Below, piece by piece: positions 1-64,000 of a stretch of DNA of 64,000 nucleotides (position 1 is the stretch's first letter; each line of letters starts with the position of its first letter). The stretch covers positions 26,513,885-26,577,884 of the forward strand of contig NC_136003.1 of the NCBI RefSeq assembly GCF_048128805.1, in the 5' to 3' direction. The notes beneath the pieces were generated by a model that worked only from the letters and a program-made list of their open reading frames with translations, was not told where the DNA came from and made no database searches. Both the position numbers and the translations under genes were made by a program. Source of the stretch: Centroberyx gerrardi (lineage: Eukaryota; Chordata; Actinopteri; Beryciformes; Berycidae).

Positions 1-385
1 GATCTTCATCTTACAATATCAAATTCAGCGTGAATATCCTTGTGGGCTTGGAAACTATAAAGGCTTATCATAATACAGTTATGTAGTGATAAATGATAAT
101 GTGGGTAATCTATCATCTCCAACAATCTAAAACCAACAATCTAAACAAAAATCAATTACACTTTCAGGAAAGCATTAGGTTATGCTGTTTTTCTCTTAAG
201 AGGCCCTATTCTCATATAACTTACATCAGCTTGATACCATGTATTATCATACTATGAATGCAAGTCAGAGAGATTTATGTCGGCCTCAAAAGTTGGGTAA
301 ATCGAGTTTACCCTCCAGCCTCCCTCCATTCCTGCCATAAGGCACGTGATTCATTACTTTGCAACAACTTGAAGTTTTTGGTTAC

Positions 386-517
386 CTGTGCAGTTACGAT
401 GTTGGATCCTACGAATGAGGAGACTTTCCATCTTGGGACAGCGCAGCATACGATAGCTCCGACCAGGCCGAAGATCCCGAGGGCCACACACACGATCTGA
501 ACCCCAGCAGAGCCCAT
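386..517 (-). CDS. Claudin family protein, first coding exon (partial gene)
   Basis: This exon encodes 44 residues beginning MGSAGVQIVC. They form the claudin N-terminus: a short cytoplasmic start, the first membrane helix (about residues 8-27, ending in a CC pair), then PRWKVSSF and GSNIVTAQ, the start of the first extracellular loop. In classical claudins such as claudin-3, -4 and -5, NIVT(A/S)Q is followed directly by the W-GLW-C-C signature. Here the exon ends after Q at a consensus donor (CAG|GTAACC on the minus strand), and no W-GLW-C exon was found in bases 1-385, so the remainder lies left of the window. The ATG sits one base after a pyrimidine-rich tract ending in CAG (acceptor at 519/518), which suggests a 5' UTR intron. 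Claudins build tight-junction strands and set paracellular selectivity. The member cannot be fixed from 44 residues; it resembles the fish claudin-3/4/5-like group. Many claudin-3/4-type genes are intronless, so the intron here is notable. Confidence 0.8.
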
Positions 518-1237
518 TCTGCACAGGAGGTGGAGAGAGAGAGAAGAGGCATAAGAGAACGATCTACTGCTTGTTCCTGTGCTTGAGTAGATGTCTTGCG
601 CATTTCCTGAGGAAGAAGATTAGGTCTAAGATCAGATCTTCTTTCTTATTTTCCTGAGTACCACTGCTCATGAAATCTAATCTTTCAAGAGTCTCTACTT
701 TTACTTAAGCAGTTTTATTTGGAGTGTTTTTTCGCGCTTTTACCTAAATTCATTTTACTATTTGTTGTGAGAGCAGTGAATGCAGCATCATCAATCATCT
801 GTGGTAAAACACCATCATCCTGGCATTTACACGTCACGTTCAAAGGCACCGACATGGGAAAATCAATACAAGCAATACAATATTTTGAAGTACAACAGTT
901 TTGATTTTGTTTATTTGAAAGTAACCGAGTGCTTGAGCATTTAGGTTTTCTTAATTCTACTTTTAATTCACAGTACTGCTGCTTGAGTAAAATATATAAA
1001 GTTTCCCGCTTCTGGTGAGAGAGGAGGAGTCTTTTTGTATCTTCTAACAATCCAAGATGAGAGATCTGTGTAGGCGTAGCAGAGGTGCTATCGCTGTTGC
1101 ACTGTATTTTTTTCATCACACAGCTAAACACACACTCAGACAAACTCTCGTTCCCTTTGACAGGCCTTTACAAGATAGTGTTGCTCAGAGCTACATTTTT
1201 AAACCGGACTCAAGTCCTGACAGGCCCTGCCACCTCT

Positions 1238-1285
1238 CCTCCTCCTCCTCCTCCTCCTCCTCCTCCTCCTCCTCCTCCTCCTCCT
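1238..1285. repeat. (CCT)n trinucleotide microsatellite
   Basis: About 16 uninterrupted CCT units are directly visible. They generate poly-Ser and poly-Pro open frames with no gene support. Confidence 0.95.
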
Positions 1286-1587
1286 GCTGCTGTTCTGAGG
1301 TTCAGCCACTCCTAGGTGGAAACCTCAACATCTTCTCTCTTGGATTTGCTGCCTAACTTATCCATTTGAAGCTCATTGGAATCTGTAAAGTGTTGCTTCA
1401 TACAGACGATCAACTTTATCCTCTCACGACCATCTGAAATCTGAAATCTGAACCCCCACACATCATTTTTTTTGTAAATTTAAAAGAAAACTTGTCTTAT
1501 TTTATTTCACTGCCCATAGATCACCATCAGTCCCAATCTCCTACTCTCATAAAATAACAAGGGAGAACCTAGTCAGGGTTTGTTTGA

Positions 1588-1588
<1 letters not shown>

Positions 1589-1624
<36 letters not shown>

Positions 1625-1636
1625 GGGGGGGGGGGG
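1589..1636. repeat. (TG)n microsatellite followed by a G12 run
   Basis: About 17 TG units end in TT and then a 12-base G homopolymer. The run length may be unreliable in any assembly. Confidence 0.95.
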
Positions 1637-2772
1637 TTACTTGGTCTGGATTTACACCAGGACAAAAATATCTTACTTTCAAGCATATGTGACCCAGATC
1701 AGATACTTTCAATGCAGGTTAAAGATTCAAAACTAATGCAATCTGGGTCACGCAGGTTTTAAAACCAGACGTTTTATTCCCAAATAATTCCAGCCATAAT
1801 ATGATTAAAACGACTAGTCATTTTTTTTTGTAAATAAGCATGAATCACAATTCATGGGCCTTGTTAATGAGTCTCATTCAGAACCTGCCCTAAGGCAAGG
1901 AACTCAAAAAAGACAGAAACAAAGCTTCATGAATTAAATCACATACATGCTGCTAAACCATTCATCCCCTTTTATCTTTTCATATCTCCCAGCTATGTTC
2001 ATTTCCACTTTTTTTTTGTTTTTTATGATGTTTACCAGCGCGCATAAAAAGAGTTACTCAACTAATCCTCAACCAATCCTCTTATCTTCTGTAATTTCAA
2101 GCTTTTGCAGAATCATATCTCCTTTCCAACCTGTCTTGGATATATTGGTCATTTGAAATAGTTTTTTGGGGTGAAAAGCAGATGAAAAAAAAACAAAACA
2201 TGCATACCTTTTTTTTTTGCGTCCTCTTGGTTTGAAGGTTGAAAAATTTGACCGGGTGTTTCCTGCCTTTTACAAAAAATGAATTGTGCAGATGTAGGTT
2301 GTTGATGTGCCGGTGTTGTGAGGAGGCTGCGGGGTGAGAGGGGGTTTTTGTAGAGGAATGTGAGGTGCAGGGTGGGGCTTCAGGAGGGCAGAACCTCACG
2401 ACCAGACTGGACTTGTTCTTTACTTATCTTTCCCTCTCTTTTTCCACCTCTGACTTCGCTCTAGTGGTGTGGCTCTGCAAGGAATCACTCTGTGGCTGAA
2501 ACACACATCTGTAACGTCTTGGTATCGATAGTGTTTGGTCAAAATGGATTGAAAACCAGATCAATAGAGAACTTTGTGATGACAACCATGATGATGATGG
2601 TGATGGTGGTGATGATGATGGGTGAATCATGTTGGTTGTAGTCGTCATGAGAAAAGAAAAAAAAAAAACGCAACAACACTTGAGTCATTTGGAAGTCAAC
2701 CCATTTTTTCTTCCCACACTCCCACTCTGGGCAACTAAGTATCGACCAGTCTCCCATACCTGCATGTCCCAA

Positions 2773-2815
2773 CCCCCCCCCCCCCCCCAACACACACACA
2801 CACACACACACACAC
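2773..2815. repeat. C16 run followed by (CA)n microsatellite
   Basis: A 16-base C homopolymer, then AA and about 12 CA units. This is the mirror-strand arrangement of the (TG)n-G12 tract at 1589. Confidence 0.95.
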
Positions 2816-2984
2816 CTGCTTCGCTTCTGTCGAAACCACGACTGACGAATGCCAAGAGACTAATTTGGGAAACCTAGACAGAGAGGGTTAAAGATTTTGC
2901 GTAACAGTAAGTAGAGATCATGGGAAGGAAAGAAAATGAGGAAATGAAAATGAATGTTGTGAAATAAATTCTTTGTCTCTCTTA

Positions 2985-3012
2985 ACACACGCACACACAC
3001 ACACACACACAC
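2985..3012. repeat. (CA)n microsatellite
   Basis: CA units with one G interruption at 2991. Confidence 0.9.
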
Positions 3013-3184
3013 TGTTGGATCTATGTAATATACAAACGTAGATGCCAGTTTTGGCCGGGCTTGTACGGGCCTGAAGGAAGACGGCTCAGTGGTGGAGAGG
3101 CACACAGAGTGAGGTGGGACATTTTTTTTCTACAAGCCATAGGTATTGTCCCATAATGAAATGTGTTGCCTTGGGCACTGGGAT

Positions 3185-3186
<2 letters not shown>

Positions 3187-3242
<56 letters not shown>
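3187..3242. repeat. (CA)28 microsatellite
   Basis: Uninterrupted CA units. Open frames across it read as poly Cys-Val or Thr-His and are artefacts. Confidence 0.95.
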
Positions 3243-3246
<4 letters not shown>

Positions 3247-4659
3247 GCACACAAGTGTACTTGAGATTTGACATGGGTATCATCTGTATCTTACCTATTT
3301 ATCCCTTAAAAACAGGTACTACAAGTATTTTTTTAGTTTAACCGATTGACTACATCAAACATTTTGGGTTTGACTGGTGACACTTTCAATTGATCAATAA
3401 ATATAAATCTGTCTATTTTTACCTGTCAAAACAAAAGTTAGAAAACGTAAATGATATTAAGAAGCAAAACACTAGTGCTTATTGAAATATTGATTAATGT
3501 TAGTTATATGGGAGTAGTAATTAAAGTATGTATGTTAAACTGATATGAATTACAAAGCCCCATAAGTTTCAATGACATCAGTGGTGTTATTCACAATGAC
3601 TAAAAATGGAAAAGTGACTAGTAGAAATCAATTACTGGCAATTATTTATTTAGCAATTAGGTGTCTAATTACTGATACAAACAGTCTGTCTAAAGTTTCT
3701 GTCATTAGTAACTTCTGAATAAGTACTGTCTTTATCTTTGCTATACATACTAGTAGGTTTCCAGTATCTATCATTTGGATTTGAGTCTAGCAATATTAGA
3801 TTAACTAAAAAAAAAAACAGACCAAGTGCCAAGAAAAAGCCTAAGAAATGAATGAAAGATTGCTTACAACCACTGCTCCATTAATATAACTGAGTCAGTC
3901 CACAAATAGAGGACAATTTGCATCCCTTACATAAAGACAACAGGATTGCAGTAAAAACCTTGCATATTTTTTTAATCAAAAAATTGTTTTTTTTATTAAA
4001 GTATAATCTTTCATAATTTGGGGTCAAAAACAACAAAAATATTATTCTACAGATGCCTTAAGAGATCATTTACTTTGTTGAACAGTGATGTTCACGTCCC
4101 CAGGTCCATTTATGCAACTTCTGATTTAAAAATTGCTGATTTTTTTTTCTTTTAATCTCCCACTTTTGCTACGATAAACAAAATTACATCAAAAAGTTAC
4201 ATCACTTGGATCTCATAAAGAAGATGGTGGAATACAAGATAAGCTATCTTGTTTTCTTCTTTATGGTTGTTTAGCTAAACTTGTTAAGCCTGTTGCTTTA
4301 ATTAATCATAGATAAAGTAGAAACTTATTACATTTCCAAACATAATAACATAATCAAATTTATAAAAACACGGGCACCATGTGGTCTAGTGGCTCTCAAC
4401 ACAAGGGGAATGAGCTGCAAACCTCAATCTGTTACAGTCAGCCCTGTCACCAACATTCATAATGTAGGCTATGTATTCAAAATGTATGGAATTTGAAGAA
4501 TGTAAGTGCCTGAGATGGGAGAACATTTGTTTCTGGAGGTTGACTATGTCCTGAATAAAATAAAATGTTGAAAAAACAGAAAATTTTAAGTAAATTTTTG
4601 AGAAGTTGCAAATTGTCCTCTATTCATGGAATGACTCATGTATGCACACACACCCTCTC

Positions 4660-4685
4660 ACACACACGCGCGCACGCGCACACGC

Positions 4686-4754
<69 letters not shown>

Positions 4755-4757
4755 CAC
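4660..4757. repeat. Long compound (CA)n/(CG)n microsatellite
   Basis: CA repeat about 100 bases long with GC-alternating interruptions near its left end (4677-4690) and one at 4748. It lies about 130 bases upstream of the ppp1ca promoter elements. Alternating purine-pyrimidine DNA of this type can adopt Z-form. Confidence 0.9.
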
Positions 4758-4874
4758 GACTATTCAGTAGGTAGGTCAAATACAATAGTAGGTAATGTTA
4801 GGTTTTACATTGCAATGTCAATTTCTGACACTTGGTGGCGCTCTTTGAGATCTCATTTAAATCTCCATTGATGT

Positions 4875-5180
4875 CATTGTGAACGGCTGGGGCGGAGCCC
4901 AAGTGTAAGACCGACCCAGCATATGTCCAATCAGATGCGACCATTTAGGTTCTAAATCCCACGACGGACCAATCAGGACTGCGAAAATCTGAAGAGCTCG
5001 CTGTGAATCAGCCTCCTATCCAGACCGTAAAAAACGGCCCTCTTAAAGTTCCTGGTGGGGGAAGAGTGAAAGGATCCGAACAAACGAAGGGAAAAGGGGT
5101 AAAATTGAGCTCAGCGGATACATATTTAGACAAAATACACCCCGGAACGACTGTTGTCAAACCGAAGCCAAGGTTCGGTA
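4875..5180 (+). promoter_or_regulatory. ppp1ca: Probable ppp1ca promoter with GC box and paired CCAAT boxes
   Basis: A GC box (GGGGCGG, 4889-4895) is followed by two CCAAT boxes in the same orientation (4927-4931 and 4969-4973), each extended to CCAATCAG, the NF-Y preferred context. Their spacing is 42 bases, about four helical turns. No TATA box is evident, as is usual for a housekeeping gene. Transcription would start around 4990-5050. A 5' UTR intron ending just before the ATG exon is possible, for example a donor near TTCG|GTAATA at about 5178, but this is inference. A bidirectional role for the divergent claudin gene cannot be excluded. Confidence 0.55.
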
Positions 5181-5199
5181 ATATTTCATCTTTTTTTAT

Positions 5200-5710
5200 A
5201 AGTTATATTAGCTAGCTAACGTTAGCTAACTAGCTGTGATGGTTCAGCTGTGCTGCTAGTTCGAATGTGTACTTGGCGAGTAACGTTAGCTAGCAACCTA
5301 GCTAGCTTGGCTAACGCGTAAGCTCATTGATTGCCCCAGTCCGCTAACGTTACTCAATTAGTGAGATGTACTCGCTAGCTAACCACTGTAAATTACAGTG
5401 TATACTGTGAATAACTGATTGTACTCGTTTCTGTTATTTCTATTCCTGCAATCGAAGGTGCAGCACGGAAAATCAAGGTCTTGACTGCCTGAGAACGTCA
5501 AAAAATAAAGAAAATGGCGGAGCCGGACAAATTAAACATCGACTCCATAATTCAGCGTCTCTTGGAAGGTGAGTAGGGCCCGCATCTCAGACCTAATCCA
5601 CTGTACAGCTATGCAGCTAATTTAGCTTATGGTATATCTTTATGGTAGTTCAATGTGTTTTTCTTACATCGGGTAAGTCGGCTAACGTTAATGCTAGCTA
5701 AGTTCCGTGG
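5200..5710. promoter_or_regulatory. Cluster of GCTAGC / GCTAACGTTAGC palindromes around the first exon of ppp1ca
   Basis: Self-complementary words built from GCTAGC, TAACGTTA and GCTAAC recur at about 5208-5235, 5281-5315, 5343-5353, 5382-5392 and 5681-5700, on both sides of the first coding exon. The same vocabulary recurs at the kmt5c 5' end (22155-22910). CpG occurs within AACGTT. No function can be read directly. Confidence 0.6.
5514..5568 (+). CDS. ppp1ca: ppp1ca coding exon 1
   Basis: Encodes residues 1-18 ([18 protein letters not shown]) and ends in phase 1 at the donor G|GTGAGT. Confidence 0.93.
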
Positions 5711-8700
5711 ATGTAGTTAAGCTTGCTGTGCTCGTACACTTGGAGCGAGTTGTTGGATATGGACGAAATGATCTAGCCAGATCAACCTCGCTCTTCTCAG
5801 TTCGTGTAATTGTATGGTATTTGATTAAGGATATCGCTTACATTACAATTTTATCTATTTTGATGAGAAATTAATTTATACTGTGTGTTGCCTGTGAATG
5901 AAGGGGAAATGGGTACACAGTTAAGCAAAGTAGCATAAGAAGGAGGACCCCCCCACACACTCACTTTCTGTAAAATACATTGTCGTAAGTTCCTAGCCTG
6001 CTGGTTAGTAAAAACCTCAATTGTAATGATGGCAATAGGCGAGGGGATTGAAATGCATTAGATGTTTCCATCCACGAGGTGAGGCTGGCCCAATGTTTAG
6101 TGACATTGGACTGATTAATCCACCTCAAAATAACAGAAATGGTCAGTATGTTTCTAAGCAATTTTAGTAGGTATTTCATATGTTAGCCTACACTGTGACA
6201 ATGCTGGAGGATTTGAGTGCACATATGTGTAACATGGCAGTGATGGGCTGTGAGTGAAATTGTGAGTTATGGATATTTGCATTCTTTGACCCCGACTTAC
6301 TATATCACAGACTTGTCCTCTTCATTCATTTAGTGGTTTTGACCCCATTTGTTGCCCTTTCACCAGGAGCCTCTCAGTTACATGGGTGGTAGACTGTCCA
6401 ACATAGTGCTTACTGTTGTGTAGTTGCACAGTGTAGGATCTGATTACAATTTGCAGCCACAGCCGTCCCCAGAGGGAACACTTAATGAGGTTTACATTTA
6501 AGTAAGGATGCTTTGATTGGCACATGTTCACTCTAAATATGAGAGTGGCGATTGGCGTACTCCGCCACTCTACTCCAGTTTTGTGAAGCAAAACACAAAC
6601 TGCTTATATAATAATTTTTTAGCCACCAAGGAGTGTGTTGCATTGTATTCCATCTTCTACCAGTGAAAAATCACATCCACGACTCTCCATAAGTGCATAC
6701 ATCAACTAAGTCATTTTTATGTTTCAACTGCAAAACATCTTGCCCAGAAATTATTGAAACAAATGCGCAACCGTGCTTTTACCAGTAAGAAACTTATGAA
6801 ACGTACTTTAGGCTGATAACGAAAGATTGTTAATCTGTGTTGGCTCTAGAAAGCCCACATGGAGCATTCCTAAGCAGTAGGTTTTAAATGTCTGAATGCC
6901 TGCTGTACACAATGCGGAGACAGATTTGTTATGGTTGGGGTTGTGTGTATGAGGGAAAGCGGGGCTGTTCTATCTCCATATCCACATGATAATGATTGTG
7001 TAACAGGAGCCCTGAGGATATCAAACAGAAGCATAAATCTCTTCTTGACTCCACTGTACAGTTCATATAAAGAGCACAAGGAGTGAGGTTGTGCCCTATA
7101 GCAGTATAGATTCAGTTTATTATTATCTCTTCTTGTAAGGCAGGCGCACAGGGCACCTGCATTACACCTGCTCCACACTTACACCTATGTGTTTTTCCCT
7201 ATGGACTGGTTGGCATAGGAACGACTCTGTATGTCCGCCTTTGTTTTACAGGAGCAACAGATTGGTTCTGGGGTCTTGTGGGTGCTAAACTATGATTCCC
7301 TTTAAGTTTTGATTCATAGCAATTGGTCGTAAATATCTGAATAGCCATAGGCCAGTAAACGTGGATGGTTAGGTACAGTTGTTTCATTTAGAGCTTTATC
7401 TTGGGCCTAAGCCTTCTGTTTGTTTACCTTCTTAAATATAGGCACTTTTCTGTTGGCCTGAGTTGAGCTGGTGGAGGTGATTGGGATTATTCACAAATAT
7501 GTATGTGCAGCCCGTGCCTGCTGGGAGTTTGACTTTGACTGTGGACCCTGATGGCTGCAGGACTGTTTTGTACATGGATTGTTTTACTTGGGCCGTGATA
7601 AGGTTGTCTGCCAAGCGCAGGAGAAAACAAACAAGCCTGATAGTGGCAGTATTTATATCCTCTTATGTAACCCAGCTGACCTTTTTGTCTCCAATTGTGG
7701 CTTCACCGCTGAGAATAACCAATCGTCACTTAATGTTACTATTTTGTTAATCTAATCTGTCCAAGCCTAGAGTAGACTCACTCATTAAGTCTAACTGCTG
7801 CACTGCATGGTGCTGCACCAAAAGACCGATAAATTATCCACCGGTAGACTCTTACTTGGACAGCATGGTAACCCACCTGCCTGCTGGCTGTGTTTTCAGA
7901 CCAAACCAATTAAATGTGTTTGGATAAAGATCTGTATCAATTGGATTAGCTACCTAGAGTCAGACTTGGATGAACTCTGGGAGTGTGTGTTGCTAATAGC
8001 ATGTCCAAGGAGCGTGACATCACATAAGCCTACCCAGAATGCCCAGCATTGAGGGAAGACCTGGACCAAACCAACTGTTGATTCCGGCACTACCGACACC
8101 CCAACAGCTTTTCTGTTGTGCTGGCCCAACTTTTTCTTTTCTACCCCATGATCAACGTAGTGGAAAGCCCTTTGTCTGCACCCCCCCTCTCTCTCCAACA
8201 TCCCCCCCCTCCATGCTAAGCTCACTGTTGCCCACTAGCTATGTGGCTAACTTTGGAGTAAGCTCTGTCAGGGCTTAGCCGGCCGTAATCCAGGTTTAAA
8301 GTGACAAGCTGCACTACAGTTTTTATACCCACTTTTCACTGGTTAGGACCATGTTTTTAGCTGCCGCTTCAAGATGGTGGTTCTGCTTCACACCCAATCG
8401 CTGATTTCTACTTTGAATTCTCTCCACCAAGTGCCTCATAAGCACCAATCAAATAATTAATTTTATTGGGGGGATGTCCTGTGTAATTCATTCATATGGG
8501 ATGGAGGATCTCTGTGACTTCCCTCAAATTACTGCTTGTATCTTGGATTAAAAACACAATTAAACATCACCTCTACTTACATCTGCATGCTGATTAGTCA
8601 AAACAAAAATTTATTTTTACTATTGCCAACAATAATTTACTTGGCGGAAACAAATCTTCTGTTGTCTGTGACACTAGACTTTACACTTACAAATCGTATC

Positions 8701-11700
8701 ATCTTGTGAAATTTTTATCTCCAAAGGGATTTTGTTTGTTTTTATTCCTCCTTTTGTATGGGTCTCCATGATGTGGTTTTGTGGTTGATGCATTTGCACC
8801 GACATCAAAAATCTCCTGCACTACAGCACTACTCTACTAAGCTATGTGAGCTAGTATCTTGTTATGACAATCTGCCAGCTGCCAAAACTGTAACCCATTA
8901 TTGCATTACGGAGATGTCAGTTCCAACTGTACTGATATTATCCGATGACCACTGAGTCTGCTGAAAAACAGAAGGTAATTTGCTTTGAATTTGTTTTTGC
9001 TCTTTGAATTTGTAAAAGTTACGGAAATGGCAGATTCATACTGGAAATTACGGGGGCCAATGGTAATAAATACAATGACAGGACCTCCCGCAGTAAAACT
9101 AATCCAAATTTAGTAGGGCTGTAGTCTGCACCCTTAGTTCTCCTGTTGTAATCATCCATTTTGGGCCTGCTTGGCTTTGCTGGTTTGGCATTTAAAGCTG
9201 ATAGCATTCGGCTGTATATTAACTGTTGAACATCTGACAACTGTTCAATCAATCCCACCCACGTGTTTATTCGAGGAAGCTCCGCTCGCACCCAGCTAGG
9301 AAATAAATCTCACCGGGAACGTCGGAGGCAGTTCAGTCTTCATTGTACATAAAACCGTGAAGCAGTCTGTATAGAATTTGTTGGGTGGGAATGAGACCCC
9401 CTCATTAGTAGGCTTGTACAGTTTCTGTTGGGAGCTGCTTTGGTCATCTGGCGGGACATTTAGGAACCGGGGGCGTGATTGATTCTGTCAGTGTTACAAA
9501 CAAACCAGATTCCAAACTCCATCAAGAGCAGTCTTGCATAAGGCCACAGAGTACATGTCGTCACTGAAATATACTGTAGCTGCATGCCATCACTTCCACT
9601 CCCCAAGGTTGTAAGACTAATGTGAGACTAATTCAAATAAAACTACTCATTCTACTCATTTAAGCTGAATGAATATGCTTGCCTGCCAACAGTCTTTTTA
9701 TTCTCAGTGTTGCTCTGCAGTTTAACCCTCCTCTCCCATCAGTGGCACAATGATAATTGCACTGAAATCCCACTGGTCACTTCAGCTAACAAAACAGACT
9801 TGATGAAACACTGGGGTAAATGCTGTAGCCAAGTTATTTTTGCTTCACATTATTCTCTGTCTGTCCAGTGTTTAGTCATTTGAGTGTTAAAGCGGTTGCT
9901 AAAACATTTGCAGAATGTTTTTTTTTTTTTTTTAATTTGAGTGGATCATCCTTCAAACAGAGCTGCTCTTGTGAAAAGTGAGTGCCCTTTGCTAACAGAT
10001 GTCTGATAACATGACTGTAGTTGGGCTTTATCCTCTGGATTCCTTAGTTGAGCTATATTGAACTAAATATTCTCCAAAATGCACATTGGAATGAGAATTG
10101 TTTTCAGGAGACGGATTGATTAGAAATCAGTAGGGAAGTTACAAATCCATAGATTTTTTTTGTTTGTTTGTTTCTTTAATCAAAGGGGTTATTTTAGTTT
10201 TTTGTGGGGGTATTTCTCTGGGATATACTGTCATCTGTGTGCTGCACCTAACTTTCTTAAGTCAGCACCATTACAACACATGGGTATCGATTTTGCTTTC
10301 ATTCAAGTAATCTGACAGACAAATAAATTGGGATACTTGTCCAAATCCTTGAAAACATTTGCGTTTGGCTCCACTTGTTCAGTGTGAAACAGCATGAGAA
10401 CCAGGGAGTTGACAAACCTGCTGAATTCTTCAGATAGCATCAGCAGCTAGCCAGATGACAGGAACCGCATGATCTTCACATGATAACTTTACTGTTTCTT
10501 GTTCGGGTTTATGATATGTAGGCCTTCTTACGTGGTCTTATTTGCTTTATGTGAATTGGTGGTATTACAGCCCATGGCATGTTTTTTTTTCTTATTGAGT
10601 GAGTCTTGCTCCTTTGCAGTGTCTTTGCTATGGTTACATCAGCTGCTAGAAGGGGGAGGTGGGGTTCACATCTTTTCTCCTAGCCTGGGTTTGATCAGCC
10701 ACATAAGCAGACAGACTTGCGTTTTTCTGCAAACCACCCTACATCAGTCTAGTTTCCTCTCATCCGTTTTTCTCAGATCTGGCCTGCCTTCTCGCTTCTT
10801 GCACACGTTCATCTCGTTGTGTTGTGGTTTGTTGAACAGGAAATGTATGTTTCATCAGCGGCTGATGGGGCTCCAAAATTCACCAGCCAACTTTCAATAT
10901 TTAAACAGCCAACTAGGTTTTTAGAACGGCAGGACCTCCAAATGATGCTTGGTTACCTGCTAGAGAGCACTAAACTTGCCAGCCACAGCCGGAGTTTTCC
11001 AGCATTTGGCTGGTGGGTGGTGTTAACTTCCCAGTCTGGTTGAGAAATGCTCGAAATTTGGGGAGCACTGTCCTTCATGTCTGTTTCATCCACTGTCTCT
11101 ATACTTTCAAGTCTGAGCACAGCGTGTCTCTGTGGTGTCCAGCCATCATACAACCTCTGTGTGTTCAGTCTGATTTGTCTTTTCTAATCCCTGCCCTGTA
11201 TCTCCTCTCTCCAGTCAAGGGCTCTCGGCCAGGGAAGAATGTCCAGCTGACAGAGAACGAGATCCGCGGCCTTTGCCTCAAGTCCCGTGAAATCTTCCTC
11301 AGCCAGCCAATCCTGCTTGAGCTAGAGGCTCCACTCAAGATCTGTGGTGAGTCCTAATTAACACGGTGTCAGTGAGTTACAGAGATGCCACAGGACGATG
11401 TGTGTGAAGTTTAATCGAAGCCAAGAGACTACACAGTAGACTCACTCTGAAACACTCTGGCCAATACATACAGTTTTTGCAACATGGTTTACCAGCCAGT
11501 CTGTTTGTCTGTTAATTGCCAGTTGTATCAGGTGATGAGTGAGGACCTTTTATGTAATAGCAGCTACACCCAGTCGCAGTCAAGGTGTGGCTTTTAAATT
11601 GTACCTGTCTGCTGCCCCCTGCAGGTGATGTCCATGGTCAGTACTATGACCTGCTGCGATTGTTTGAGTATGGAGGCTTCCCCCCAGAAAGCAACTACCT

Positions 11701-14451
11701 GTTCTTGGGCGATTACGTAGACAGAGGGAAGCAGTCGCTGGAGACCATCTGCCTGCTGCTAGCCTACAAGGTCAAATATCCAGAGAACTTCTTCCTGCTA
11801 CGTGGCAACCATGAATGCGCCTCTATAAACCGCATCTACGGCTTTTATGATGAGTGTAAGTGCAGAAGGCGACCCTGGACACACAAACAAAACAAATTCA
11901 TACTGTGTTGCACCCAGTGCTCATTTTCTCCCCCCCCCTTTGCAGGTAAGCGACGGTATAACATTAAGCTGTGGAAGACCTTCACAGACTGCTTCAACTG
12001 TTTACCTGTGGCTGCCATTGTAGATGAGAAAATCTTCTGCTGCCATGGAGGTAAGCATTGACTGTGTACACTTTTTTCCTTTTTAGCACTTTTGTTGCTA
12101 TAAAATGTTACAATGCCTAAATTAGGTCATATGAACTGCAGTAAGATGGGTGTATGATGTGTGCTTGTCCTCCATCCAGGCCTCTCTCCTGATCTCCAGT
12201 CTATGGAGCAGGTACGCAGAGTAATGCGACCCACAGACGTGCCTGACCAGGGCTTGTTGTGCGACCTGCTGTGGGCCGATCCAGACAAAGACGTCCTGGG
12301 CTGGGGAGAAAACGACCGTGGCGTCTCTTTCACATTCGGGGCGGATGTGGTGGCCAAATTTTTGCACAAGCACGACATGGACCTTATATGCAGGGCACAT
12401 CAGGTAAAGAATTCCACAGTACTGTGTAGGAGTGAAAAGACAGAAGGGCTTTGATGGTGGTACTGAAAGTGGTGGATTTGTCTCCCTTTGACTTTCTCTG
12501 AGAGAAATGGTGACGTGTCAGTACTGGTATTGAATTTCAGTTCAACATACACACACTCGGACACCAAAAAAGAGAAATAATTTTGATTAATTCCATGACA
12601 AATAAAAAAGACACGTGCCATTTAATTAGATTACCACAAAAATCTAATATTCTGTGCAATGCTCAATGTCCATAAAGAGTATTGTGGTATTTGATGGTAC
12701 TCGCAGTGAAGTACTCCTGCTTGGTCAGTAAAAACAAATGTCAACAGTGTACCTCGAAAGGGAATCGGTTGTAGTCTGTTTTGCTGCTTCTGCTTTGTTG
12801 CATGTAGTTTTGACAACCTTCTCGTCTCTCCTAAGGTGGTAGAAGACGGTTATGAGTTCTTTGCAAAGAGGCAGCTTGTTACTCTATTCTCGGCTCCTAA
12901 CTACTGCGGAGAGTTTGACAACGCCGGTGCCATGATGAGTGTGGACGAGACGCTCATGTGCTCCTTCCAGGTGAGTAAGAGGGATCCAGTGTGTGTAATG
13001 GTTTTATTTGTAAGTGTTATTTTTTTTTTTTCTTCTTGGATTTCAAGCATTTGCCGTCATTACCCCGCCTGTCATGTAAAGGTGCACCAATGGTTAGGGA
13101 TGTCCTGATCTGAGTCATTTAATATTGTCCCGATCCAATGTTTTTGTTGCATTTTATTTTTAAACAATTAAAAAGCTGTGCGCTACAAGCATCACTCTGA
13201 TGGATCTAAAATCAACCAAACCAAGTTAGGAGAGATGAGCTTAATACTCAGTTACATAACTGCATTAAGAATAAATGGCCTAAAGCATGGCTGCGCTTCT
13301 TTTATCTTTAATCATCTTTGTCATTGTTATGTTCAAAAATGAAAGTATAAAAATAAATACCTTTCCATTACACTAACTACCACATGCCATCACATAGCCT
13401 ATGTTTACTTACTAGCTCATGCCTGTACACCCCGGTGCCGCTGAAGGCTCCTTTTTGAATGAATCTCCTCCTGGCTGCGGTCAAATATTTTAGAATACTG
13501 CTCTGCATTCCAGGAATATACTGAAAACATAAATGAAACTTCTTCTATATTCGGCGTCATCTTTAACAGCTGAGCAGTGTAAATAAATGCTTTTGCATAT
13601 CTTGTGTTGCTTAGCAACAGCAACAATAGTGATTTGTGTGTGAAAGGGTACAAGCTGGCAGATTGATGGGTTGCTAAAGGCAGGTGAATGGGTTTAGAAC
13701 TAGCAATGCCGCATTTCCAATAACGCCGGTTTCTCTGTCTGAATGTGGCTTAACATACGAAAAGCGGTGGTGGATAATGCCTGTTTACACTACATTTTTT
13801 ACTACAATTAAATGGAGCAGAGGGAGAGAAATTAAATAAATAAATGGATCGGGATTTGATTGGGCGTCATGTAGTTGATCACGTCAGATTCTGATCTTTG
13901 ATATCAGCTCGAGACATCCCTACCAATAGTATCCAATAGTATTGGGAGTGCTGATCTAGCTCCTAAATCCTCAAATTCAGATTGGCAAACTTGCCAGTGT
14001 GAATACTAATGAAATGTGCTTTGGTGCAGTATAAAACTTTTGTAAAAATGTTTCATGACTTGAAAGTGCTGCCCAGTTCGTAGGCAGAGCAGCTTTTGTT
14101 TAGAAGAGCAGTCTTAGCTATGAAGGCTAAATACAGTTCTGTTTTATTGGTCCTAACCTGCTATACTGTTTATCCGTTAACCTATTCTGACTAAGAAGAA
14201 GAAGACCTACTTCATAATGTATTTAATATTATTCTGAAAAATCGGTGCACCTCTACTGTCATGCATTGCAAAGTTCAGCCTGTGTGTCTGCATCTATATC
14301 TGTCTAAATGAGAGCGTCTTTGTCTCTCTCCCAGATTCTGAAGCCAGCAGATAAGAAGTTGTATTCTTACGGCGGAGGGGGCGGAATGGGATCCGGGAGA
14401 CCGGTCACCCCGCCGCGAAATTCAGCCAAGGGCGCCAAGGCCAAGAAATAA
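5514..14451 (+). CDS. ppp1ca: Serine/threonine-protein phosphatase PP1 catalytic subunit, alpha type (complete, 7 coding exons, 332 aa)
   Basis: Coding exons: 5514-5568, 11215-11346, 11625-11855, 11946-12050, 12180-12403, 12836-12970, 14335-14451. All have GT-AG introns and join in frame to 999 bases. The product is the PPP-family metallophosphatase core that removes phosphate from Ser/Thr as holoenzymes with regulatory subunits. Signature motifs are intact: GDVHG (D64, H66), GDYVDRG (D92, R96), GNHE (N124, H125), the metal-binding histidines H173 and H248, and SAPNYCGEF with Y272. The tail, after ILKPADKK, has a Gly-rich segment and [11 protein letters not shown], with T319 equivalent to the inhibitory CDK site T320 of human PP1-alpha. 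The RNSAK...KK ending favours alpha over beta or gamma, whereas the start [18 protein letters not shown] reads more like gamma. Length matches human alpha (330). The start ATG is in good context (AAAATGGCG). The alpha call is fairly sure; which fish co-orthologue is not. Confidence 0.96.
5569..11214 (+). other. ppp1ca: ppp1ca intron 1 (5.6 kb)
   Basis: Begins GTGAGT and ends in a pyrimidine tract with CCAG. It holds GCTAGC-type palindromes at its left end, a poly-T tract at 9919-9935 and mostly unique DNA. A 90-codon minus-strand open frame at 9019-9291 has no recognised domain. No other exon was found. Confidence 0.8.
11215..11346 (+). CDS. ppp1ca: ppp1ca coding exon 2
   Basis: Encodes [16 protein letters not shown] through [10 protein letters not shown]. 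Acceptor CTCTCCAG, donor TGTG|GTGAGT, entering and leaving in phase 1. Confidence 0.96.
11625..11855 (+). CDS. ppp1ca: ppp1ca coding exon 3 (metal-binding core)
   Basis: Encodes [46 protein letters not shown]. Acceptor CCCTGCAG, donor GAGT|GTAAGT. The Cys and Lys of YDECKRR are completed by the next exon. Confidence 0.97.
11946..12050 (+). CDS. ppp1ca: ppp1ca coding exon 4
   Basis: Encodes (C)[18 protein letters not shown] to EKIFCCHG and carries the metal ligand H173. Donor GGAG|GTAAGC. Confidence 0.96.
12180..12403 (+). CDS. ppp1ca: ppp1ca coding exon 5
   Basis: Encodes [20 protein letters not shown] to DLICRAHQ, including the phosphate-contacting Arg of NDRGVSF and H248. Donor CAG|GTAAAG, phase 0. 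Confidence 0.96.
12836..12970 (+). CDS. ppp1ca: ppp1ca coding exon 6
   Basis: Encodes [36 protein letters not shown] and LMCSFQ, covering the beta12-beta13 loop (Y272, C273) that contacts microcystin- and okadaic-acid-type inhibitors in this family. Donor CAG|GTGAGT. Confidence 0.96.
13095..13922. mobile_element. Non-autonomous hAT-like DNA transposon in ppp1ca intron 6
   Basis: The 828-bp segment starts TAGGGATGTCCTGATCTG and ends in the inverse, GACATCCCTA, a terminal inverted repeat of at least 10 bp. It is flanked by an 8-bp target duplication with one mismatch: CCAATGGT at 13087-13094 and CCAATAGT at 13923-13930. Eight-bp duplications and TAGGGATG/CAGGGATG termini are typical of hAT-superfamily elements in fish. 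The interior has no transposase frame. The orientation is intronic, so the gene is unaffected. Confidence 0.8.
14335..14451 (+). CDS. ppp1ca: ppp1ca terminal coding exon
   Basis: Encodes [18 protein letters not shown] and [20 protein letters not shown], then TAA. The TPPR phosphosite is kept. The Gly-rich linker differs from the human alpha tail. Confidence 0.95.
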   Translation: MLKPADKKLYSYGGGGGMGSGRPVTPPRNSAKGAKAKK

Positions 14452-14627
14452 CACCCGCTGGGTCCCCCTCCCAGAACCGACCACCCCTTGTCGTCCCGAC
14501 ACTCTCTTCCTCTACCTCCCAAACTTGTTTCTCCCTCGTCACCAAACGGCAACAAAGCAAACAGTATCCAGGGTTCAGTCCTGTTTTTTTCTCTCTAAAA
14601 CTATTTTTAACTGTTTGTTTGGCTGTT

Positions 14628-14657
14628 TGCGCGCGCGTGTGTGTGTGTGTGTGTGTG
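14628..14657. repeat. (GC/GT)n microsatellite in ppp1ca 3' UTR
   Basis: GCGCGCG followed by about 10 GT units. Confidence 0.9.
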
Positions 14658-15059
14658 GAAAGTGAGAATGAGACAGAGGGATTTGCTGTATTCTGTGTGT
14701 ATGTTTTTTTTTTTTTCTCTTCCTCCTGTACCCTCTGCTCTGTTATCCTGTCATTTTGTAGAAATGGGTTCTGCCCCCTCAGTGATGTAAATGCAGACCT
14801 GGGTGCTGGGGAGGAGGGGAGGGGAAGGGGAGCGGGGGAGAGAGAGGAGCCTTTGCTGTTTATGTTAAGGCCCTGCACTGTTTAATGCTAAACACAAGCT
14901 TTTGTACATCCTGTTTGAGAGGTTTGTGTGTGTGTATGTGGAGGGGGGGGAGGGAAGGGTGGACGGGCAGGGGAGGGCGGGGTCAAGTTGCACGGTCAAA
15001 CGGTAACGGCACATACCACACACTGAGAGCACAGGTGGATATGTGCAGATGAATCCTCG

Positions 15060-15065
15060 AATAAA
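15060..15065 (+). terminator. ppp1ca: Poly(A) signal AATAAA, proximal (ppp1ca)
   Basis: Canonical hexamer about 610 bases after the stop, followed by T-rich sequence at 15091-15105. Confidence 0.5.
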
Positions 15066-15243
15066 ACGGATTCACGATGAGTTAGTAACTTCTTTTTTTC
15101 TCCTCTTCCCTTTTGAAAACCAATGATTTGAAAACACAATCATGGATGTGAAATAGTTTTGCTTTTTTTTTTTTTTTTTTTGTAGATGCATAAAACCATG
15201 GTTTGAATCTTTCGTTTTTAGTCTTATCTGGAAGTCGATGATG

Positions 15244-15249
15244 AATAAA
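15244..15249 (+). terminator. ppp1ca: Poly(A) signal AATAAA, distal (ppp1ca)
   Basis: Canonical hexamer about 790 bases after the stop, with GT/T-rich sequence 30-60 bases downstream (TGTTCACTGTGTGTTTG). Confidence 0.5.
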
Positions 15250-17526
15250 GAGAACCATTTATTTGAATTATGCCACCATGCTGTTCACTGTGTGTTTGCC
15301 CATTGCTTTGTCATGTTTATGCGTACTTCAACAACCTTCGCCACGCTCATCGGCCGCTCTTGTCTTCGGGTATATTTACAGTACACCAGTACAAAAATGT
15401 GGCTTTGCATAGCTGGATTTGAAGAGACAGATACTTCAACGCAGTATAAAAACATAGAAGCTTGTGGAGGATCTTGTTTTTGTCCTGATTTACAGTAGTC
15501 AAAACAAAGTGGCATTTCACATCTGGCTTCGCTACGCTCTAGCCAAAGACAATCTTTTACAGTGGAAACTAAGTGAATCTAGGACAGGGCAGCCCAAAGT
15601 TGGATTTACAACCAGATGTCTCCTGTTTGCTTCACAAAAATAGATCTTTGATTAGGAAGCTCTTCAATGCCAAATCTGAGATTTTCTGTTTATAAATGGG
15701 TCTTTTGACTGACTGCATTAGGTGATGATGGAGTATGAGTAGAAGATGAGGTTTCTAGCAGGGTGACTGAAGTGAGCGGCTCTGTCACTGGGCGTCTTTT
15801 GCTGATTTGACTGACTGGCATGGTAGCCCAGTATATGGCGACATCTTAAAGCTCAGTGGAAAGCACAATCTACACACATAACACAACCTCATCTGTAGTT
15901 GTAGCCTGTCTGTTCCAAAATTACTTCATTTTTCTGGCGTTTTTTGGTGTTAAACTAATACACAGCATACTCCAAACGCCCACTGAGTGGAAAAAGGCTT
16001 TAAGGGTTGCCATATATTTTGCCTTGATCTTCACTCCCGTTGCAGATTCGCCCTCCTCCCCGTCTGTCAAAGGGAGACGAGATGATGAATCATACCTCTC
16101 CTGACCTTTCCAGTCCTAAAGGGCTGCAGTCAAGACCACTTCAGCTGAGTCCAACATGACGCAGACTGGGTGATTTGAATCTGGACCAAGAGCAAACACC
16201 AAAAAGAGGACTGAATGCAAGCTGAGACAGGGAAAATGAAAATCATAGTCGTGCTGTATTCGAGATAACTGTGATATTGTGGAGGAAAACTTCTAAATTA
16301 TGACGTGAGGTTGTGAACAGTCTTCTAAACCTGAATCCTATTCGGCACAAAATCTCTAATTGACTTTTTTTTTTTTTTTGCAATAAGACAAACATTGCGA
16401 ATACACTTGGGATAATCGTGTGTACAGCAAATTCCCATTGCATCTACTTTAGTTTTGGGTTGCAACATCAAACAGTTCCCAAGAGAACAGCTAACAATGT
16501 ATTTTATGGCAGTTTAGAAAATGATTTTTTTTCTTTATGCTTCTTAGCTTGGTGTGCTACATAAAAACAATTATTTGCAGAAATGTGGAAATACCTGCGT
16601 TGCTTGTGACTAGAATATTCATTGCTGTATGTACTACTTTTCTTTGAGCAGCTTGCTGTTGAACGTGTATAGAGCCATAGACGGAGCACATGTGATATTT
16701 TTCATATAACACATTGGATTATGATTAAAATCAGGTCATTGGTGATGATCCTGTGAGGAAATGCGAGTCACAGACTGAGACAAAACATGGTGAGGAGAGT
16801 GGACTTGAGACCAAGGCCAGATTCAATACTGCAGCCCTGTATTTCTCCTCGTCTGTCTCCCTGATTGAAGCCAGATACAAAATGAAAAGCCACATTTTTT
16901 GCTCGTGTCTTCAGGCCTTTTTCGTGGAAACCTCCCCAGTCCCCTCTACGGCCATTTTGCGTCCCTTGTAGTGTGCGTTAAGTTCAGTCGGCACGCAGGG
17001 CGGCACAAGAGAAAGCAATCCGTAGTTCAGCACAGGCTGTTGCAACTGGCTTGAAGAAAACAATTGTCTCTGCAGTATTTCAGGATCCGTCACTGCCCAT
17101 TTCTATTAACCCAAACACACTTTTTTATATAAATGGTATGTCTGGTTTTATTGCCCTGTTCTGCTGTCTGTCCTGATTCCTCAACCCTCTGTCCAAGTAT
17201 GAACATATGCAACCTCAGCTCTCCAAACAGATTGCAAAGCAAGTAAATATTGGTCAAAGGGAATTGATTGCAGCACATAAGTACATACTTCAGCAGAGGG
17301 GGAGGGGGAGGGGGGAGCTGGAATTCAGCCGTCCGGCTTTGCTGTCGTCCTGCCCCATCTCTCACCTTCCATTTTCCCCAACAAGAGTTTTTTCCAACTC
17401 AGTACCTCAGCAACTAAATACGTGTTTTTCTATCAAACCGTGATATTTAAGGACTTTACAGAGTTCATCCAGTATCCTGCTTTGGGTTTCTAACCAGTTC
17501 TTGTGTACTGCAACTCACAACTGTGT

Positions 17527-17610
17527 CAAGATGAGGATGGAGGGTGGGGGGTGAGGCAGGAGGAGGGTGGGGTGGGGGGGGGGGGGGTGGAGAGGTGGGG
17601 GCAGGTGAAA
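17527..17610. repeat. G-rich low-complexity tract
   Basis: Multiple runs of three or more G with short spacers, including a 14-G run near 17574-17587. It fits the sequence pattern for intramolecular G-quadruplexes on the plus strand. Confidence 0.7.
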
Positions 17611-19451
17611 ACATGATGGGACTCTCCTGTGCTCATGCAGCAGGGTTGGGTTCAAGTCACATTCAGTTAGATCAATTCAGGAGGTGGAAAGTGATTTTTT
17701 TTTTGGATGGCCATATTCGAGATATTAAAGAAATATGTATGTACCTTCATTACAAGGTATTGACAAGTCAAATGAATTGCTTGAATTGAAAATGAGTTGA
17801 GCCCATGACCTGTATGGCTTAATGCATGGGGGAACAATGTTATTGGTGGAAGTGCTTTTTTTTTTTGAAGGTTATTTCTTCTGCTTTGTAAATGATATAG
17901 GCCTGCGTTTTGTTTTAAATAAGGACAAAGTTGATTTGGAGTATGTTGACAAATAAAGAGTCTGAAGAGTTTTGAAAATGGAGCCTGAGGGAAGTTTAAG
18001 GGGTTAAAGTCTAACTAACCAGAAATAAATAAATAAAAATACAGTACAACCTTTGTACTTAGAGACAAGGCTTGATAGTTATGAAGTTTTGGAGTCCATC
18101 TCCAATGTAGAAAGAGTTTAGTTTGTGTCTTTGGCAATGAAAAACACTCGAATGGCTCCTGTTATATAGTTAGTGCTAAACAACATTAGGGGATTTGCAG
18201 ATCTTTGTCATTTAATTAAATGGTCCAAGTAAGTCTACTAAAAGCCAGTTTCATCCCCATTTCCATAGCTGTATAAACCTCTGCTTGCAATGTTATTTTT
18301 TAATTACTATATAGTTCCTGTTATTATTACCTCTAAGAACCTTTTCTTTAATCACTTTTTGTTCATGTTTTTACTGACAAAATTTACGCTAGATATTGCA
18401 AGCTTATTAGTGTAGGATTTTTTAATCAATCAGGGATGTTTTGCACCATGCACTGGGTCGCTGGGTAGACATGAAATATTAGATGAATTTAAAAAACAAC
18501 AACACAAGAAACAATTGAAATTAACGCTATTTTTTATTTGTATGTCATTTGTTTTCAAATCAATCACAAATTGTCTCTGTTACAAGGTAGAAATAAAACA
18601 TAGAATTTGTATAATTCTGTCTGTTTTCCTTTGTGAATGTTGCGAATGTGACATTCACCACTACAGTGTGACGTAACCTAAATCCAACATCCAACATCCA
18701 AATCCAACATTTCAGTCGATAGTAGAATCGGGAGTCCGTGAAAAAGACGAGTACAATAGCACTGGGAGTGTAGTAATTTGTACACGTTTTCTGCCTCAAG
18801 GCTTCTTTTTTTCTTCTCTTTTTTTTGCGGAGGCTGCTGCTGCTGTCTGTCAAACATTTCAGCTTGAGTCAGTGGCGTGGGTGGCCCCTTTATATATGTC
18901 TGTGTGTGTGTGCGCGTGTCTGTATATATTCACTTATTTATTTATTACATGCCAACAGGCCCAGACAGTGCAGAGAGCCGCTTTGTCAAGTCAAAAAGTA
19001 TCTGTTTTGCCAAGTGAAGACGTTCAATGCAAACTGGCTTTGCTACTGTACAAACCCAGGGTGAAAAAAAACAGAACAGGCAACACAGAGTTTCTCTCCA
19101 TCCATGTTCCCATCCTTTCCTTTGCCCTTCCATCTGTTTTTAAGGGGATCTGGGTCTTTGCAGAGTCTTTCTTTACCCCTTTGCTTGTCTTTTGTGCTTT
19201 TCTATCACTTGCTGGGAAACAAAGTATGAAAGCGACTGTGTGTACAGTGAGAAGTTTGCACAGGCAATGAGCCAAAACAACCCTTTTAAAATGTGCAGAA
19301 TAACTTCACGGCCAATCTCGTCATCTGGTGACTCTTAAGTTGCCGCCTCGCTCTGCTGCCCAGCGGTGCTACAAATTGAAATACAGGCAACCCCCAAATT
19401 CATTTTAAAATCTATTACTTATTATTTGCTTTCATGCAGTTCTGCAAAAAA

Positions 19452-19530
19452 CAAGAATCAGAACCAGAGCCAGTTTTACTGGCCTAGTAAGTTTGCTCGT
19501 ACAAGGAATATGCTCATGTAGGTCACATTT
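19452..19530. repeat. Fragment resembling a common teleost retroelement 3' region
   Basis: The word order AGAATCAGAACCAGAGCC, TTTTACTGGCC, AAGTTTGCTCGTACAAGGAA matches by memory a high-copy fish repeat (AGAATCAGAATCAGCTTTA..TGGCCAAGTATG..). The class (a LINE-type 3' end) is from memory and unverified. The element may continue to about 19900. Confidence 0.45.
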
Positions 19531-20239
19531 TAAACAGAATTATGAAAGAAGTACTGTATATAAAAACAAAGCATTGAAATTTAGGAAATAGGTCTGATTT
19601 AGAAGTAGTATATAAAAAGTAGTATGTAAGTGTAAGTAGTATGTAAAAAAAATAGTAGACATTTATGAGGTAGGTCTCTTTTCCATACAAAATCAAGTCT
19701 GACTGAATGCATAGGAATATGGAAGTCAGTAATAGAAAAAACATAAGAAACATACAGATCTACAGAATATTGAACACCACAAGGAAAAAAAAGTAAAAGC
19801 TGTACACATGAGTTGGAATGGTGTAAACAGATTGTAAATAGGTATAAATACATATCTATCTATCCAGTCATATATGGTACTATATATAAGATAAGGTTAC
19901 AGAGGTCAGGTTGTTGATGCTGGTCATCATCCTCCTCATCTACATCATTATAACTATTTCTAATATTTACAGTCATTGCCCTTAGCGTTCAGCATCAGTT
20001 GGCATGGCAACACATTCACCATCATTGCTGCTGTTGGTGCCGGCAGTGGAGCGAACGTCTGCCTCACTGGAGCTGCTTGAGTTCAGATTCAGTGGGAACA
20101 CTGCTGGCAGCAAACACCAGCAGCTTTGATGAAAAAAGTTGTCAGCAACGCTTTTATTTTCCTCTCTTTTTGTGTTTGTCTGTGCCTACTTTTTTGGCCA
20201 TGACTCAAGATTTAAATAATTTTTATTGTAACAAGAGGA

Positions 20240-20480
20240 GGGATGTTTTTCACTAAGTAACTTCCTTTTAAAATGATGAAAAATAAATGTATATTACTTG
20301 ATATTCTTGTCTTTTGTGGGCATCGTGCCCTGATGAAGACTATATAGTCGAAATGCCCATATATTAAAGGCTTTTTAACCTTTACAACAAAGAACAATAA
20401 GGGATGTTTTTCACCCAGTAACTTTCTTTTAAAATGACAGAAAATAAGCTTATATTACTTGATATTCTTGTCTTTTACGG
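20240..20480. repeat. Tandem pair of an 80-bp unit, period 161 bp, with a hammerhead-like spacer
   Basis: 20240-20320 and 20401-20480 are near-identical (GGATGTTTTTCAC..AGTAACTT...TTACTTGATATTCTTGTC). The spacer holds GGGCAT C GTGCC CTGATGA A GACT ATAT AGTC GAAA TGCCC at 20318-20358: an inverted repeat (GGGCAT/ATGCCC) around a CTGATGA...GAAA core. This layout resembles the tail of fish retroelements and, loosely, a hammerhead ribozyme. Confidence 0.6.
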
Positions 20481-20559
20481 GCCCTCTGGCTGCCGGGGCC
20501 TAATAAGGCAGTCAGTTACCTTTGCCTAATGGTAAGACGGCCCCTGGGGAGGAGAGGGG

Positions 20560-20562
20560 TGT

Positions 20563-20607
<45 letters not shown>

Positions 20608-20616
20608 GGGGGGGGG
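20560..20616. repeat. (GT)n microsatellite followed by a G12 run
   Basis: About 22 GT units then 12 G, the same compound structure as at 1589-1636. Confidence 0.95.
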
Positions 20617-21959
20617 TTCCTCTTCTTGATTTCCCACAGGCATTTCCACACTGAAGATGAGCTGTTGGCTGAGAACCGGTTCCTCACTACAGAACACAGA
20701 GTTTCCCTGGAAGCTGGAGCTGATTGTGTAATTATATGGACACATTATTTTGAAATAATAGTTGATGATGGCTGTGGACGATGATAACGACACCACTAAA
20801 AATTCACCTGCAAGCGGTGACTCCAGATGTCAACGTCTTCATGCTGCCAGGGGTGAAGAGCAGTATGGGATTGCTCCAAAATTAGGTATGCGAGTTAGAC
20901 ACTCACAGTGAGTTTGACAGCGATAAGTAACATTCATCTGATGAGACTGCGACAAGTTATGTAAATATATTCATCTTTGTATTAACAAGACTAAGAATGA
21001 GTAAACACTTCAAATGTCACCATTAACCCCACACTGATATTCTGACACACAGACTTCAAATACAGTCCTGGAGTGGTTGGCAGGCTTCACACTGGTCAGG
21101 CAAAAACACTTTGACTAAGGAGCTCTCAGGTTATCGGCCATGAACACTTGAACCAATCCCAACCCAGTGACACCCAGTGACTCCAGGCCCTGCGGCATGT
21201 GTGCTGAACTCCATGACAGTCGATAGGTATGTTTTGTATTTGTGGCGCCCCTTATTGGTATGATGTAAAAATGCCAGTAATGTGTGAATGTGACTGTCAT
21301 ATTTGATGCTGAAAATGCTTTAATAAAATAAAAATTAAAAATGTCAGCAATTTCAAAATGAATCAGGGTCAATCAAGGTGGACTTTGATGGTCCAATAGG
21401 TAAATATGTTAAACAAGGCTAGATAGATGTGCACCTAGAGATATATGGCCAGCAGTGTGGGAGATAACATGGCCTTTTAAACTTTGAACCTTTAACTAGG
21501 ACAAAAACAGGATTTAAACCATGCATCTCCTCATTAGTTAGCCTATTATAAAAGCTCTTTGCTTAACCCCTAATTAGTCTGTAAATTGGAATTAATTGTC
21601 CATCCAAAGTGAAATTTTAGCGTAGGATTGCAGTAATCCAGTGTATTAAATCGCTAATTACAATTTTAAGAAGACAATCACCAATCTTAATGGATGAAGG
21701 GAATAAATCAAAGTAACATTACCAACCTTGGTTATTTAATTTATAGTAAAAACGCTATAGAATTGGCTTTTCCATCGTACTGTAGCAGGCAGTTTATGGT
21801 ATTGCTCCGATTGCCTCCATCCTTAAAAAAAAAAACGCAGACTAGTTAACTATTCATGTGAAAGAATTTGTAAAATGTGTCCAGCCGAGGAGAGGCTACT
21901 GTACTGGGGGAAAAGATACTCACCTCTGCTCTGCATCAACAATGTGAAGCCTAACCCAT

Positions 21960-22467
21960 GTGTATTCCCGCCCATAAGTTCTCCAGCCAATCACAGTGCT
22001 TAAAATAATGTACCGAGTTTTATGTGTGAAATTGACCTTGACCTGAGCGAATACATGAGCGAATAGCACAGTGTGTGGGCGTGGTCAGTGCAAGTTTGGT
22101 TGCACCGTGGCCATCGCTCATCAACTTTTGGTAGCAGACGAGCCTCGATAAAGGCTCAAAGCTAAGCTAGCTAGCGACATAGCAAACAAATATTTAGCTC
22201 ATTTGTGACTCTGTGGTGAATACCGTGCGTGTCATTTACATTGGGATTTACAACCGTTATCAAAACAACAAACTGCAGAGTTGAAGAACAGACAGCATAT
22301 TAATTCGGCTGGCCGGGCTAGCTAACAAGACGGCGGAAAGCTATCTGGTTAGCTAGCTAAGCTAACGTTCCCTATCAAACCAAACGGGAGCCAGAGCAAG
22401 CGAGCAGCTTGCAATTAACTGTCTGTCTGATCTGACGATAATTTCGTTAGCTACGAAAGACTCCCAG
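21960..22467 (+). promoter_or_regulatory. kmt5c: kmt5c promoter and non-coding first exon
   Basis: A GC-type box (CCCGCCC, 21967-21973) and a CCAAT box (GCCAATCAC, CCAAT at 21987-21991) precede a CpG-containing stretch rich in GCTAGC/GCTAACGTT words. A good donor (CCCAG|GTAGGC, 22467/22468) can end a 5' UTR exon that joins the acceptor at 22983/22984. The transcription start is not visible; somewhere in 22030-22150 is plausible. Confidence 0.5.
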
Positions 22468-22910
22468 GTAGGCTTTCGCAAATTATGTCATTGCCAGTAT
22501 ACCGCATTATGTTAGCGTAGTGTTGCACAGGTCATTCCTCGTACCTGGATTTCATCAACAAACTGATGCAGCCAAGTAGCTAGGTAGCTAACGTTACTAC
22601 CTAATCGTAGCTTCCTCTCTCAGCTGATTACTTAGCATATTTCATAGCAAGCTGTCTTGCTAAGCTAATGTGCTATGCTAATATAATTATATTCATATGC
22701 CTAACTAATTAGCATAAATCATGGTCTATTTAAGCACAGTATAGGTTGCAGATAAGGACTCGGCTGCCTGACGCGGGTTAAGGGCTAACGCTAGCAAGTG
22801 GAGAAGTAATGTCAGTTCTCTTGCGGACCTGATGTCAAACATAACTGCTGATACTCAGAGCTAGTCATTGCTAGCTAATTAGTTAGCAATTGCTGGTAGT
22901 AGCTAGTAAC
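22155..22910. promoter_or_regulatory. Second cluster of GCTAGC / GCTAACGTTAGC palindromes at the kmt5c 5' end
   Basis: Occurrences are at about 22161-22175, 22317-22327, 22348-22368, 22446-22454, 22576-22598, 22782-22796 and 22871-22889, spanning the presumed first exon and intron 1. The vocabulary matches that flanking ppp1ca exon 1. Confidence 0.6.
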
Positions 22911-22984
22911 ATCATCCTTCTTATTTGTGGTTTGTTGTTGTCATGATAATGATATAAAAGGTCATTGACCCCTGTGCTTTCAGC

Positions 22985-23020
22985 ATGCTGATGGTGGGAG
23001 GCGATGGACGGATGCACTAG
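22985..23020 (+). promoter_or_regulatory. Short upstream ORF overlapping the kmt5c start region
   Basis: ATG at 22985 opens an 11-codon frame ([11 protein letters not shown]) ending TAG at 23018-23020. It overlaps the first in-frame main ATG (23004) and stops one base before the second in-frame ATG (23022). The main frame has a TGA at 22989-22991, so no main-frame start lies further upstream in this exon. Confidence 0.5.
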
Positions 23021-23116
23021 AATGAGTGTGAAGGAGCTGTGTGAGACTGATGACCTGGCTACCAGTCTGGTGCTGGACCCTCTGTTGGGCTTCAGCACCC
23101 ACAAAATGAACATCAG
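23004..23116 (+). CDS. kmt5c: kmt5c coding exon 1 (gene exon 2)
   Basis: Encodes [18 protein letters not shown] to [11 protein letters not shown]. The exon begins at 22984 (acceptor TGCTTTCAG) and ends AG|GTATGT. The start at 23004 is the first in-frame ATG after an in-frame TGA; 23022 is an alternative start in similar context. Confidence 0.88.
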
Positions 23117-26100
23117 GTATGTCACCGCTAAAGACATGTCAGGTCAAATGCTATTAAAATCCTAAACGCTAAACTTGAGTGGCATAGTAGTGCTTATAAT
23201 GTTGATTATGTCATAATTTCTGCTGTGTTTACATGTGAACACACATTTTGTTCATGCATTGGCTGGTTGTAGTTTGGGTGGGCAATGTATGAGCATGCCA
23301 TCAGACACAAGACTTGTTCCAACGGTGTCTTTGTTTTATATACAACCACAGAAGAGAGACATTTCTTTATCAGAAAAATCGTAGGGTATGTACTCAAAAC
23401 AGGCCATGGAGCGCATTTTTCCTTAAATCTGTGGTTTGCTGCTCTTGGAAGTTGCAACTTTATTTGTTCCAATTGGCAACTGGTTTTGCAGCAGATATTA
23501 AAAATGTTATATAAAACCATAAGACTTGACAGGCACAAAAAACAATCTGTCTTAAACTTGTTGGACACTTTTTACAACTCTCAGCCATTTGTGCACTCCA
23601 TGTGTAGTGCAGAGCTCAGCAGTGATCAAAACGAGCAATATTTTGGGTTGATGTTCATTGCAGCAGTCCTAATGGAAAGACGTTTTTTCAAGTGATCAGT
23701 AACACATATAGTGAAATACAGCAACAGTGGATGTGTTGTCATGCCAAGAGTGGACACACAGTGATGCTTTTATGATCGTATAAAATAGCATTGAAATGCC
23801 AGGTATAACCATAGCCTTTGACATAGAGACACCTTGTACTAACACAGACTGTGTTTAGGTTGTTGTATCTCTCCTTATGTGGTATATCTCCCCTTTCTCT
23901 TCTCTTAGTCCCCCACCAGAGGTCCGGCGTTGGGGTAACCTCAAAGAGACTCTGTTGCGCTTCCAGCGTACGCATGACTTCAAGGCTACATTTGAAGCGC
24001 TGACGGTGGGGGAACTGGCCGGTGACTACTTCAATGGTTTGGGAAGCCATCGACAGGAGCTGCTGAGACAACATGTGGGTTTATGTTTCCCTCTTTGTGC
24101 GATTAGTTGTAATATTCTTCGGTCCTAGTAGTGGGTATAAATCTGAAATAATGTTGCTCAACATAGTGCATAAAATCACATTTAAAAACATGTTCACATA
24201 AAATACAGAGATAGTAGTCGGCTGATTCTGTAGGACACTTTAGTTTTGATGTCTTCCTCTTGCTATACCTGCGTTAGTTTTACAGGACTGTAGCTGTGAT
24301 TCTTGAAGTTGTCTGTTGAGTTTGAGAACACATAATCTAAACCATCCATGATGTCCGCAGGTGTATCGCTACCTCAGTGCCTTCCTGTTGGATAGCGGTG
24401 TCAAGATAGAGTCCTGCAACAGATACTCCTCAGAGACCAACGGAGCGAAGATAACCTCAACAAGGCACTGGTAATCACTCACACTTTTTTAACATCGAGT
24501 TTATCAAGGCAGCGTGAGGTCGAACAACAACCGCTCCGATTTCACACATTGCTGAGAGTCCTGGACTGTGTGTGTCTTACAGTAGATATATGACTCTTGG
24601 ATTGCTGTACCGTAGGTTTATAGGTGAGCGGGTGGAGGTTCTGCAGGGCTGCATAGCGGAGCTGAGCCCCGCCGACAGTGCTGTTCTGCAGGCAGGAGTC
24701 AACGACTTCAGCGTGATGTACTCAACACGCAAACGCTGCGCTCAGCTCTGGCTTGGGCCTGCTGCTTTCATTAACCATGGTGAGTCTGTCTGCATCTGTG
24801 ATGCTGTGTATCACCCTTTACACACACACACCCACACACACACACATACACACACACACACTAGAGATTGCACCAGTACCAAATTTTCAGAAGTGATGTG
24901 ACTACTGATCCAAGTGCTGCTCAATTTACAGTCCTACATGGCACCCAGTATTGGGCTACTTCAAACCAATTACAGGAGCAGGTGTTGTGAATCTATTGCG
25001 TTTTGTTTATTCATTTCATCAAATTTTGCACTGGCCGTCTTCATTCAAATATAAACATAATAAATGCTCATAATAAAATAGAAAATAGGCTGTGTAACTA
25101 AGGTTAGAGGATAGAGCTTCTCATTTTTTACACCAGTCAAACACTTATTGATGGACTCTCAAAACCAGCCTATTCAGAATGGGATAACAGATAAAGAAAA
25201 GTGTAGTAGGTTAGGCCAAATAAAACAGAATGGTATTCAGCCTTCATAGCCAAGGTTCCTTTTCTAAACAAAAGGTTTTCTACCTCTGAGTTTCACAAAT
25301 GGCAGCGTTTCAGCTTTTTGACATATCAGGGTGTTTTCCCTCTCACCGGAAAAGTTTTAAGTGTCGTGGATGCAGGACAGCTTAATTTGTGGATCCTAGC
25401 ACAAGTGTTTGGATTGGCACCGATCTCCATACTACAGATATTATTGAGGCATCCCTAATACACACATGCTGTTGGTTTTCTGGGTTCCTCCATAGATTAG
25501 TTAGGTACTCTCCAGACTTACAGTAAATACACTATCTTGTCCTGTAACTCTAAGTTTACAGATTTGATCTCCTGAGAAAGCTAGTTTCCATCTTAACTGA
25601 AGTGTTCATCATGAGTGGCTGCTCCTCTACTGTAAAGTATTTGACCTGTTGACTTTTTGCACATTTTCTTGTGCTAAAAAGTACAGAAAAGTTTTTTTTA
25701 AGGATTTACATTTCTGTCGCACCGCTCGTCATTGTCACATTTGGGCCAGGCAGCCAATCAAATCAAGCACAAGCTTTCCTTCCTGTTTTGATGTGGTTTG
25801 ATGTGGTGGGATCGGCGGGACACTGGCAAACACACATGAAAAGCTGATATTAGCGGTCTTTAACCCGGTCGCACACGCAGCCCTGCTCCACAGGCGCACC
25901 AAGCTGTTTTGCCCGACGCAGTCTGCCGAGGCGTTTCTGACGCGGCTGCGCCTGTGGCGACGCTTCTCGGTGTGATCGCCCCCTAATGCTGCAGCACACT
26001 GTGGAATAGTGTGTCACTAGTGTGTCACTTACGGATGACATTTGATTTGAATGCCTGGGGCTTCAGAGAAAAATAAACTATCATCCCTCCCTCGCTGTAT

Positions 26101-29100
26101 ATAAAAAAGTCCAGAGGGTCTCTTCCTCTTCTGAGTTTAGTGAAGTTACTGAAGACATTTTTTACAGAAAAGACACACTGAAGAGTGCCTCGTCTGTACT
26201 TTAATAATTCTACTACACCTGGAGAGCACTTTGCGTAGATTTTACACCAAAAAACCCAAATAAGTGCATTTTGAACTAATTTCGTAGCACAGGAAAATAT
26301 GCCAAGAATCAAGGGGGGTGGTTACTTTTTATAGCCGCTGTATGTATCTGTCTCATCTGTCTCAGAGGGATAAACATAGCAGCAAATAACTGCCCTGTGT
26401 GTAATATGGTGACTTGGCGCTTTAAACTCTTAATTTCATTACATAAGCATTTGGTCAATCATAAGTCATTACAACAGATAAGCCTAAGCAACTTGCTTTT
26501 CACAGACCATCTGTCATTACATGGTGTGTACTGAATTTTCAGGAGCACAAAAGGTCCAGTGAAATTAGTGATCCAGTCAAATTTCTTTCGAGTTAATTCT
26601 TCCATCCATGCTTGCATAGAGGTCGGCTTCTGACAAGATCTTTTAATAATGTTTCGGAGCTAATCAGCTTAGCTTTGAGCCTTTGTGAAATCAAGTGCAA
26701 GCCAGATGATCAGCAAAATGATATGCCCCTTATTCATCTGTATGATTTAAATTAATAACTTTAAAATTTTTATCTCTCCCGTTCTCTCATGATGTCTCTT
26801 TGTTTCTCGTTCTGGCTGGAAGACTGCAGACCCAACTGCAAGGTAATGAGCAGTATTTATTGATCTCATGTACTTAAGAGGTTGGACACTTACCACATAA
26901 TTGACATTTAACTAGCTTAAAAATGCTCACGTTGGTTGCATAATCTATTGAGATGTATTATTGTGGTATTCTGTTTTTTACAGTATTGAAATTCATATTG
27001 TAGATAGATATCAATATAGAATTATAGTCTTGAAATCATTTCCTCTCACTCTGCTTCCTTACTGCTCTGTGTTGTAGTTGTTATTCCCATGGGCCAACAA
27101 ACCTTTGTCTTTGTCTTTTGCTCTGTTTTTTTCCCTTTTCTCCCGCCCAGTTTGTCCCTGGTGAGAAGAATGGTGCTTGTGTTGAAGTGATCCGACCCAT
27201 CTCACCTGGGGAGGAGATCACGTGTTACTATGGTGCCAGCTTTTTTGGGGAAGGCAATGAAATGTGTGAATGCTGCACCTGTGAGAGGTGTGTACAGCAT
27301 CAGATCATAATGCTCTTATCTAGCCAGGTTTTTGTTAAAATCTGTTTTGAGAAGCTTTTGCCTACCAGACATAGTCAAAATATTATCTGGTTCACTTTTA
27401 GCTGGTTAAAGTACGATTTTTTTTTTTTTCTTCTAATTTTAACCATTCTGCAGGAGAGGAGAGGGTCACTTCAGACACAAAGGGAAGCAGCCTGAATGTG
27501 AAGAAACAAAGGACTCTGTGGGCCAAAAGTACCGTCTGAGGGAGAGATATCTTCGTCAAAACAGAGAGAAGGGCCACTGCCCTGCAAGGCCGGCTATTCC
27601 AGGAATACACTCAGGTATCTTCAAAGGTAACCGGTGCAGGATTTTCTCTGAAATCATCTTTGGAAAATCTCTTATTGATAATGATAGTTGTAATAGTAAT
27701 TGCTAGTATAGCAGTGACGAAATTACAAAGTGCTGTTAAAATACAAGGAACAAAATAAATATTAACAGCAGCTAATATAAACAGAAGACTTGCATTTCTG
27801 GCTCCCTAAAAGCCCTCTCAGCACAACAGAAATGGCACAAGACATAGGAAGGGGAATATTATCAGAACAATGCAATTATATAGTAGAAATAGCAATAATA
27901 AGAATAATAAGAGCTTGACTGTCTGCTCAACAGTTCAGTGGTCTCTTAGTGCACCATCAAGTTGAAGCCCAAAGGATAACTAATTCTGCTGGTTCGTTAA
28001 GGCCCACTCAACAAAATTTGGAAACCCTGCAGGACTGCCAGTGTTAACATTTCAATACCAGTATAATGTAATGAGAACAATAACAACAATTATTTAACAA
28101 TCTGTTAAATACAAATGTATAAAAATGAGATTTCAGCGCTTGCTCATTGTATTGCCTCACGCAGGTTGGTCCGGCGTTTAGAGGCCCTGATCACAAAAGC
28201 TCAATCACCTCAGAACAGGCAAAAGAGCTTTTTGTGCTGATCCTGCACTTTACAATGTTTCTCTTTTTTGGGAATTTTAAGTCAGCTTTGGGAATTTTTT
28301 TGGAAAATTTAGGAAGTCTATTTCAGTTAGGTTTTTTTTTTTTTATCAGGTAATTTTTTTTTATCAGATCATTGTGTGAGGAGATGTCTGAAGCCAGAGC
28401 TGAGAAAAGGAAACAGTATTATAGATCCCACTTGCTTTGTGGATAAGATCTGCCTATTTACAATTTGTAGCCCTGGGATCAAATTCTACTTGCACATGTC
28501 CTGCTCAAAAACATGATGCAATTCAGATCAGTGCGAAAAGTAAAGCAGACTGGGGTTTGAACTGGAGGCGATTGGTGGACAAGAAAAGGATGAGTATAAA
28601 TATTGCAGAAGATTCTGAGAAAGTAAAAAAGCCCATGCAGTTTTCAGTTTATAAGGTGAAGGGAGCACATATCGCTTTGAAGTATCTTTTTATGTGTTGA
28701 GATGCTTTTGGTTGTGAAAAAAGTCATATTGAAAATCCTTTGCTGAATATTGTGATTTGCGACAGATGCAGACTCCACTTTTTATGTGATGTTACTTTTT
28801 AGTAATTAGAAACACTAAATTACACAGAAATGCTTGGTTTACCAAATTTGTGTATAATGAAAGATTGTAGGACTGGCAGGTGTTCTGCACACCATTCAAA
28901 AATATGGTTTAGATGGCCCAAAACACCTTTCAGGCCAAAATGCAGCCTTTTGCAATTTGGAAATTGCAGCAGTCAATATTTAAATTGTTTTTCAACCTTA
29001 GTTGTTGGATACTATATTTGCTTAATTCTCACACTGGGAAAACAGCTCCTAGCTTTTAAATACTTGCCATTGGAATTGCGATAACAACCATTGGCGCCAA

Positions 29101-32100
29101 GTTCTGTGATCCGCTTTCTATCAGCTTTCATTGTTTCATTTCTGTGCTACTTTTGATGTTTGGCTTATCCGTTTACCAGAGGGAACAAGGAATCAAGCCT
29201 TAGAGCCCTTAATTTAGACCAAATATAAGTACAGTGCAGATCATTAGGACTGTAGCTATAATGGCTACAGTTGCTTGTTTTTGGCCAGTACAAATTTCAG
29301 TGATATATTAACAATAAAATCCTGTATAGGACTGGGTATTATTTGAATTATTTTTTTTTTTTTTACCAAACCTTGTATTAGACCTGGTAACCTCGATATG
29401 TGTATTAATCATATGCAGCAAGTACACTTTTAGCTTTATTTATATAACATTTGCTCTTTCTTACCTAACACAGTGCTGAAGGCAAGAGAAACTAAGTGTA
29501 GAGGGGTGACAAAGTCACCAGTATCATAGCCATTGCTGGCTATGATTGATTTATCATTTCCAGTAAGGAAGCTGCACTGAGGCAGTGTTTTGTTCATTTG
29601 CGTTAAAGCATTGCACATAAATATGTACTTCACATTGTTGCTTTGCCAATCACAAGATGAGACAACACTGATATCAATTGGCTTTGAAAAGAAAAAATAG
29701 TAAATAGTAAAATGAGGTTCCTGGATGATATATTGAGAGGTGGCACTGAATGTCTTTACACTTTTTAGTACTTAGCATTTTAATGTGATATGGTCAGTAC
29801 ATACAAAGTATGTACCCAGCCAATACCCAGCCCTATACACTTTCCAGCCTATAGAATTGGATATGATTTATCATATTTAACTGGTCTTTCTGTTAATATG
29901 TTTGACAATTGAGAACTTGAGCTACAAATGGAAAATGGGGTTGCATAATTTAGATTGTCCATTATAGTTTTGTAATGTTGTCATTGTTTAAAAATCTTGG
30001 ATTTTCGTGCACTTCTTATCAAGATATTCACATTAGCAGAAAAAAAGCTTTTGTATAGAGCAGCCTAAGTTCAACTGTGTTTCTTTGTTCTTGTCTCCCA
30101 TTCATAGCCATCCCCTCCAGGAATTCCTTTACCCAGCAGATGAAGAGAAATGCCTTGATGAGCAGAAAATTGACACGGACAAAGAAGTGGAGACAAGAGA
30201 AGCACAGAAGATCAGGAAAGAACCCATTCAAATCCTCCACAGTCAAACAGTGCCGGACAGTTCCACTTCTATCACAAGTTACACTGAGGGACCTTAGAAT
30301 CAGAGTACGGCGCCACACAGTGGATTTCCTACTTCATTGTAAGGACCCAAGAAGCAAAGAGAGGGCTTTGCTCCAACTGCTGGAAGAAGTGAAGCCAAAA
30401 GATAAAGAGTCAAATGAACTGCACTTGGCAAATGAAAAAGCTGGTGAAGAAAATAACAGCAGTGGTAAAGCTATTGGTGAGGTAAACTTGAAGCCTTTCA
30501 CTCTAAATTCCTCTGTGTCTTTTCATGAGAAAAGTAGGCCGGTGGTTAGTGGCGCAAGCCCTAGTGGGAAGTCCCTCAAAGTGGTAGACGGACAGGCAGT
30601 TCACTCAAGGACCTCTTCAAGAACAAGGAGCATGGTTCACACCGTGCTCACACATCAAACAGGGTCCAGTAACACAACTAACACTACAACTGTTTGTCAC
30701 CCTGTTGAACTAGACAAAAGCAGCAATGCAAATTCCCCCAAACAAGAGAACATGGACAAAACAATCACAGATGGCCATGAAAACAAGTGCATAAAAGTTG
30801 GTGATGGCACCAAGTGCAGCAGCAATGTGTCCTGCATCACTGGCACGGCTCAAAACCCAGTGACTGAGCAAACCGAGCACAAGACCGTCAGCGCTCCATC
30901 ATCCCTCTTGATGAACAGGACACTTTCAAATAAACTCACAAAGGAAAGTGTTGAGGTTTATCAAAGTGTCTCAGATGGATCAAAGAAAGCTGGGGACAAT
31001 CCGCTAATATCACTGAAGCAATACCTTACGGTGAACTTAACAAGGGTATCAGTGCCACAAAGTGTAGAAGCAGAAAAGACCCATGAAGACAAGAAAGGAA
31101 AAGTGGTGGTAAGAGGAAAGATCAGACAGAGCCAGCGGACTAGACCAGTGCCTCTGACAGCACAGGCAGAAACCAGAGTGTCCAGATCTCAACAGAAGCA
31201 GGGAGGAAGCTCAGAGATCTCCACAGCTGAAGGTAATAGAGGGGTGAGGGAAATGTATTTCAAGGCCATTGATAAAGTTAATGTAAGGAAGAGACAGGCA
31301 TGTGAGGCTGTAGATGATTTATCATGCAGTGAGAAAAGAGGAAATGACAAAGTCATTGAAATACAAACAGTCTCAGGGGAAGATAAAAGTTGCATACAAA
31401 TGGAGCAGCAGAAAGACATTATTAATGGCAAAGTTGAAGCGCAAAAAGAAATAAGTAATGCTACAACAACTCCAGTTGTGGAATGTAAGAGTAAAGGGGC
31501 CCTGGAAGAACGGAAAGAGTCAGAGTGTGAAATTCTGGGCAGTGAAACGCCTAGAACAGAAAATAACATGCAGTGTGTTAATAATAAGATCAAAGGTGCA
31601 GGTATGGAAGGGGGACTTGGTAAACCATTAGAACGAATATGTAAGAGCAAAATGGTCAAGAATGTGAGTAAAAATTCAGCAAGTAGGGGGAAGGAGGATA
31701 TTGTCATAAAACAAGCAAGGGTTCTGCTCTCTGATTTTCTAAGGAAAGATAAAACTGATAGAGATAAGAGATTAGAGGGAGATACTGTTGGAAGAGGGAT
31801 TTCTACCTCAGCTCATAAAGAAATGGAATATGGCAACACGACACAAAGCTGTGTTGAAGAACCGTCTGAAATACATGGAGACAGACATTCTTGTGCAGTG
31901 CAGGAGAGGAACGTAGGAAGACGAAGGGGGAGGCCTAGAGCAGCAAAAACGAATGCTGAAGATAAACAAAGCATTAAGGGACACTTACGCAAAGAAGTTA
32001 TAGCTAGAATTAAGACTGAGTTAAAACAGGATAGTTTGCAGTTTCAATCATCACAAAGGCATGATGAGTTATTCGCCACCTGCCCCAACCCACCAGGTCC

Positions 32101-35100
32101 TTATCAAGAGTCATTAACTTCAACAAAAGCCGTGACTAATCTGCATCCAGACATCAATCCACAGACGCACATACAGTCCAACATTCCTCTGAAGAAACGT
32201 ATGTTTCGCAATTCTGTGGATATAGACTCTGAACAGGGTTTCAATTCTCCTGTTTCTGACCAAGCTTCTAAAGAAGCCACTGAATTAAACTCTTCCACAG
32301 AGCAAAGGCAGGACCTTTCTCTGTGTTCAGGTGAGAGAAGCAAATTGACGAAAGATGGTAAATGCAGATTTAAGAAAACTGATGCCCAGAAGCAAACCCC
32401 CAAAAGGACTACTAAACAAAACTCTGGTAACCGGTGGCTTCGTTCCAGAGCTAATGAAGTTCAGCGAAGCCATCTACTGAGGAGAGTTCGAAAGTGTAAA
32501 TTAGAGAGGCAAGATGAAGACCAGATTGACAATGCTGAGACACAAGAGAATGATGAGCTTGCAGAGGACAAACAAGATGAGGATCCTGCTAAAATCCAAC
32601 AACATTGTGGCAAAGGTCCAAGTAAAAATAAATTTGCAATGGAAGATGGGGTGGAAATTTCACCCCTCCAGCAAACCTGTTTGGAGGAGGAGACAAAGCA
32701 GGACCTCAATTTCAAGATTCGTTTTAAGAGAAAGAGGGGAAAATTGTGGGAGCTGGAAAGCCCAGCATGTGAGGATTTGTCATTAGATACAGAAAAAAAA
32801 GCTGATTCACTGACATGTGACCCTTTTAAAGCCATCATGGATTCTGTATCAATTTTGAACATGGAGATGGAGGCAGCTCAGGCACATGTGCAAGCTAGTA
32901 TGAAGTCAAAGGGTAGATTGCATCGTTTGAAAAGGAGAGGTCAGAGGTTGAGGGAAAATCAAGGGGTGGATTTCTCTGCAGACCTAAATTCAGAGGAGGA
33001 CCAAGACCTTGAAAATGTAGAACATGTATGTGGACCTAGTGGTTCTCACAAAGACAAGGTGGAAATCAAGGAGAAGCTAGATAGGGAGGTATTAGGGGGA
33101 GTTAAGCAGCTACCAGAAAAAGGAGATAAAAATGCTGGTGAGACTTTGTCTGTTGTAGGGCAAAAAGCAAAAATTGAAGATTCTGTTGTAGGGCAAAAAG
33201 CAAAAATTGAAGATTCTGTTGTAGGGCAAAAGGCAAAAATTGAAGATTCTGTTGTAGGGCAAAAAGCAAAAATTGAAGATTCTCTCTTAGGGCAACAAGC
33301 AAAAATTGAAGATTCTGTCTTAGGGCAACAAGCAAAAATTGAAGATCCTTTTGTAAACAATAGTTGCTATTTTGAAAGTGGGGCACAGCACAAACAGGAG
33401 CCTGAATTGAAATTCGATGGATTTCCCTTACCAGTAATTAAACTGCGGAGAAAGGTAGAAGATATTTGGGAGGTAGATTTCAAGAATGAGAAGCAGATAG
33501 AAACGGAACCTAAGATAGAAACCAAGGTTACAAAAGAGATGAAGCGTCACATTGTAGGGAAAGAGAAGAAAGGATTGGTAGATTTTGGCAAGCTCAAAGA
33601 AGAGTGCCCATCTTCTCAGAAACTGAACAGCAACTTGGGCCCTCTGAAAACAGAACCTCCACCTTTGTCCTTGTCCCTCTCACCATTGTCTCTATCCTCC
33701 CCTATTAATGACAGTAAAGCTCAAGTTTTAGCATCTGCTCCTGATAGAATCACTGAAAGGCCAGTGCTAGAGATAAGTAGTGGAGGAAGGAAACAGAGGC
33801 ACAAAATGGAGAGAACACGCAAGAGTGGGACTGAAACGGAAACACCCACCACTTGTCTTAGTCATACCCTCCAACAAATTGACAACAGTCTTTCCAGGCT
33901 CTCTGAGGGCTTGTGTGCATCTCAGGCCTTGGAAAAGACAACAGTCTATTCCAGTGGTTCTACTTCTGTCATCCAGCCCCCGTCCCAATCTCCACCGTTC
34001 ACAACCCCAGATAATATGCTTTCCACTGAGCCCAGCTTTACAAACTGCTGCGATGATATTTTGGACTTTCAGTGTCTCAATTTTGAAGGATATTATCAAC
34101 CACAGAATATACTTCCATCTTCTCCATCAGATCTATGTCCATTGGAGCCACCCACAGACCCCTTCAGCAGTCCCCTCTCTCACAGCCCCTCTGACACATG
34201 GAACACTGAAACGCCATACCTTGGCCCTCCTAGTCCAGGAAACAACTTCAATAGTGAGGATCTGCAGTTTTTCCCAAGTCTCATTTCTTCCAAAAGTGAC
34301 TCTCTTCCTCTGGAATGTGAAGTGAAGGATACCTCCAAAGACAAAAACCCATCCAACTCCAACTTCAATTTTTCAGCTCTAAGCAATGTTGAGGTGACTG
34401 CTATGGATCGATTTTTGAGTAAAAATCCAGGAATGAGACTGTCCAAAGAAGACCCCAAAACACAGTCCATGCCTGTAGTAAGCAAGCCTCGGCTGTTTTG
34501 TGCGACCTCTTCTGCTGTTACATCTCAATGTCCTATTATTCCAGCCCAACCCTCCAGTCAGATCATCAATGTCAAAGCTAGTACTAGCCAGTTAAAGGCC
34601 CAGTCTCACCTTAAAACCCAGGGCCCCTTCCATCGTATGAGCATTCCCAACAAATCTCAGTCTTTTTCCAATAGTCAGCCAAACATAGTCAGAGGAGTGC
34701 CCCACAGTTGCTCAACTAAGCCCGTCCATTCACCTCAAATGGCTAACAAATTCCTTTCTTCTCAACTTTTCACTGTGAAAAATCCCAATCCTGCTGACAA
34801 TTCGCTGAACTTCCAGGACAAAACCTCTACAGTCATCCATAGGGTGCTTAAGTTTCAAGGAGGGAAGCAGAGTCAGAATTTGTGTAGTGCACCATTTAAA
34901 GACAATGTGGCTGCTGGCAGCCCTATTTACATGTCCAAAACAGTCAGTGCAAAATTGGGTGATATTGAGAAGACCCAGCAGAGGCAGAAAGTAGGTATAA
35001 GTACAGACTACCATAAAGGTAACCTTTCAGTTCAAGGATATACCTCTGAAAAGGATGTAGGTCACATTAGTTCCTCCTGCAACCCCATTAGGTCAAATTC

Positions 35101-35899
35101 TCATAGCAACAAAGGCAACTCTCTTTTCCCCCAGTCTTTCAATAAAAGTAAAATGTCATCTGACAGACCCCAGAGTATTGAAACCAATTTGACACACAAA
35201 AACTTCTCTACGCTGCCAAGGCCCTTCTTCTTTCCTAGCAAAGTGTCTGAGAGTTATGGGTCACCACAAAGCAAAAGTTTGAACCAGGATAAATCCACTC
35301 CATCGACCCCAGACAAACACCAGCCATGTTATGCTCAGCACGACCCTTTTGATTTTACTTTTGCCACATCTCTTTCTCCTTCTATGTCTCAGCACAATAG
35401 CCCCCAAGTGGCCCACCATACACCTCCTGGAACACCAGCACCAGCACACAAGAATCAGTCCTCATCCTCCTCCACCTCTTTCCCTTATGGCTATCAAGGT
35501 CCTCCTTATGTACTAAACTTCAGTGGAGATCATTCAGTGACCCTGGGTCTCAGGGATGGGGCTGAGGGTCTGACTTACCCAGGGTTAGGCCCGACAAACT
35601 ATACCTACCATTGTCTGATGGAGCCATCAGGCACCCAAGGGAGGCTTGTCCTTGAGCCCTGTGGACCCCAGCTCTCAAACTCAACAGCTTTTTCTTTGGG
35701 GGGCTTTTCAGGGCTCAGAGGTCAGGACGAACATTGCAGGAAGGACATGCAGCAACAGTGCCAGCCCGGTGACCACCCACCAACATCACACTATGGACCT
35801 GTTACATCCTCCCACTCCATGGGTGCCACAAAACCCAAGAGAGTGAGGCTAGTGGTGACAGATGGCACAGTGGACTTAGATCTCCAGTACTCGGACTAA
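23004..35899 (+). CDS. kmt5c: Histone-lysine N-methyltransferase KMT5C-like (SUV420H2; H4K20 di-/tri-methylation), complete, about 2,220 aa
   Basis: Coding exons: 23004-23116, 23909-24074, 24361-24470, 24616-24779, 26823-26842, 27151-27287, 27454-27614, 30108-35899. They join in frame to 6,663 bases. Residues about 9-240 hold the SUV420 N-terminal region ([25 protein letters not shown]), the SET core ([32 protein letters not shown] at 181-190, GEEITCYYG) and a post-SET cysteine cluster (C230, C232, C233, C235). [10 protein letters not shown] after HKMN, HVYRYL, and the C-terminal [17 protein letters not shown] fit KMT5C better than KMT5B. Family enzymes convert H4K20me1 to me2/me3 in heterochromatin. 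The 1,929-residue last-exon region is Lys/Ser/Glu-rich and probably disordered, with an AT-hook-like GRRRGRPR (894-901), a 6 x 11-residue repeat (1306-1371) and KxE motifs. It makes the protein about five times human KMT5C. The SUV420 family is certain; the c rather than b paralogue is likely. Confidence 0.93.
23909..24074 (+). CDS. kmt5c: kmt5c coding exon 2
   Basis: Encodes (S)[16 protein letters not shown] to [10 protein letters not shown], the helical N-terminal domain. Acceptor TCTCTTAG, donor CAT|GTGGGT, leaving in phase 0. Confidence 0.93.
24361..24470 (+). CDS. kmt5c: kmt5c coding exon 3
   Basis: Encodes [16 protein letters not shown] to [13 protein letters not shown]. Acceptor GTCCGCAG, donor CACTG|GTAATC, phase 2. 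Confidence 0.93.
24616..24779 (+). CDS. kmt5c: kmt5c coding exon 4 (SET core), with an alternative in-frame acceptor at 24583
   Basis: Encodes (W)[16 protein letters not shown] to GPAAFINH. The acceptor at 24615/24616 restores the conserved H/AW...E..E..GCIAEL alignment. A second acceptor (GTGTCTTACAG, 24582/24583) is also in frame and would replace W with C and insert 11 residues. Donor CATG|GTGAGT. Confidence 0.9.
24820..24861. repeat. (CA)n microsatellite in kmt5c intron
   Basis: CA units with a CC and a TA interruption. They end exactly where the hAT-like element at 24862 begins. Confidence 0.9.
24862..25457. mobile_element. Non-autonomous hAT-like DNA transposon in a kmt5c intron
   Basis: Starts TAGAGATTGCACCAGTACC and ends in the inverse ...GGCATCCCTA, with a GCACCGATCTCC segment further in that mirrors the left end. 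It is flanked by ACACACAC (24854-24861) and ATACACAC (25458-25465), an 8-bp duplication with one mismatch made inside a CA repeat. The low-complexity flank makes the duplication less compelling than that at 13095. No transposase frame. Confidence 0.7.
25888..25957. repeat. GC-rich perfect inverted repeat (11-bp arms)
   Basis: CCACAGGCGCA at 25888-25898 and its exact reverse complement TGCGCCTGTGG at 25947-25957, separated by 48 bases. They lie within a CpG-rich island (25848-25985) in an otherwise AT-rich intron. Probably a transposon relic. Confidence 0.75.
26823..26842 (+). CDS. kmt5c: kmt5c 20-nt microexon encoding the SET NHDCRPNC centre
   Basis: Flanked by acceptor CTGGCTGGAAG and donor AAG|GTAATG. 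It completes Asp (G|AC) and adds CRPNCK, giving FINHDCRPNCKFVPG, the SET signature, only when included. Skipping would shift the frame. Confidence 0.9.
27151..27287 (+). CDS. kmt5c: kmt5c coding exon 6 (SET C-terminal half and zinc cysteines)
   Basis: Encodes [34 protein letters not shown] and [10 protein letters not shown]. Acceptor CCCGCCCAG, donor AG|GTGTGT, phase 2. Confidence 0.95.
27454..27614 (+). CDS. kmt5c: kmt5c coding exon 7, with an alternative in-frame donor 12 bases downstream
   Basis: Encodes (R)[16 protein letters not shown] to [12 protein letters not shown]. Donors CAG|GTATCT (27614/27615) and AAG|GTAACC (27626/27627) are both good and both in phase 1. The longer form inserts GIFK. 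Confidence 0.88.
27627..30107 (+). other. kmt5c: kmt5c intron before the giant last exon (2.5 kb)
   Basis: AT-rich with T-runs (28330-28360, 29349-29365). Nothing else recognised; open frames at 28437-28700 and 28830-29084 have no family motif. Confidence 0.65.
30108..35899 (+). CDS. kmt5c: kmt5c giant last coding exon (1,929 residues plus stop)
   Basis: A single uninterrupted frame of 5.8 kb after acceptor TTCATAG. Early residues ([20 protein letters not shown]) are basic. The rest alternates Lys/Glu-rich and Ser/Pro-rich segments without globular domains that I recognise. Landmarks: AT-hook-like core 31916-31939; I-K-T-E and L-K-Q-D at about 32009-32032; six-copy repeat 33152-33349; L-K-T-E-P at 33644-33658; an aromatic/acidic [16 protein letters not shown] segment near 34060-34110; the tail [19 protein letters not shown], homologous to the KMT5 C-terminus, just before the stop. 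The conserved tail argues that the whole frame belongs to kmt5c. Confidence 0.9.
33152..33349 (+). repeat. kmt5c: Coding minisatellite: six tandem copies of a 33-bp unit
   Basis: Exactly 198 bases, six copies encoding (V/L)(V/L)GQ(K/Q)AKIED(S/P). Copies 1-4 are almost identical in DNA; copies 5-6 carry CTCTTA/GTCTTA and CAACAA variants, so the array looks recently expanded at its left side. Confidence 0.97.
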
Positions 35900-36769
35900 T
35901 TTATACCCACCGAAGTTCTCTGGATCCTAGGCTACATGTGTACATTGTTTTGCTCAAGGGGGGTTATATCTGCCACAAAATGTTTTTGTAAACATTGTAC
36001 TTCACAGTCTACCAGTTATTGAAGCCCGCTGAGTGATTATTGAAATTTTTCTAAATCAATTTTTTTGATGCACTGTTATCATATGAATAACTTCGTAGTG
36101 GGTTTTATGATGGTAACGTGGGTGAATCATGTTTTAACTATATTTTTTATGAAATACCATCATAATTTGCTAAGAGTACCAAATTGGAAATGCATTATGA
36201 AAACAAAGCATTAAAAGTATTGGTAAAAACTTGGACTTTGAACTTACAAGCCCTATAAACATTGAAAGCCCTCTTACTGTACTGTAACATAGCTGTATGA
36301 ATTTTTCTATACAATGTATGGCAGTAGAAACAGGAGCACCACAATTGATTGCTGGTACTTGTATTGGTTTTCAAAAGGCAGCTTTGTGCCTCATTCTTTA
36401 ATATGTTCTTGTGACTTTTTGAAGCACCTGTTGAAACAGTCTACCCTCGTTTTTTATTCACGGTAAGCTTTTTGCTCACTTGGTGTGTAATTCTGTGAGT
36501 GTGAGTGCGCGTGCATGCATTTGGCAGGCAGGTCTTGAGGGATGAGAGTATGGTACCATGTGTTGTCGTACCTGATTGTGTGACTGTTGCCATGCCAAAT
36601 TTAATTAAGATCATAGTCAGTAGTGCATAAATGAAAGGCTTGTGCATGAACAGTGTACTGTATAATGACTACCAGACCTGAAAAAAAATATTCCAGGACA
36701 ACTCCACTGGGCGATGGCATGTGTGACATGAACTGCAGCTTTTCACAGCTGCTCTCTTGAGCATCTACG

Positions 36770-36815
36770 AGGGAGGGAGGGAGGGAGGGAGGGAGGGAGG
36801 GTGGGAGGGTGGGAG
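36770..36815. repeat. (GGGA)n microsatellite
   Basis: About 9 GGGA units degrading into GGGTGGGA. The G-runs are quadruplex-capable on this strand. Confidence 0.9.
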
Positions 36816-37597
36816 AATACTGCAATACGTTCTTGCAGGCCAGCTGTTTTTGATGGTCTAATGTTGTGACTCGAGGGATAGTACAACATGAGGTCCTTGT
36901 AATGGGGGTTTCCCTAATCAGAAGTTATCAGAAATCTTTGAATAACATTGATCATTGGACCATGTTACTCCTAAAAAAAAAAAGAAAAAATAGTGACAAT
37001 CTGTCATTTATTATGTCTCACCTTTGTCGTTGATTTGGTCTCATTTCAAGGGATGAATGACTATTATACTGAAAGAACAGTAAGATACATCTGTGCATCA
37101 CCCACATGGTTACTGCCTGTTAGTTTGTTGTCGCTGATGGAGGTTCACATGGGTTTTCATATTGTAATCAGAGTTATTTACTGTTTATTGTGGAAGTCTC
37201 GTGAGCATTCCACTCATGTCATGATGTATGCTGCTCCATTTAACAACTTGCGGCGAGAGCGTTCAGTGTGACAACACAGCCTTACATTACTACCATGAAA
37301 TTGTACTGTCTTGATATGGAAAGGCCAATTATTTATTTTAATATCCTCATTCTTGAAATGGTGCTTTAATGTAATTTATATTTCACGTTGATTGTTCAAA
37401 CTATGAAATGTTTTTTTTATTTAATGGGACAAAATACTGAACTGAATATTTACATTGAGTATTTAATTTTAAATCCTTTGACATTTTATCCAGTTCACAT
37501 TTTTAGTTGTTACAGGTAATATTTTCTCAGCCTTTTTGAATTGGCAGTTAGTCTTTCTGAAAGTCTGCTGTAGAAATGTACAAATGTAGCCTATATC

Positions 37598-37603
37598 ATT
37601 AAA
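37598..37603 (+). terminator. kmt5c: Candidate poly(A) signal ATTAAA (kmt5c)
   Basis: Common variant hexamer followed by T-rich DNA (TTCTTTTTTGTACTTT). Confidence 0.45.
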
Positions 37604-40329
37604 GACACCTAATTCTTTTTTGTACTTTCTCTCCTTGGCTCTTTGGTTATATCCTCTGCTGGTAACTGTAGCTGAATGTCTGGAGAAGTCTCGCGTCTCC
37701 AGCCATTCTACCCTGCAGTATCAGTTTACGGGAGGAATTTATTAAAAGAAAGGAAACAAAATAAAATAATGAAGTAGACAGTTTTATATAACTCTCAGCT
37801 ACCCTTTACATTTGCCATTTAGACATTCTTGACACTCTGGTCCACAGTAGCTTACAATCAGTGCAACAGTAGAATAAGCTTAACTTCCTATCAACATTAC
37901 AAGCAACCTACAGTAAGGAGTGCAAGGGTAAATAAGTTGCTTACTGTCAGTAAGTTTCCTTTTGTTCTTTAAAGTTTCCCAGTCATTTCCTCTCTGTACC
38001 GTTCTGTTTGGCCTCATACTCAGTCTTCTCCAGCTGTAATGTATTCATGTTTCATTTCAAAGATCGAGGTAAACTTTCAGCCTCCTGGTTTAGTGCGTAG
38101 GCTTAACCTCTTTCCTTTTTACCTGTGCTTGCTTTCTACCTACGTCATGTTTTTGTTCTTCCCCGCAGTTCATCCCTCTGTCCACCTTCTCTCACACTCC
38201 CCTCCTCTCTTCAAGCATATGACCCAGTTTTGCTTTTCTCTCTTGCTCTCAGTAGCAACTGAGTGGTTAATTCTGATGCCAAGTATAACAGTTTTCTCTT
38301 AATGAGGACAGAAAGAGAGAGAGAGATGATCTGTTCGCAGAGCAGGAATGGGTGTCTTTGAGGTGTTACAAAGTCAAAGGAATGAAATTAAAAAATCAGC
38401 TACTCCTGGAGAGCAATTGACAAATCTGTAATATTAAAAAAATAATGTGTTTCATCATCAGGTGTTAGAGTCCACAGGATTCTACTTAGACCTTTACTCC
38501 CATACTGATTCATCACTGATATTACTTCAGTTGCAGCAAATAATTAAAGAAAACCCTACTTCTACTTTTTTTCCTTTTTTTTTTTTTTTACCCTTATAGG
38601 CTTCATGCATCAATGGTGCTTTATACAAAATTTACCGTGGAATTCCATTTTATGACACATGGAGCATCTCCAACCATTTTAACCCTAGCAGTTTTCCACT
38701 TTGTCAATTATTCATTGAGACGTCCCCTCGCCCGCTCCTCTTACTCTTGTGTACATCACAATTCCATTAAACCTGAACTACATATGTAGACACATGACTC
38801 CCTGTTCCCCATGTTTGGCGTTCTCTGGTGATTATAACCTCTCATGGGATATGAGCGTTGTGCAGCCGCGGTAGTCCTGTGAAATGGCTGACTGCGTTGG
38901 GTTGCAGTTGGAGTTTGTATGAGACTAGTGTGGTGGAACCAACAGACAGTAGTGAACCAGTCACCCCAGCAGTGAAGCAGGGAGAAAACACAAACCATCT
39001 GTAACCCTGAGAAACAAGCTCAGACTGGGAGGAGAGAGGAAGGAAAAAATAAGATGGTTTTAGAGAGCCGCCGAGAGAGAGAGGGATGGAGGCAAGCAGA
39101 GCGGGGAGAAAACAGGGAGAAGAGAGCTTTTGAAAGATGCACTGGCGTTGCACATTATTTCCCAGGTGACAGGTGGCAGAGGCTCCAAATGACTGGCCAC
39201 TGCTTGAGTTGTCAATGCATTAGTGTAAATTATGGCTGTAACAAAACCCTGCGTGTCTGAGAGAGGGGGCTGAATAAATATGTCAGCTCCACAAGCAGGG
39301 ATATTGCTCTTATCATTATTATGGCTATCTTTCTTTATTAAGTCTGACTGCCTGCTCTTAAGGCAACTCCCTCGTCTCCTTGCACCGGCTAGAATTGTGT
39401 GTGGTTTTGATGAAGAACAGCAATGCTACAACTATTTGGTTATTCTCATTCAATTAATACTATTGGTTCAGCTTGAGCCTGATAAAGAAAATCTGTTAAA
39501 CACATGCTCCCATGCATTCAGACTTACTCAATCAAAAGAGGATTGTTGGCAAATGCACACTGACCGATCAATGCAAACTCAATTTACAGAAAACAATAGA
39601 TCAAATGACAGTAATGTATTTTATCTTGTAATACTTTTAATATTGTGTGAGAAACTTACCTCTACATGACTCACTCTCTGACTCAAGAGGTGGACACCCA
39701 CCCACCGGGTGAGGTTTGATTTGATTTACATCAGTTTTGATTGCGCAGCTTGGGACTAATGGACGGAATTTCAATGAGAAAGGGACTATCAGAAAAGAAA
39801 GTCATAGCGCATGTTTTTATAAGCATTTAAGAAGCTGAATTAATGCCACTTTAAAGAGTTGAGATGTCAAGACTATTGGCAACCTGGAAGTTGGAGCTTA
39901 GTGTGCCACACCATGCATAGGATCCAAAGCCGTGACATGGCATTTGCTTTGCTCATGTTAATAGCGTGAAACGTAGCGTGAAGCCCAGCGTACAGACTCT
40001 GCAGTCTAGCCTGCCCTCTTTTGATTCATTCCTGGATTCTGAAACAGGGATATTTTGTCACTATTTGACATGCAGTGTAGCACTCATCAAGATCAGCTGT
40101 AACCAGCCAGTTTTCGGGCTGGGGGGATCTCTCCGACAGATGGTTTTTAGTAAGCGTTGGGACGCTGTGGGATCTCGCTGGAATATCTGCTCCAGCTTCC
40201 GACTATCCAAGTGTCAAAGCAAGCCGGCGCACAGCTTATATTATTCACCAGCAGCAAATGCAGGGAGATCTGACTGCAGAAAGCACATCCGTTTCTCTGT
40301 CATCATGGCTATTTATACAGCCATGCTGA

Positions 40330-40371
40330 CCCCCCCCCCCCACCCCCCACCCCGCCCGCCCCACCCCCATG
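40330..40371. repeat. C-rich low-complexity tract
   Basis: C-runs interrupted by A and G. A second C-rich run lies at 40538-40568. Confidence 0.85.
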
Positions 40372-40661
40372 CTAATGTGAGGAACTATTAAAGGGGTGTT
40401 AGCTTATCAAAGCCTCTGTGGCAAGTTTGACATGCTTCACTCACTGCTGATTGGCATAATGGAGTTGATTTCTACTTGCTATTCATTTCAGCTAGTCAGT
40501 GGAAGGCTCCCTCTCCACCCACAGTCCTCTCCTCCCTCACCCCCCCCCCCCCCCCCCCCACCCCCCCATCCCACTGCCTCTCTGTATGGTAATAAGCATT
40601 GCAGCAGTGGCTTCCCTCATCCTCTTATACACATCCCTTTCATTCTTAATTCATATTTCTG

Positions 40662-40703
40662 TGTGTGTGTGTGTGTGTGTGAGTGTGTGTGTGTGTGTGT
40701 GAG
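40662..40703. repeat. (GT)n microsatellite
   Basis: GT units with a single GAGT interruption. Confidence 0.9.
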
Positions 40704-41028
40704 TGCACACATTGGCTCTACTGCTGCAGATTGCGCTGCTCTGTATCTGGGATGCGCATATAATCGCTGGATTATGTCAAGAATGCTTCAAAAATGAGAA
40801 ATTTCCCTCTAATTGATGTGTGTGTTTTTGTTGTTGATATTGCGTGGTAATTATCGGATAGTCTTTTTTTTTTTTTTTTTTGGCGGGGAGGAGGGGGTTC
40901 TGTATCTGCACTTGGGTGGATCCCACTGTGTGCTATGGTGCTTTCAGCTCTATGAGACGATGTGAAAAAAAATACATTCCTTTCACAGCTAGTCTGTGTG
41001 TTAGGAGTCTAACTCCTCAAAACATCAA

Positions 41029-41066
<38 letters not shown>

Positions 41067-41102
41067 CGAGGGGAGGGGGAAAGGGAGGGGCAAGAGCAAA
41101 AG

Positions 41103-41140
<38 letters not shown>

Positions 41141-41300
41141 GGGAGGGGGGGGTGAGGGAGAGAAACCAACCAACCAGCTGAAAGAGAGAGAGCGAGCGAG
41201 CAAGAGAGATAGGGGCACTTTGAACATGCTGGGGGAGGGAAAGGAGGAAGGGAGGGAGGGGAGGGGAGGGGAGGGGGGGCGAGAGCGAGCGAGCGAGCGA
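41029..41300. repeat. Purine-rich (GA)n / GGGA tract cluster
   Basis: (GA)n at 41033-41066 and 41107-41136, then G-rich blocks at 41231-41280 with at least five runs of three or more G. Homopurine strands of this kind can form triplex or quadruplex structures and often lie beside promoters. Confidence 0.85.
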
Positions 41301-41685
41301 GGGATGGGGAGATTGTCAGGACCGAGCGGATAGAAGTGTTACTACAGAGCTGCTGCTGCCGCTAGAAGACAGGCTGGGAACCGAGGATAATGCTTCATCC
41401 CTCAGCGTACAGCGGCACGCCGGACACCTTGTAATTTCTTGTGCCGGCGGTGGAGGGGGGGTCTTCATTGTTGCAGCAGTGATTTTCCTCCGCCTTCCTT
41501 TTCTTTTTCTTTTTTTAATCACAGTCTTCTCCCTCATCTGCCTCCTCGCTCTTCATTCTTCTGCAACTGGCAACCGCTGGGCCCCCCTCGCCTCCCGCCC
41601 CCCTCCTCTCTTTTCCACTTCTGTCACTCTCTCCCCTTTTTCCAAAGGAGGGATATCCGTATTTCAGCAGGGATTGAAGAAGACA
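41300..41685 (+). promoter_or_regulatory. Candidate promoter / 5' UTR exon, possibly of the downstream shank gene
   Basis: GC- and CpG-richer than its surroundings (CTGCTGCTGCCGCTAG, CAGCGGCACGCCGG, GTGCCGGCGG), following a GA/GGGA tract. It ends in GAAGACA|GTAAGAG, a reasonable donor at 41685/41686. Vertebrate SHANK genes have distant 5' exons, and no other gene lies between here and 62.3 kb. This is inference; transcription is not demonstrable from the sequence. Confidence 0.3.
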
Positions 41686-43792
41686 GTAAGAGTGTTTTCT
41701 TTGTTTTTGCTTTCTTTTTTTTGTTGCTTTCTTTATTTCTGCATCTGAGGGAGTCTAGGAGAGATGCATTGTGGGGGGTTGATTATGTGTGTTGTGTGTG
41801 TGTGCAGGGAGCGGGGGGTATGGGGCTTGTGTGTTGGAGAAGCGGGGGGGGGGGGAGTGTTGCATGTTCAAGTTTACTGCATTGATGTGCAATGTGTTTT
41901 AATTCCTCTGTCCCATGGCCAGCTGTAAATCCAATATCCCGACTTTAGATGAGGATACAGTTGTGAGCACCGAAACGTAGAGATGACACGAAATGAAATG
42001 AGATGAGAGAGGCAGGGAAAGGGATGAGAGCATCTGCTGAGGGATGCATAGGCAGAAGGGAGGCGAGCCGGGCAGCGTTTGGCAGTGGATTACTCCTTGA
42101 TGCCGGCAGATAAATACAGTATCCCGGCTTTAGAGAGAGGCAGAAGAAGAGAGGAGACAAGGGGGAAAGTAAGAGAATAAAAAGAGGAGCGGACAGCAGT
42201 GAAGGGACGGATATATCCAGATGAGACACAGGTATAAGAGAGACAAGAATCAGACAATTTATGTGGCATCCTCAATAAATAACAGAGATAGATGTGTGAG
42301 CGATGCTCCTTGACGGCTCTTGTGTTAAACATTGTTCCAAACTGATACACACCCTCCCACATATATTTGCATGCATGCCAAGGATCGGTGATGATCTGGT
42401 GCACAAAGCAGCTCGTGGGTATGATTGGTGCTCAGTGCACACATTAAAAGGCTAACCACTGCATAAAATCACCTAGTAAATCTCACGTCAGCTATCCTAG
42501 GCATGTCCCATAGGCAGGGTGCGCATGGATAGACGTGGACACAGATGCACATATAGTAGGATATAAAACGTGTGCAATCATGCACTCAAGTACATTAGGC
42601 GCTTTGCCATGCCCCGAAAGGCAGATGCACTTCATAGTGGAGAAACATGTTCAAACTGCTGTCCTCTCACTTGAGTGGCTACCTCTACAAGAAAAGGGTC
42701 ATCCTGCCAGCAGGTAACGTGTTTGGCTTGCCCCCGTCATTATCCACTGAGTTGAGTCTATCTATAGATGCTTTTGTCTCTATTGTTCGTCCTCCATCAG
42801 ATGTGCTGTTTGGCTGAACACAGCCCACAGGGAGGGTGTTGGTGGGTCACTTCACTGGGCACATATAATTACACACAAGCTACATATGCTTCTGTGTTGC
42901 GGCGTGTTGTGCAGAAGTGGAGAGGAAGAGGATTTCAACATAATGAAGCAGAATAGAAAGTTAAACAGCCAGGAACTTGTTACAGTTCATGGGGTGCGAG
43001 GATGAGGAACGCTGCTGTGTATTCAGCTGCGGATTTACCTAAGAGTTTTGGACAACTGTGGGTAACACACCGCGGGCACGTCGCCCACACACCGTCATTG
43101 TCACTCACACACATGCACATGCTATTCGTTTTTCTGTATGTGGTGTGTCGCTCCAGGGAGATGGAGGTAGAGGACGGCAGAGTGGGTCATCAGACAAGAC
43201 GGCCAAAATTAGCCACCATGAGCGCAACTGATAACACTGAAAACTTGGAATGATACGGAAACTCCTGCCTCAAATATTTGGAAATCTCTCCATCACTTTA
43301 CCCCATCCACTTCACCGTCAATGCATTATTGAAGAGTTTAGAGTTGCTCATAGCCTATATCGCTGTGTAAAAGTGAAGTGCTTTTGTCGGTGCCCAGTGG
43401 TTATACTGTGCCTTCCTGATCTAGGTGTTGGTGTGCGAGAGAGACTCAGTCTTTGCTTCGGGTGGTGCTCTAAGCTGAAATACACTTATCATATACCGAT
43501 GTCAAGCAATCACTATACACTAACTCATTGCTACCAGCTCTCAATAGATCACTTTCACTGGCACTTCATTCACTCACATAAAAAAGTCAGTCTTAATTTG
43601 TCAAACAGAGTGCAATGGATTACACAAGTTCAATCAAAGCAGTTCACTCGCTGTCAAACCAACAACACACCGATGGAGTAACTATTCATTTTACCAATAT
43701 GCTGGATCTAAGAGTAACTAGCCCTTGTTATAAAGTGGGCACCCATTTCATTGAATTAGGCCTACAACACCTCCACAAGTCTCAGCAGGGCG

Positions 43793-44310
43793 CTTAGCCC
43801 AGGGCTAAGAGCAGTTTAGGATCTTCTTAGCCCCAGGCTCAGATGGCCTGGGGCTAAGAAGTCTTTCACATGAGCAGAATTTTCAAACATTCCAAAGTGG
43901 GTTAACCCCGACTTAAGCTAGGCTAGCTGGCCCTGGTGAAGAGCAGGGTTAGCCCCCACTTTTCAGGGTTATCCCCAGAAACACGGGGCTACGGTATGCT
44001 AGTGGAAATGGGGCCAAAATCAATTCTTAGAAAACATTTTGTAGCACATGTCATTTGCTGTTGGTTGCTCCAGACTTGGTAACTTGGTGCTTGGTATGAC
44101 ATTCTAGAACATTGGAACAAGTTGCCTAGACAGCAGACCTGGGGCTAACAATAATCAAGTGTGAATTGCTTAACCCTGGGATTGGGTTAGCCCTGGGCTA
44201 AATTTTGTCTGTGTGAAAAGGGGCCAAGATAACCTGGTGTCTATTCTTAGCCTAGGGCTAAGGTTAGCCCTGGGCTTAGAATGTGTAATGTGAAAAGGCT
44301 AATGCTGCAT
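43793..44310. mobile_element. Non-autonomous DNA element with repeated TTAGCCC(A/T)GGGCTAA palindromes
   Basis: Both ends and the interior carry variants of the palindrome: CTTAGCCCAGGGCTAAG at 43794-43810, CCTGGGGCTAAG at 43849-43860, GGTTAGCCCTGGGCTAA near 44184-44200, and CCTAGGGCTAAGGTTAGC followed by CCTGGGCTTAG near 44251-44280. Such repeats are common in fish. Exact ends and duplication are not resolvable by eye. Confidence 0.6.
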
Positions 44311-45949
44311 TCCATTCCATTTTACATAATATTGTATCCCATATAGTTATCATCTCCGCCATTTGGTGTGTAGTGCAAAATTCCTATGGAAAATCTGAAT
44401 GGGGTTTTCAAAAAATACCCCCAAAAAAGGGCTGTGTTAGATACCCACAATATACTATGTATTGTTCTAGGGGTTAAATAGATCCACTACCATCACCTTT
44501 GTTTTAGTTACTTTTAATAGCAATTTTTGCGAATGAAACACTAAGTGGACTACAAAACACTGATGCATTGATTTGATGCAGAGGTCATGAGCGACTTCCT
44601 TTCCCTCCTGTCTCATCCTGCCTGTGTTGTACATTCAAATTACTAACGTGTTCATAGCATTACATTGACTAGTTATTTTAGTTGGTCATGTGTAGTCATG
44701 TATAGTTAGTTCCATAGGGGTTTGAGACACACCAAATTGCAGAAATGCTAACTTTACAGCCTGCAAAATTACGTCAGACTTTGCCTTTCTATTACGATCT
44801 CTGTCTGTTCCAGTGGTCCAGCTCAGAAAAAACAGGGAAGAAACAGTATTTTACTTTTGTTCAAAGTAAAATACTGTTCCCCACGCAACAGCTAATGTTG
44901 TGTCAGTGATATTTGGCATCGCTAGCTAGCTAGTTAGCATCAGATGTCATGCAGCAACTGTATGTGCAGTTTTACATTTTCAAATTTATGTTTCACTATT
45001 TACCACACAGGTGCTTTGATAGATTGACGTGACATCATCTCAGAAAACTCACGGTTGAGAGTTTCCTACTTGAAATTCTGACTTGAAGGGGGCCATTTCA
45101 TTGACTTTTCTCCACAAAGTCAGAATTTCAGAATTTTTGACTGGAATCTCTGGAACACTGTAATACTCATTCTGTACCTACCTACGCTTAGGCTCACACC
45201 TACTTAACATTTTGTCCTATAATTTCTAACCTTGCTACTGGTCTCAGCAACAGGCGTTTGATTAAAGCCATTCATTCACTGCCAAACCAGCAAGACGCTT
45301 AACAAATAGCCATTCATTAACTTAGTCCTCAGGTTGGTTAGATTTAAATATTAATGTTTGGATCCTTTAAAGGTTGGGAGAGAGAGACAGAGCCCAGGAG
45401 CAATGAGTGCAGCAAAACACAGAGGTTTGACTCAGTTTAGTTGGGTCCAGATCAGTTCAGTTCAGTTCAGTTCAGTCTTCATTATAATCCCAGGGTGGTC
45501 AATTAAGTTGGCTGGTGGAAGTTGGGTTCATCCGGCTCAATAGGCTGATGCAGGTGCTGTTGAGTGTTGATTAACTGACTGTCATGGCGGTTGTACTTCT
45601 GATTTTGTTTGGCATAAAAAGAGTCAGGGTCCAGTAAACACCCATGATTTGCCGCCCGAGTCGCCGAATTAACATTCAGGCGGCGTTGGCAGGGAAATAC
45701 CATTAATTCCTTCTCGGTTGGAAAGTGTTATAGAGCGCCACACTTTAGTTCCAGTACAGACGCAGAGGACACACAGCAAAGTTGACATTTCCACCCGAGC
45801 AGATCCCTCTTCGGGGATCAGGGGACTAAAATCTCTTCCCGTCACACATTCATTTCAATAAGGCTTGGCAAAAGGAGGATTTATCAGCACGCTAGAGCAG
45901 AGCGCTTACCTGTCTCAAAGAAAAAAACAGGCTTTGAGGGAGATAAATG

Positions 45950-45979
45950 TTGATTAATTGACGTTAATTGGATTATTTG
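45950..45979. promoter_or_regulatory. Cluster of homeodomain-type TAAT/ATTA motifs
   Basis: TTGATTAATTGACG and TTAATTGGATTA contain overlapping ATTA/TAAT cores, with AATTGACGTTAATT nearly palindromic. A short cluster alone is weak evidence for an enhancer. Confidence 0.25.
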
Positions 45980-46911
45980 AAGCCATGTCCATTCAGAATT
46001 CTCTTCCAGGGGTGGGGGGGGTGGGGTACGCTGTGTCTTTTGGACTTTTTTTTTATTTTTCCTGTTTACTTGCGGCTGCACTGACATCCTGTCATACTCC
46101 CATTGTCAGAGTCTCACATTCTCCGAGGTTTTGCGTCTGTATTATTTTCTTCCTCTCTCCTGGTATATTTGCTTAAGTGCGGAGAGCGGAGCTTAACTTC
46201 CTACTCAATATTTGCTACGCTGCTCAGTGGGGGATGTAGTTCATAACTCCAGATTTAGCCAACTCGTTTACTCTCTCGCTCCTTTCCTTTTTTTTCTATC
46301 TATCTCTCTCTTTCCTTCTCCCTTTCCTGCTGGCAGTAAACGACTGATCTGGGACAGACAGGCCTCCCCTGCGCTCTGTCCTACTTCACCGTTGTCCTCT
46401 CTCTCTTGTTTCTCCTAATTCTTTTTCTGTCGTTTACCTCTATCCACATATCTCGTAGTGAGTTGCTCCGTCTCTATTAATCATCGCTGCGTCTGTTTCA
46501 TCTGTTGCATCATACCAGAGTGATGGTTCTGTCTGGCGTTAATAGGCTGTCAGGGTGTTTGGTAGACAGGGGAGCTATCATTAACAGTACGTTTCTCTCT
46601 ACCTGGCTTGATGTAGGAAAATTGATGCTTGTCGCACAAGAAACATCCATCCTTTGATTTGAAGGGAAGCGAGGGTTAGGACTAAGTTGGACTCAGACTT
46701 TGGTGAGGAAGAGCTAGGAGTACAGATGGAATGTGGTAGATGGGTAAAAAAATTACCCATCAGCCATCCTGGTGCTGTTTGTTGGGGGGGGGGTTATGGT
46801 TTGGTTCTGTTTGTTTGTTCATTCATTTGTTCATCTGTCACACACAATATGTCAAGACAACACTGATTGGATTTTGACGAAACTTAGAGGAATGATGCAT
46901 CTCACTGCTGT

Positions 46912-47283
46912 GTTAAAGTAGGAATCTGCGAGGTTCCCGTATTTAAAATTTTTTTTTTGCAACATCTTTGGTGCTCAGCGCTCATTGCTGTGGTGTTTCT
47001 GCACTGCACTTCACAGAGATCACCTGTCAATCAAACAGTGTGTCCAGTACCGTGACGTCTTTTTCCTTGGATTTTCTGTTGTTAAAGTTTGAGTTTCTGT
47101 AGGTGGCGCTCTTTTCTTTGTCTGCTCAGCCATGGTGGCTATCGCTGCTCATGCTAACTACCCAGTTCTTCTTCTTCTGTTTATTCCAAACAAACTGGAA
47201 AAGTAAAACGCATCACTTCCTGTGCGGCAGAGGATTTTTCTCAGGAAAGAGCTACCAGACATCTGGTGTTTAGAACAGCAAAT
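46912..47283 (+). mobile_element. Dispersed repeat, family X, forward copy
   Basis: Shares long near-identical blocks with the reverse complement of 52558-52903: GATCACCTGTCAATCAAACA, TTTGAGTTTCTGTAGGTGGC, GCTCTTTTCTTTGTCTG, GCTGCTCATGCTAACTACCC, CGCATCACTTCCTGTGCG. No coding capacity. Class unknown. Confidence 0.85.
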
Positions 47284-47598
47284 GGAAAAGCTTTCATGAA
47301 CTGGATATAGGTTGAATCAATATTGTGTTGTATCAGTGGGCGATAGAGTGTAGCAAAACGTCATGAAAACGAAAATGTCATGAATTATTACTTTCAGCCA
47401 ATTTCAAAAGTACACACAGTGGTCCAAGGGAGGCATTGCAATTCCAGGACAAAAGAAGGTGAATACTGATTGGCCCAGAGGAGTTCTGCATCGTTCATGG
47501 GGGACGACCTGTTTACTTTTTCTTCGTCATTATTTACGGTAAATAGCATCGTGCTGGATCCTCATTCTGAAATGGTCTAGTTTTGTTTCATGACATTT

Positions 47599-47643
47599 TG
47601 TGTGTGTGTGTGTGTGTGTTTGTGTGTGTTTGTGTGTGTGTGT
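47599..47643. repeat. (GT)n microsatellite
   Basis: GT units with TTTG interruptions. A (CT)n tract follows at 47718-47748. Confidence 0.9.
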
Positions 47644-48103
47644 GGTGTTTGTTCCACTGGAAAAGATGCTCAGCTATTCTTTGCTTCCCAGGGGGATACC
47701 CCTCCCATTGCCCATCTCTCTCTCTCTCTGTCTCTCTCTCTCTCTCTTTCTAATACTACATTGCTGACTCTCTCTCACTTTCTCATACCTCTTCTCCAGC
47801 CCCGCCCAGACAAACCACATCTGGTGCATCGCAAAGGCTCCATTCATGGCAATTAGAGGGCATGGAGTTGGGGGGGTGGGAGGGCATTGGCCAGATTCTC
47901 CCATACATCATGAATTCGCTCCCGGTTTATTAGGGCTAATTGCGCCATTGAGAGGCGGAGGGGGAAAGAGTGGGATGTTGAGTTCTCCCAGCAGTCACCG
48001 CTGCATCATCAAAGTGGGGAGCTATTTTTAGCAGCAGCAGATGCATGGCGGCGGAGGAGCAGTGCCGGCCCGGGATGGTGTAAGGCGCAGGGTGGGGTGT
48101 GTT

Positions 48104-48154
48104 TTGTGTGTGTGTGCGTGTGAGTGTATGCGTGTGTGTGTGTGTGTGTGTGTG
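48104..48154. repeat. (GT)n microsatellite
   Basis: GT units with CG and AG interruptions, next to a GC-rich 60-bp stretch (48039-48085). Confidence 0.9.
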
Positions 48155-48204
48155 CGATCGAAGGCAGCAGCATCAGCAGCAGGAGGAGCCCCCCCTAGAT
48201 CTAA

Positions 48205-48573
48205 TGCTGCATTCAAGTCCTACGGGAAAGATGATTTCACCAACATGAAATACCACAAAAACAATGAACGATTTTTATCACACGTAATTTTGTGATCACA
48301 AATCTTAAATGTCATGGCAGGACACAACTACTTGCTGTGTTTTTTTGTATATAGTTGACATTGCAGTGTTTGGTTTGCTGTAAAAGATGAACTCAAATGT
48401 ATGTATGTGTCACTAAATATGTGTTACATCAGAAGCAACCAAAGTCTACAGAAAACTTTAACCATGTTGTCTTGTAGGCTTCAAACAAGTTGGAATGCGT
48501 GAACACTCCCAAGTTCTTGCTTTTAACCGTAAACTTCTTCAGACTGTCATTACCATGTGCCTTGAATGCAGCA
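48205..48573. mobile_element. MITE with 13-bp perfect terminal inverted repeats
   Basis: TGCTGCATTCAAG at 48205-48217 and its exact reverse complement at 48561-48573. Total 369 bp with no coding capacity. Flanks (CTAA left, CTAC right) do not give a clear duplication. A related left end (TAATGCTGCATTCCATTCC) occurs near 44303. Confidence 0.8.
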
Positions 48574-48728
48574 CTACAGCCTGATAGGATCATTCAGTGT
48601 TCAAAGAGTATCTGGGCAAAGTGAGAGGTTTCACTCCTGCCTACTTCGTTCTTCGCTTAAACCCCATTAGACAGACATGGACTTTTTTCTGTGAGAGGCT
48701 CGTTTAATTTAGCCAAACAGCATAATAT

Positions 48729-49050
48729 TTAAAATCCCCATGAAATGAACTCCCATTACTTTTACTTTCTAGAAAACAGAGAATCTTTAATGGTGACCTC
48801 ATGCTGTACCAGTAGGTGTAAATATAAAATAAATAAAATATAAACCAATAAAACCATCACAGATTTTTGAACAATCCCGCCCCTCTGCCCCTCCCATCAA
48901 ATCAAACTGCGTTTCTCTCCCTGACTGATATTCCATTGGTTTAGATGTTCGATTGATTCCTCACTGCGTTATGTCCCGCCCCAACATCCTGTTTCAACAG
49001 GAAATACATAAAATCAAGGAAGTAAAGATGCCATTTCATGGTGTCTTTAA
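48729..49050. mobile_element. MITE with TTAAA..CCCATGAAATG inverted ends
   Basis: Left end TTAAAATCCCCATGAAATG (48729-48747). Right end, read inversely, TTAAAGACACCATGAAATGG (49031-49050). Total 322 bp, AT-rich core, non-coding. Similar elements are frequent in fish. Confidence 0.75.
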
Positions 49051-49658
49051 GGTCTTTGTAAGCTATTGATAGCATTGTGAAACCTACACGTCTTCAAATT
49101 GTTAATATTATGATTTTAGACCGCTGTGTTCCATTCCAGCTTGTGGACAAAGGTTTCCACTGAGTGAAATAGGACGTCAACTATCTTGTCAGTTCAGTTC
49201 AGGGTCTTTGGTGTTGTCCAGACTCATATTGGTGTCAGGTTTGCTATTTGTGACTGAATGGTGTCAGCTTGCATCGTGTTGTTTTTGTCACGGTGTAACC
49301 TTATGGGGGAAGCAGTCCAGCTGCTCGGCGACAGTTGATGGAAAATTAAATTTGCCTGGTTTAGTTTTTGACTGTCCTACATTTGCGATCAGCTCTGAGG
49401 TTCTCTCCTCTCTCCCTGCAACTTCTTTAAAAAACTGGAATATTTCTCAAATCGCTGCGCTGTCGCAGGAAGAAAGAATAAGCCTAATTCAATCCAGGCA
49501 TTATCGCTGCTCATCCTCCACAGTGCATTACAGTTGTATTCACGCAGTCCTGTAACTGATCAGTCATCAAGATGTAATATGATATTTTTGGTGTCATGCT
49601 GATTTTCCCCGCCTCCTCCTCCACCGACGCACATGCCTTGGTCAGAGCCGCCTGAAGT

Positions 49659-49703
49659 GTGTGTGTGTGTGTGTGTATATGTGTGTGCGCGCATGCATGC
49701 ATA
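49659..49703. repeat. (GT)n / (GCAT)n microsatellite
   Basis: GT units, then GCGCGCATGCATGCATAT. Confidence 0.85.
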
Positions 49704-50530
49704 TGGTTGTTTATGCGTGGCAGTTTGCACCAGCAGTAGGCAGAAGTGGGTGTTTTAAAGTTTATGGGCGATGATGAATTTGCGATGTTCCGGCTGGGCT
49801 GGTTTGGGCGTCTTGCTGCATTAATAATGGAAGCACAGCTGGCAGTATTTATAGTAACAGTGGAAGGGGGCTGTGGCAGCATGAATGGGAAGTGATATAT
49901 GAGATCCATCCCGCCTGCCTCGCCTGGACATCGGACACAGCGTGAGTTCCCACACTTGAGGCAACACTTCCATATACAGTTGCACAGCACATTTCCTCCT
50001 CTGGTTCCTGTAAAGTTGAGGTGTTTCATCAGAGGAAGAGAACACAAAGGAAAAGTGCTGGGAAGAAGAGAGAGCGTATTGATGATTAGAAAGTTGTCCA
50101 GATTGTCAGTCCGGGCTATAGGAGGAGAAAGAGCGGAATGGAGAGGGGAGGAGAAGAGATAAGCTGAAGAGGGGGGGGAGGGACGGAGAGATATAGACTA
50201 TAGGAGTCGTTTGATGTGAAGCCATATTGATTGGCCTACATAGCATAGATTAACACAATGAACATGTGCTGGCTTTCCTCTCCATGGTTGGAGTTTATGA
50301 AGTCAGATTTAATCTGTGGCTCCCAGTCATTCAGCTGCTCGTCTTCTCTCATCACTTATCTGTCAATTGCAAGTCAGCTAACGAGAGATGCAGATGACAG
50401 TCACACACTGTATCAAGAGCTCCTGAGTCCCAGCGGATTATTGAAGTCCTTAGTGAAGGACAGGGAGGTAAACCTGTTATTGTAGAAGACAGCAGGGGTG
50501 CTAGGAAATGAAAAACAGTATAATCAGGCA

Positions 50531-51010
50531 ACAACAAGTACAGATTCTGCACAGTCCCATGGGGACTTTCATGACAATGACGTATAGACCTAATTAATGA
50601 CCAGCTTATCTGGATTTGATCTCAGGTCTCTACTCCCTAGATGATCAACCTTAATTTCTTCTATGGAGAATACAATAATGTTAGGCCACTTGGCTAGCCA
50701 GTTAATGTTAGCAACTGAGCTGTTAACAAGGTTATAGCATATTACCTAGATACATAAAAGCACTGCTCATACGATGTGCTTTGTTATAAGTATTTAAGTA
50801 TGTGTTACGATCATGCAAAGTAATCCCAACAAAGAACCGTACGTTTTTCTATCGGGAGACATCGTGTGAATTTCACTTGCATGTGAGAAGAGAATTATGG
50901 GAGTTGTCTGAAAATGTGAAGCCAAAGTGTGATGATTCATAGTTGACGTTAAATTTTATTTTTAAATTTGAATACAAGAGGAGTACGAAGTGTCTCACCC
51001 CTGACTGACC
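50531..51010 (+). repeat. Direct repeat, copy A
   Basis: Matches copy B (52080-53000) in order: ACAAGTACAGATTCTG, ACAGTCCCA, TTCTATGGAGAATACA, GCAAAGTAAT, AATTTCACTTGCAT, GAGGAGT...CCCTGA(C/T)TGAC. Copy A lacks the family X insertion present in B. Confidence 0.75.
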
Positions 51011-52079
51011 TGAATTTGGTTCTTGAAGATATAGCGCTGTCCTCAAAAAGAGCTTTGTATTGCAATGTATTCTTGATTATTCAGTGACATTTGTTTAGTC
51101 AGTATGGAGGAATCCCATAGCGGAGTGGGTGAAAAGCGTGTTTAAATAATGTGTCTCTGTTTGGGATGCTATATGTGTCGGAAACTGTCCGGGGAAATGG
51201 ATTTCCCATTCAAAAGCCTCTAAATGTGAAACCACCGACCCTTCTGGATAAAGTGCTGATTCAGCAGCTGCTGAACCGTAGGGAGCTGAGAAACTCCCTG
51301 CACTTGGTCAAATAAGCCTTTCTCAAACCATGACAGCTTTGTCCAGCTCTCGGCCCTCTCTTCTCTTCTCTCTACCTTTTTGTTGCCTGTGTCTGTCGTG
51401 GAAGAATCACAGCTCTTGTCCCATCTTCTGGTTACAGGTGTTTAATTACAACCGTCATATAAAACCTGGCTTGTTAGTCTTGTCAGAGCTGCACGCTCAT
51501 CACAACCCCGTCTTTGGTCAACTCCCAGCGGGTCGAGATCAAAACTTCTAGCGCTACGCGGATTCTGCTGATGGTCGGCTTTTTCTGACACAACTTCAAA
51601 GGACATTGTTCTGAAGAGACAAGCAAAAAAGAAATCCACGAGGCTCGTTGACCACGTCTGACAGTGAAACATGTAAAGTCGACCGGTGTTCTGCTTTCTC
51701 ATCGGGTCATGCGCTGACGCGTGCGGGCCCGTGGAAACCGAAGGGGCCGAGCTGGAGGTTGCCACATGGTCAGCTTCCCGTTCGGCGCCCGCAGCCGTGG
51801 AGCAGCATCCATCTTTAATATTTCACAGCCCCGCGTATGTTCAGGCAGTCTCCTCCCCTACAGCTACTCCCATAGTCACTTGTTTATTCATGAGGCCCCA
51901 TGCACCGCCAACTAATAGCTGTGACTCGGCCCTCAGTAGAGCCCTAGATAGCAGTGAGTGGGTCCTGCCACTCTGAGCCGTGCCGCCACTTCAACTCCCC
52001 AACCAGACGAGAGAGATCAGTCTCTGTGAAGTAGGATGTTACTCAGCTCCTGGAACAGGCGGTATGTAGTCTGCTAGAA

Positions 52080-53000
52080 AACAAGTACAGATTCTGTACA
52101 GTCCCACGGCGGCTTCATGGCGATGACGAATAATTAATTAATGATCAGTTTATTTGAATGTGATCTCAGCTTGCTGGCTCCCCGGTTGATCGTTTGCCTT
52201 CGTCTCTTCTATGGAGAATACAGTAACGTTAGCAAACATAGATCTGCTTGTACACCAATTTGCTTTATTATAAAATGCCAGAATATGTGTTTTTTGCAAT
52301 TATAAAAAGATTTAGCTATATATGTATCTCCATACATCACTATTGCAGCAGTCGATGCAAAGTAATAGCGACAAAGAAAGTTTTCACATTGCGTGATGAC
52401 TTGAATTTCATTTGCATAAACGAAGACGGTTATTGTGTGAAAATTTGCAGCTAAGACGATGTGTTATTTATTTTGCGATTATACAACTTCTATTTGCTTT
52501 TAAAGTAATAATCTGTGACATTTTCATATAAATAAATGTTTACTGTAAAGCCATTATATTTGCTATTCTGAACAGTGGGTGTCTGGTAGGTCTTTCCCAG
52601 GAAAAATCCTCTTGCGCACAGGAAGTGATGCGTTTTACGTTTCATGAACTGGGTAGTTAGCATGAGCAGCGATAACCACCATGGCTGAACAGACAAAGAA
52701 AAGAGCGCCACCTACAGAAACTCAAACTGCATCAACAGAAAATCCAAGGAAAGAGACGGTGTGTCCACCGTACTGGACTCACTGTTTGATTGACAGGTGA
52801 TCTCTGGGAAGTGCAGTGCAGAAACATCACAGCGACGAGCGCTTAGCAACAAAGATGTCGCCAAAGTCGGGAAATCAAGAATGTTGCAGATTACCACTTT
52901 AACAATTAGATGCTGCTCAATAAAGAACAGATATGATTTGTAGAAAATCAAGTGGTTGTAGAGGAGTGAAGAGTCAAATCCCTGATTGACGGAATCTGGC
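52080..53000 (+). repeat. Direct repeat, copy B, interrupted by a family X element
   Basis: Parallel to copy A but longer by the insertion at about 52558-52903. After the insertion, similarity to A resumes at GAGGAGTGAAGAG...CCCTGATTGACGG (about 52960-52995). Confidence 0.75.
52558..52903 (-). mobile_element. Dispersed repeat, family X, reverse copy nested in direct repeat B
   Basis: Reverse-complement match of 46912-47283 over about 350 bp with indels. Its position inside B and absence from A marks it as an insertion. Confidence 0.85.
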
Positions 53001-54737
53001 GACATCCTTAGCTCTGTTTTTTAAGATAAAAAAATGAATGCTAAAACAATCTCATATCATTACCAAAGCCCATGATCAGAGAGTGGAAAAATCAGAGTTT
53101 TACCTTTTAGCTCAGGCAGACGGGGCTTGGCTGTGTGTGGTGTTGACATTCATCACCTGTCAAGACTTGACAGGTCCTCGTAAACAACCCAACCTCTGCT
53201 TGATCAATAGGTAAGCAAATGAGCAAACCTCTGGCCCGAGGGACTGTGTAACAACCGTGTAAGAACATTTGTATCCAAATTAATATTGCAGGTGACCTAT
53301 GCAGTCCACAAAAGGGGAGAGCAGGAAAAAAAAGCTTTAAGGCTGAGGAGAAAGAGAAACCTTTGCAAATTACTGTAACTCCTCTGCTGAATACTCATTT
53401 TTTCCTGACTTAGCCGGCTCTACTTCCAACTAACCTTCATCGCATTGAGCATAATAGTCTGTAAAAGGTGATTTTGACTGGAAAATACCCTAAAAGTCAC
53501 TGTGTGGCGAGGCTAGGTTTGGTATCCTGAGGTGAACAACATTTTGAACCACAGGGAAATAGGCTACGCGGTCATTCTTACGCCTTAGGACGAACTCACG
53601 CGCGCATTTCTTTTACCATTGTCTCTTTATGTACTTTCATACACCCACTCACATCTTCACTATAAACCCCTGTTGTCTATATATAGCAAACCCTCCAAGG
53701 CACTTTGTTTTATTGCTTTTCCCCCAACACATCTCTAAATCCTCATCCTGTACTACAGTTCCGTTGCTTTTGATGCTCCAAAATCAGAGAGCCTGAATTG
53801 GATAGACGTCTTCGGCTCGCTTTTCTTTCTCATCGTCTGCGTGAGAGGTTTTTGATCTCTTTCTAAGCAGAATGCTGTGGCTACTGTTTTGTAGTTGGAG
53901 TGTTTTGGCCTTGGTTTACACTATAAGACTGTGTAACTATACACTGTCTCACAGTAGAATCGAGGAAGGTCAGTCATTGGTCGGTACAATGTGATTTCTG
54001 AACTGCTGAGCGAACTGTATGGAGGGTTCGCCTTCCCGTTTTGCATGTCGCTGTTCAGATTGAGTGTGGAAATTATGGGATGCGATGTTGTGGGCTATGT
54101 GAGTGCAGAGTGAGTGTATGAGAGTGTAGAAAAGGGTGATTCTGGGACACCAAACTATGTACTGGTGAGCTTTCTGGAGGTTTGGCAACACCCAAACCAA
54201 GTTTCTCCACCCTAGTTTAATAGCACAAGGGATAATTTCATCAGAACATGTGTATTGGCAAAAAAAAAAAAACGTGGCTTCATTCTCCTCCGGTTGGAAT
54301 CCCCTGGGTCAATCTAGTTTTGCAGTATTGACGTTTTCTGTGACGTACTGTTGCCTCCTAGAGACCTTCGGGTGCTGGAAGATGATTACATGAGCGCTCA
54401 ATTACCGGAGCCGCCGTGGTACCCAGAGGGTCAAAGTTTACACACATTATTAGCCCCTATCCATCTGTATCCACGGCTTTGTGCGGGGTTATGGCAATAC
54501 ATGTGTTTGTAAGTATTTGTTTTTGCGTGCAAACACAGGTGTGTGTCCATTTGTGTGCGTCAGAGTGCCATTTTCTGTGTAGATGTCAAACAAGGAGGGA
54601 GGGAAATTGGCCGCTCCAGTTTAGTGGCAGGAAAGTGGGGCGATCTGTTCTTTGGAAGTTTCCCAGTGAAATTTCCTGGGGACCAAGACACTGAAAATAT
54701 CTATCTATATACACGCTATGTCCTACATAGAAGAGAG

Positions 54738-54812
54738 GGTGAAAGAGAGAAAGAGAGAGAGAGGGCGAGAGAGCACATGAGAATACATGTGTGTGAGAGA
54801 GTGACAGAGAGA

Positions 54813-54850
<38 letters not shown>
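54738..54850. repeat. Long (GA)n tract
   Basis: Interrupted GA repeats about 110 bases long. Confidence 0.9.
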
Positions 54851-54852
<2 letters not shown>

Positions 54853-55082
54853 GAGGAGCGAGGTTAAATGTCATGGTGTTGGTGGGCTATCAGTCTTCCG
54901 ATGGCATCACACAGACCGCTGAGGAAGTTTAGTAGAACCAGGCCAAGACTGTAGCAAGCCACCCATCAAAGTTACCTCATTTTACCTCACACTGCACGTG
55001 TCCCGCAAGTCCAACTTCACCTTTAGAAATGCTGCTGTCACGTGAAACCCTTATAACTCCGCCACAAATGGAAAGTTCATAT

Positions 55083-55435
55083 GGGCCCCCTTTACACTCA
55101 GCATTAATATGCGTCTCACATCCGGATTGTATCTAGATACGATTTTGCTGGATTACATTTACACCTGGTAAATGTGTCTTCAGTCAACGAATTGAGATCA
55201 GATTCATCTTTCCCTCGCCAAAACGCAGATTGCTGCACGCGCCACTTCCTCTTGTAAGATTTACGTCATTTAAAACTGACAGCAAACGCCTCATCTGGGT
55301 TGTTCTCCATCCATGAGTATCCCAACAATCCATGTTACTACCCGAGCCGCCTGCCGCCTGTTTGATTTGTTGCATGAAAGTTAATATCCATTTACTTGAC
55401 GCATTGCATTTACACTTTGTTGTTAATGTGGCTAA
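55083..55435. mobile_element. DNA-transposon-like repeat with TTTACAC motifs
   Basis: GGGCCCCCTTTACACTCAG and AATATGCGTCTCACATCC at the left, ATTTACACCTGG inside and GCATTTACACTTTG at the right resemble a common fish non-autonomous element. Ends uncertain. Confidence 0.4.
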
Positions 55436-55439
55436 ATGT

Positions 55440-55605
55440 ATCTCATTCTACTTTATCAGACAGTCACAATAGAGAGAGACAGGACAGGGCAAAGAGAGGG
55501 AATGACATGCAGCAAAGGGCATGGGCCGGATTCGAACCGATGCCGCTGCAATTAGGACTTAATGGTACATGCTCTATCGGTTGAGCGCAATGCATGTTAA
55601 AGGAA
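55440..55605 (-). mobile_element. tRNA-derived SINE (degenerate)
   Basis: Read on the minus strand: an A-box-like GCTCAACCGATAGAGC (tRNA-type start), then a B box GGTTCGAATCC (55531-55541). The 3' body reads CATGCCCTTTGCTGCATGTCATTCCCTCTCT, split here as CATGCCCTTTGCTGC and ATGTCATTCCCTCTCT, which matches a widespread fish SINE tail from memory. No CCA end or intact cloverleaf, so it is not a functional tRNA gene. Confidence 0.7.
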
Positions 55606-56689
55606 AAATCCCCCAGCTAATGATGATTTACCTTGCATCTCTTGGCCCATTTGGCTGTTTAGTGGTGTATTTTTCTTATTCCTGCAGATAGCTGGCCAAA
55701 CGCAGACCAGGTGACCTCATGTTGAGATATTTCCAGTGCAGCTCCAATGGTGCTTGATAGCAGAAAATGTTTCAGCGATCTCAAACATCAATGCTAAATG
55801 TCAGGTTTCAGTGTCAGTCCCTCAGAATCAAAGAGCAAGGGCTTCTTTCTAGACACACTGTTTTACACCGACGTTCAACAATCATAAAGGGAGAAATCCA
55901 TAGCCTCAATACAGCCTCAACAGTAGCTCAGTAGTCTCAATAGACCAGAATGCAATGCAGCCACAAGACATGTTGTGTTTTGAGCAAGGGGCATGACTTT
56001 TTCTCGATTGGAAACTCTCACTCTCTTGCTCTTACTATGCTATCGCTGTCGCTCTCTCCACCTACACATAAAACCCACAGCTGAAAGCAACAAGTTCAGA
56101 CCAGTTCTCTGGGCGGCTTGTCAAAAGGCATTCTGGGAAATGTAGGAAATCACTAACTGGAGCAGAAATAGACAAGGCAGGTTGAGGGAAAGTGGGTACA
56201 CTAAAAGCAGTTAATTACTTTACCACTTAATACACAAAATAACTCCTGGAAGGCACTGAGCATCGTAGCTTAATGATATCTAACAGCGTAGGAGTATCTG
56301 AGGGAGGATTTTTCCTTTAATGCCAGCTGTAAAAGGGATCATGCACTTTGTCCTTTATATGCTTAGAACATTTTAATTTCACAATCATGAAGTCATCAAT
56401 CCGACAAGTCTGTTTCTCAAGATTTCTGAATACTGGTTATACATCCAAGGTGCTCTTAGTTACCTGAAGGAGCGAATTCCTCCGATTGCTGGAAAGAGTT
56501 AATGATATGACCTGGAACTGAAGCAAGTCTCCAAGGAGAATGGCAACAGATAAAGATTTATGACGGGGAGACACGAAGCAAAGGAGATGATTATCACTTG
56601 TTGGCATTAGGCAATATCTAATCGTTCCATCGTCCTCTCATCTTCACTCAGACACACACACACACACACGAACACACACGGAGCATTCA

Positions 56690-56870
56690 TTATGAAGGTC
56701 TTTTATGTGTGAGTCATGACTTTTCTCGTGGGAGCCGATTATCACTCTCTCTTCATAATTTTCCTCTGTCCTGAGCTGTTCCAGCTCAACTGATGATGAC
56801 TGATTTTCTCGACCTTTGCTTTCAGCCTTTTAACTCCGCCTTCGTCTTCCTCGCTCCTTCCTTCAGGATC
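56690..56870. other. Short unique stretch between repeats
   Basis: Nothing recognised apart from a (CA)n with one GA interruption just upstream (56652-56678). Confidence 0.4.
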
Positions 56871-57462
56871 AGACCAATATCAGGCCGATAATGGCCTTTT
56901 ATTGCATTTTTTAAATTAAAAATTCTGGCCGAATACCAGTCTGTCACATCATCCACCTCCGATATTTCAGATGGCTGACCAGAGAAATCATTCGTGGTGT
57001 AGTGTGGGAGGATTTTACTCAGCTTCAGGGTGGCAGTCTGTAAAACCTGCAGTGAAACCGACATTACTCTTCCACCTCAGTCTGGGTTTCTGAGTTTCTG
57101 AGTTTCCGTGTCCCATGATGGCCTACATGCTGTTTCAGAGGCTTTTCCACCCTGACCCAATTCTACTGGAAACACTGAATCCTTGTCATTTTTTATTTTT
57201 ATTTTTGGGGCATGACTAAGAAAGTCCATATGCTGCGTATGAAAATGGACATAAAATAAGGCTTCTCTGGTGCGTAGATTTCTGCGTAGGCTTAATTCAA
57301 GAACCAAAGAAAGGGAAATCCACACTCTCAAAAAGATATCTTGATTCCTTTTACATGATGACTTCCTTTAAATAGGTTAAATAGGTTATATCAAACATCA
57401 GCACTAAGTATTGGCTATCGGCGCCTTCAACCCAAAAATATTGGCATCGCATCGGCCTTGAA
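56862..57462. mobile_element. Dispersed repeat, family Y, copy 1
   Basis: Shares with 60304-60740: a GATTAGACC/GATCAGACC-(A)ATA start, TGTCCCATGATGG, CTGTTTCAGAGGCTTTTCCA, CCCTGAC, GGAAACACT.AATCCTTGT, TTTTTATTTTT.GGGCAT, and GGCCGATA-type words. Non-coding. The GGCCGATAT-rich ends are typical of a fish DNA element. Confidence 0.75.
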
Positions 57463-57549
57463 AAACCATCTCCTGCCTCCTGCTCTCCTCCATCCAGCCC
57501 TCTGTGTTCACACCTCTGATTTAACAGACACCTTTCACATTCGCCTCCT

Positions 57550-58300
57550 TTCATCAGTTTTCTCCTTCGATCTTTTGTTTCCCTATTCTGTTAGAGTGTC
57601 TCTGGTGTTTTGCTTTTCCATCTTACCTCTCCTTTCTCTCATTCTTGTTCTCTCCTCTCCAGCCCTCTAATCAGATGTGTTGTTTTCCCGTCCTCTATCT
57701 TGCCTCTTTTTCTTTCGCGATCTCTTTCTTTCCCTGGCTGGCTCTTACTCCTCGCCCTCCTTGGTCCAAATCCTCCTCTCTCTATTGTAGCTAAATCCCT
57801 TATATTTCCCTGTTGCCTCGCTCATTTTCTCTTTTTTTCCTCCTTCTCCCTCTACCTCTCTGTGTCTCTCTTGCTCTTGTCTTTGCTCTCTCTCTCTAAT
57901 CAAACCCCTCCTCATCCCTGCTACCTTACTGCTTTCCCCTTGTCCTCTTCCCTCCTCCTCTCTAGTTTCCCCTATCTCTGATTACTCAGCACTATGCAAA
58001 AATATGGATTGTTCACTTCCATTTATTATCATATCTTCTTTAGGTAGCTCTCCCCGGTCGGTCAGCCTTTTGACAGGACTATACCAACCTTGCTGCTTTC
58101 TCTAAATCCCTCTCCTCCTTTCTCTCTCTGCCCTTGTCTCTTTATTTGTCAATTCCTCTCAACTGTTTGGTTTCCCTCCACCTCACCTCATCTTTCCACC
58201 ACTTCTCTCTGTTCAGTCTCTCAGCCTTGCTTTTATTTCATCAGGTTTCTTTCACTCCCCCAGCTCTCTCTATTAAGTCATCAAATACAACTTAATAAAA
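57550..58300. repeat. Pyrimidine-rich (CT) stretch
   Basis: Long plus-strand CT-biased region without a simple period. It produces Leu/Ser-rich open frames (57610-57981, 58090-58344) that are compositional. Confidence 0.6.
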
Positions 58301-58379
58301 GGGGCACAAGTCATTTTCATTTACGTTTAAAAAACATTTTTTAGCCCTTTACTAAGTGGAGTGAACGCTGTTGCAACTT

Positions 58380-58800
58380 TATGATAAGGGCCCACATAAT
58401 CGTTTATGTTTACCTAACTACTGATTAACCATTTATTAACCATTATAAACATCAGTTGCAACTTCACAATAGTGGCTCACATGATGCTTATTTTTATTTT
58501 ATTATTATATCATTTGTTAATAATTTACGGATACTTAACTAAGCATTTATTTTGGATAATAACAAATGACAAACAAAATGTTAACTAAGGCAATCAAAAT
58601 CATTGATTTAACAGTTACAATACAATATATAGCCTAAAAGAATGATTAAATAATATACATTATATAGTTTACTGTTAATTAGTTAGCAACATAGGATATT
58701 AATGAATCATCATTTAGTTGTTATGTAAGCAGTCAATAATAATTACTAAATATGAATAATTATGATATCAATATAATTAATAATAATTTATTAGAGATGT
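58380..58800. repeat. AT-rich block with TTAATAAT/AACCATTTATTAACC words
   Basis: Starts GCAACTTTATGATAAGGGCC, repeated in altered form at about 58456-58478 (GCAACTTCACAATAGTGGCT). Probably a degenerate repeat. Confidence 0.45.
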
Positions 58801-59037
58801 TTTTCTGAAGTGTTAGCAGCCTCGCTCCTTTGAGCGTCTGTGTTACTGTGATACAGCGTTCATCCAACTGTCATGTCTATCAAACTAGTGCAGTTTGTTG
58901 AACACTAGTCTGCCGTTGCCTTCCTTCTTCATTACAGCGAGCAGACGTTGGCCTGCTAATAGCCTTGAAAGAGTTGGAAGCAACAACCCCCGCCAGTGAG
59001 TTTGTCAGTGTTTGTCACAGCCAATTCTGCACTCGAT

Positions 59038-59105
<68 letters not shown>
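59038..59105. repeat. (GT)n followed by (GA)n microsatellite
   Basis: About 25 GT units then GAGAGAGAGA. Confidence 0.92.
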
Positions 59106-59106
<1 letters not shown>

Positions 59107-59199
59107 GAGAGAAAGGAGAGTATATCTCCTCTCAACAGCAAAAAACATGTCAATCTTAACAAGCCGTTAAGTCTCACATTCAGTCTTCAATTGTATTTT

Positions 59200-59425
59200 T
59201 CTTAAATCAAGTGAAATATTCCTCTTGTTTCCAGTGCAGTTTCATTTATTTCAGGTATCTTCTCAAAACAACTGTCAATATTTTGAAACAAGGCAGGAAA
59301 AAATACACTTGATTCAATAAAATTCATGAAGCGCGTCGATTTGCATAAGAAACAAGTGAAATTATTTCACTTTTCACTTTTTTCAAGGAGAGTAAGATTT
59401 TAAGACTCAATGCTAGCTTAAATGA
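59200..59425. repeat. Dispersed repeat with AAACAAGTGAAAT inverted motifs
   Basis: AAATCAAGTGAAATATTCC at the left and GAAACAAGTGAAATTATTTC at the right are similar words. The order with GCGCGTCGATTTGCATAAG is familiar from fish repeats. Class unknown. Confidence 0.4.
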
Positions 59426-59687
59426 CTTGTTAAGACAGATATTCTTTGCCTTGTGCTGTGTTCCTTCATAGTAATAGCTCCTTTTCCTTCCTTCCATGTT
59501 CACCATCTTTCACCACTTGCACCATCCCTTCATCTGTTCTCCCCTTCCTCTCCATATCCTCCTGGACAGCTGGTGGTTTCAGCTCTCACTGTGTGTCCTG
59601 TGAGGATAGCCTTGACATCATGTGTCTAACACGTTTTTTCCCTTCACAACATGGCTGTGTTTCCCTCTGTGTCTCTCAACAGCCTCA

Positions 59688-59690
<3 letters not shown>

Positions 59691-59748
<58 letters not shown>

Positions 59749-59753
59749 CACTA
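59691..59753. repeat. (CA)n microsatellite
   Basis: About 30 CA units, one CG interruption. Confidence 0.95.
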
Positions 59754-60303
59754 CATTTACAATTTAAAGTCTCCTCATTATACTGTATTTGATATTCATT
59801 CAAAGTGAAATGCACTGAGCATGAAAACAAGTAGCAACATAATACTGAATGTTTTTCCAAATGAAAGTTTAGATGAGTTTAACATTCCCTTTTGTACAGT
59901 TTTGTCTTTGCATGGTGTGCAGATCCTATTTTGGTATGTCTGTAGCTTTGTCTGTACTCTCTGCCCTGTTGAATGCTCCATCCAGTCATTCAATACATGA
60001 GCGTTCCCCGGTTATTAATAATTCTGCTGTTTGGTGCTGTGTGGAGCTGTCCAATAGGGAGCGGTGCTGAAAGTCCAGAAACTGAGCGCAGTGCCAGCCA
60101 GTAGCCACTAGGGACTGATCTGTTCTCTGCTCAGCCTGTACTTGAACACAGCGCTGCATCACTGATGCTCTGAAGTGGCTTCTTTGCTCTCTCAGGGGTG
60201 ACGGCAAGCGCAACAGAGTGTATACTTTACCATATGAAGAGCTGTTGTCTCTTATGAATCGCTGTATAGTGCAGAAGTGCAATGGTGAATAGTTTTATGT
60301 AGG

Positions 60304-60740
60304 ATTAGACCGATACAGTGGTTTGCCGATATATTGGATCGATTTTGGCCTAAAAAATATCAGATACCGGCCAGTCAATATTGTCCACCTCTGATATGAT
60401 GGAGGTGAAGATATGATTTTACAGCCTCAGGGTTGTCAGTAAAACCAGCAATGAAACCTGACTCACCCTGCCTTAAGGAGCTGTTAACCTACCTAAAACA
60501 GTTTCATTAGTCTGGGTTCAGTGGAGAGTTTTGGTGTCCCATGATGGTCTAAAAACTGTTTCAGAGGCTTTTCCACCCTGACAAGGATAAAAATCTGGGG
60601 GAAACACTTAATCCTTGTACTTTTTTATTTTTTGGGCATTAAAATGATCAAATGTCAAGATATTGAATATCAGTGCAAAATATCATCTCTCGGCAGCTTA
60701 AATCCAAAATGATCAATATCTGGTTCAGCCTGCAGAAACC
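60304..60740. mobile_element. Dispersed repeat, family Y, copy 2
   Basis: GATTAGACCGATACAG left end. Right end read inversely GCTGAACCAGATATTG gives an imperfect inverted terminus. Internal blocks are shared with 56862-57462. Confidence 0.75.
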
Positions 60741-60899
60741 CATATGAGTCAAACCCCAGTTTTATGTACAGTTTTCATTTCATGTGTATGTATAATCTTA
60801 CATACTGTATGTACAGAGGGACATGCTCTCTTGGCTGTCATCTATTGTCATCTACTATTTTTAGTACTAACTTTCATGCGTAATACTATCCTAAAACTG

Positions 60900-61075
60900 T
60901 CCTGAAGTACTACTGTCCATAGTACTACCATTCACAGTTTTACCCTCTATCATAGTACATTCCATCGTAGTACGCCCCATAATAGTACCCTTTGTAGTTG
61001 TACCCTCTATAGTACCCTTCATCATAGTACGCTCCATAGTAATACCCTCTGTAGTAGTACCCTCCATCACCCAAA
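60900..61075. repeat. 15-bp minisatellite, block 1
   Basis: Degenerate tandem units around CATAGTAGTACCCTC. Confidence 0.85.
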
Positions 61076-61499
61076 ATCATTCACTGAAGCGGAGTGTTTA
61101 ATAGTATACTAGTTTACAGCTAGCTCACACACACAGAGTGGGTCTGAGAGAGTAAGCTACACACAGAACAATGGAACAGGGAAATCATTTATACAGTGGA
61201 CCCAATGGTTGTAGCCAACTGGCATGCAAACAAAGTTGTAATAACAAGTGTGAGAGTTCCAGGCTGCTCTCCAGTCAAGCAACAGTTTACAAAGAGTGTG
61301 ATGAAATCCAGGTGATAGAATCAGAGGGTGGTATACTGTAGATGTTGCTCCCAGACAGTATTTATCTGCAGTTACAATAGGCTCCAAAGTCTTTTGATTA
61401 ACAAAAGACGGTGTATAACAAGGTGTCACTGATGGTGCCTCATTGTCTCTGGTTAGTTCTGAGGTTGCTTGCTTCTCCATCGATGCTGTTTTTCATCCT

Positions 61500-61970
61500 C
61501 ATCAGTAGTACCCCCCATAGTCGTACCCTCCATTGTACTACCCTCCACAGTAGTACCCCACATAGTCATAACCTCCATTCTAGTACCTCTGTAGTTGTAC
61601 CCTCCACTGTAGTACCCTCTACAGTATTAAACCCCATAGTCATACACTCCATCATAGTACCCTCCATAGTAGTACGCCCCATAGTAGTACCCTATATAGT
61701 TGTACCCTCCACCATAGTACCCTCCGTAGTAGTACCCTCCATAGTAGTAGCCTCCATCATAGTACCCTCCATAGTAGTACCTTCTGAAATTGTACCCTCC
61801 ATCGTAGTACCCTCCATAGCAGTATGCCCCATTGTAGTACTTTCCATAGTTGTACCCTCCATCATAGTATCCTCCATAGTTGTACCCCCATGGTAGTACT
61901 CTCTGTAGTAGTACCCTCCGAAGTTGTAGTACCGTCCATAGTAGTACCCCCACAGTAGTACCCTCAACAG
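61500..61970. repeat. 15-bp minisatellite, block 2
   Basis: About 30 degenerate units of the same CATAGTAGTACCCTC consensus. Because 15 is a multiple of three, frames stay open on both strands (VPSIV repeats on plus, GGYYY repeats on minus). These are not supported as genes. Confidence 0.92.
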
Positions 61971-62388
61971 TTCAGGACTCTGTGCTAGAGACTGAGAGCT
62001 TCTGAAGGTTCAGTTGTCTGTTGTCAAACCTCAAGCCGAACAGCACAGACAGTTTAGTGTTGCATGGAGAGTCTGGCAGCAGGGATTGTAGACTGAAGTG
62101 CCACATCACAAGAAGGTCCGTTTATATATGAGGTGTGAATAGTGTGTCACCGTGTGGTTAAGGTTAGAAGTATGTTTGAAAGGAAACAGTCTGTTCCCAT
62201 AGTGACCAGAGTTTGCAGGAGGGAGGTAGGCTGGAGTCCTGCCCTTGGGCAGACAGTTGACTATTCATGAACTTCTTATTCTGTGGTTTTGTTTTGTCTC
62301 TGTTTTGATCACTTCTCCTCCTTCCTCCCCCCCGCAGTGTCTCTCTGGGAATGATGCCGTTGCCATTTGTGCCTCCCTCCCTGTCGCC

Positions 62389-62478
62389 ATGACGATGCCG
62401 TTCAGCCCCCTCTCCAGTGACGAGGAGCAGCAAAGGATGCTGGGAAACAATCGACATCTCTATCCAGGGGCAGAGGAC

Positions 62479-62511
<33 letters not shown>

Positions 62512-62901
62512 ATGGATGAGGATGACCGCGATGAGGAAGGGGAGGAGGAGGAGAACGGTGAGCTGGAGGGGGAAGAGGAAGATGAGGAGGAGGAGGTGGT
62601 GGTGGAGGAGGTCAGGCGAGGGAACCTGTCACGAGGGGGCAGGGGTGAGGGGCGCAGGCAATCGGGCAAAACAGCCGGACGACCCACAGGAGACAGACAG
62701 ATTCGGCCAGGCAACCCTGGGCACACCGCGAATCCCTATTCGTCCAACCCCGGACCCACGCACCAACAGCCAGCCAATCAGATGCAGCAGCAGCAGCAGC
62801 AGAGGAGGCTGAAGGAGCGCAGCGCCAGCTCTGTGCCATCTGAGGACGCCCACATCGCCATGATGGTGTTTCGCATAGGCATCCCGGACATCAAGCAAAC
62901 G
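62389..62901 (+). CDS. shank1: SHANK family postsynaptic scaffold, first coding exon (shank1-like, partial)
   Basis: This exon encodes 171 residues ending SEDAHIAMMVFRIGIPDIKQT at donor ACG|GTCAGT, phase 0. That is the start of the SPN domain (ubiquitin-like, binds small GTPases), which continues KCLRF in the next exon, outside the window. DAH..MMVFRIGIPD is much closer to SHANK1 than to SHANK2 (VIRVVIQD) or SHANK3 (VVVRVGIPD). The start MTMPFSPLSSDEEQ also resembles the SHANK1 start. Before SPN there is a long acidic run (residues about 28-72, mostly Glu), a basic Arg/Gly segment and a short Gln tract (residues about 132-138). The exon begins at 62338 (acceptor CCCCCCGCAG), so a 5' UTR exon lies upstream; the in-frame ATG at 62389 is preceded by an out-of-frame ATG pair at 62351. 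SHANKs link glutamate receptor complexes to Homer and actin. Paralogue call likely but based on few residues. Confidence 0.85.
62485..62612 (+). repeat. shank1: (GAG)n-type coding repeat in the shank exon
   Basis: Degenerate GAG/GAA/GAC units encoding the acidic tract. Likely length-variable. Confidence 0.85.
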
Positions 62902-63388
62902 GTCAGTGCTGTCGCTGGAACCACCCACAGAATCTGCCAACATCATGCCAACAATCCCTGACAAGTTAACTTCACAAACACAAAGGACCTCAATCCAACT
63001 CCCACTCTTGTCCCCTTAGTTGCTACACCCATCCTTTTGTTGAAGCAATCATGACCAACGAAACCAGTTTTTAATGATCAATTTTACCATACAAAAAATA
63101 AAGGCTCATTATACGTGTACACATGTCTGTACACCCCAGTTTTCAACAAAGATGTGTGTGTCTATTTTGGGACAACACACGTTTGTGTTGCTTTTCAAAT
63201 GCAAGATGTTAAGAACCACATAACTTGTGTCAATATGTGTTTCTATTAACAAAGGTTGTGCTATAAAGTATGTGTGTTGTCCCAGACTAGACTCAAAGAT
63301 GCGTTGTATGCGTGGTCAATTCAGTCAAAATCTGCAACGTGCAATGCTCCAGAAATGCTGCAAAACTCCAAGGGTGTTACTTTGATTA

Positions 63389-63390
<2 letters not shown>

Positions 63391-63434
<44 letters not shown>

Positions 63435-63443
63435 GTCTCTCTC

Positions 63444-63474
<31 letters not shown>

Positions 63475-63483
63475 AAACACACA
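63391..63483. repeat. Compound (CT)n - C15 - (CA)n microsatellite
   Basis: CT units with GT interruptions, a C-run of about 17 (63443-63460), then CA units with one AA interruption. Confidence 0.92.
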
Positions 63484-63585
63484 CCGCATCACTAGCAGAA
63501 AACTGAGAGAACCGCAAATACTTGTCAGCAAAGTGACTGATCTGAGAGAGAGACAGAGACTTTCAAGGTGACCCAGCTATCCCAG

Positions 63586-63589
63586 AGAG

Positions 63590-63628
<39 letters not shown>

Positions 63629-63645
63629 GAGAGACAGACAGAGCG
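63586..63645. repeat. (GACA)n tetranucleotide microsatellite
   Basis: GACA units with GAGA interruptions. Confidence 0.9.
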
Positions 63646-64000
63646 AACTTGCAAACGAGAGCACTCACAACAAGTATGTGAGCAAGAATTCATTTTCAAA
63701 AACACTTCTACAGGCACGGAGCTATTCAGAGAGAGAGAATCAAAGAGGAGGAAGTAGAAGGAAAAAGAGAGGGAAGCACAGCCTCTGGCTTAATGTCACT
63801 GAAGAGGTTTTAAATGGTGCGATAAAGCATGCCGTGAAAAGCCCTTTTCGGTGTGACTGGTTTTAAGAGGGCTGTCCAGAATCGTGATACACTGAACCCC
63901 CATCATTCTCCATTTCCCAGATGCTGTCTTACATCACATTAGAGCAAAAGGTGCTTTCAAAAGCGTGTCTAAATTGGCTTCACCGACCGAAGATACAGCT

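Follow-up and report, generated by a model that had tools for sequence, protein, structure and literature searches.

The window, that is, the whole 64,000-nucleotide stretch of Centroberyx gerrardi DNA analysed, carries a gene whose full teleost KMT5C model has eight exons joined by GT-AG splices, seven of them upstream of a giant last exon. The encoded protein of 2,220 amino acids comprises an intact Suv4-20/KMT5 SET domain followed by a long tail. The exons and the evidence for each are as follows.

23004..23116, + strand: exon 1, with the start codon, ending in HKMNI (frame, gtatgt donor, alignment to PDB 3rq4)
23909..24074, + strand: exon 2, N-flanking part of the SET region (frame and splice sites, PDB 3rq4 alignment)
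24361..24470, + strand: exon 3 (frame and splice sites, PDB 3rq4 alignment)
24616..24779, + strand: exon 4, SET core with FSVM (F161, S162, M164) (frame and splice sites, PDB 3rq4 alignment)
26823..26842, + strand: 20-nt microexon, DCRPNCK, within the SET core (pattern search and phase)
27151..27287, + strand: exon 6, SET end and post-SET (F192, Y218) (frame and splice sites, PDB 3rq4 alignment)
27454..27614, + strand: exon 7 (splice sites and phase)
30108..35899, + strand: giant last exon, 5,792 bp, residues 291-2220 and the stop (open reading frame, splice phase, homologues)

At the microexon junction, FINHDC-x-PNCK is followed directly by F in 242 of 315 collected proteins, and extra residues there occur in none. 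The phase of the acceptor at 30108, tcccattcatag followed by CC, agrees with that of the 27614 donor; a second donor of exon 7 at 27626 would add GIFK, and this form is present in 43 of the 194 proteins of the teleost list. The stop-to-stop frame of the last exon runs over 30059-35899 (1,946 codons), and the other five frames across the exon contain 59-172 stops. The protein ends in DLDLQ, then YSD, then the stop. The first-pass annotation had described a frame open for about 5.8 kb past the SET region and closing in a KMT5-type C-terminal sequence, and both statements hold, with start and end correctly placed.

A search with the exon retrieved 175 database homologues, and about 110 of the 120 best cover 93-100% of it at 46-75% identity. 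Moreover, all 12 SET-bearing 'lgn' contigs among the matches listed (6.6-8.2 kb) read through SET and tail as a single open reading frame, as in spliced mRNA. Because of these contigs and the 175 homologues, a chance open reading frame is excluded. Relatives have the long protein too: of the 194 proteins collected, 147 are complete, with a median length of 2,077 residues. An alternative is that internal splicing takes most of the exon out of the main mRNA, and some shortened models do exist. Within the exon, those of Aulostomus, Enoplosus and Symphorus miss about 370-900 residues, and Xiphias isoform X3 has 185 aa fewer than X2; the models Mugil X2 and Anabas X2 stop prematurely. However, just four of the 147 complete models (the first three genera and Hemibagrus) fall below 1,800 aa, and the whole frame stands on the 12 transcript-like contigs, which makes such splicing extremely improbable. 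The shortened models are possibly minority splice forms or model errors.

Human KMT5C has about 460 aa, and the mammalian tail is a few hundred residues long. Among the matches listed, KMT5C has about 750-900 residues in shark, ray, lungfish, frog and caecilian, 546-852 in reptiles and about 1,070 in two salamanders; shark, ray and chimaera KMT5C-like proteins have 803-850 aa, and KMT5B mostly 770-950 aa, with one of 581. The tail after the SET region measures 567-614 residues in cartilaginous fish, 520-845 in amphibians and lungfish, and about 1,900-1,930 in teleosts. The long tail initially reported is thus real, but a length of five times the mammalian one is too strong a description, because KMT5C of non-teleosts outside mammals and squamates mostly has 750-900 aa (among the matches listed), which gives a ratio of about 2.5-fold. 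Similarly, the region was first proposed to be special to fish, but among the lineages seen it is restricted to teleosts, because the listed sharks, rays and chimaera show ordinary lengths. Judged by sequence comparison, the tail is an expansion of the teleost clade, and mammals are the other extreme of length.

The composition of the tail is Ser/Lys-rich. In 20 members, the Pfam search found no family other than SET in more than one, and structure prediction gives pLDDT below 50 for 1,027 of the 1,200 residues of the modelled part. The early description of a Lys- and Ser-rich region with no recognised globular domain is therefore sound, and the modelled part of the tail is predicted to be mostly disordered.

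Family identity and motifs of the first third of the tail

SET domain: In a phmmer search of the PDB, the best match is human SUV420H2 at 343.6 bits (3rq4, E 9.2e-102), and KMT5B chains come next after mouse SUV420H2, the best of them at 318 bits. The original assignment to KMT5C is upheld in that the protein belongs to the KMT5 family and matches KMT5C best, and the RefSeq label of the teleost proteins is already KMT5C. PMC3874154 gives S161, F191 and Y217 as the specificity residues of Suv4-20h2; their equivalents here, S162, F192 and Y218, are the same in all 20 teleosts aligned. Change in the SET domain was rapid along the teleost stem and slower afterwards.

Ancestral motifs: The modules that the teleost tail has in common with KMT5C of other lineages, and the linker between the first two, are located as follows.

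30248..30370, + strand: module A, residues 338-378, with the Phi1-type motif LRDLRIRV (common to shark and amphibian KMT5C)
30392..31006, + strand: linker, residues 386-590, poorly conserved (conservation and charge comparison)
31004..31051, + strand: module B, residues 590-605, with a Phi3-like motif (common to shark and amphibian KMT5C)
31697..31744, + strand: module D, residues 821-836, VIKQARVLL (common to shark KMT5C)
35831..35896, + strand: module M, residues 2199-2220, terminal KMT5 motif, predicted beta hairpin (tail comparison, structure prediction)

Modules A, B and M have counterparts in the tails of sharks and amphibians, and D in those of sharks, with 0 of 40 shuffles scoring as high; the reptile tail control was left out owing to one artefactual shuffle. 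Amphibian D aligns at the position of A. All four modules are colinear between teleost and shark KMT5C. The insert is indeed flanked by two parts of the same protein, as first described, but the ends are not the sole shared parts, since the exon also holds the ancestral modules A, B and D. Sharks, rays and the chimaera differ in that their KMT5C-like proteins have less than half the teleost length, contain no match to C, E, G, I, J, K or L, and have no comparably long SET stem. KMT5B/SUV420H1 has in common with the teleost protein the SET fold, the KYxLRET stretch and a terminal motif, which in KMT5B is of the LIVGKDSIDIDI type. In contrast, A and B are unmatched in KMT5B tails, and a pattern count gives 0 of 9 KMT5B.

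These results bear on a rival origin, in which the gene descends from the early vertebrate genome duplications as a third KMT5 copy that survived in teleosts alone, where the ordinary KMT5C disappeared. Among the matches listed, teleost SET domains score 336-356 bits against human KMT5C, below most shark and ray KMT5C (404-410), Pristis (389) and Callorhinchus (385), and even below KMT5B (361-369), as a third copy might. The best SET tree joins the teleost clade to sarcopterygian KMT5C (94/75), against this origin; two other placements stand in the AU test at p 0.23 each, and the SET tree leaves the place of the clade unfixed. The order of A, B, D and M, which is that of shark KMT5C, and the lack of matches to A and B in KMT5B also speak against a third copy. 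A second, ordinary KMT5C of a named teleost is absent from the best 120 of 1,296 matches, which reach down to 361 bits and start from about 500 aa, so that a short or fast-changing KMT5C could escape. On balance a third copy is quite improbable. The best explanation is that the gene is teleost KMT5C (Suv4-20h2), and taken jointly with the tether and docking tail proposed below, this is favoured by a small margin over its being wrong in some part.

Heterochromatin retention domain: This domain of mammalian KMT5C/SUV420H2 is described in PMC11723951 and PMC2701926. A relaxed Phi1 pattern is present in 22 of 23 teleosts, C. gerrardi among them. None of the 23 shows the His-Cys motif with mammal or amphibian spacing; a Cys no more than 8 residues after a His is present in 20 of them. 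The Phi2 motif Lx5-6VxL was found in one of 23 and its relaxed form in five, with C. gerrardi in neither group. The strict Phi3 pattern Lx5VxL occurs in 15 of 23, including C. gerrardi, and its core at the aligned place in all 23; chance alone often yields the strict pattern (1.04 per tail vs 0.63 in shuffled tails). According to PMC11723951, frog Phi3 lies more than 300 residues past the first module, with further hydrophobic motifs between them. Because the amphibian match to B is nearer than this published Phi3, module B may be not the published Phi3 but perhaps an extra linker motif.

The net charge (NCPR) of the linker is not negative in 19 of 23 teleosts, in line with the linker charge bias described for tetrapods (PMC11723951). 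In 22 of 23, the segment that follows has a higher FCR than the linker (0.18-0.37), but low charge is not peculiar to the linker, because residues 1690-2080 have a still lower FCR. In common with mammalian KMT5C/SUV420H2, the teleost protein has the SET domain, the specificity residues, the KRLRLVV..GSIDLD-type terminal motif, the Phi1-type motif, in most teleosts a Phi3-like motif, and a variable linker, mostly of non-negative net charge. The teleost protein differs in its tail of about 1,930 residues, in the His-Cys and Phi2 motifs that were not found, and in E-L, which have no detected mammalian counterpart. Motifs similar to parts of this HP1-binding domain persist in the first third of the tail.

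Conserved blocks E to L

Between modules D and M, the tail contains eight conserved blocks, E-L, of which six are unmatched in the other tails tested and two (F and H) weakly resemble KMT5B. The features of this region are listed below.

31754..35821, + strand: region with blocks E-L, residues 840-2195 (alignment, tail comparisons, motif counts)
32174..32227, + strand: block E, residues 980-997 (conservation, motif count)
32708..32758, + strand: block F, residues 1158-1174, resembling block H and weakly matching the KMT5B tail (tail comparison)
32819..32878, + strand: block G, residues 1195-1214, predicted helix (alignment, structure prediction)
33149..33355, + strand: 33-bp tandem repeat, in frame, 6.3 copies (repeat detection, alignment)
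33422..33478, + strand: block H, residues 1396-1414 (PxIxL-type site in 11 of 23 teleosts)
33854..33916, + strand: block J, residues 1540-1560, short predicted helix (alignment, structure prediction)
34028..34282, + strand: block K, residues 1598-1682 (alignment, identity, motif count)
35483..35674, + strand: block L, residues 2083-2146, predicted beta strands (alignment, structure prediction, motif count)

The match of block H to KMT5B scores barely above shuffles, and the extra copies of the 33-bp repeat are missing from nearly all aligned relatives. Windows of block K over 1601-1680 reach 0.97 in the alignment, equal to SET. Block L and the terminal motif M are predicted to form joint beta strands, a unit of modest confidence (mean pLDDT 58.6, pTM 0.30).

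The exon might be mostly neutral filler, with the SET domain and a few motifs alone being important. The spacers 840-980 and 1000-1155 behave in this way, with identity to C. gerrardi down to 4-17% in Labeo, Alosa, Anguilla, Arapaima and Brienomyrus and 18-26% in Esox. Across these six genera, however, identity stays at 42-72% for block K and 62-77% for block L, and the motifs of G, E, K and L persist in 162, 190, 182 and 182 of the 194 teleost-list proteins, respectively, which renders mere filler very unlikely. The same four motifs were found in 0 of the 120 proteins of the other list, and the teleost blocks are absent from the other proteins examined.

A further alternative is capture, in which residues 840-2195 derive from a transposable element or an unrelated gene that landed ahead of the terminal motif and so produced a fusion. 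It would suit a new part flanked by the ancestral D and M and a majority of blocks unmatched in KMT5 tails. On the other hand, Pfam families besides SET appear in at most one of 20 members, and the named matches of the exon search are all teleost proteins labelled KMT5C or KMT5B or uncharacterised, among the 120 best of 175 in a length-limited search that a donor gene could escape. Capture is accordingly unlikely, though less so than a third copy. Since none of the shark, amphibian, reptile and mammal proteins examined showed the conserved islands of the tail, a central heterochromatin enzyme seems to have been remade in teleosts.

Proposed function and significance

Catalysis, HP1 binding and partner recruitment are the roles that we infer for teleost KMT5C. 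By analogy with its mammalian counterpart, the SET part is expected to convert H4K20me1 to H4K20me2. The tail would act as a long disordered tether, on which the Phi1- and Phi3-like hydrophobic sites, judging by their motifs, may bind the HP1 chromoshadow domain with the variable linker between them. The rest of the tail (840-2195) would have arisen on the lineage to teleosts, and its conserved docking blocks, including the predicted beta unit of L and the terminal motif, may recruit partners unused by KMT5C elsewhere. Remodelling of the whole of KMT5C on the teleost stem, with SET changing fast and then slowly, His-Cys and Phi2 lacking, and about 1,350 residues of docking blocks and the beta unit gained, is a tentative extension of this proposal.

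A literature search found no paper on the teleost KMT5C tail. The published tail survey names mammals, birds, reptiles, amphibians and more distant eukaryotes in the sections consulted, and its main text never uses the word 'fish' (PMC11723951). KMT5C serves as a mammalian model for a disordered tail that holds an enzyme in heterochromatin. If the proposal is true, an H4K20 methyltransferase serving also as a large scaffold would organise teleost heterochromatin, a role of KMT5C that, to our knowledge, is known in no other animal. The conserved islands without a known domain are where new function should be sought. The long tail also calls for caution in transferring knowledge of mammalian KMT5C to fish models.

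Gene model and enzyme identity

The 2,220-residue KMT5C of the window is encoded for the most part by a giant last exon (30108-35899, + strand), which contributes residues 291-2220, here called the tail, C-terminal to the SET region. The first-pass annotation had claimed an open frame of 5.8 kb after the SET region, and this is borne out: the stop-to-stop frame 30059-35899 holds 1,946 codons, and the exon's other five frames contain 59 to 172 stops. Seven upstream exons were located from phase and GT-AG sites, and the eight joined exons are stop-free over all 2,220 residues. They include a microexon:

26823-26842, + strand: microexon of 20 nt, codes DCRPNCK of the SET core, with introns of about 2 kb and about 0.3 kb on either side

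The claimed KMT5C identity is also supported: residues 5-247 match human SUV420H2/KMT5C (3rq4) with 343.6 bits and KMT5B chains with 318 and below. According to PMC3874154, Ser161, Phe191, and Tyr217 of Suv4-20h2 are substrate/product specificity residues; their equivalents in the window, S162, F192, and Y218, are invariant in 20 aligned teleosts. Judged by its sequence, the protein is expected to be an active H4K20 methyltransferase. RefSeq and UniProt already label these teleost proteins KMT5C, and some KMT5B or 'serine-rich adhesin', two labels that are wrong in our view. Several carp-family KMT5C entries (P0151, P0152, and P0166) are titled 'serine-rich adhesin for platelets-like', by its look an annotation error.

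A tree built from 42 SET regions places the teleosts in one clade (100/100) with short internal branches and a stem of 0.65 changes per column, compared with sarcopterygian and shark stems of 0.066 and 0.15. Eleven SET positions are fixed, or nearly fixed, differently in teleosts. Because the AU test does not fix the place of this clade (p-AU 0.23 for each of two alternatives), the teleost gene may instead be a third ancient KMT5 copy; the order of the tail motifs favours orthology with KMT5C, and such a copy is improbable.

Elsewhere in the window, metallophosphoesterase exons lie at 11561-13105 (+ strand), with Pfam Metallophos in 11561-12058 and 12158-12451; their letters resemble a PP1 catalytic subunit. 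The start of the frame at 311-619 (- strand), MGSAGVQIVCVALGIFGLVGAIVCCAVPRW, is one we take to be claudin-like, and this frame had no Pfam match at 0.01.

Range of the long form

The exon-based homologue search gave 175 matches. Among the best 120 listed, all those with an organism name are teleosts, Myripristis murdjan being the closest of these (2,140 aa, 73% identity), and about 110 of the 120 span 93-100% of the exon. The human SET query, with length restricted to about 1,195-3,801 aa (best 120 of 226 matches), named teleosts only, from Anguilla (2,574), Arapaima, Brienomyrus, and Alosa to Takifugu, and the matches listed also include many Ostariophysi, Esox, and Salvelinus. Pooling of the two lists gave 194 proteins, of which 147 contain the SET start as well as the terminal motif, with a median length of 2,077 aa; 4 of these 147 are below 1,800 aa. 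A second donor of exon 7, 12 nt downstream, adds GIFK, and this form occurs in 43/194. Moreover, the pooled lists contain 12 'lgn' entries that include a SET domain, and all 12 hold SET and tail in one ORF, one of them beginning at the second methionine. Since their contigs have 6,596-8,181 bases and the intron-bearing gene spans about 12.9 kb in the window, we take them for assembled transcripts; the label 'lgn' probably denotes read assemblies. The complete relatives and single-ORF contigs thus confirm the earlier claim that the extra residues lie within one protein. Some results count against a single fixed form: isoform X3 of Xiphias has 185 aa fewer than X2, lost within the exon, about 370-900 residues are missing from the models of Aulostomus, Enoplosus, and Symphorus, and those of Mugil X2 and Anabas X2 terminate prematurely.

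With the same SET seed at about 500-1,591 aa (best 120 of 1,296 matches; mammals below about 500 aa fall out of range), the matches listed are sharks, rays, and Callorhinchus (803-850 aa), lungfish (901), frogs and a caecilian (756-826 aa), two salamanders (1,066 and 1,073), reptiles (546-852 aa), one bird (517), and mammals (499-576), with KMT5B thereafter. From the lengths in the two lists, the tail has probably changed in both directions, shortened in mammals and lengthened in teleosts. The long region had been proposed as special to fish, which holds for teleosts but not for the cartilaginous fishes listed.

Old and new parts of the tail

BLASTP with the window protein recovers the eel, arapaima, and pike tails. 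Past about residue 355, the tested proteins of shark, lungfish, amphibian, reptile, and mammal, like those of KMT5B, yield a single match, the terminal motif in a tortoise. In an alignment of the window protein with 82 of the 120 listed homologues, the mean majority frequency over 20-residue windows is 0.96-1.00, on a par with SET, at 1541-1560, 1601-1680, 2081-2100, 2121-2140, and 2201-2220, and mostly 0.4-0.7 in the spacers. A set of 22 chosen teleosts plus the window protein, reaching from eel and arapaima to pufferfish, shows thirteen short islands (A-M) separated by poorly conserved sequence. Motifs of L (182/194), K (182/194), G (162/194), and E (190/194) recur in the pooled proteins, and were found in 0/120 proteins of the shorter-length list; the L block is diverged in Albula.

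Profile comparison confirms the SET-adjoining region and the terminal motif as common to other tails. Each module was also compared singly with other tails against 40 column shuffles. A (338-385), B (575-615), and M (2195-2220) beat every shuffle against shark and amphibian tails, and D (815-845) does so against the shark tail, where A, B, D, and M lie at 178, 346, 400, and 587, the teleost order. Against KMT5B, D scores 15.5, slightly above the top shuffle of 14.6. A and D may be related, since amphibian D aligns at the place of A. C, E, G, I, J, K, and L show no excess over the shuffles in any tail tested, and F, and barely H, exceed all shuffles against the KMT5B tail alone. By these sequence matches, the new part of the tail lies mainly within residues 840-2195, where six of the eight blocks are unmatched.

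F (1158-1174, 32708-32758) and H (1396-1414, 33422-33478) are alike, a possible internal repeat, and both show a weak resemblance to basic motifs in the KMT5B tail. A 33-bp in-frame tandem repeat at 33149-33355 (6.3 copies, 93% match) looks like a young expansion, because its extra copies face a gap in almost every aligned relative.

The disorder prediction advised for the insert returned mostly low confidence: in an AlphaFold2 model of residues 1021-2220 (30 sequences), pLDDT is below 50 at 1,027 of 1,200 residues. The main exceptions are predicted helices at 1196-1242 and 1317-1361 (tandem repeat), followed by predicted strands within 2091-2140 and 2202-2216. Residues 2067-2220 modelled alone (80 sequences; mean pLDDT 58.6, pTM 0.30) have predicted strands at 2091-2096, 2121-2128, 2134-2142, 2202-2208, and 2211-2217, which may form one sheet. 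Comparison with the PDB gave no significant match.

A candidate HP1 tether

PMC11723951 describes mammalian KMT5C as kept in heterochromatin by short HP1-dependent motifs, in the order Phi1, His-Cys, Phi2, a variable, low-charge disordered linker, and Phi3. The linker has 21 residues in placental mammals and >300 in frogs, and long linkers contain extra hydrophobic motifs (PMC11723951). The same 23 teleost proteins have Phi1 (22/23, relaxed pattern) and a Phi3-like motif (strict 15/23, core 23/23), separated by 130-295 residues with FCR 0.18-0.37 and a net charge of at least 0 in 19/23. In contrast to mammalian KMT5C, searches of the 23 tails found His-Cys in 0/23 and Phi2 in 1/23. Module B may be one of the extra hydrophobic linker motifs rather than Phi3 itself. 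D carries another [VI]xL motif (23/23), and block H a PxIxL-type site (11/23). These patterns are leads, because they are short and strict Lx5VxL is also frequent in shuffled tails (0.63, against 1.04 per real tail).

In the literature searched, no publication remarking on the teleost KMT5C tail was found. Two papers place zebrafish suv420h2 among maternally expressed genes (PMC2200798) and report tilapia kmt5c as up in 15-dpf gonads in a heat-treatment study (PMC10939319). We propose that the first third of the tail would act as a longer, partly rebuilt HP1 tether, and that blocks E-L may provide additional partner docking.
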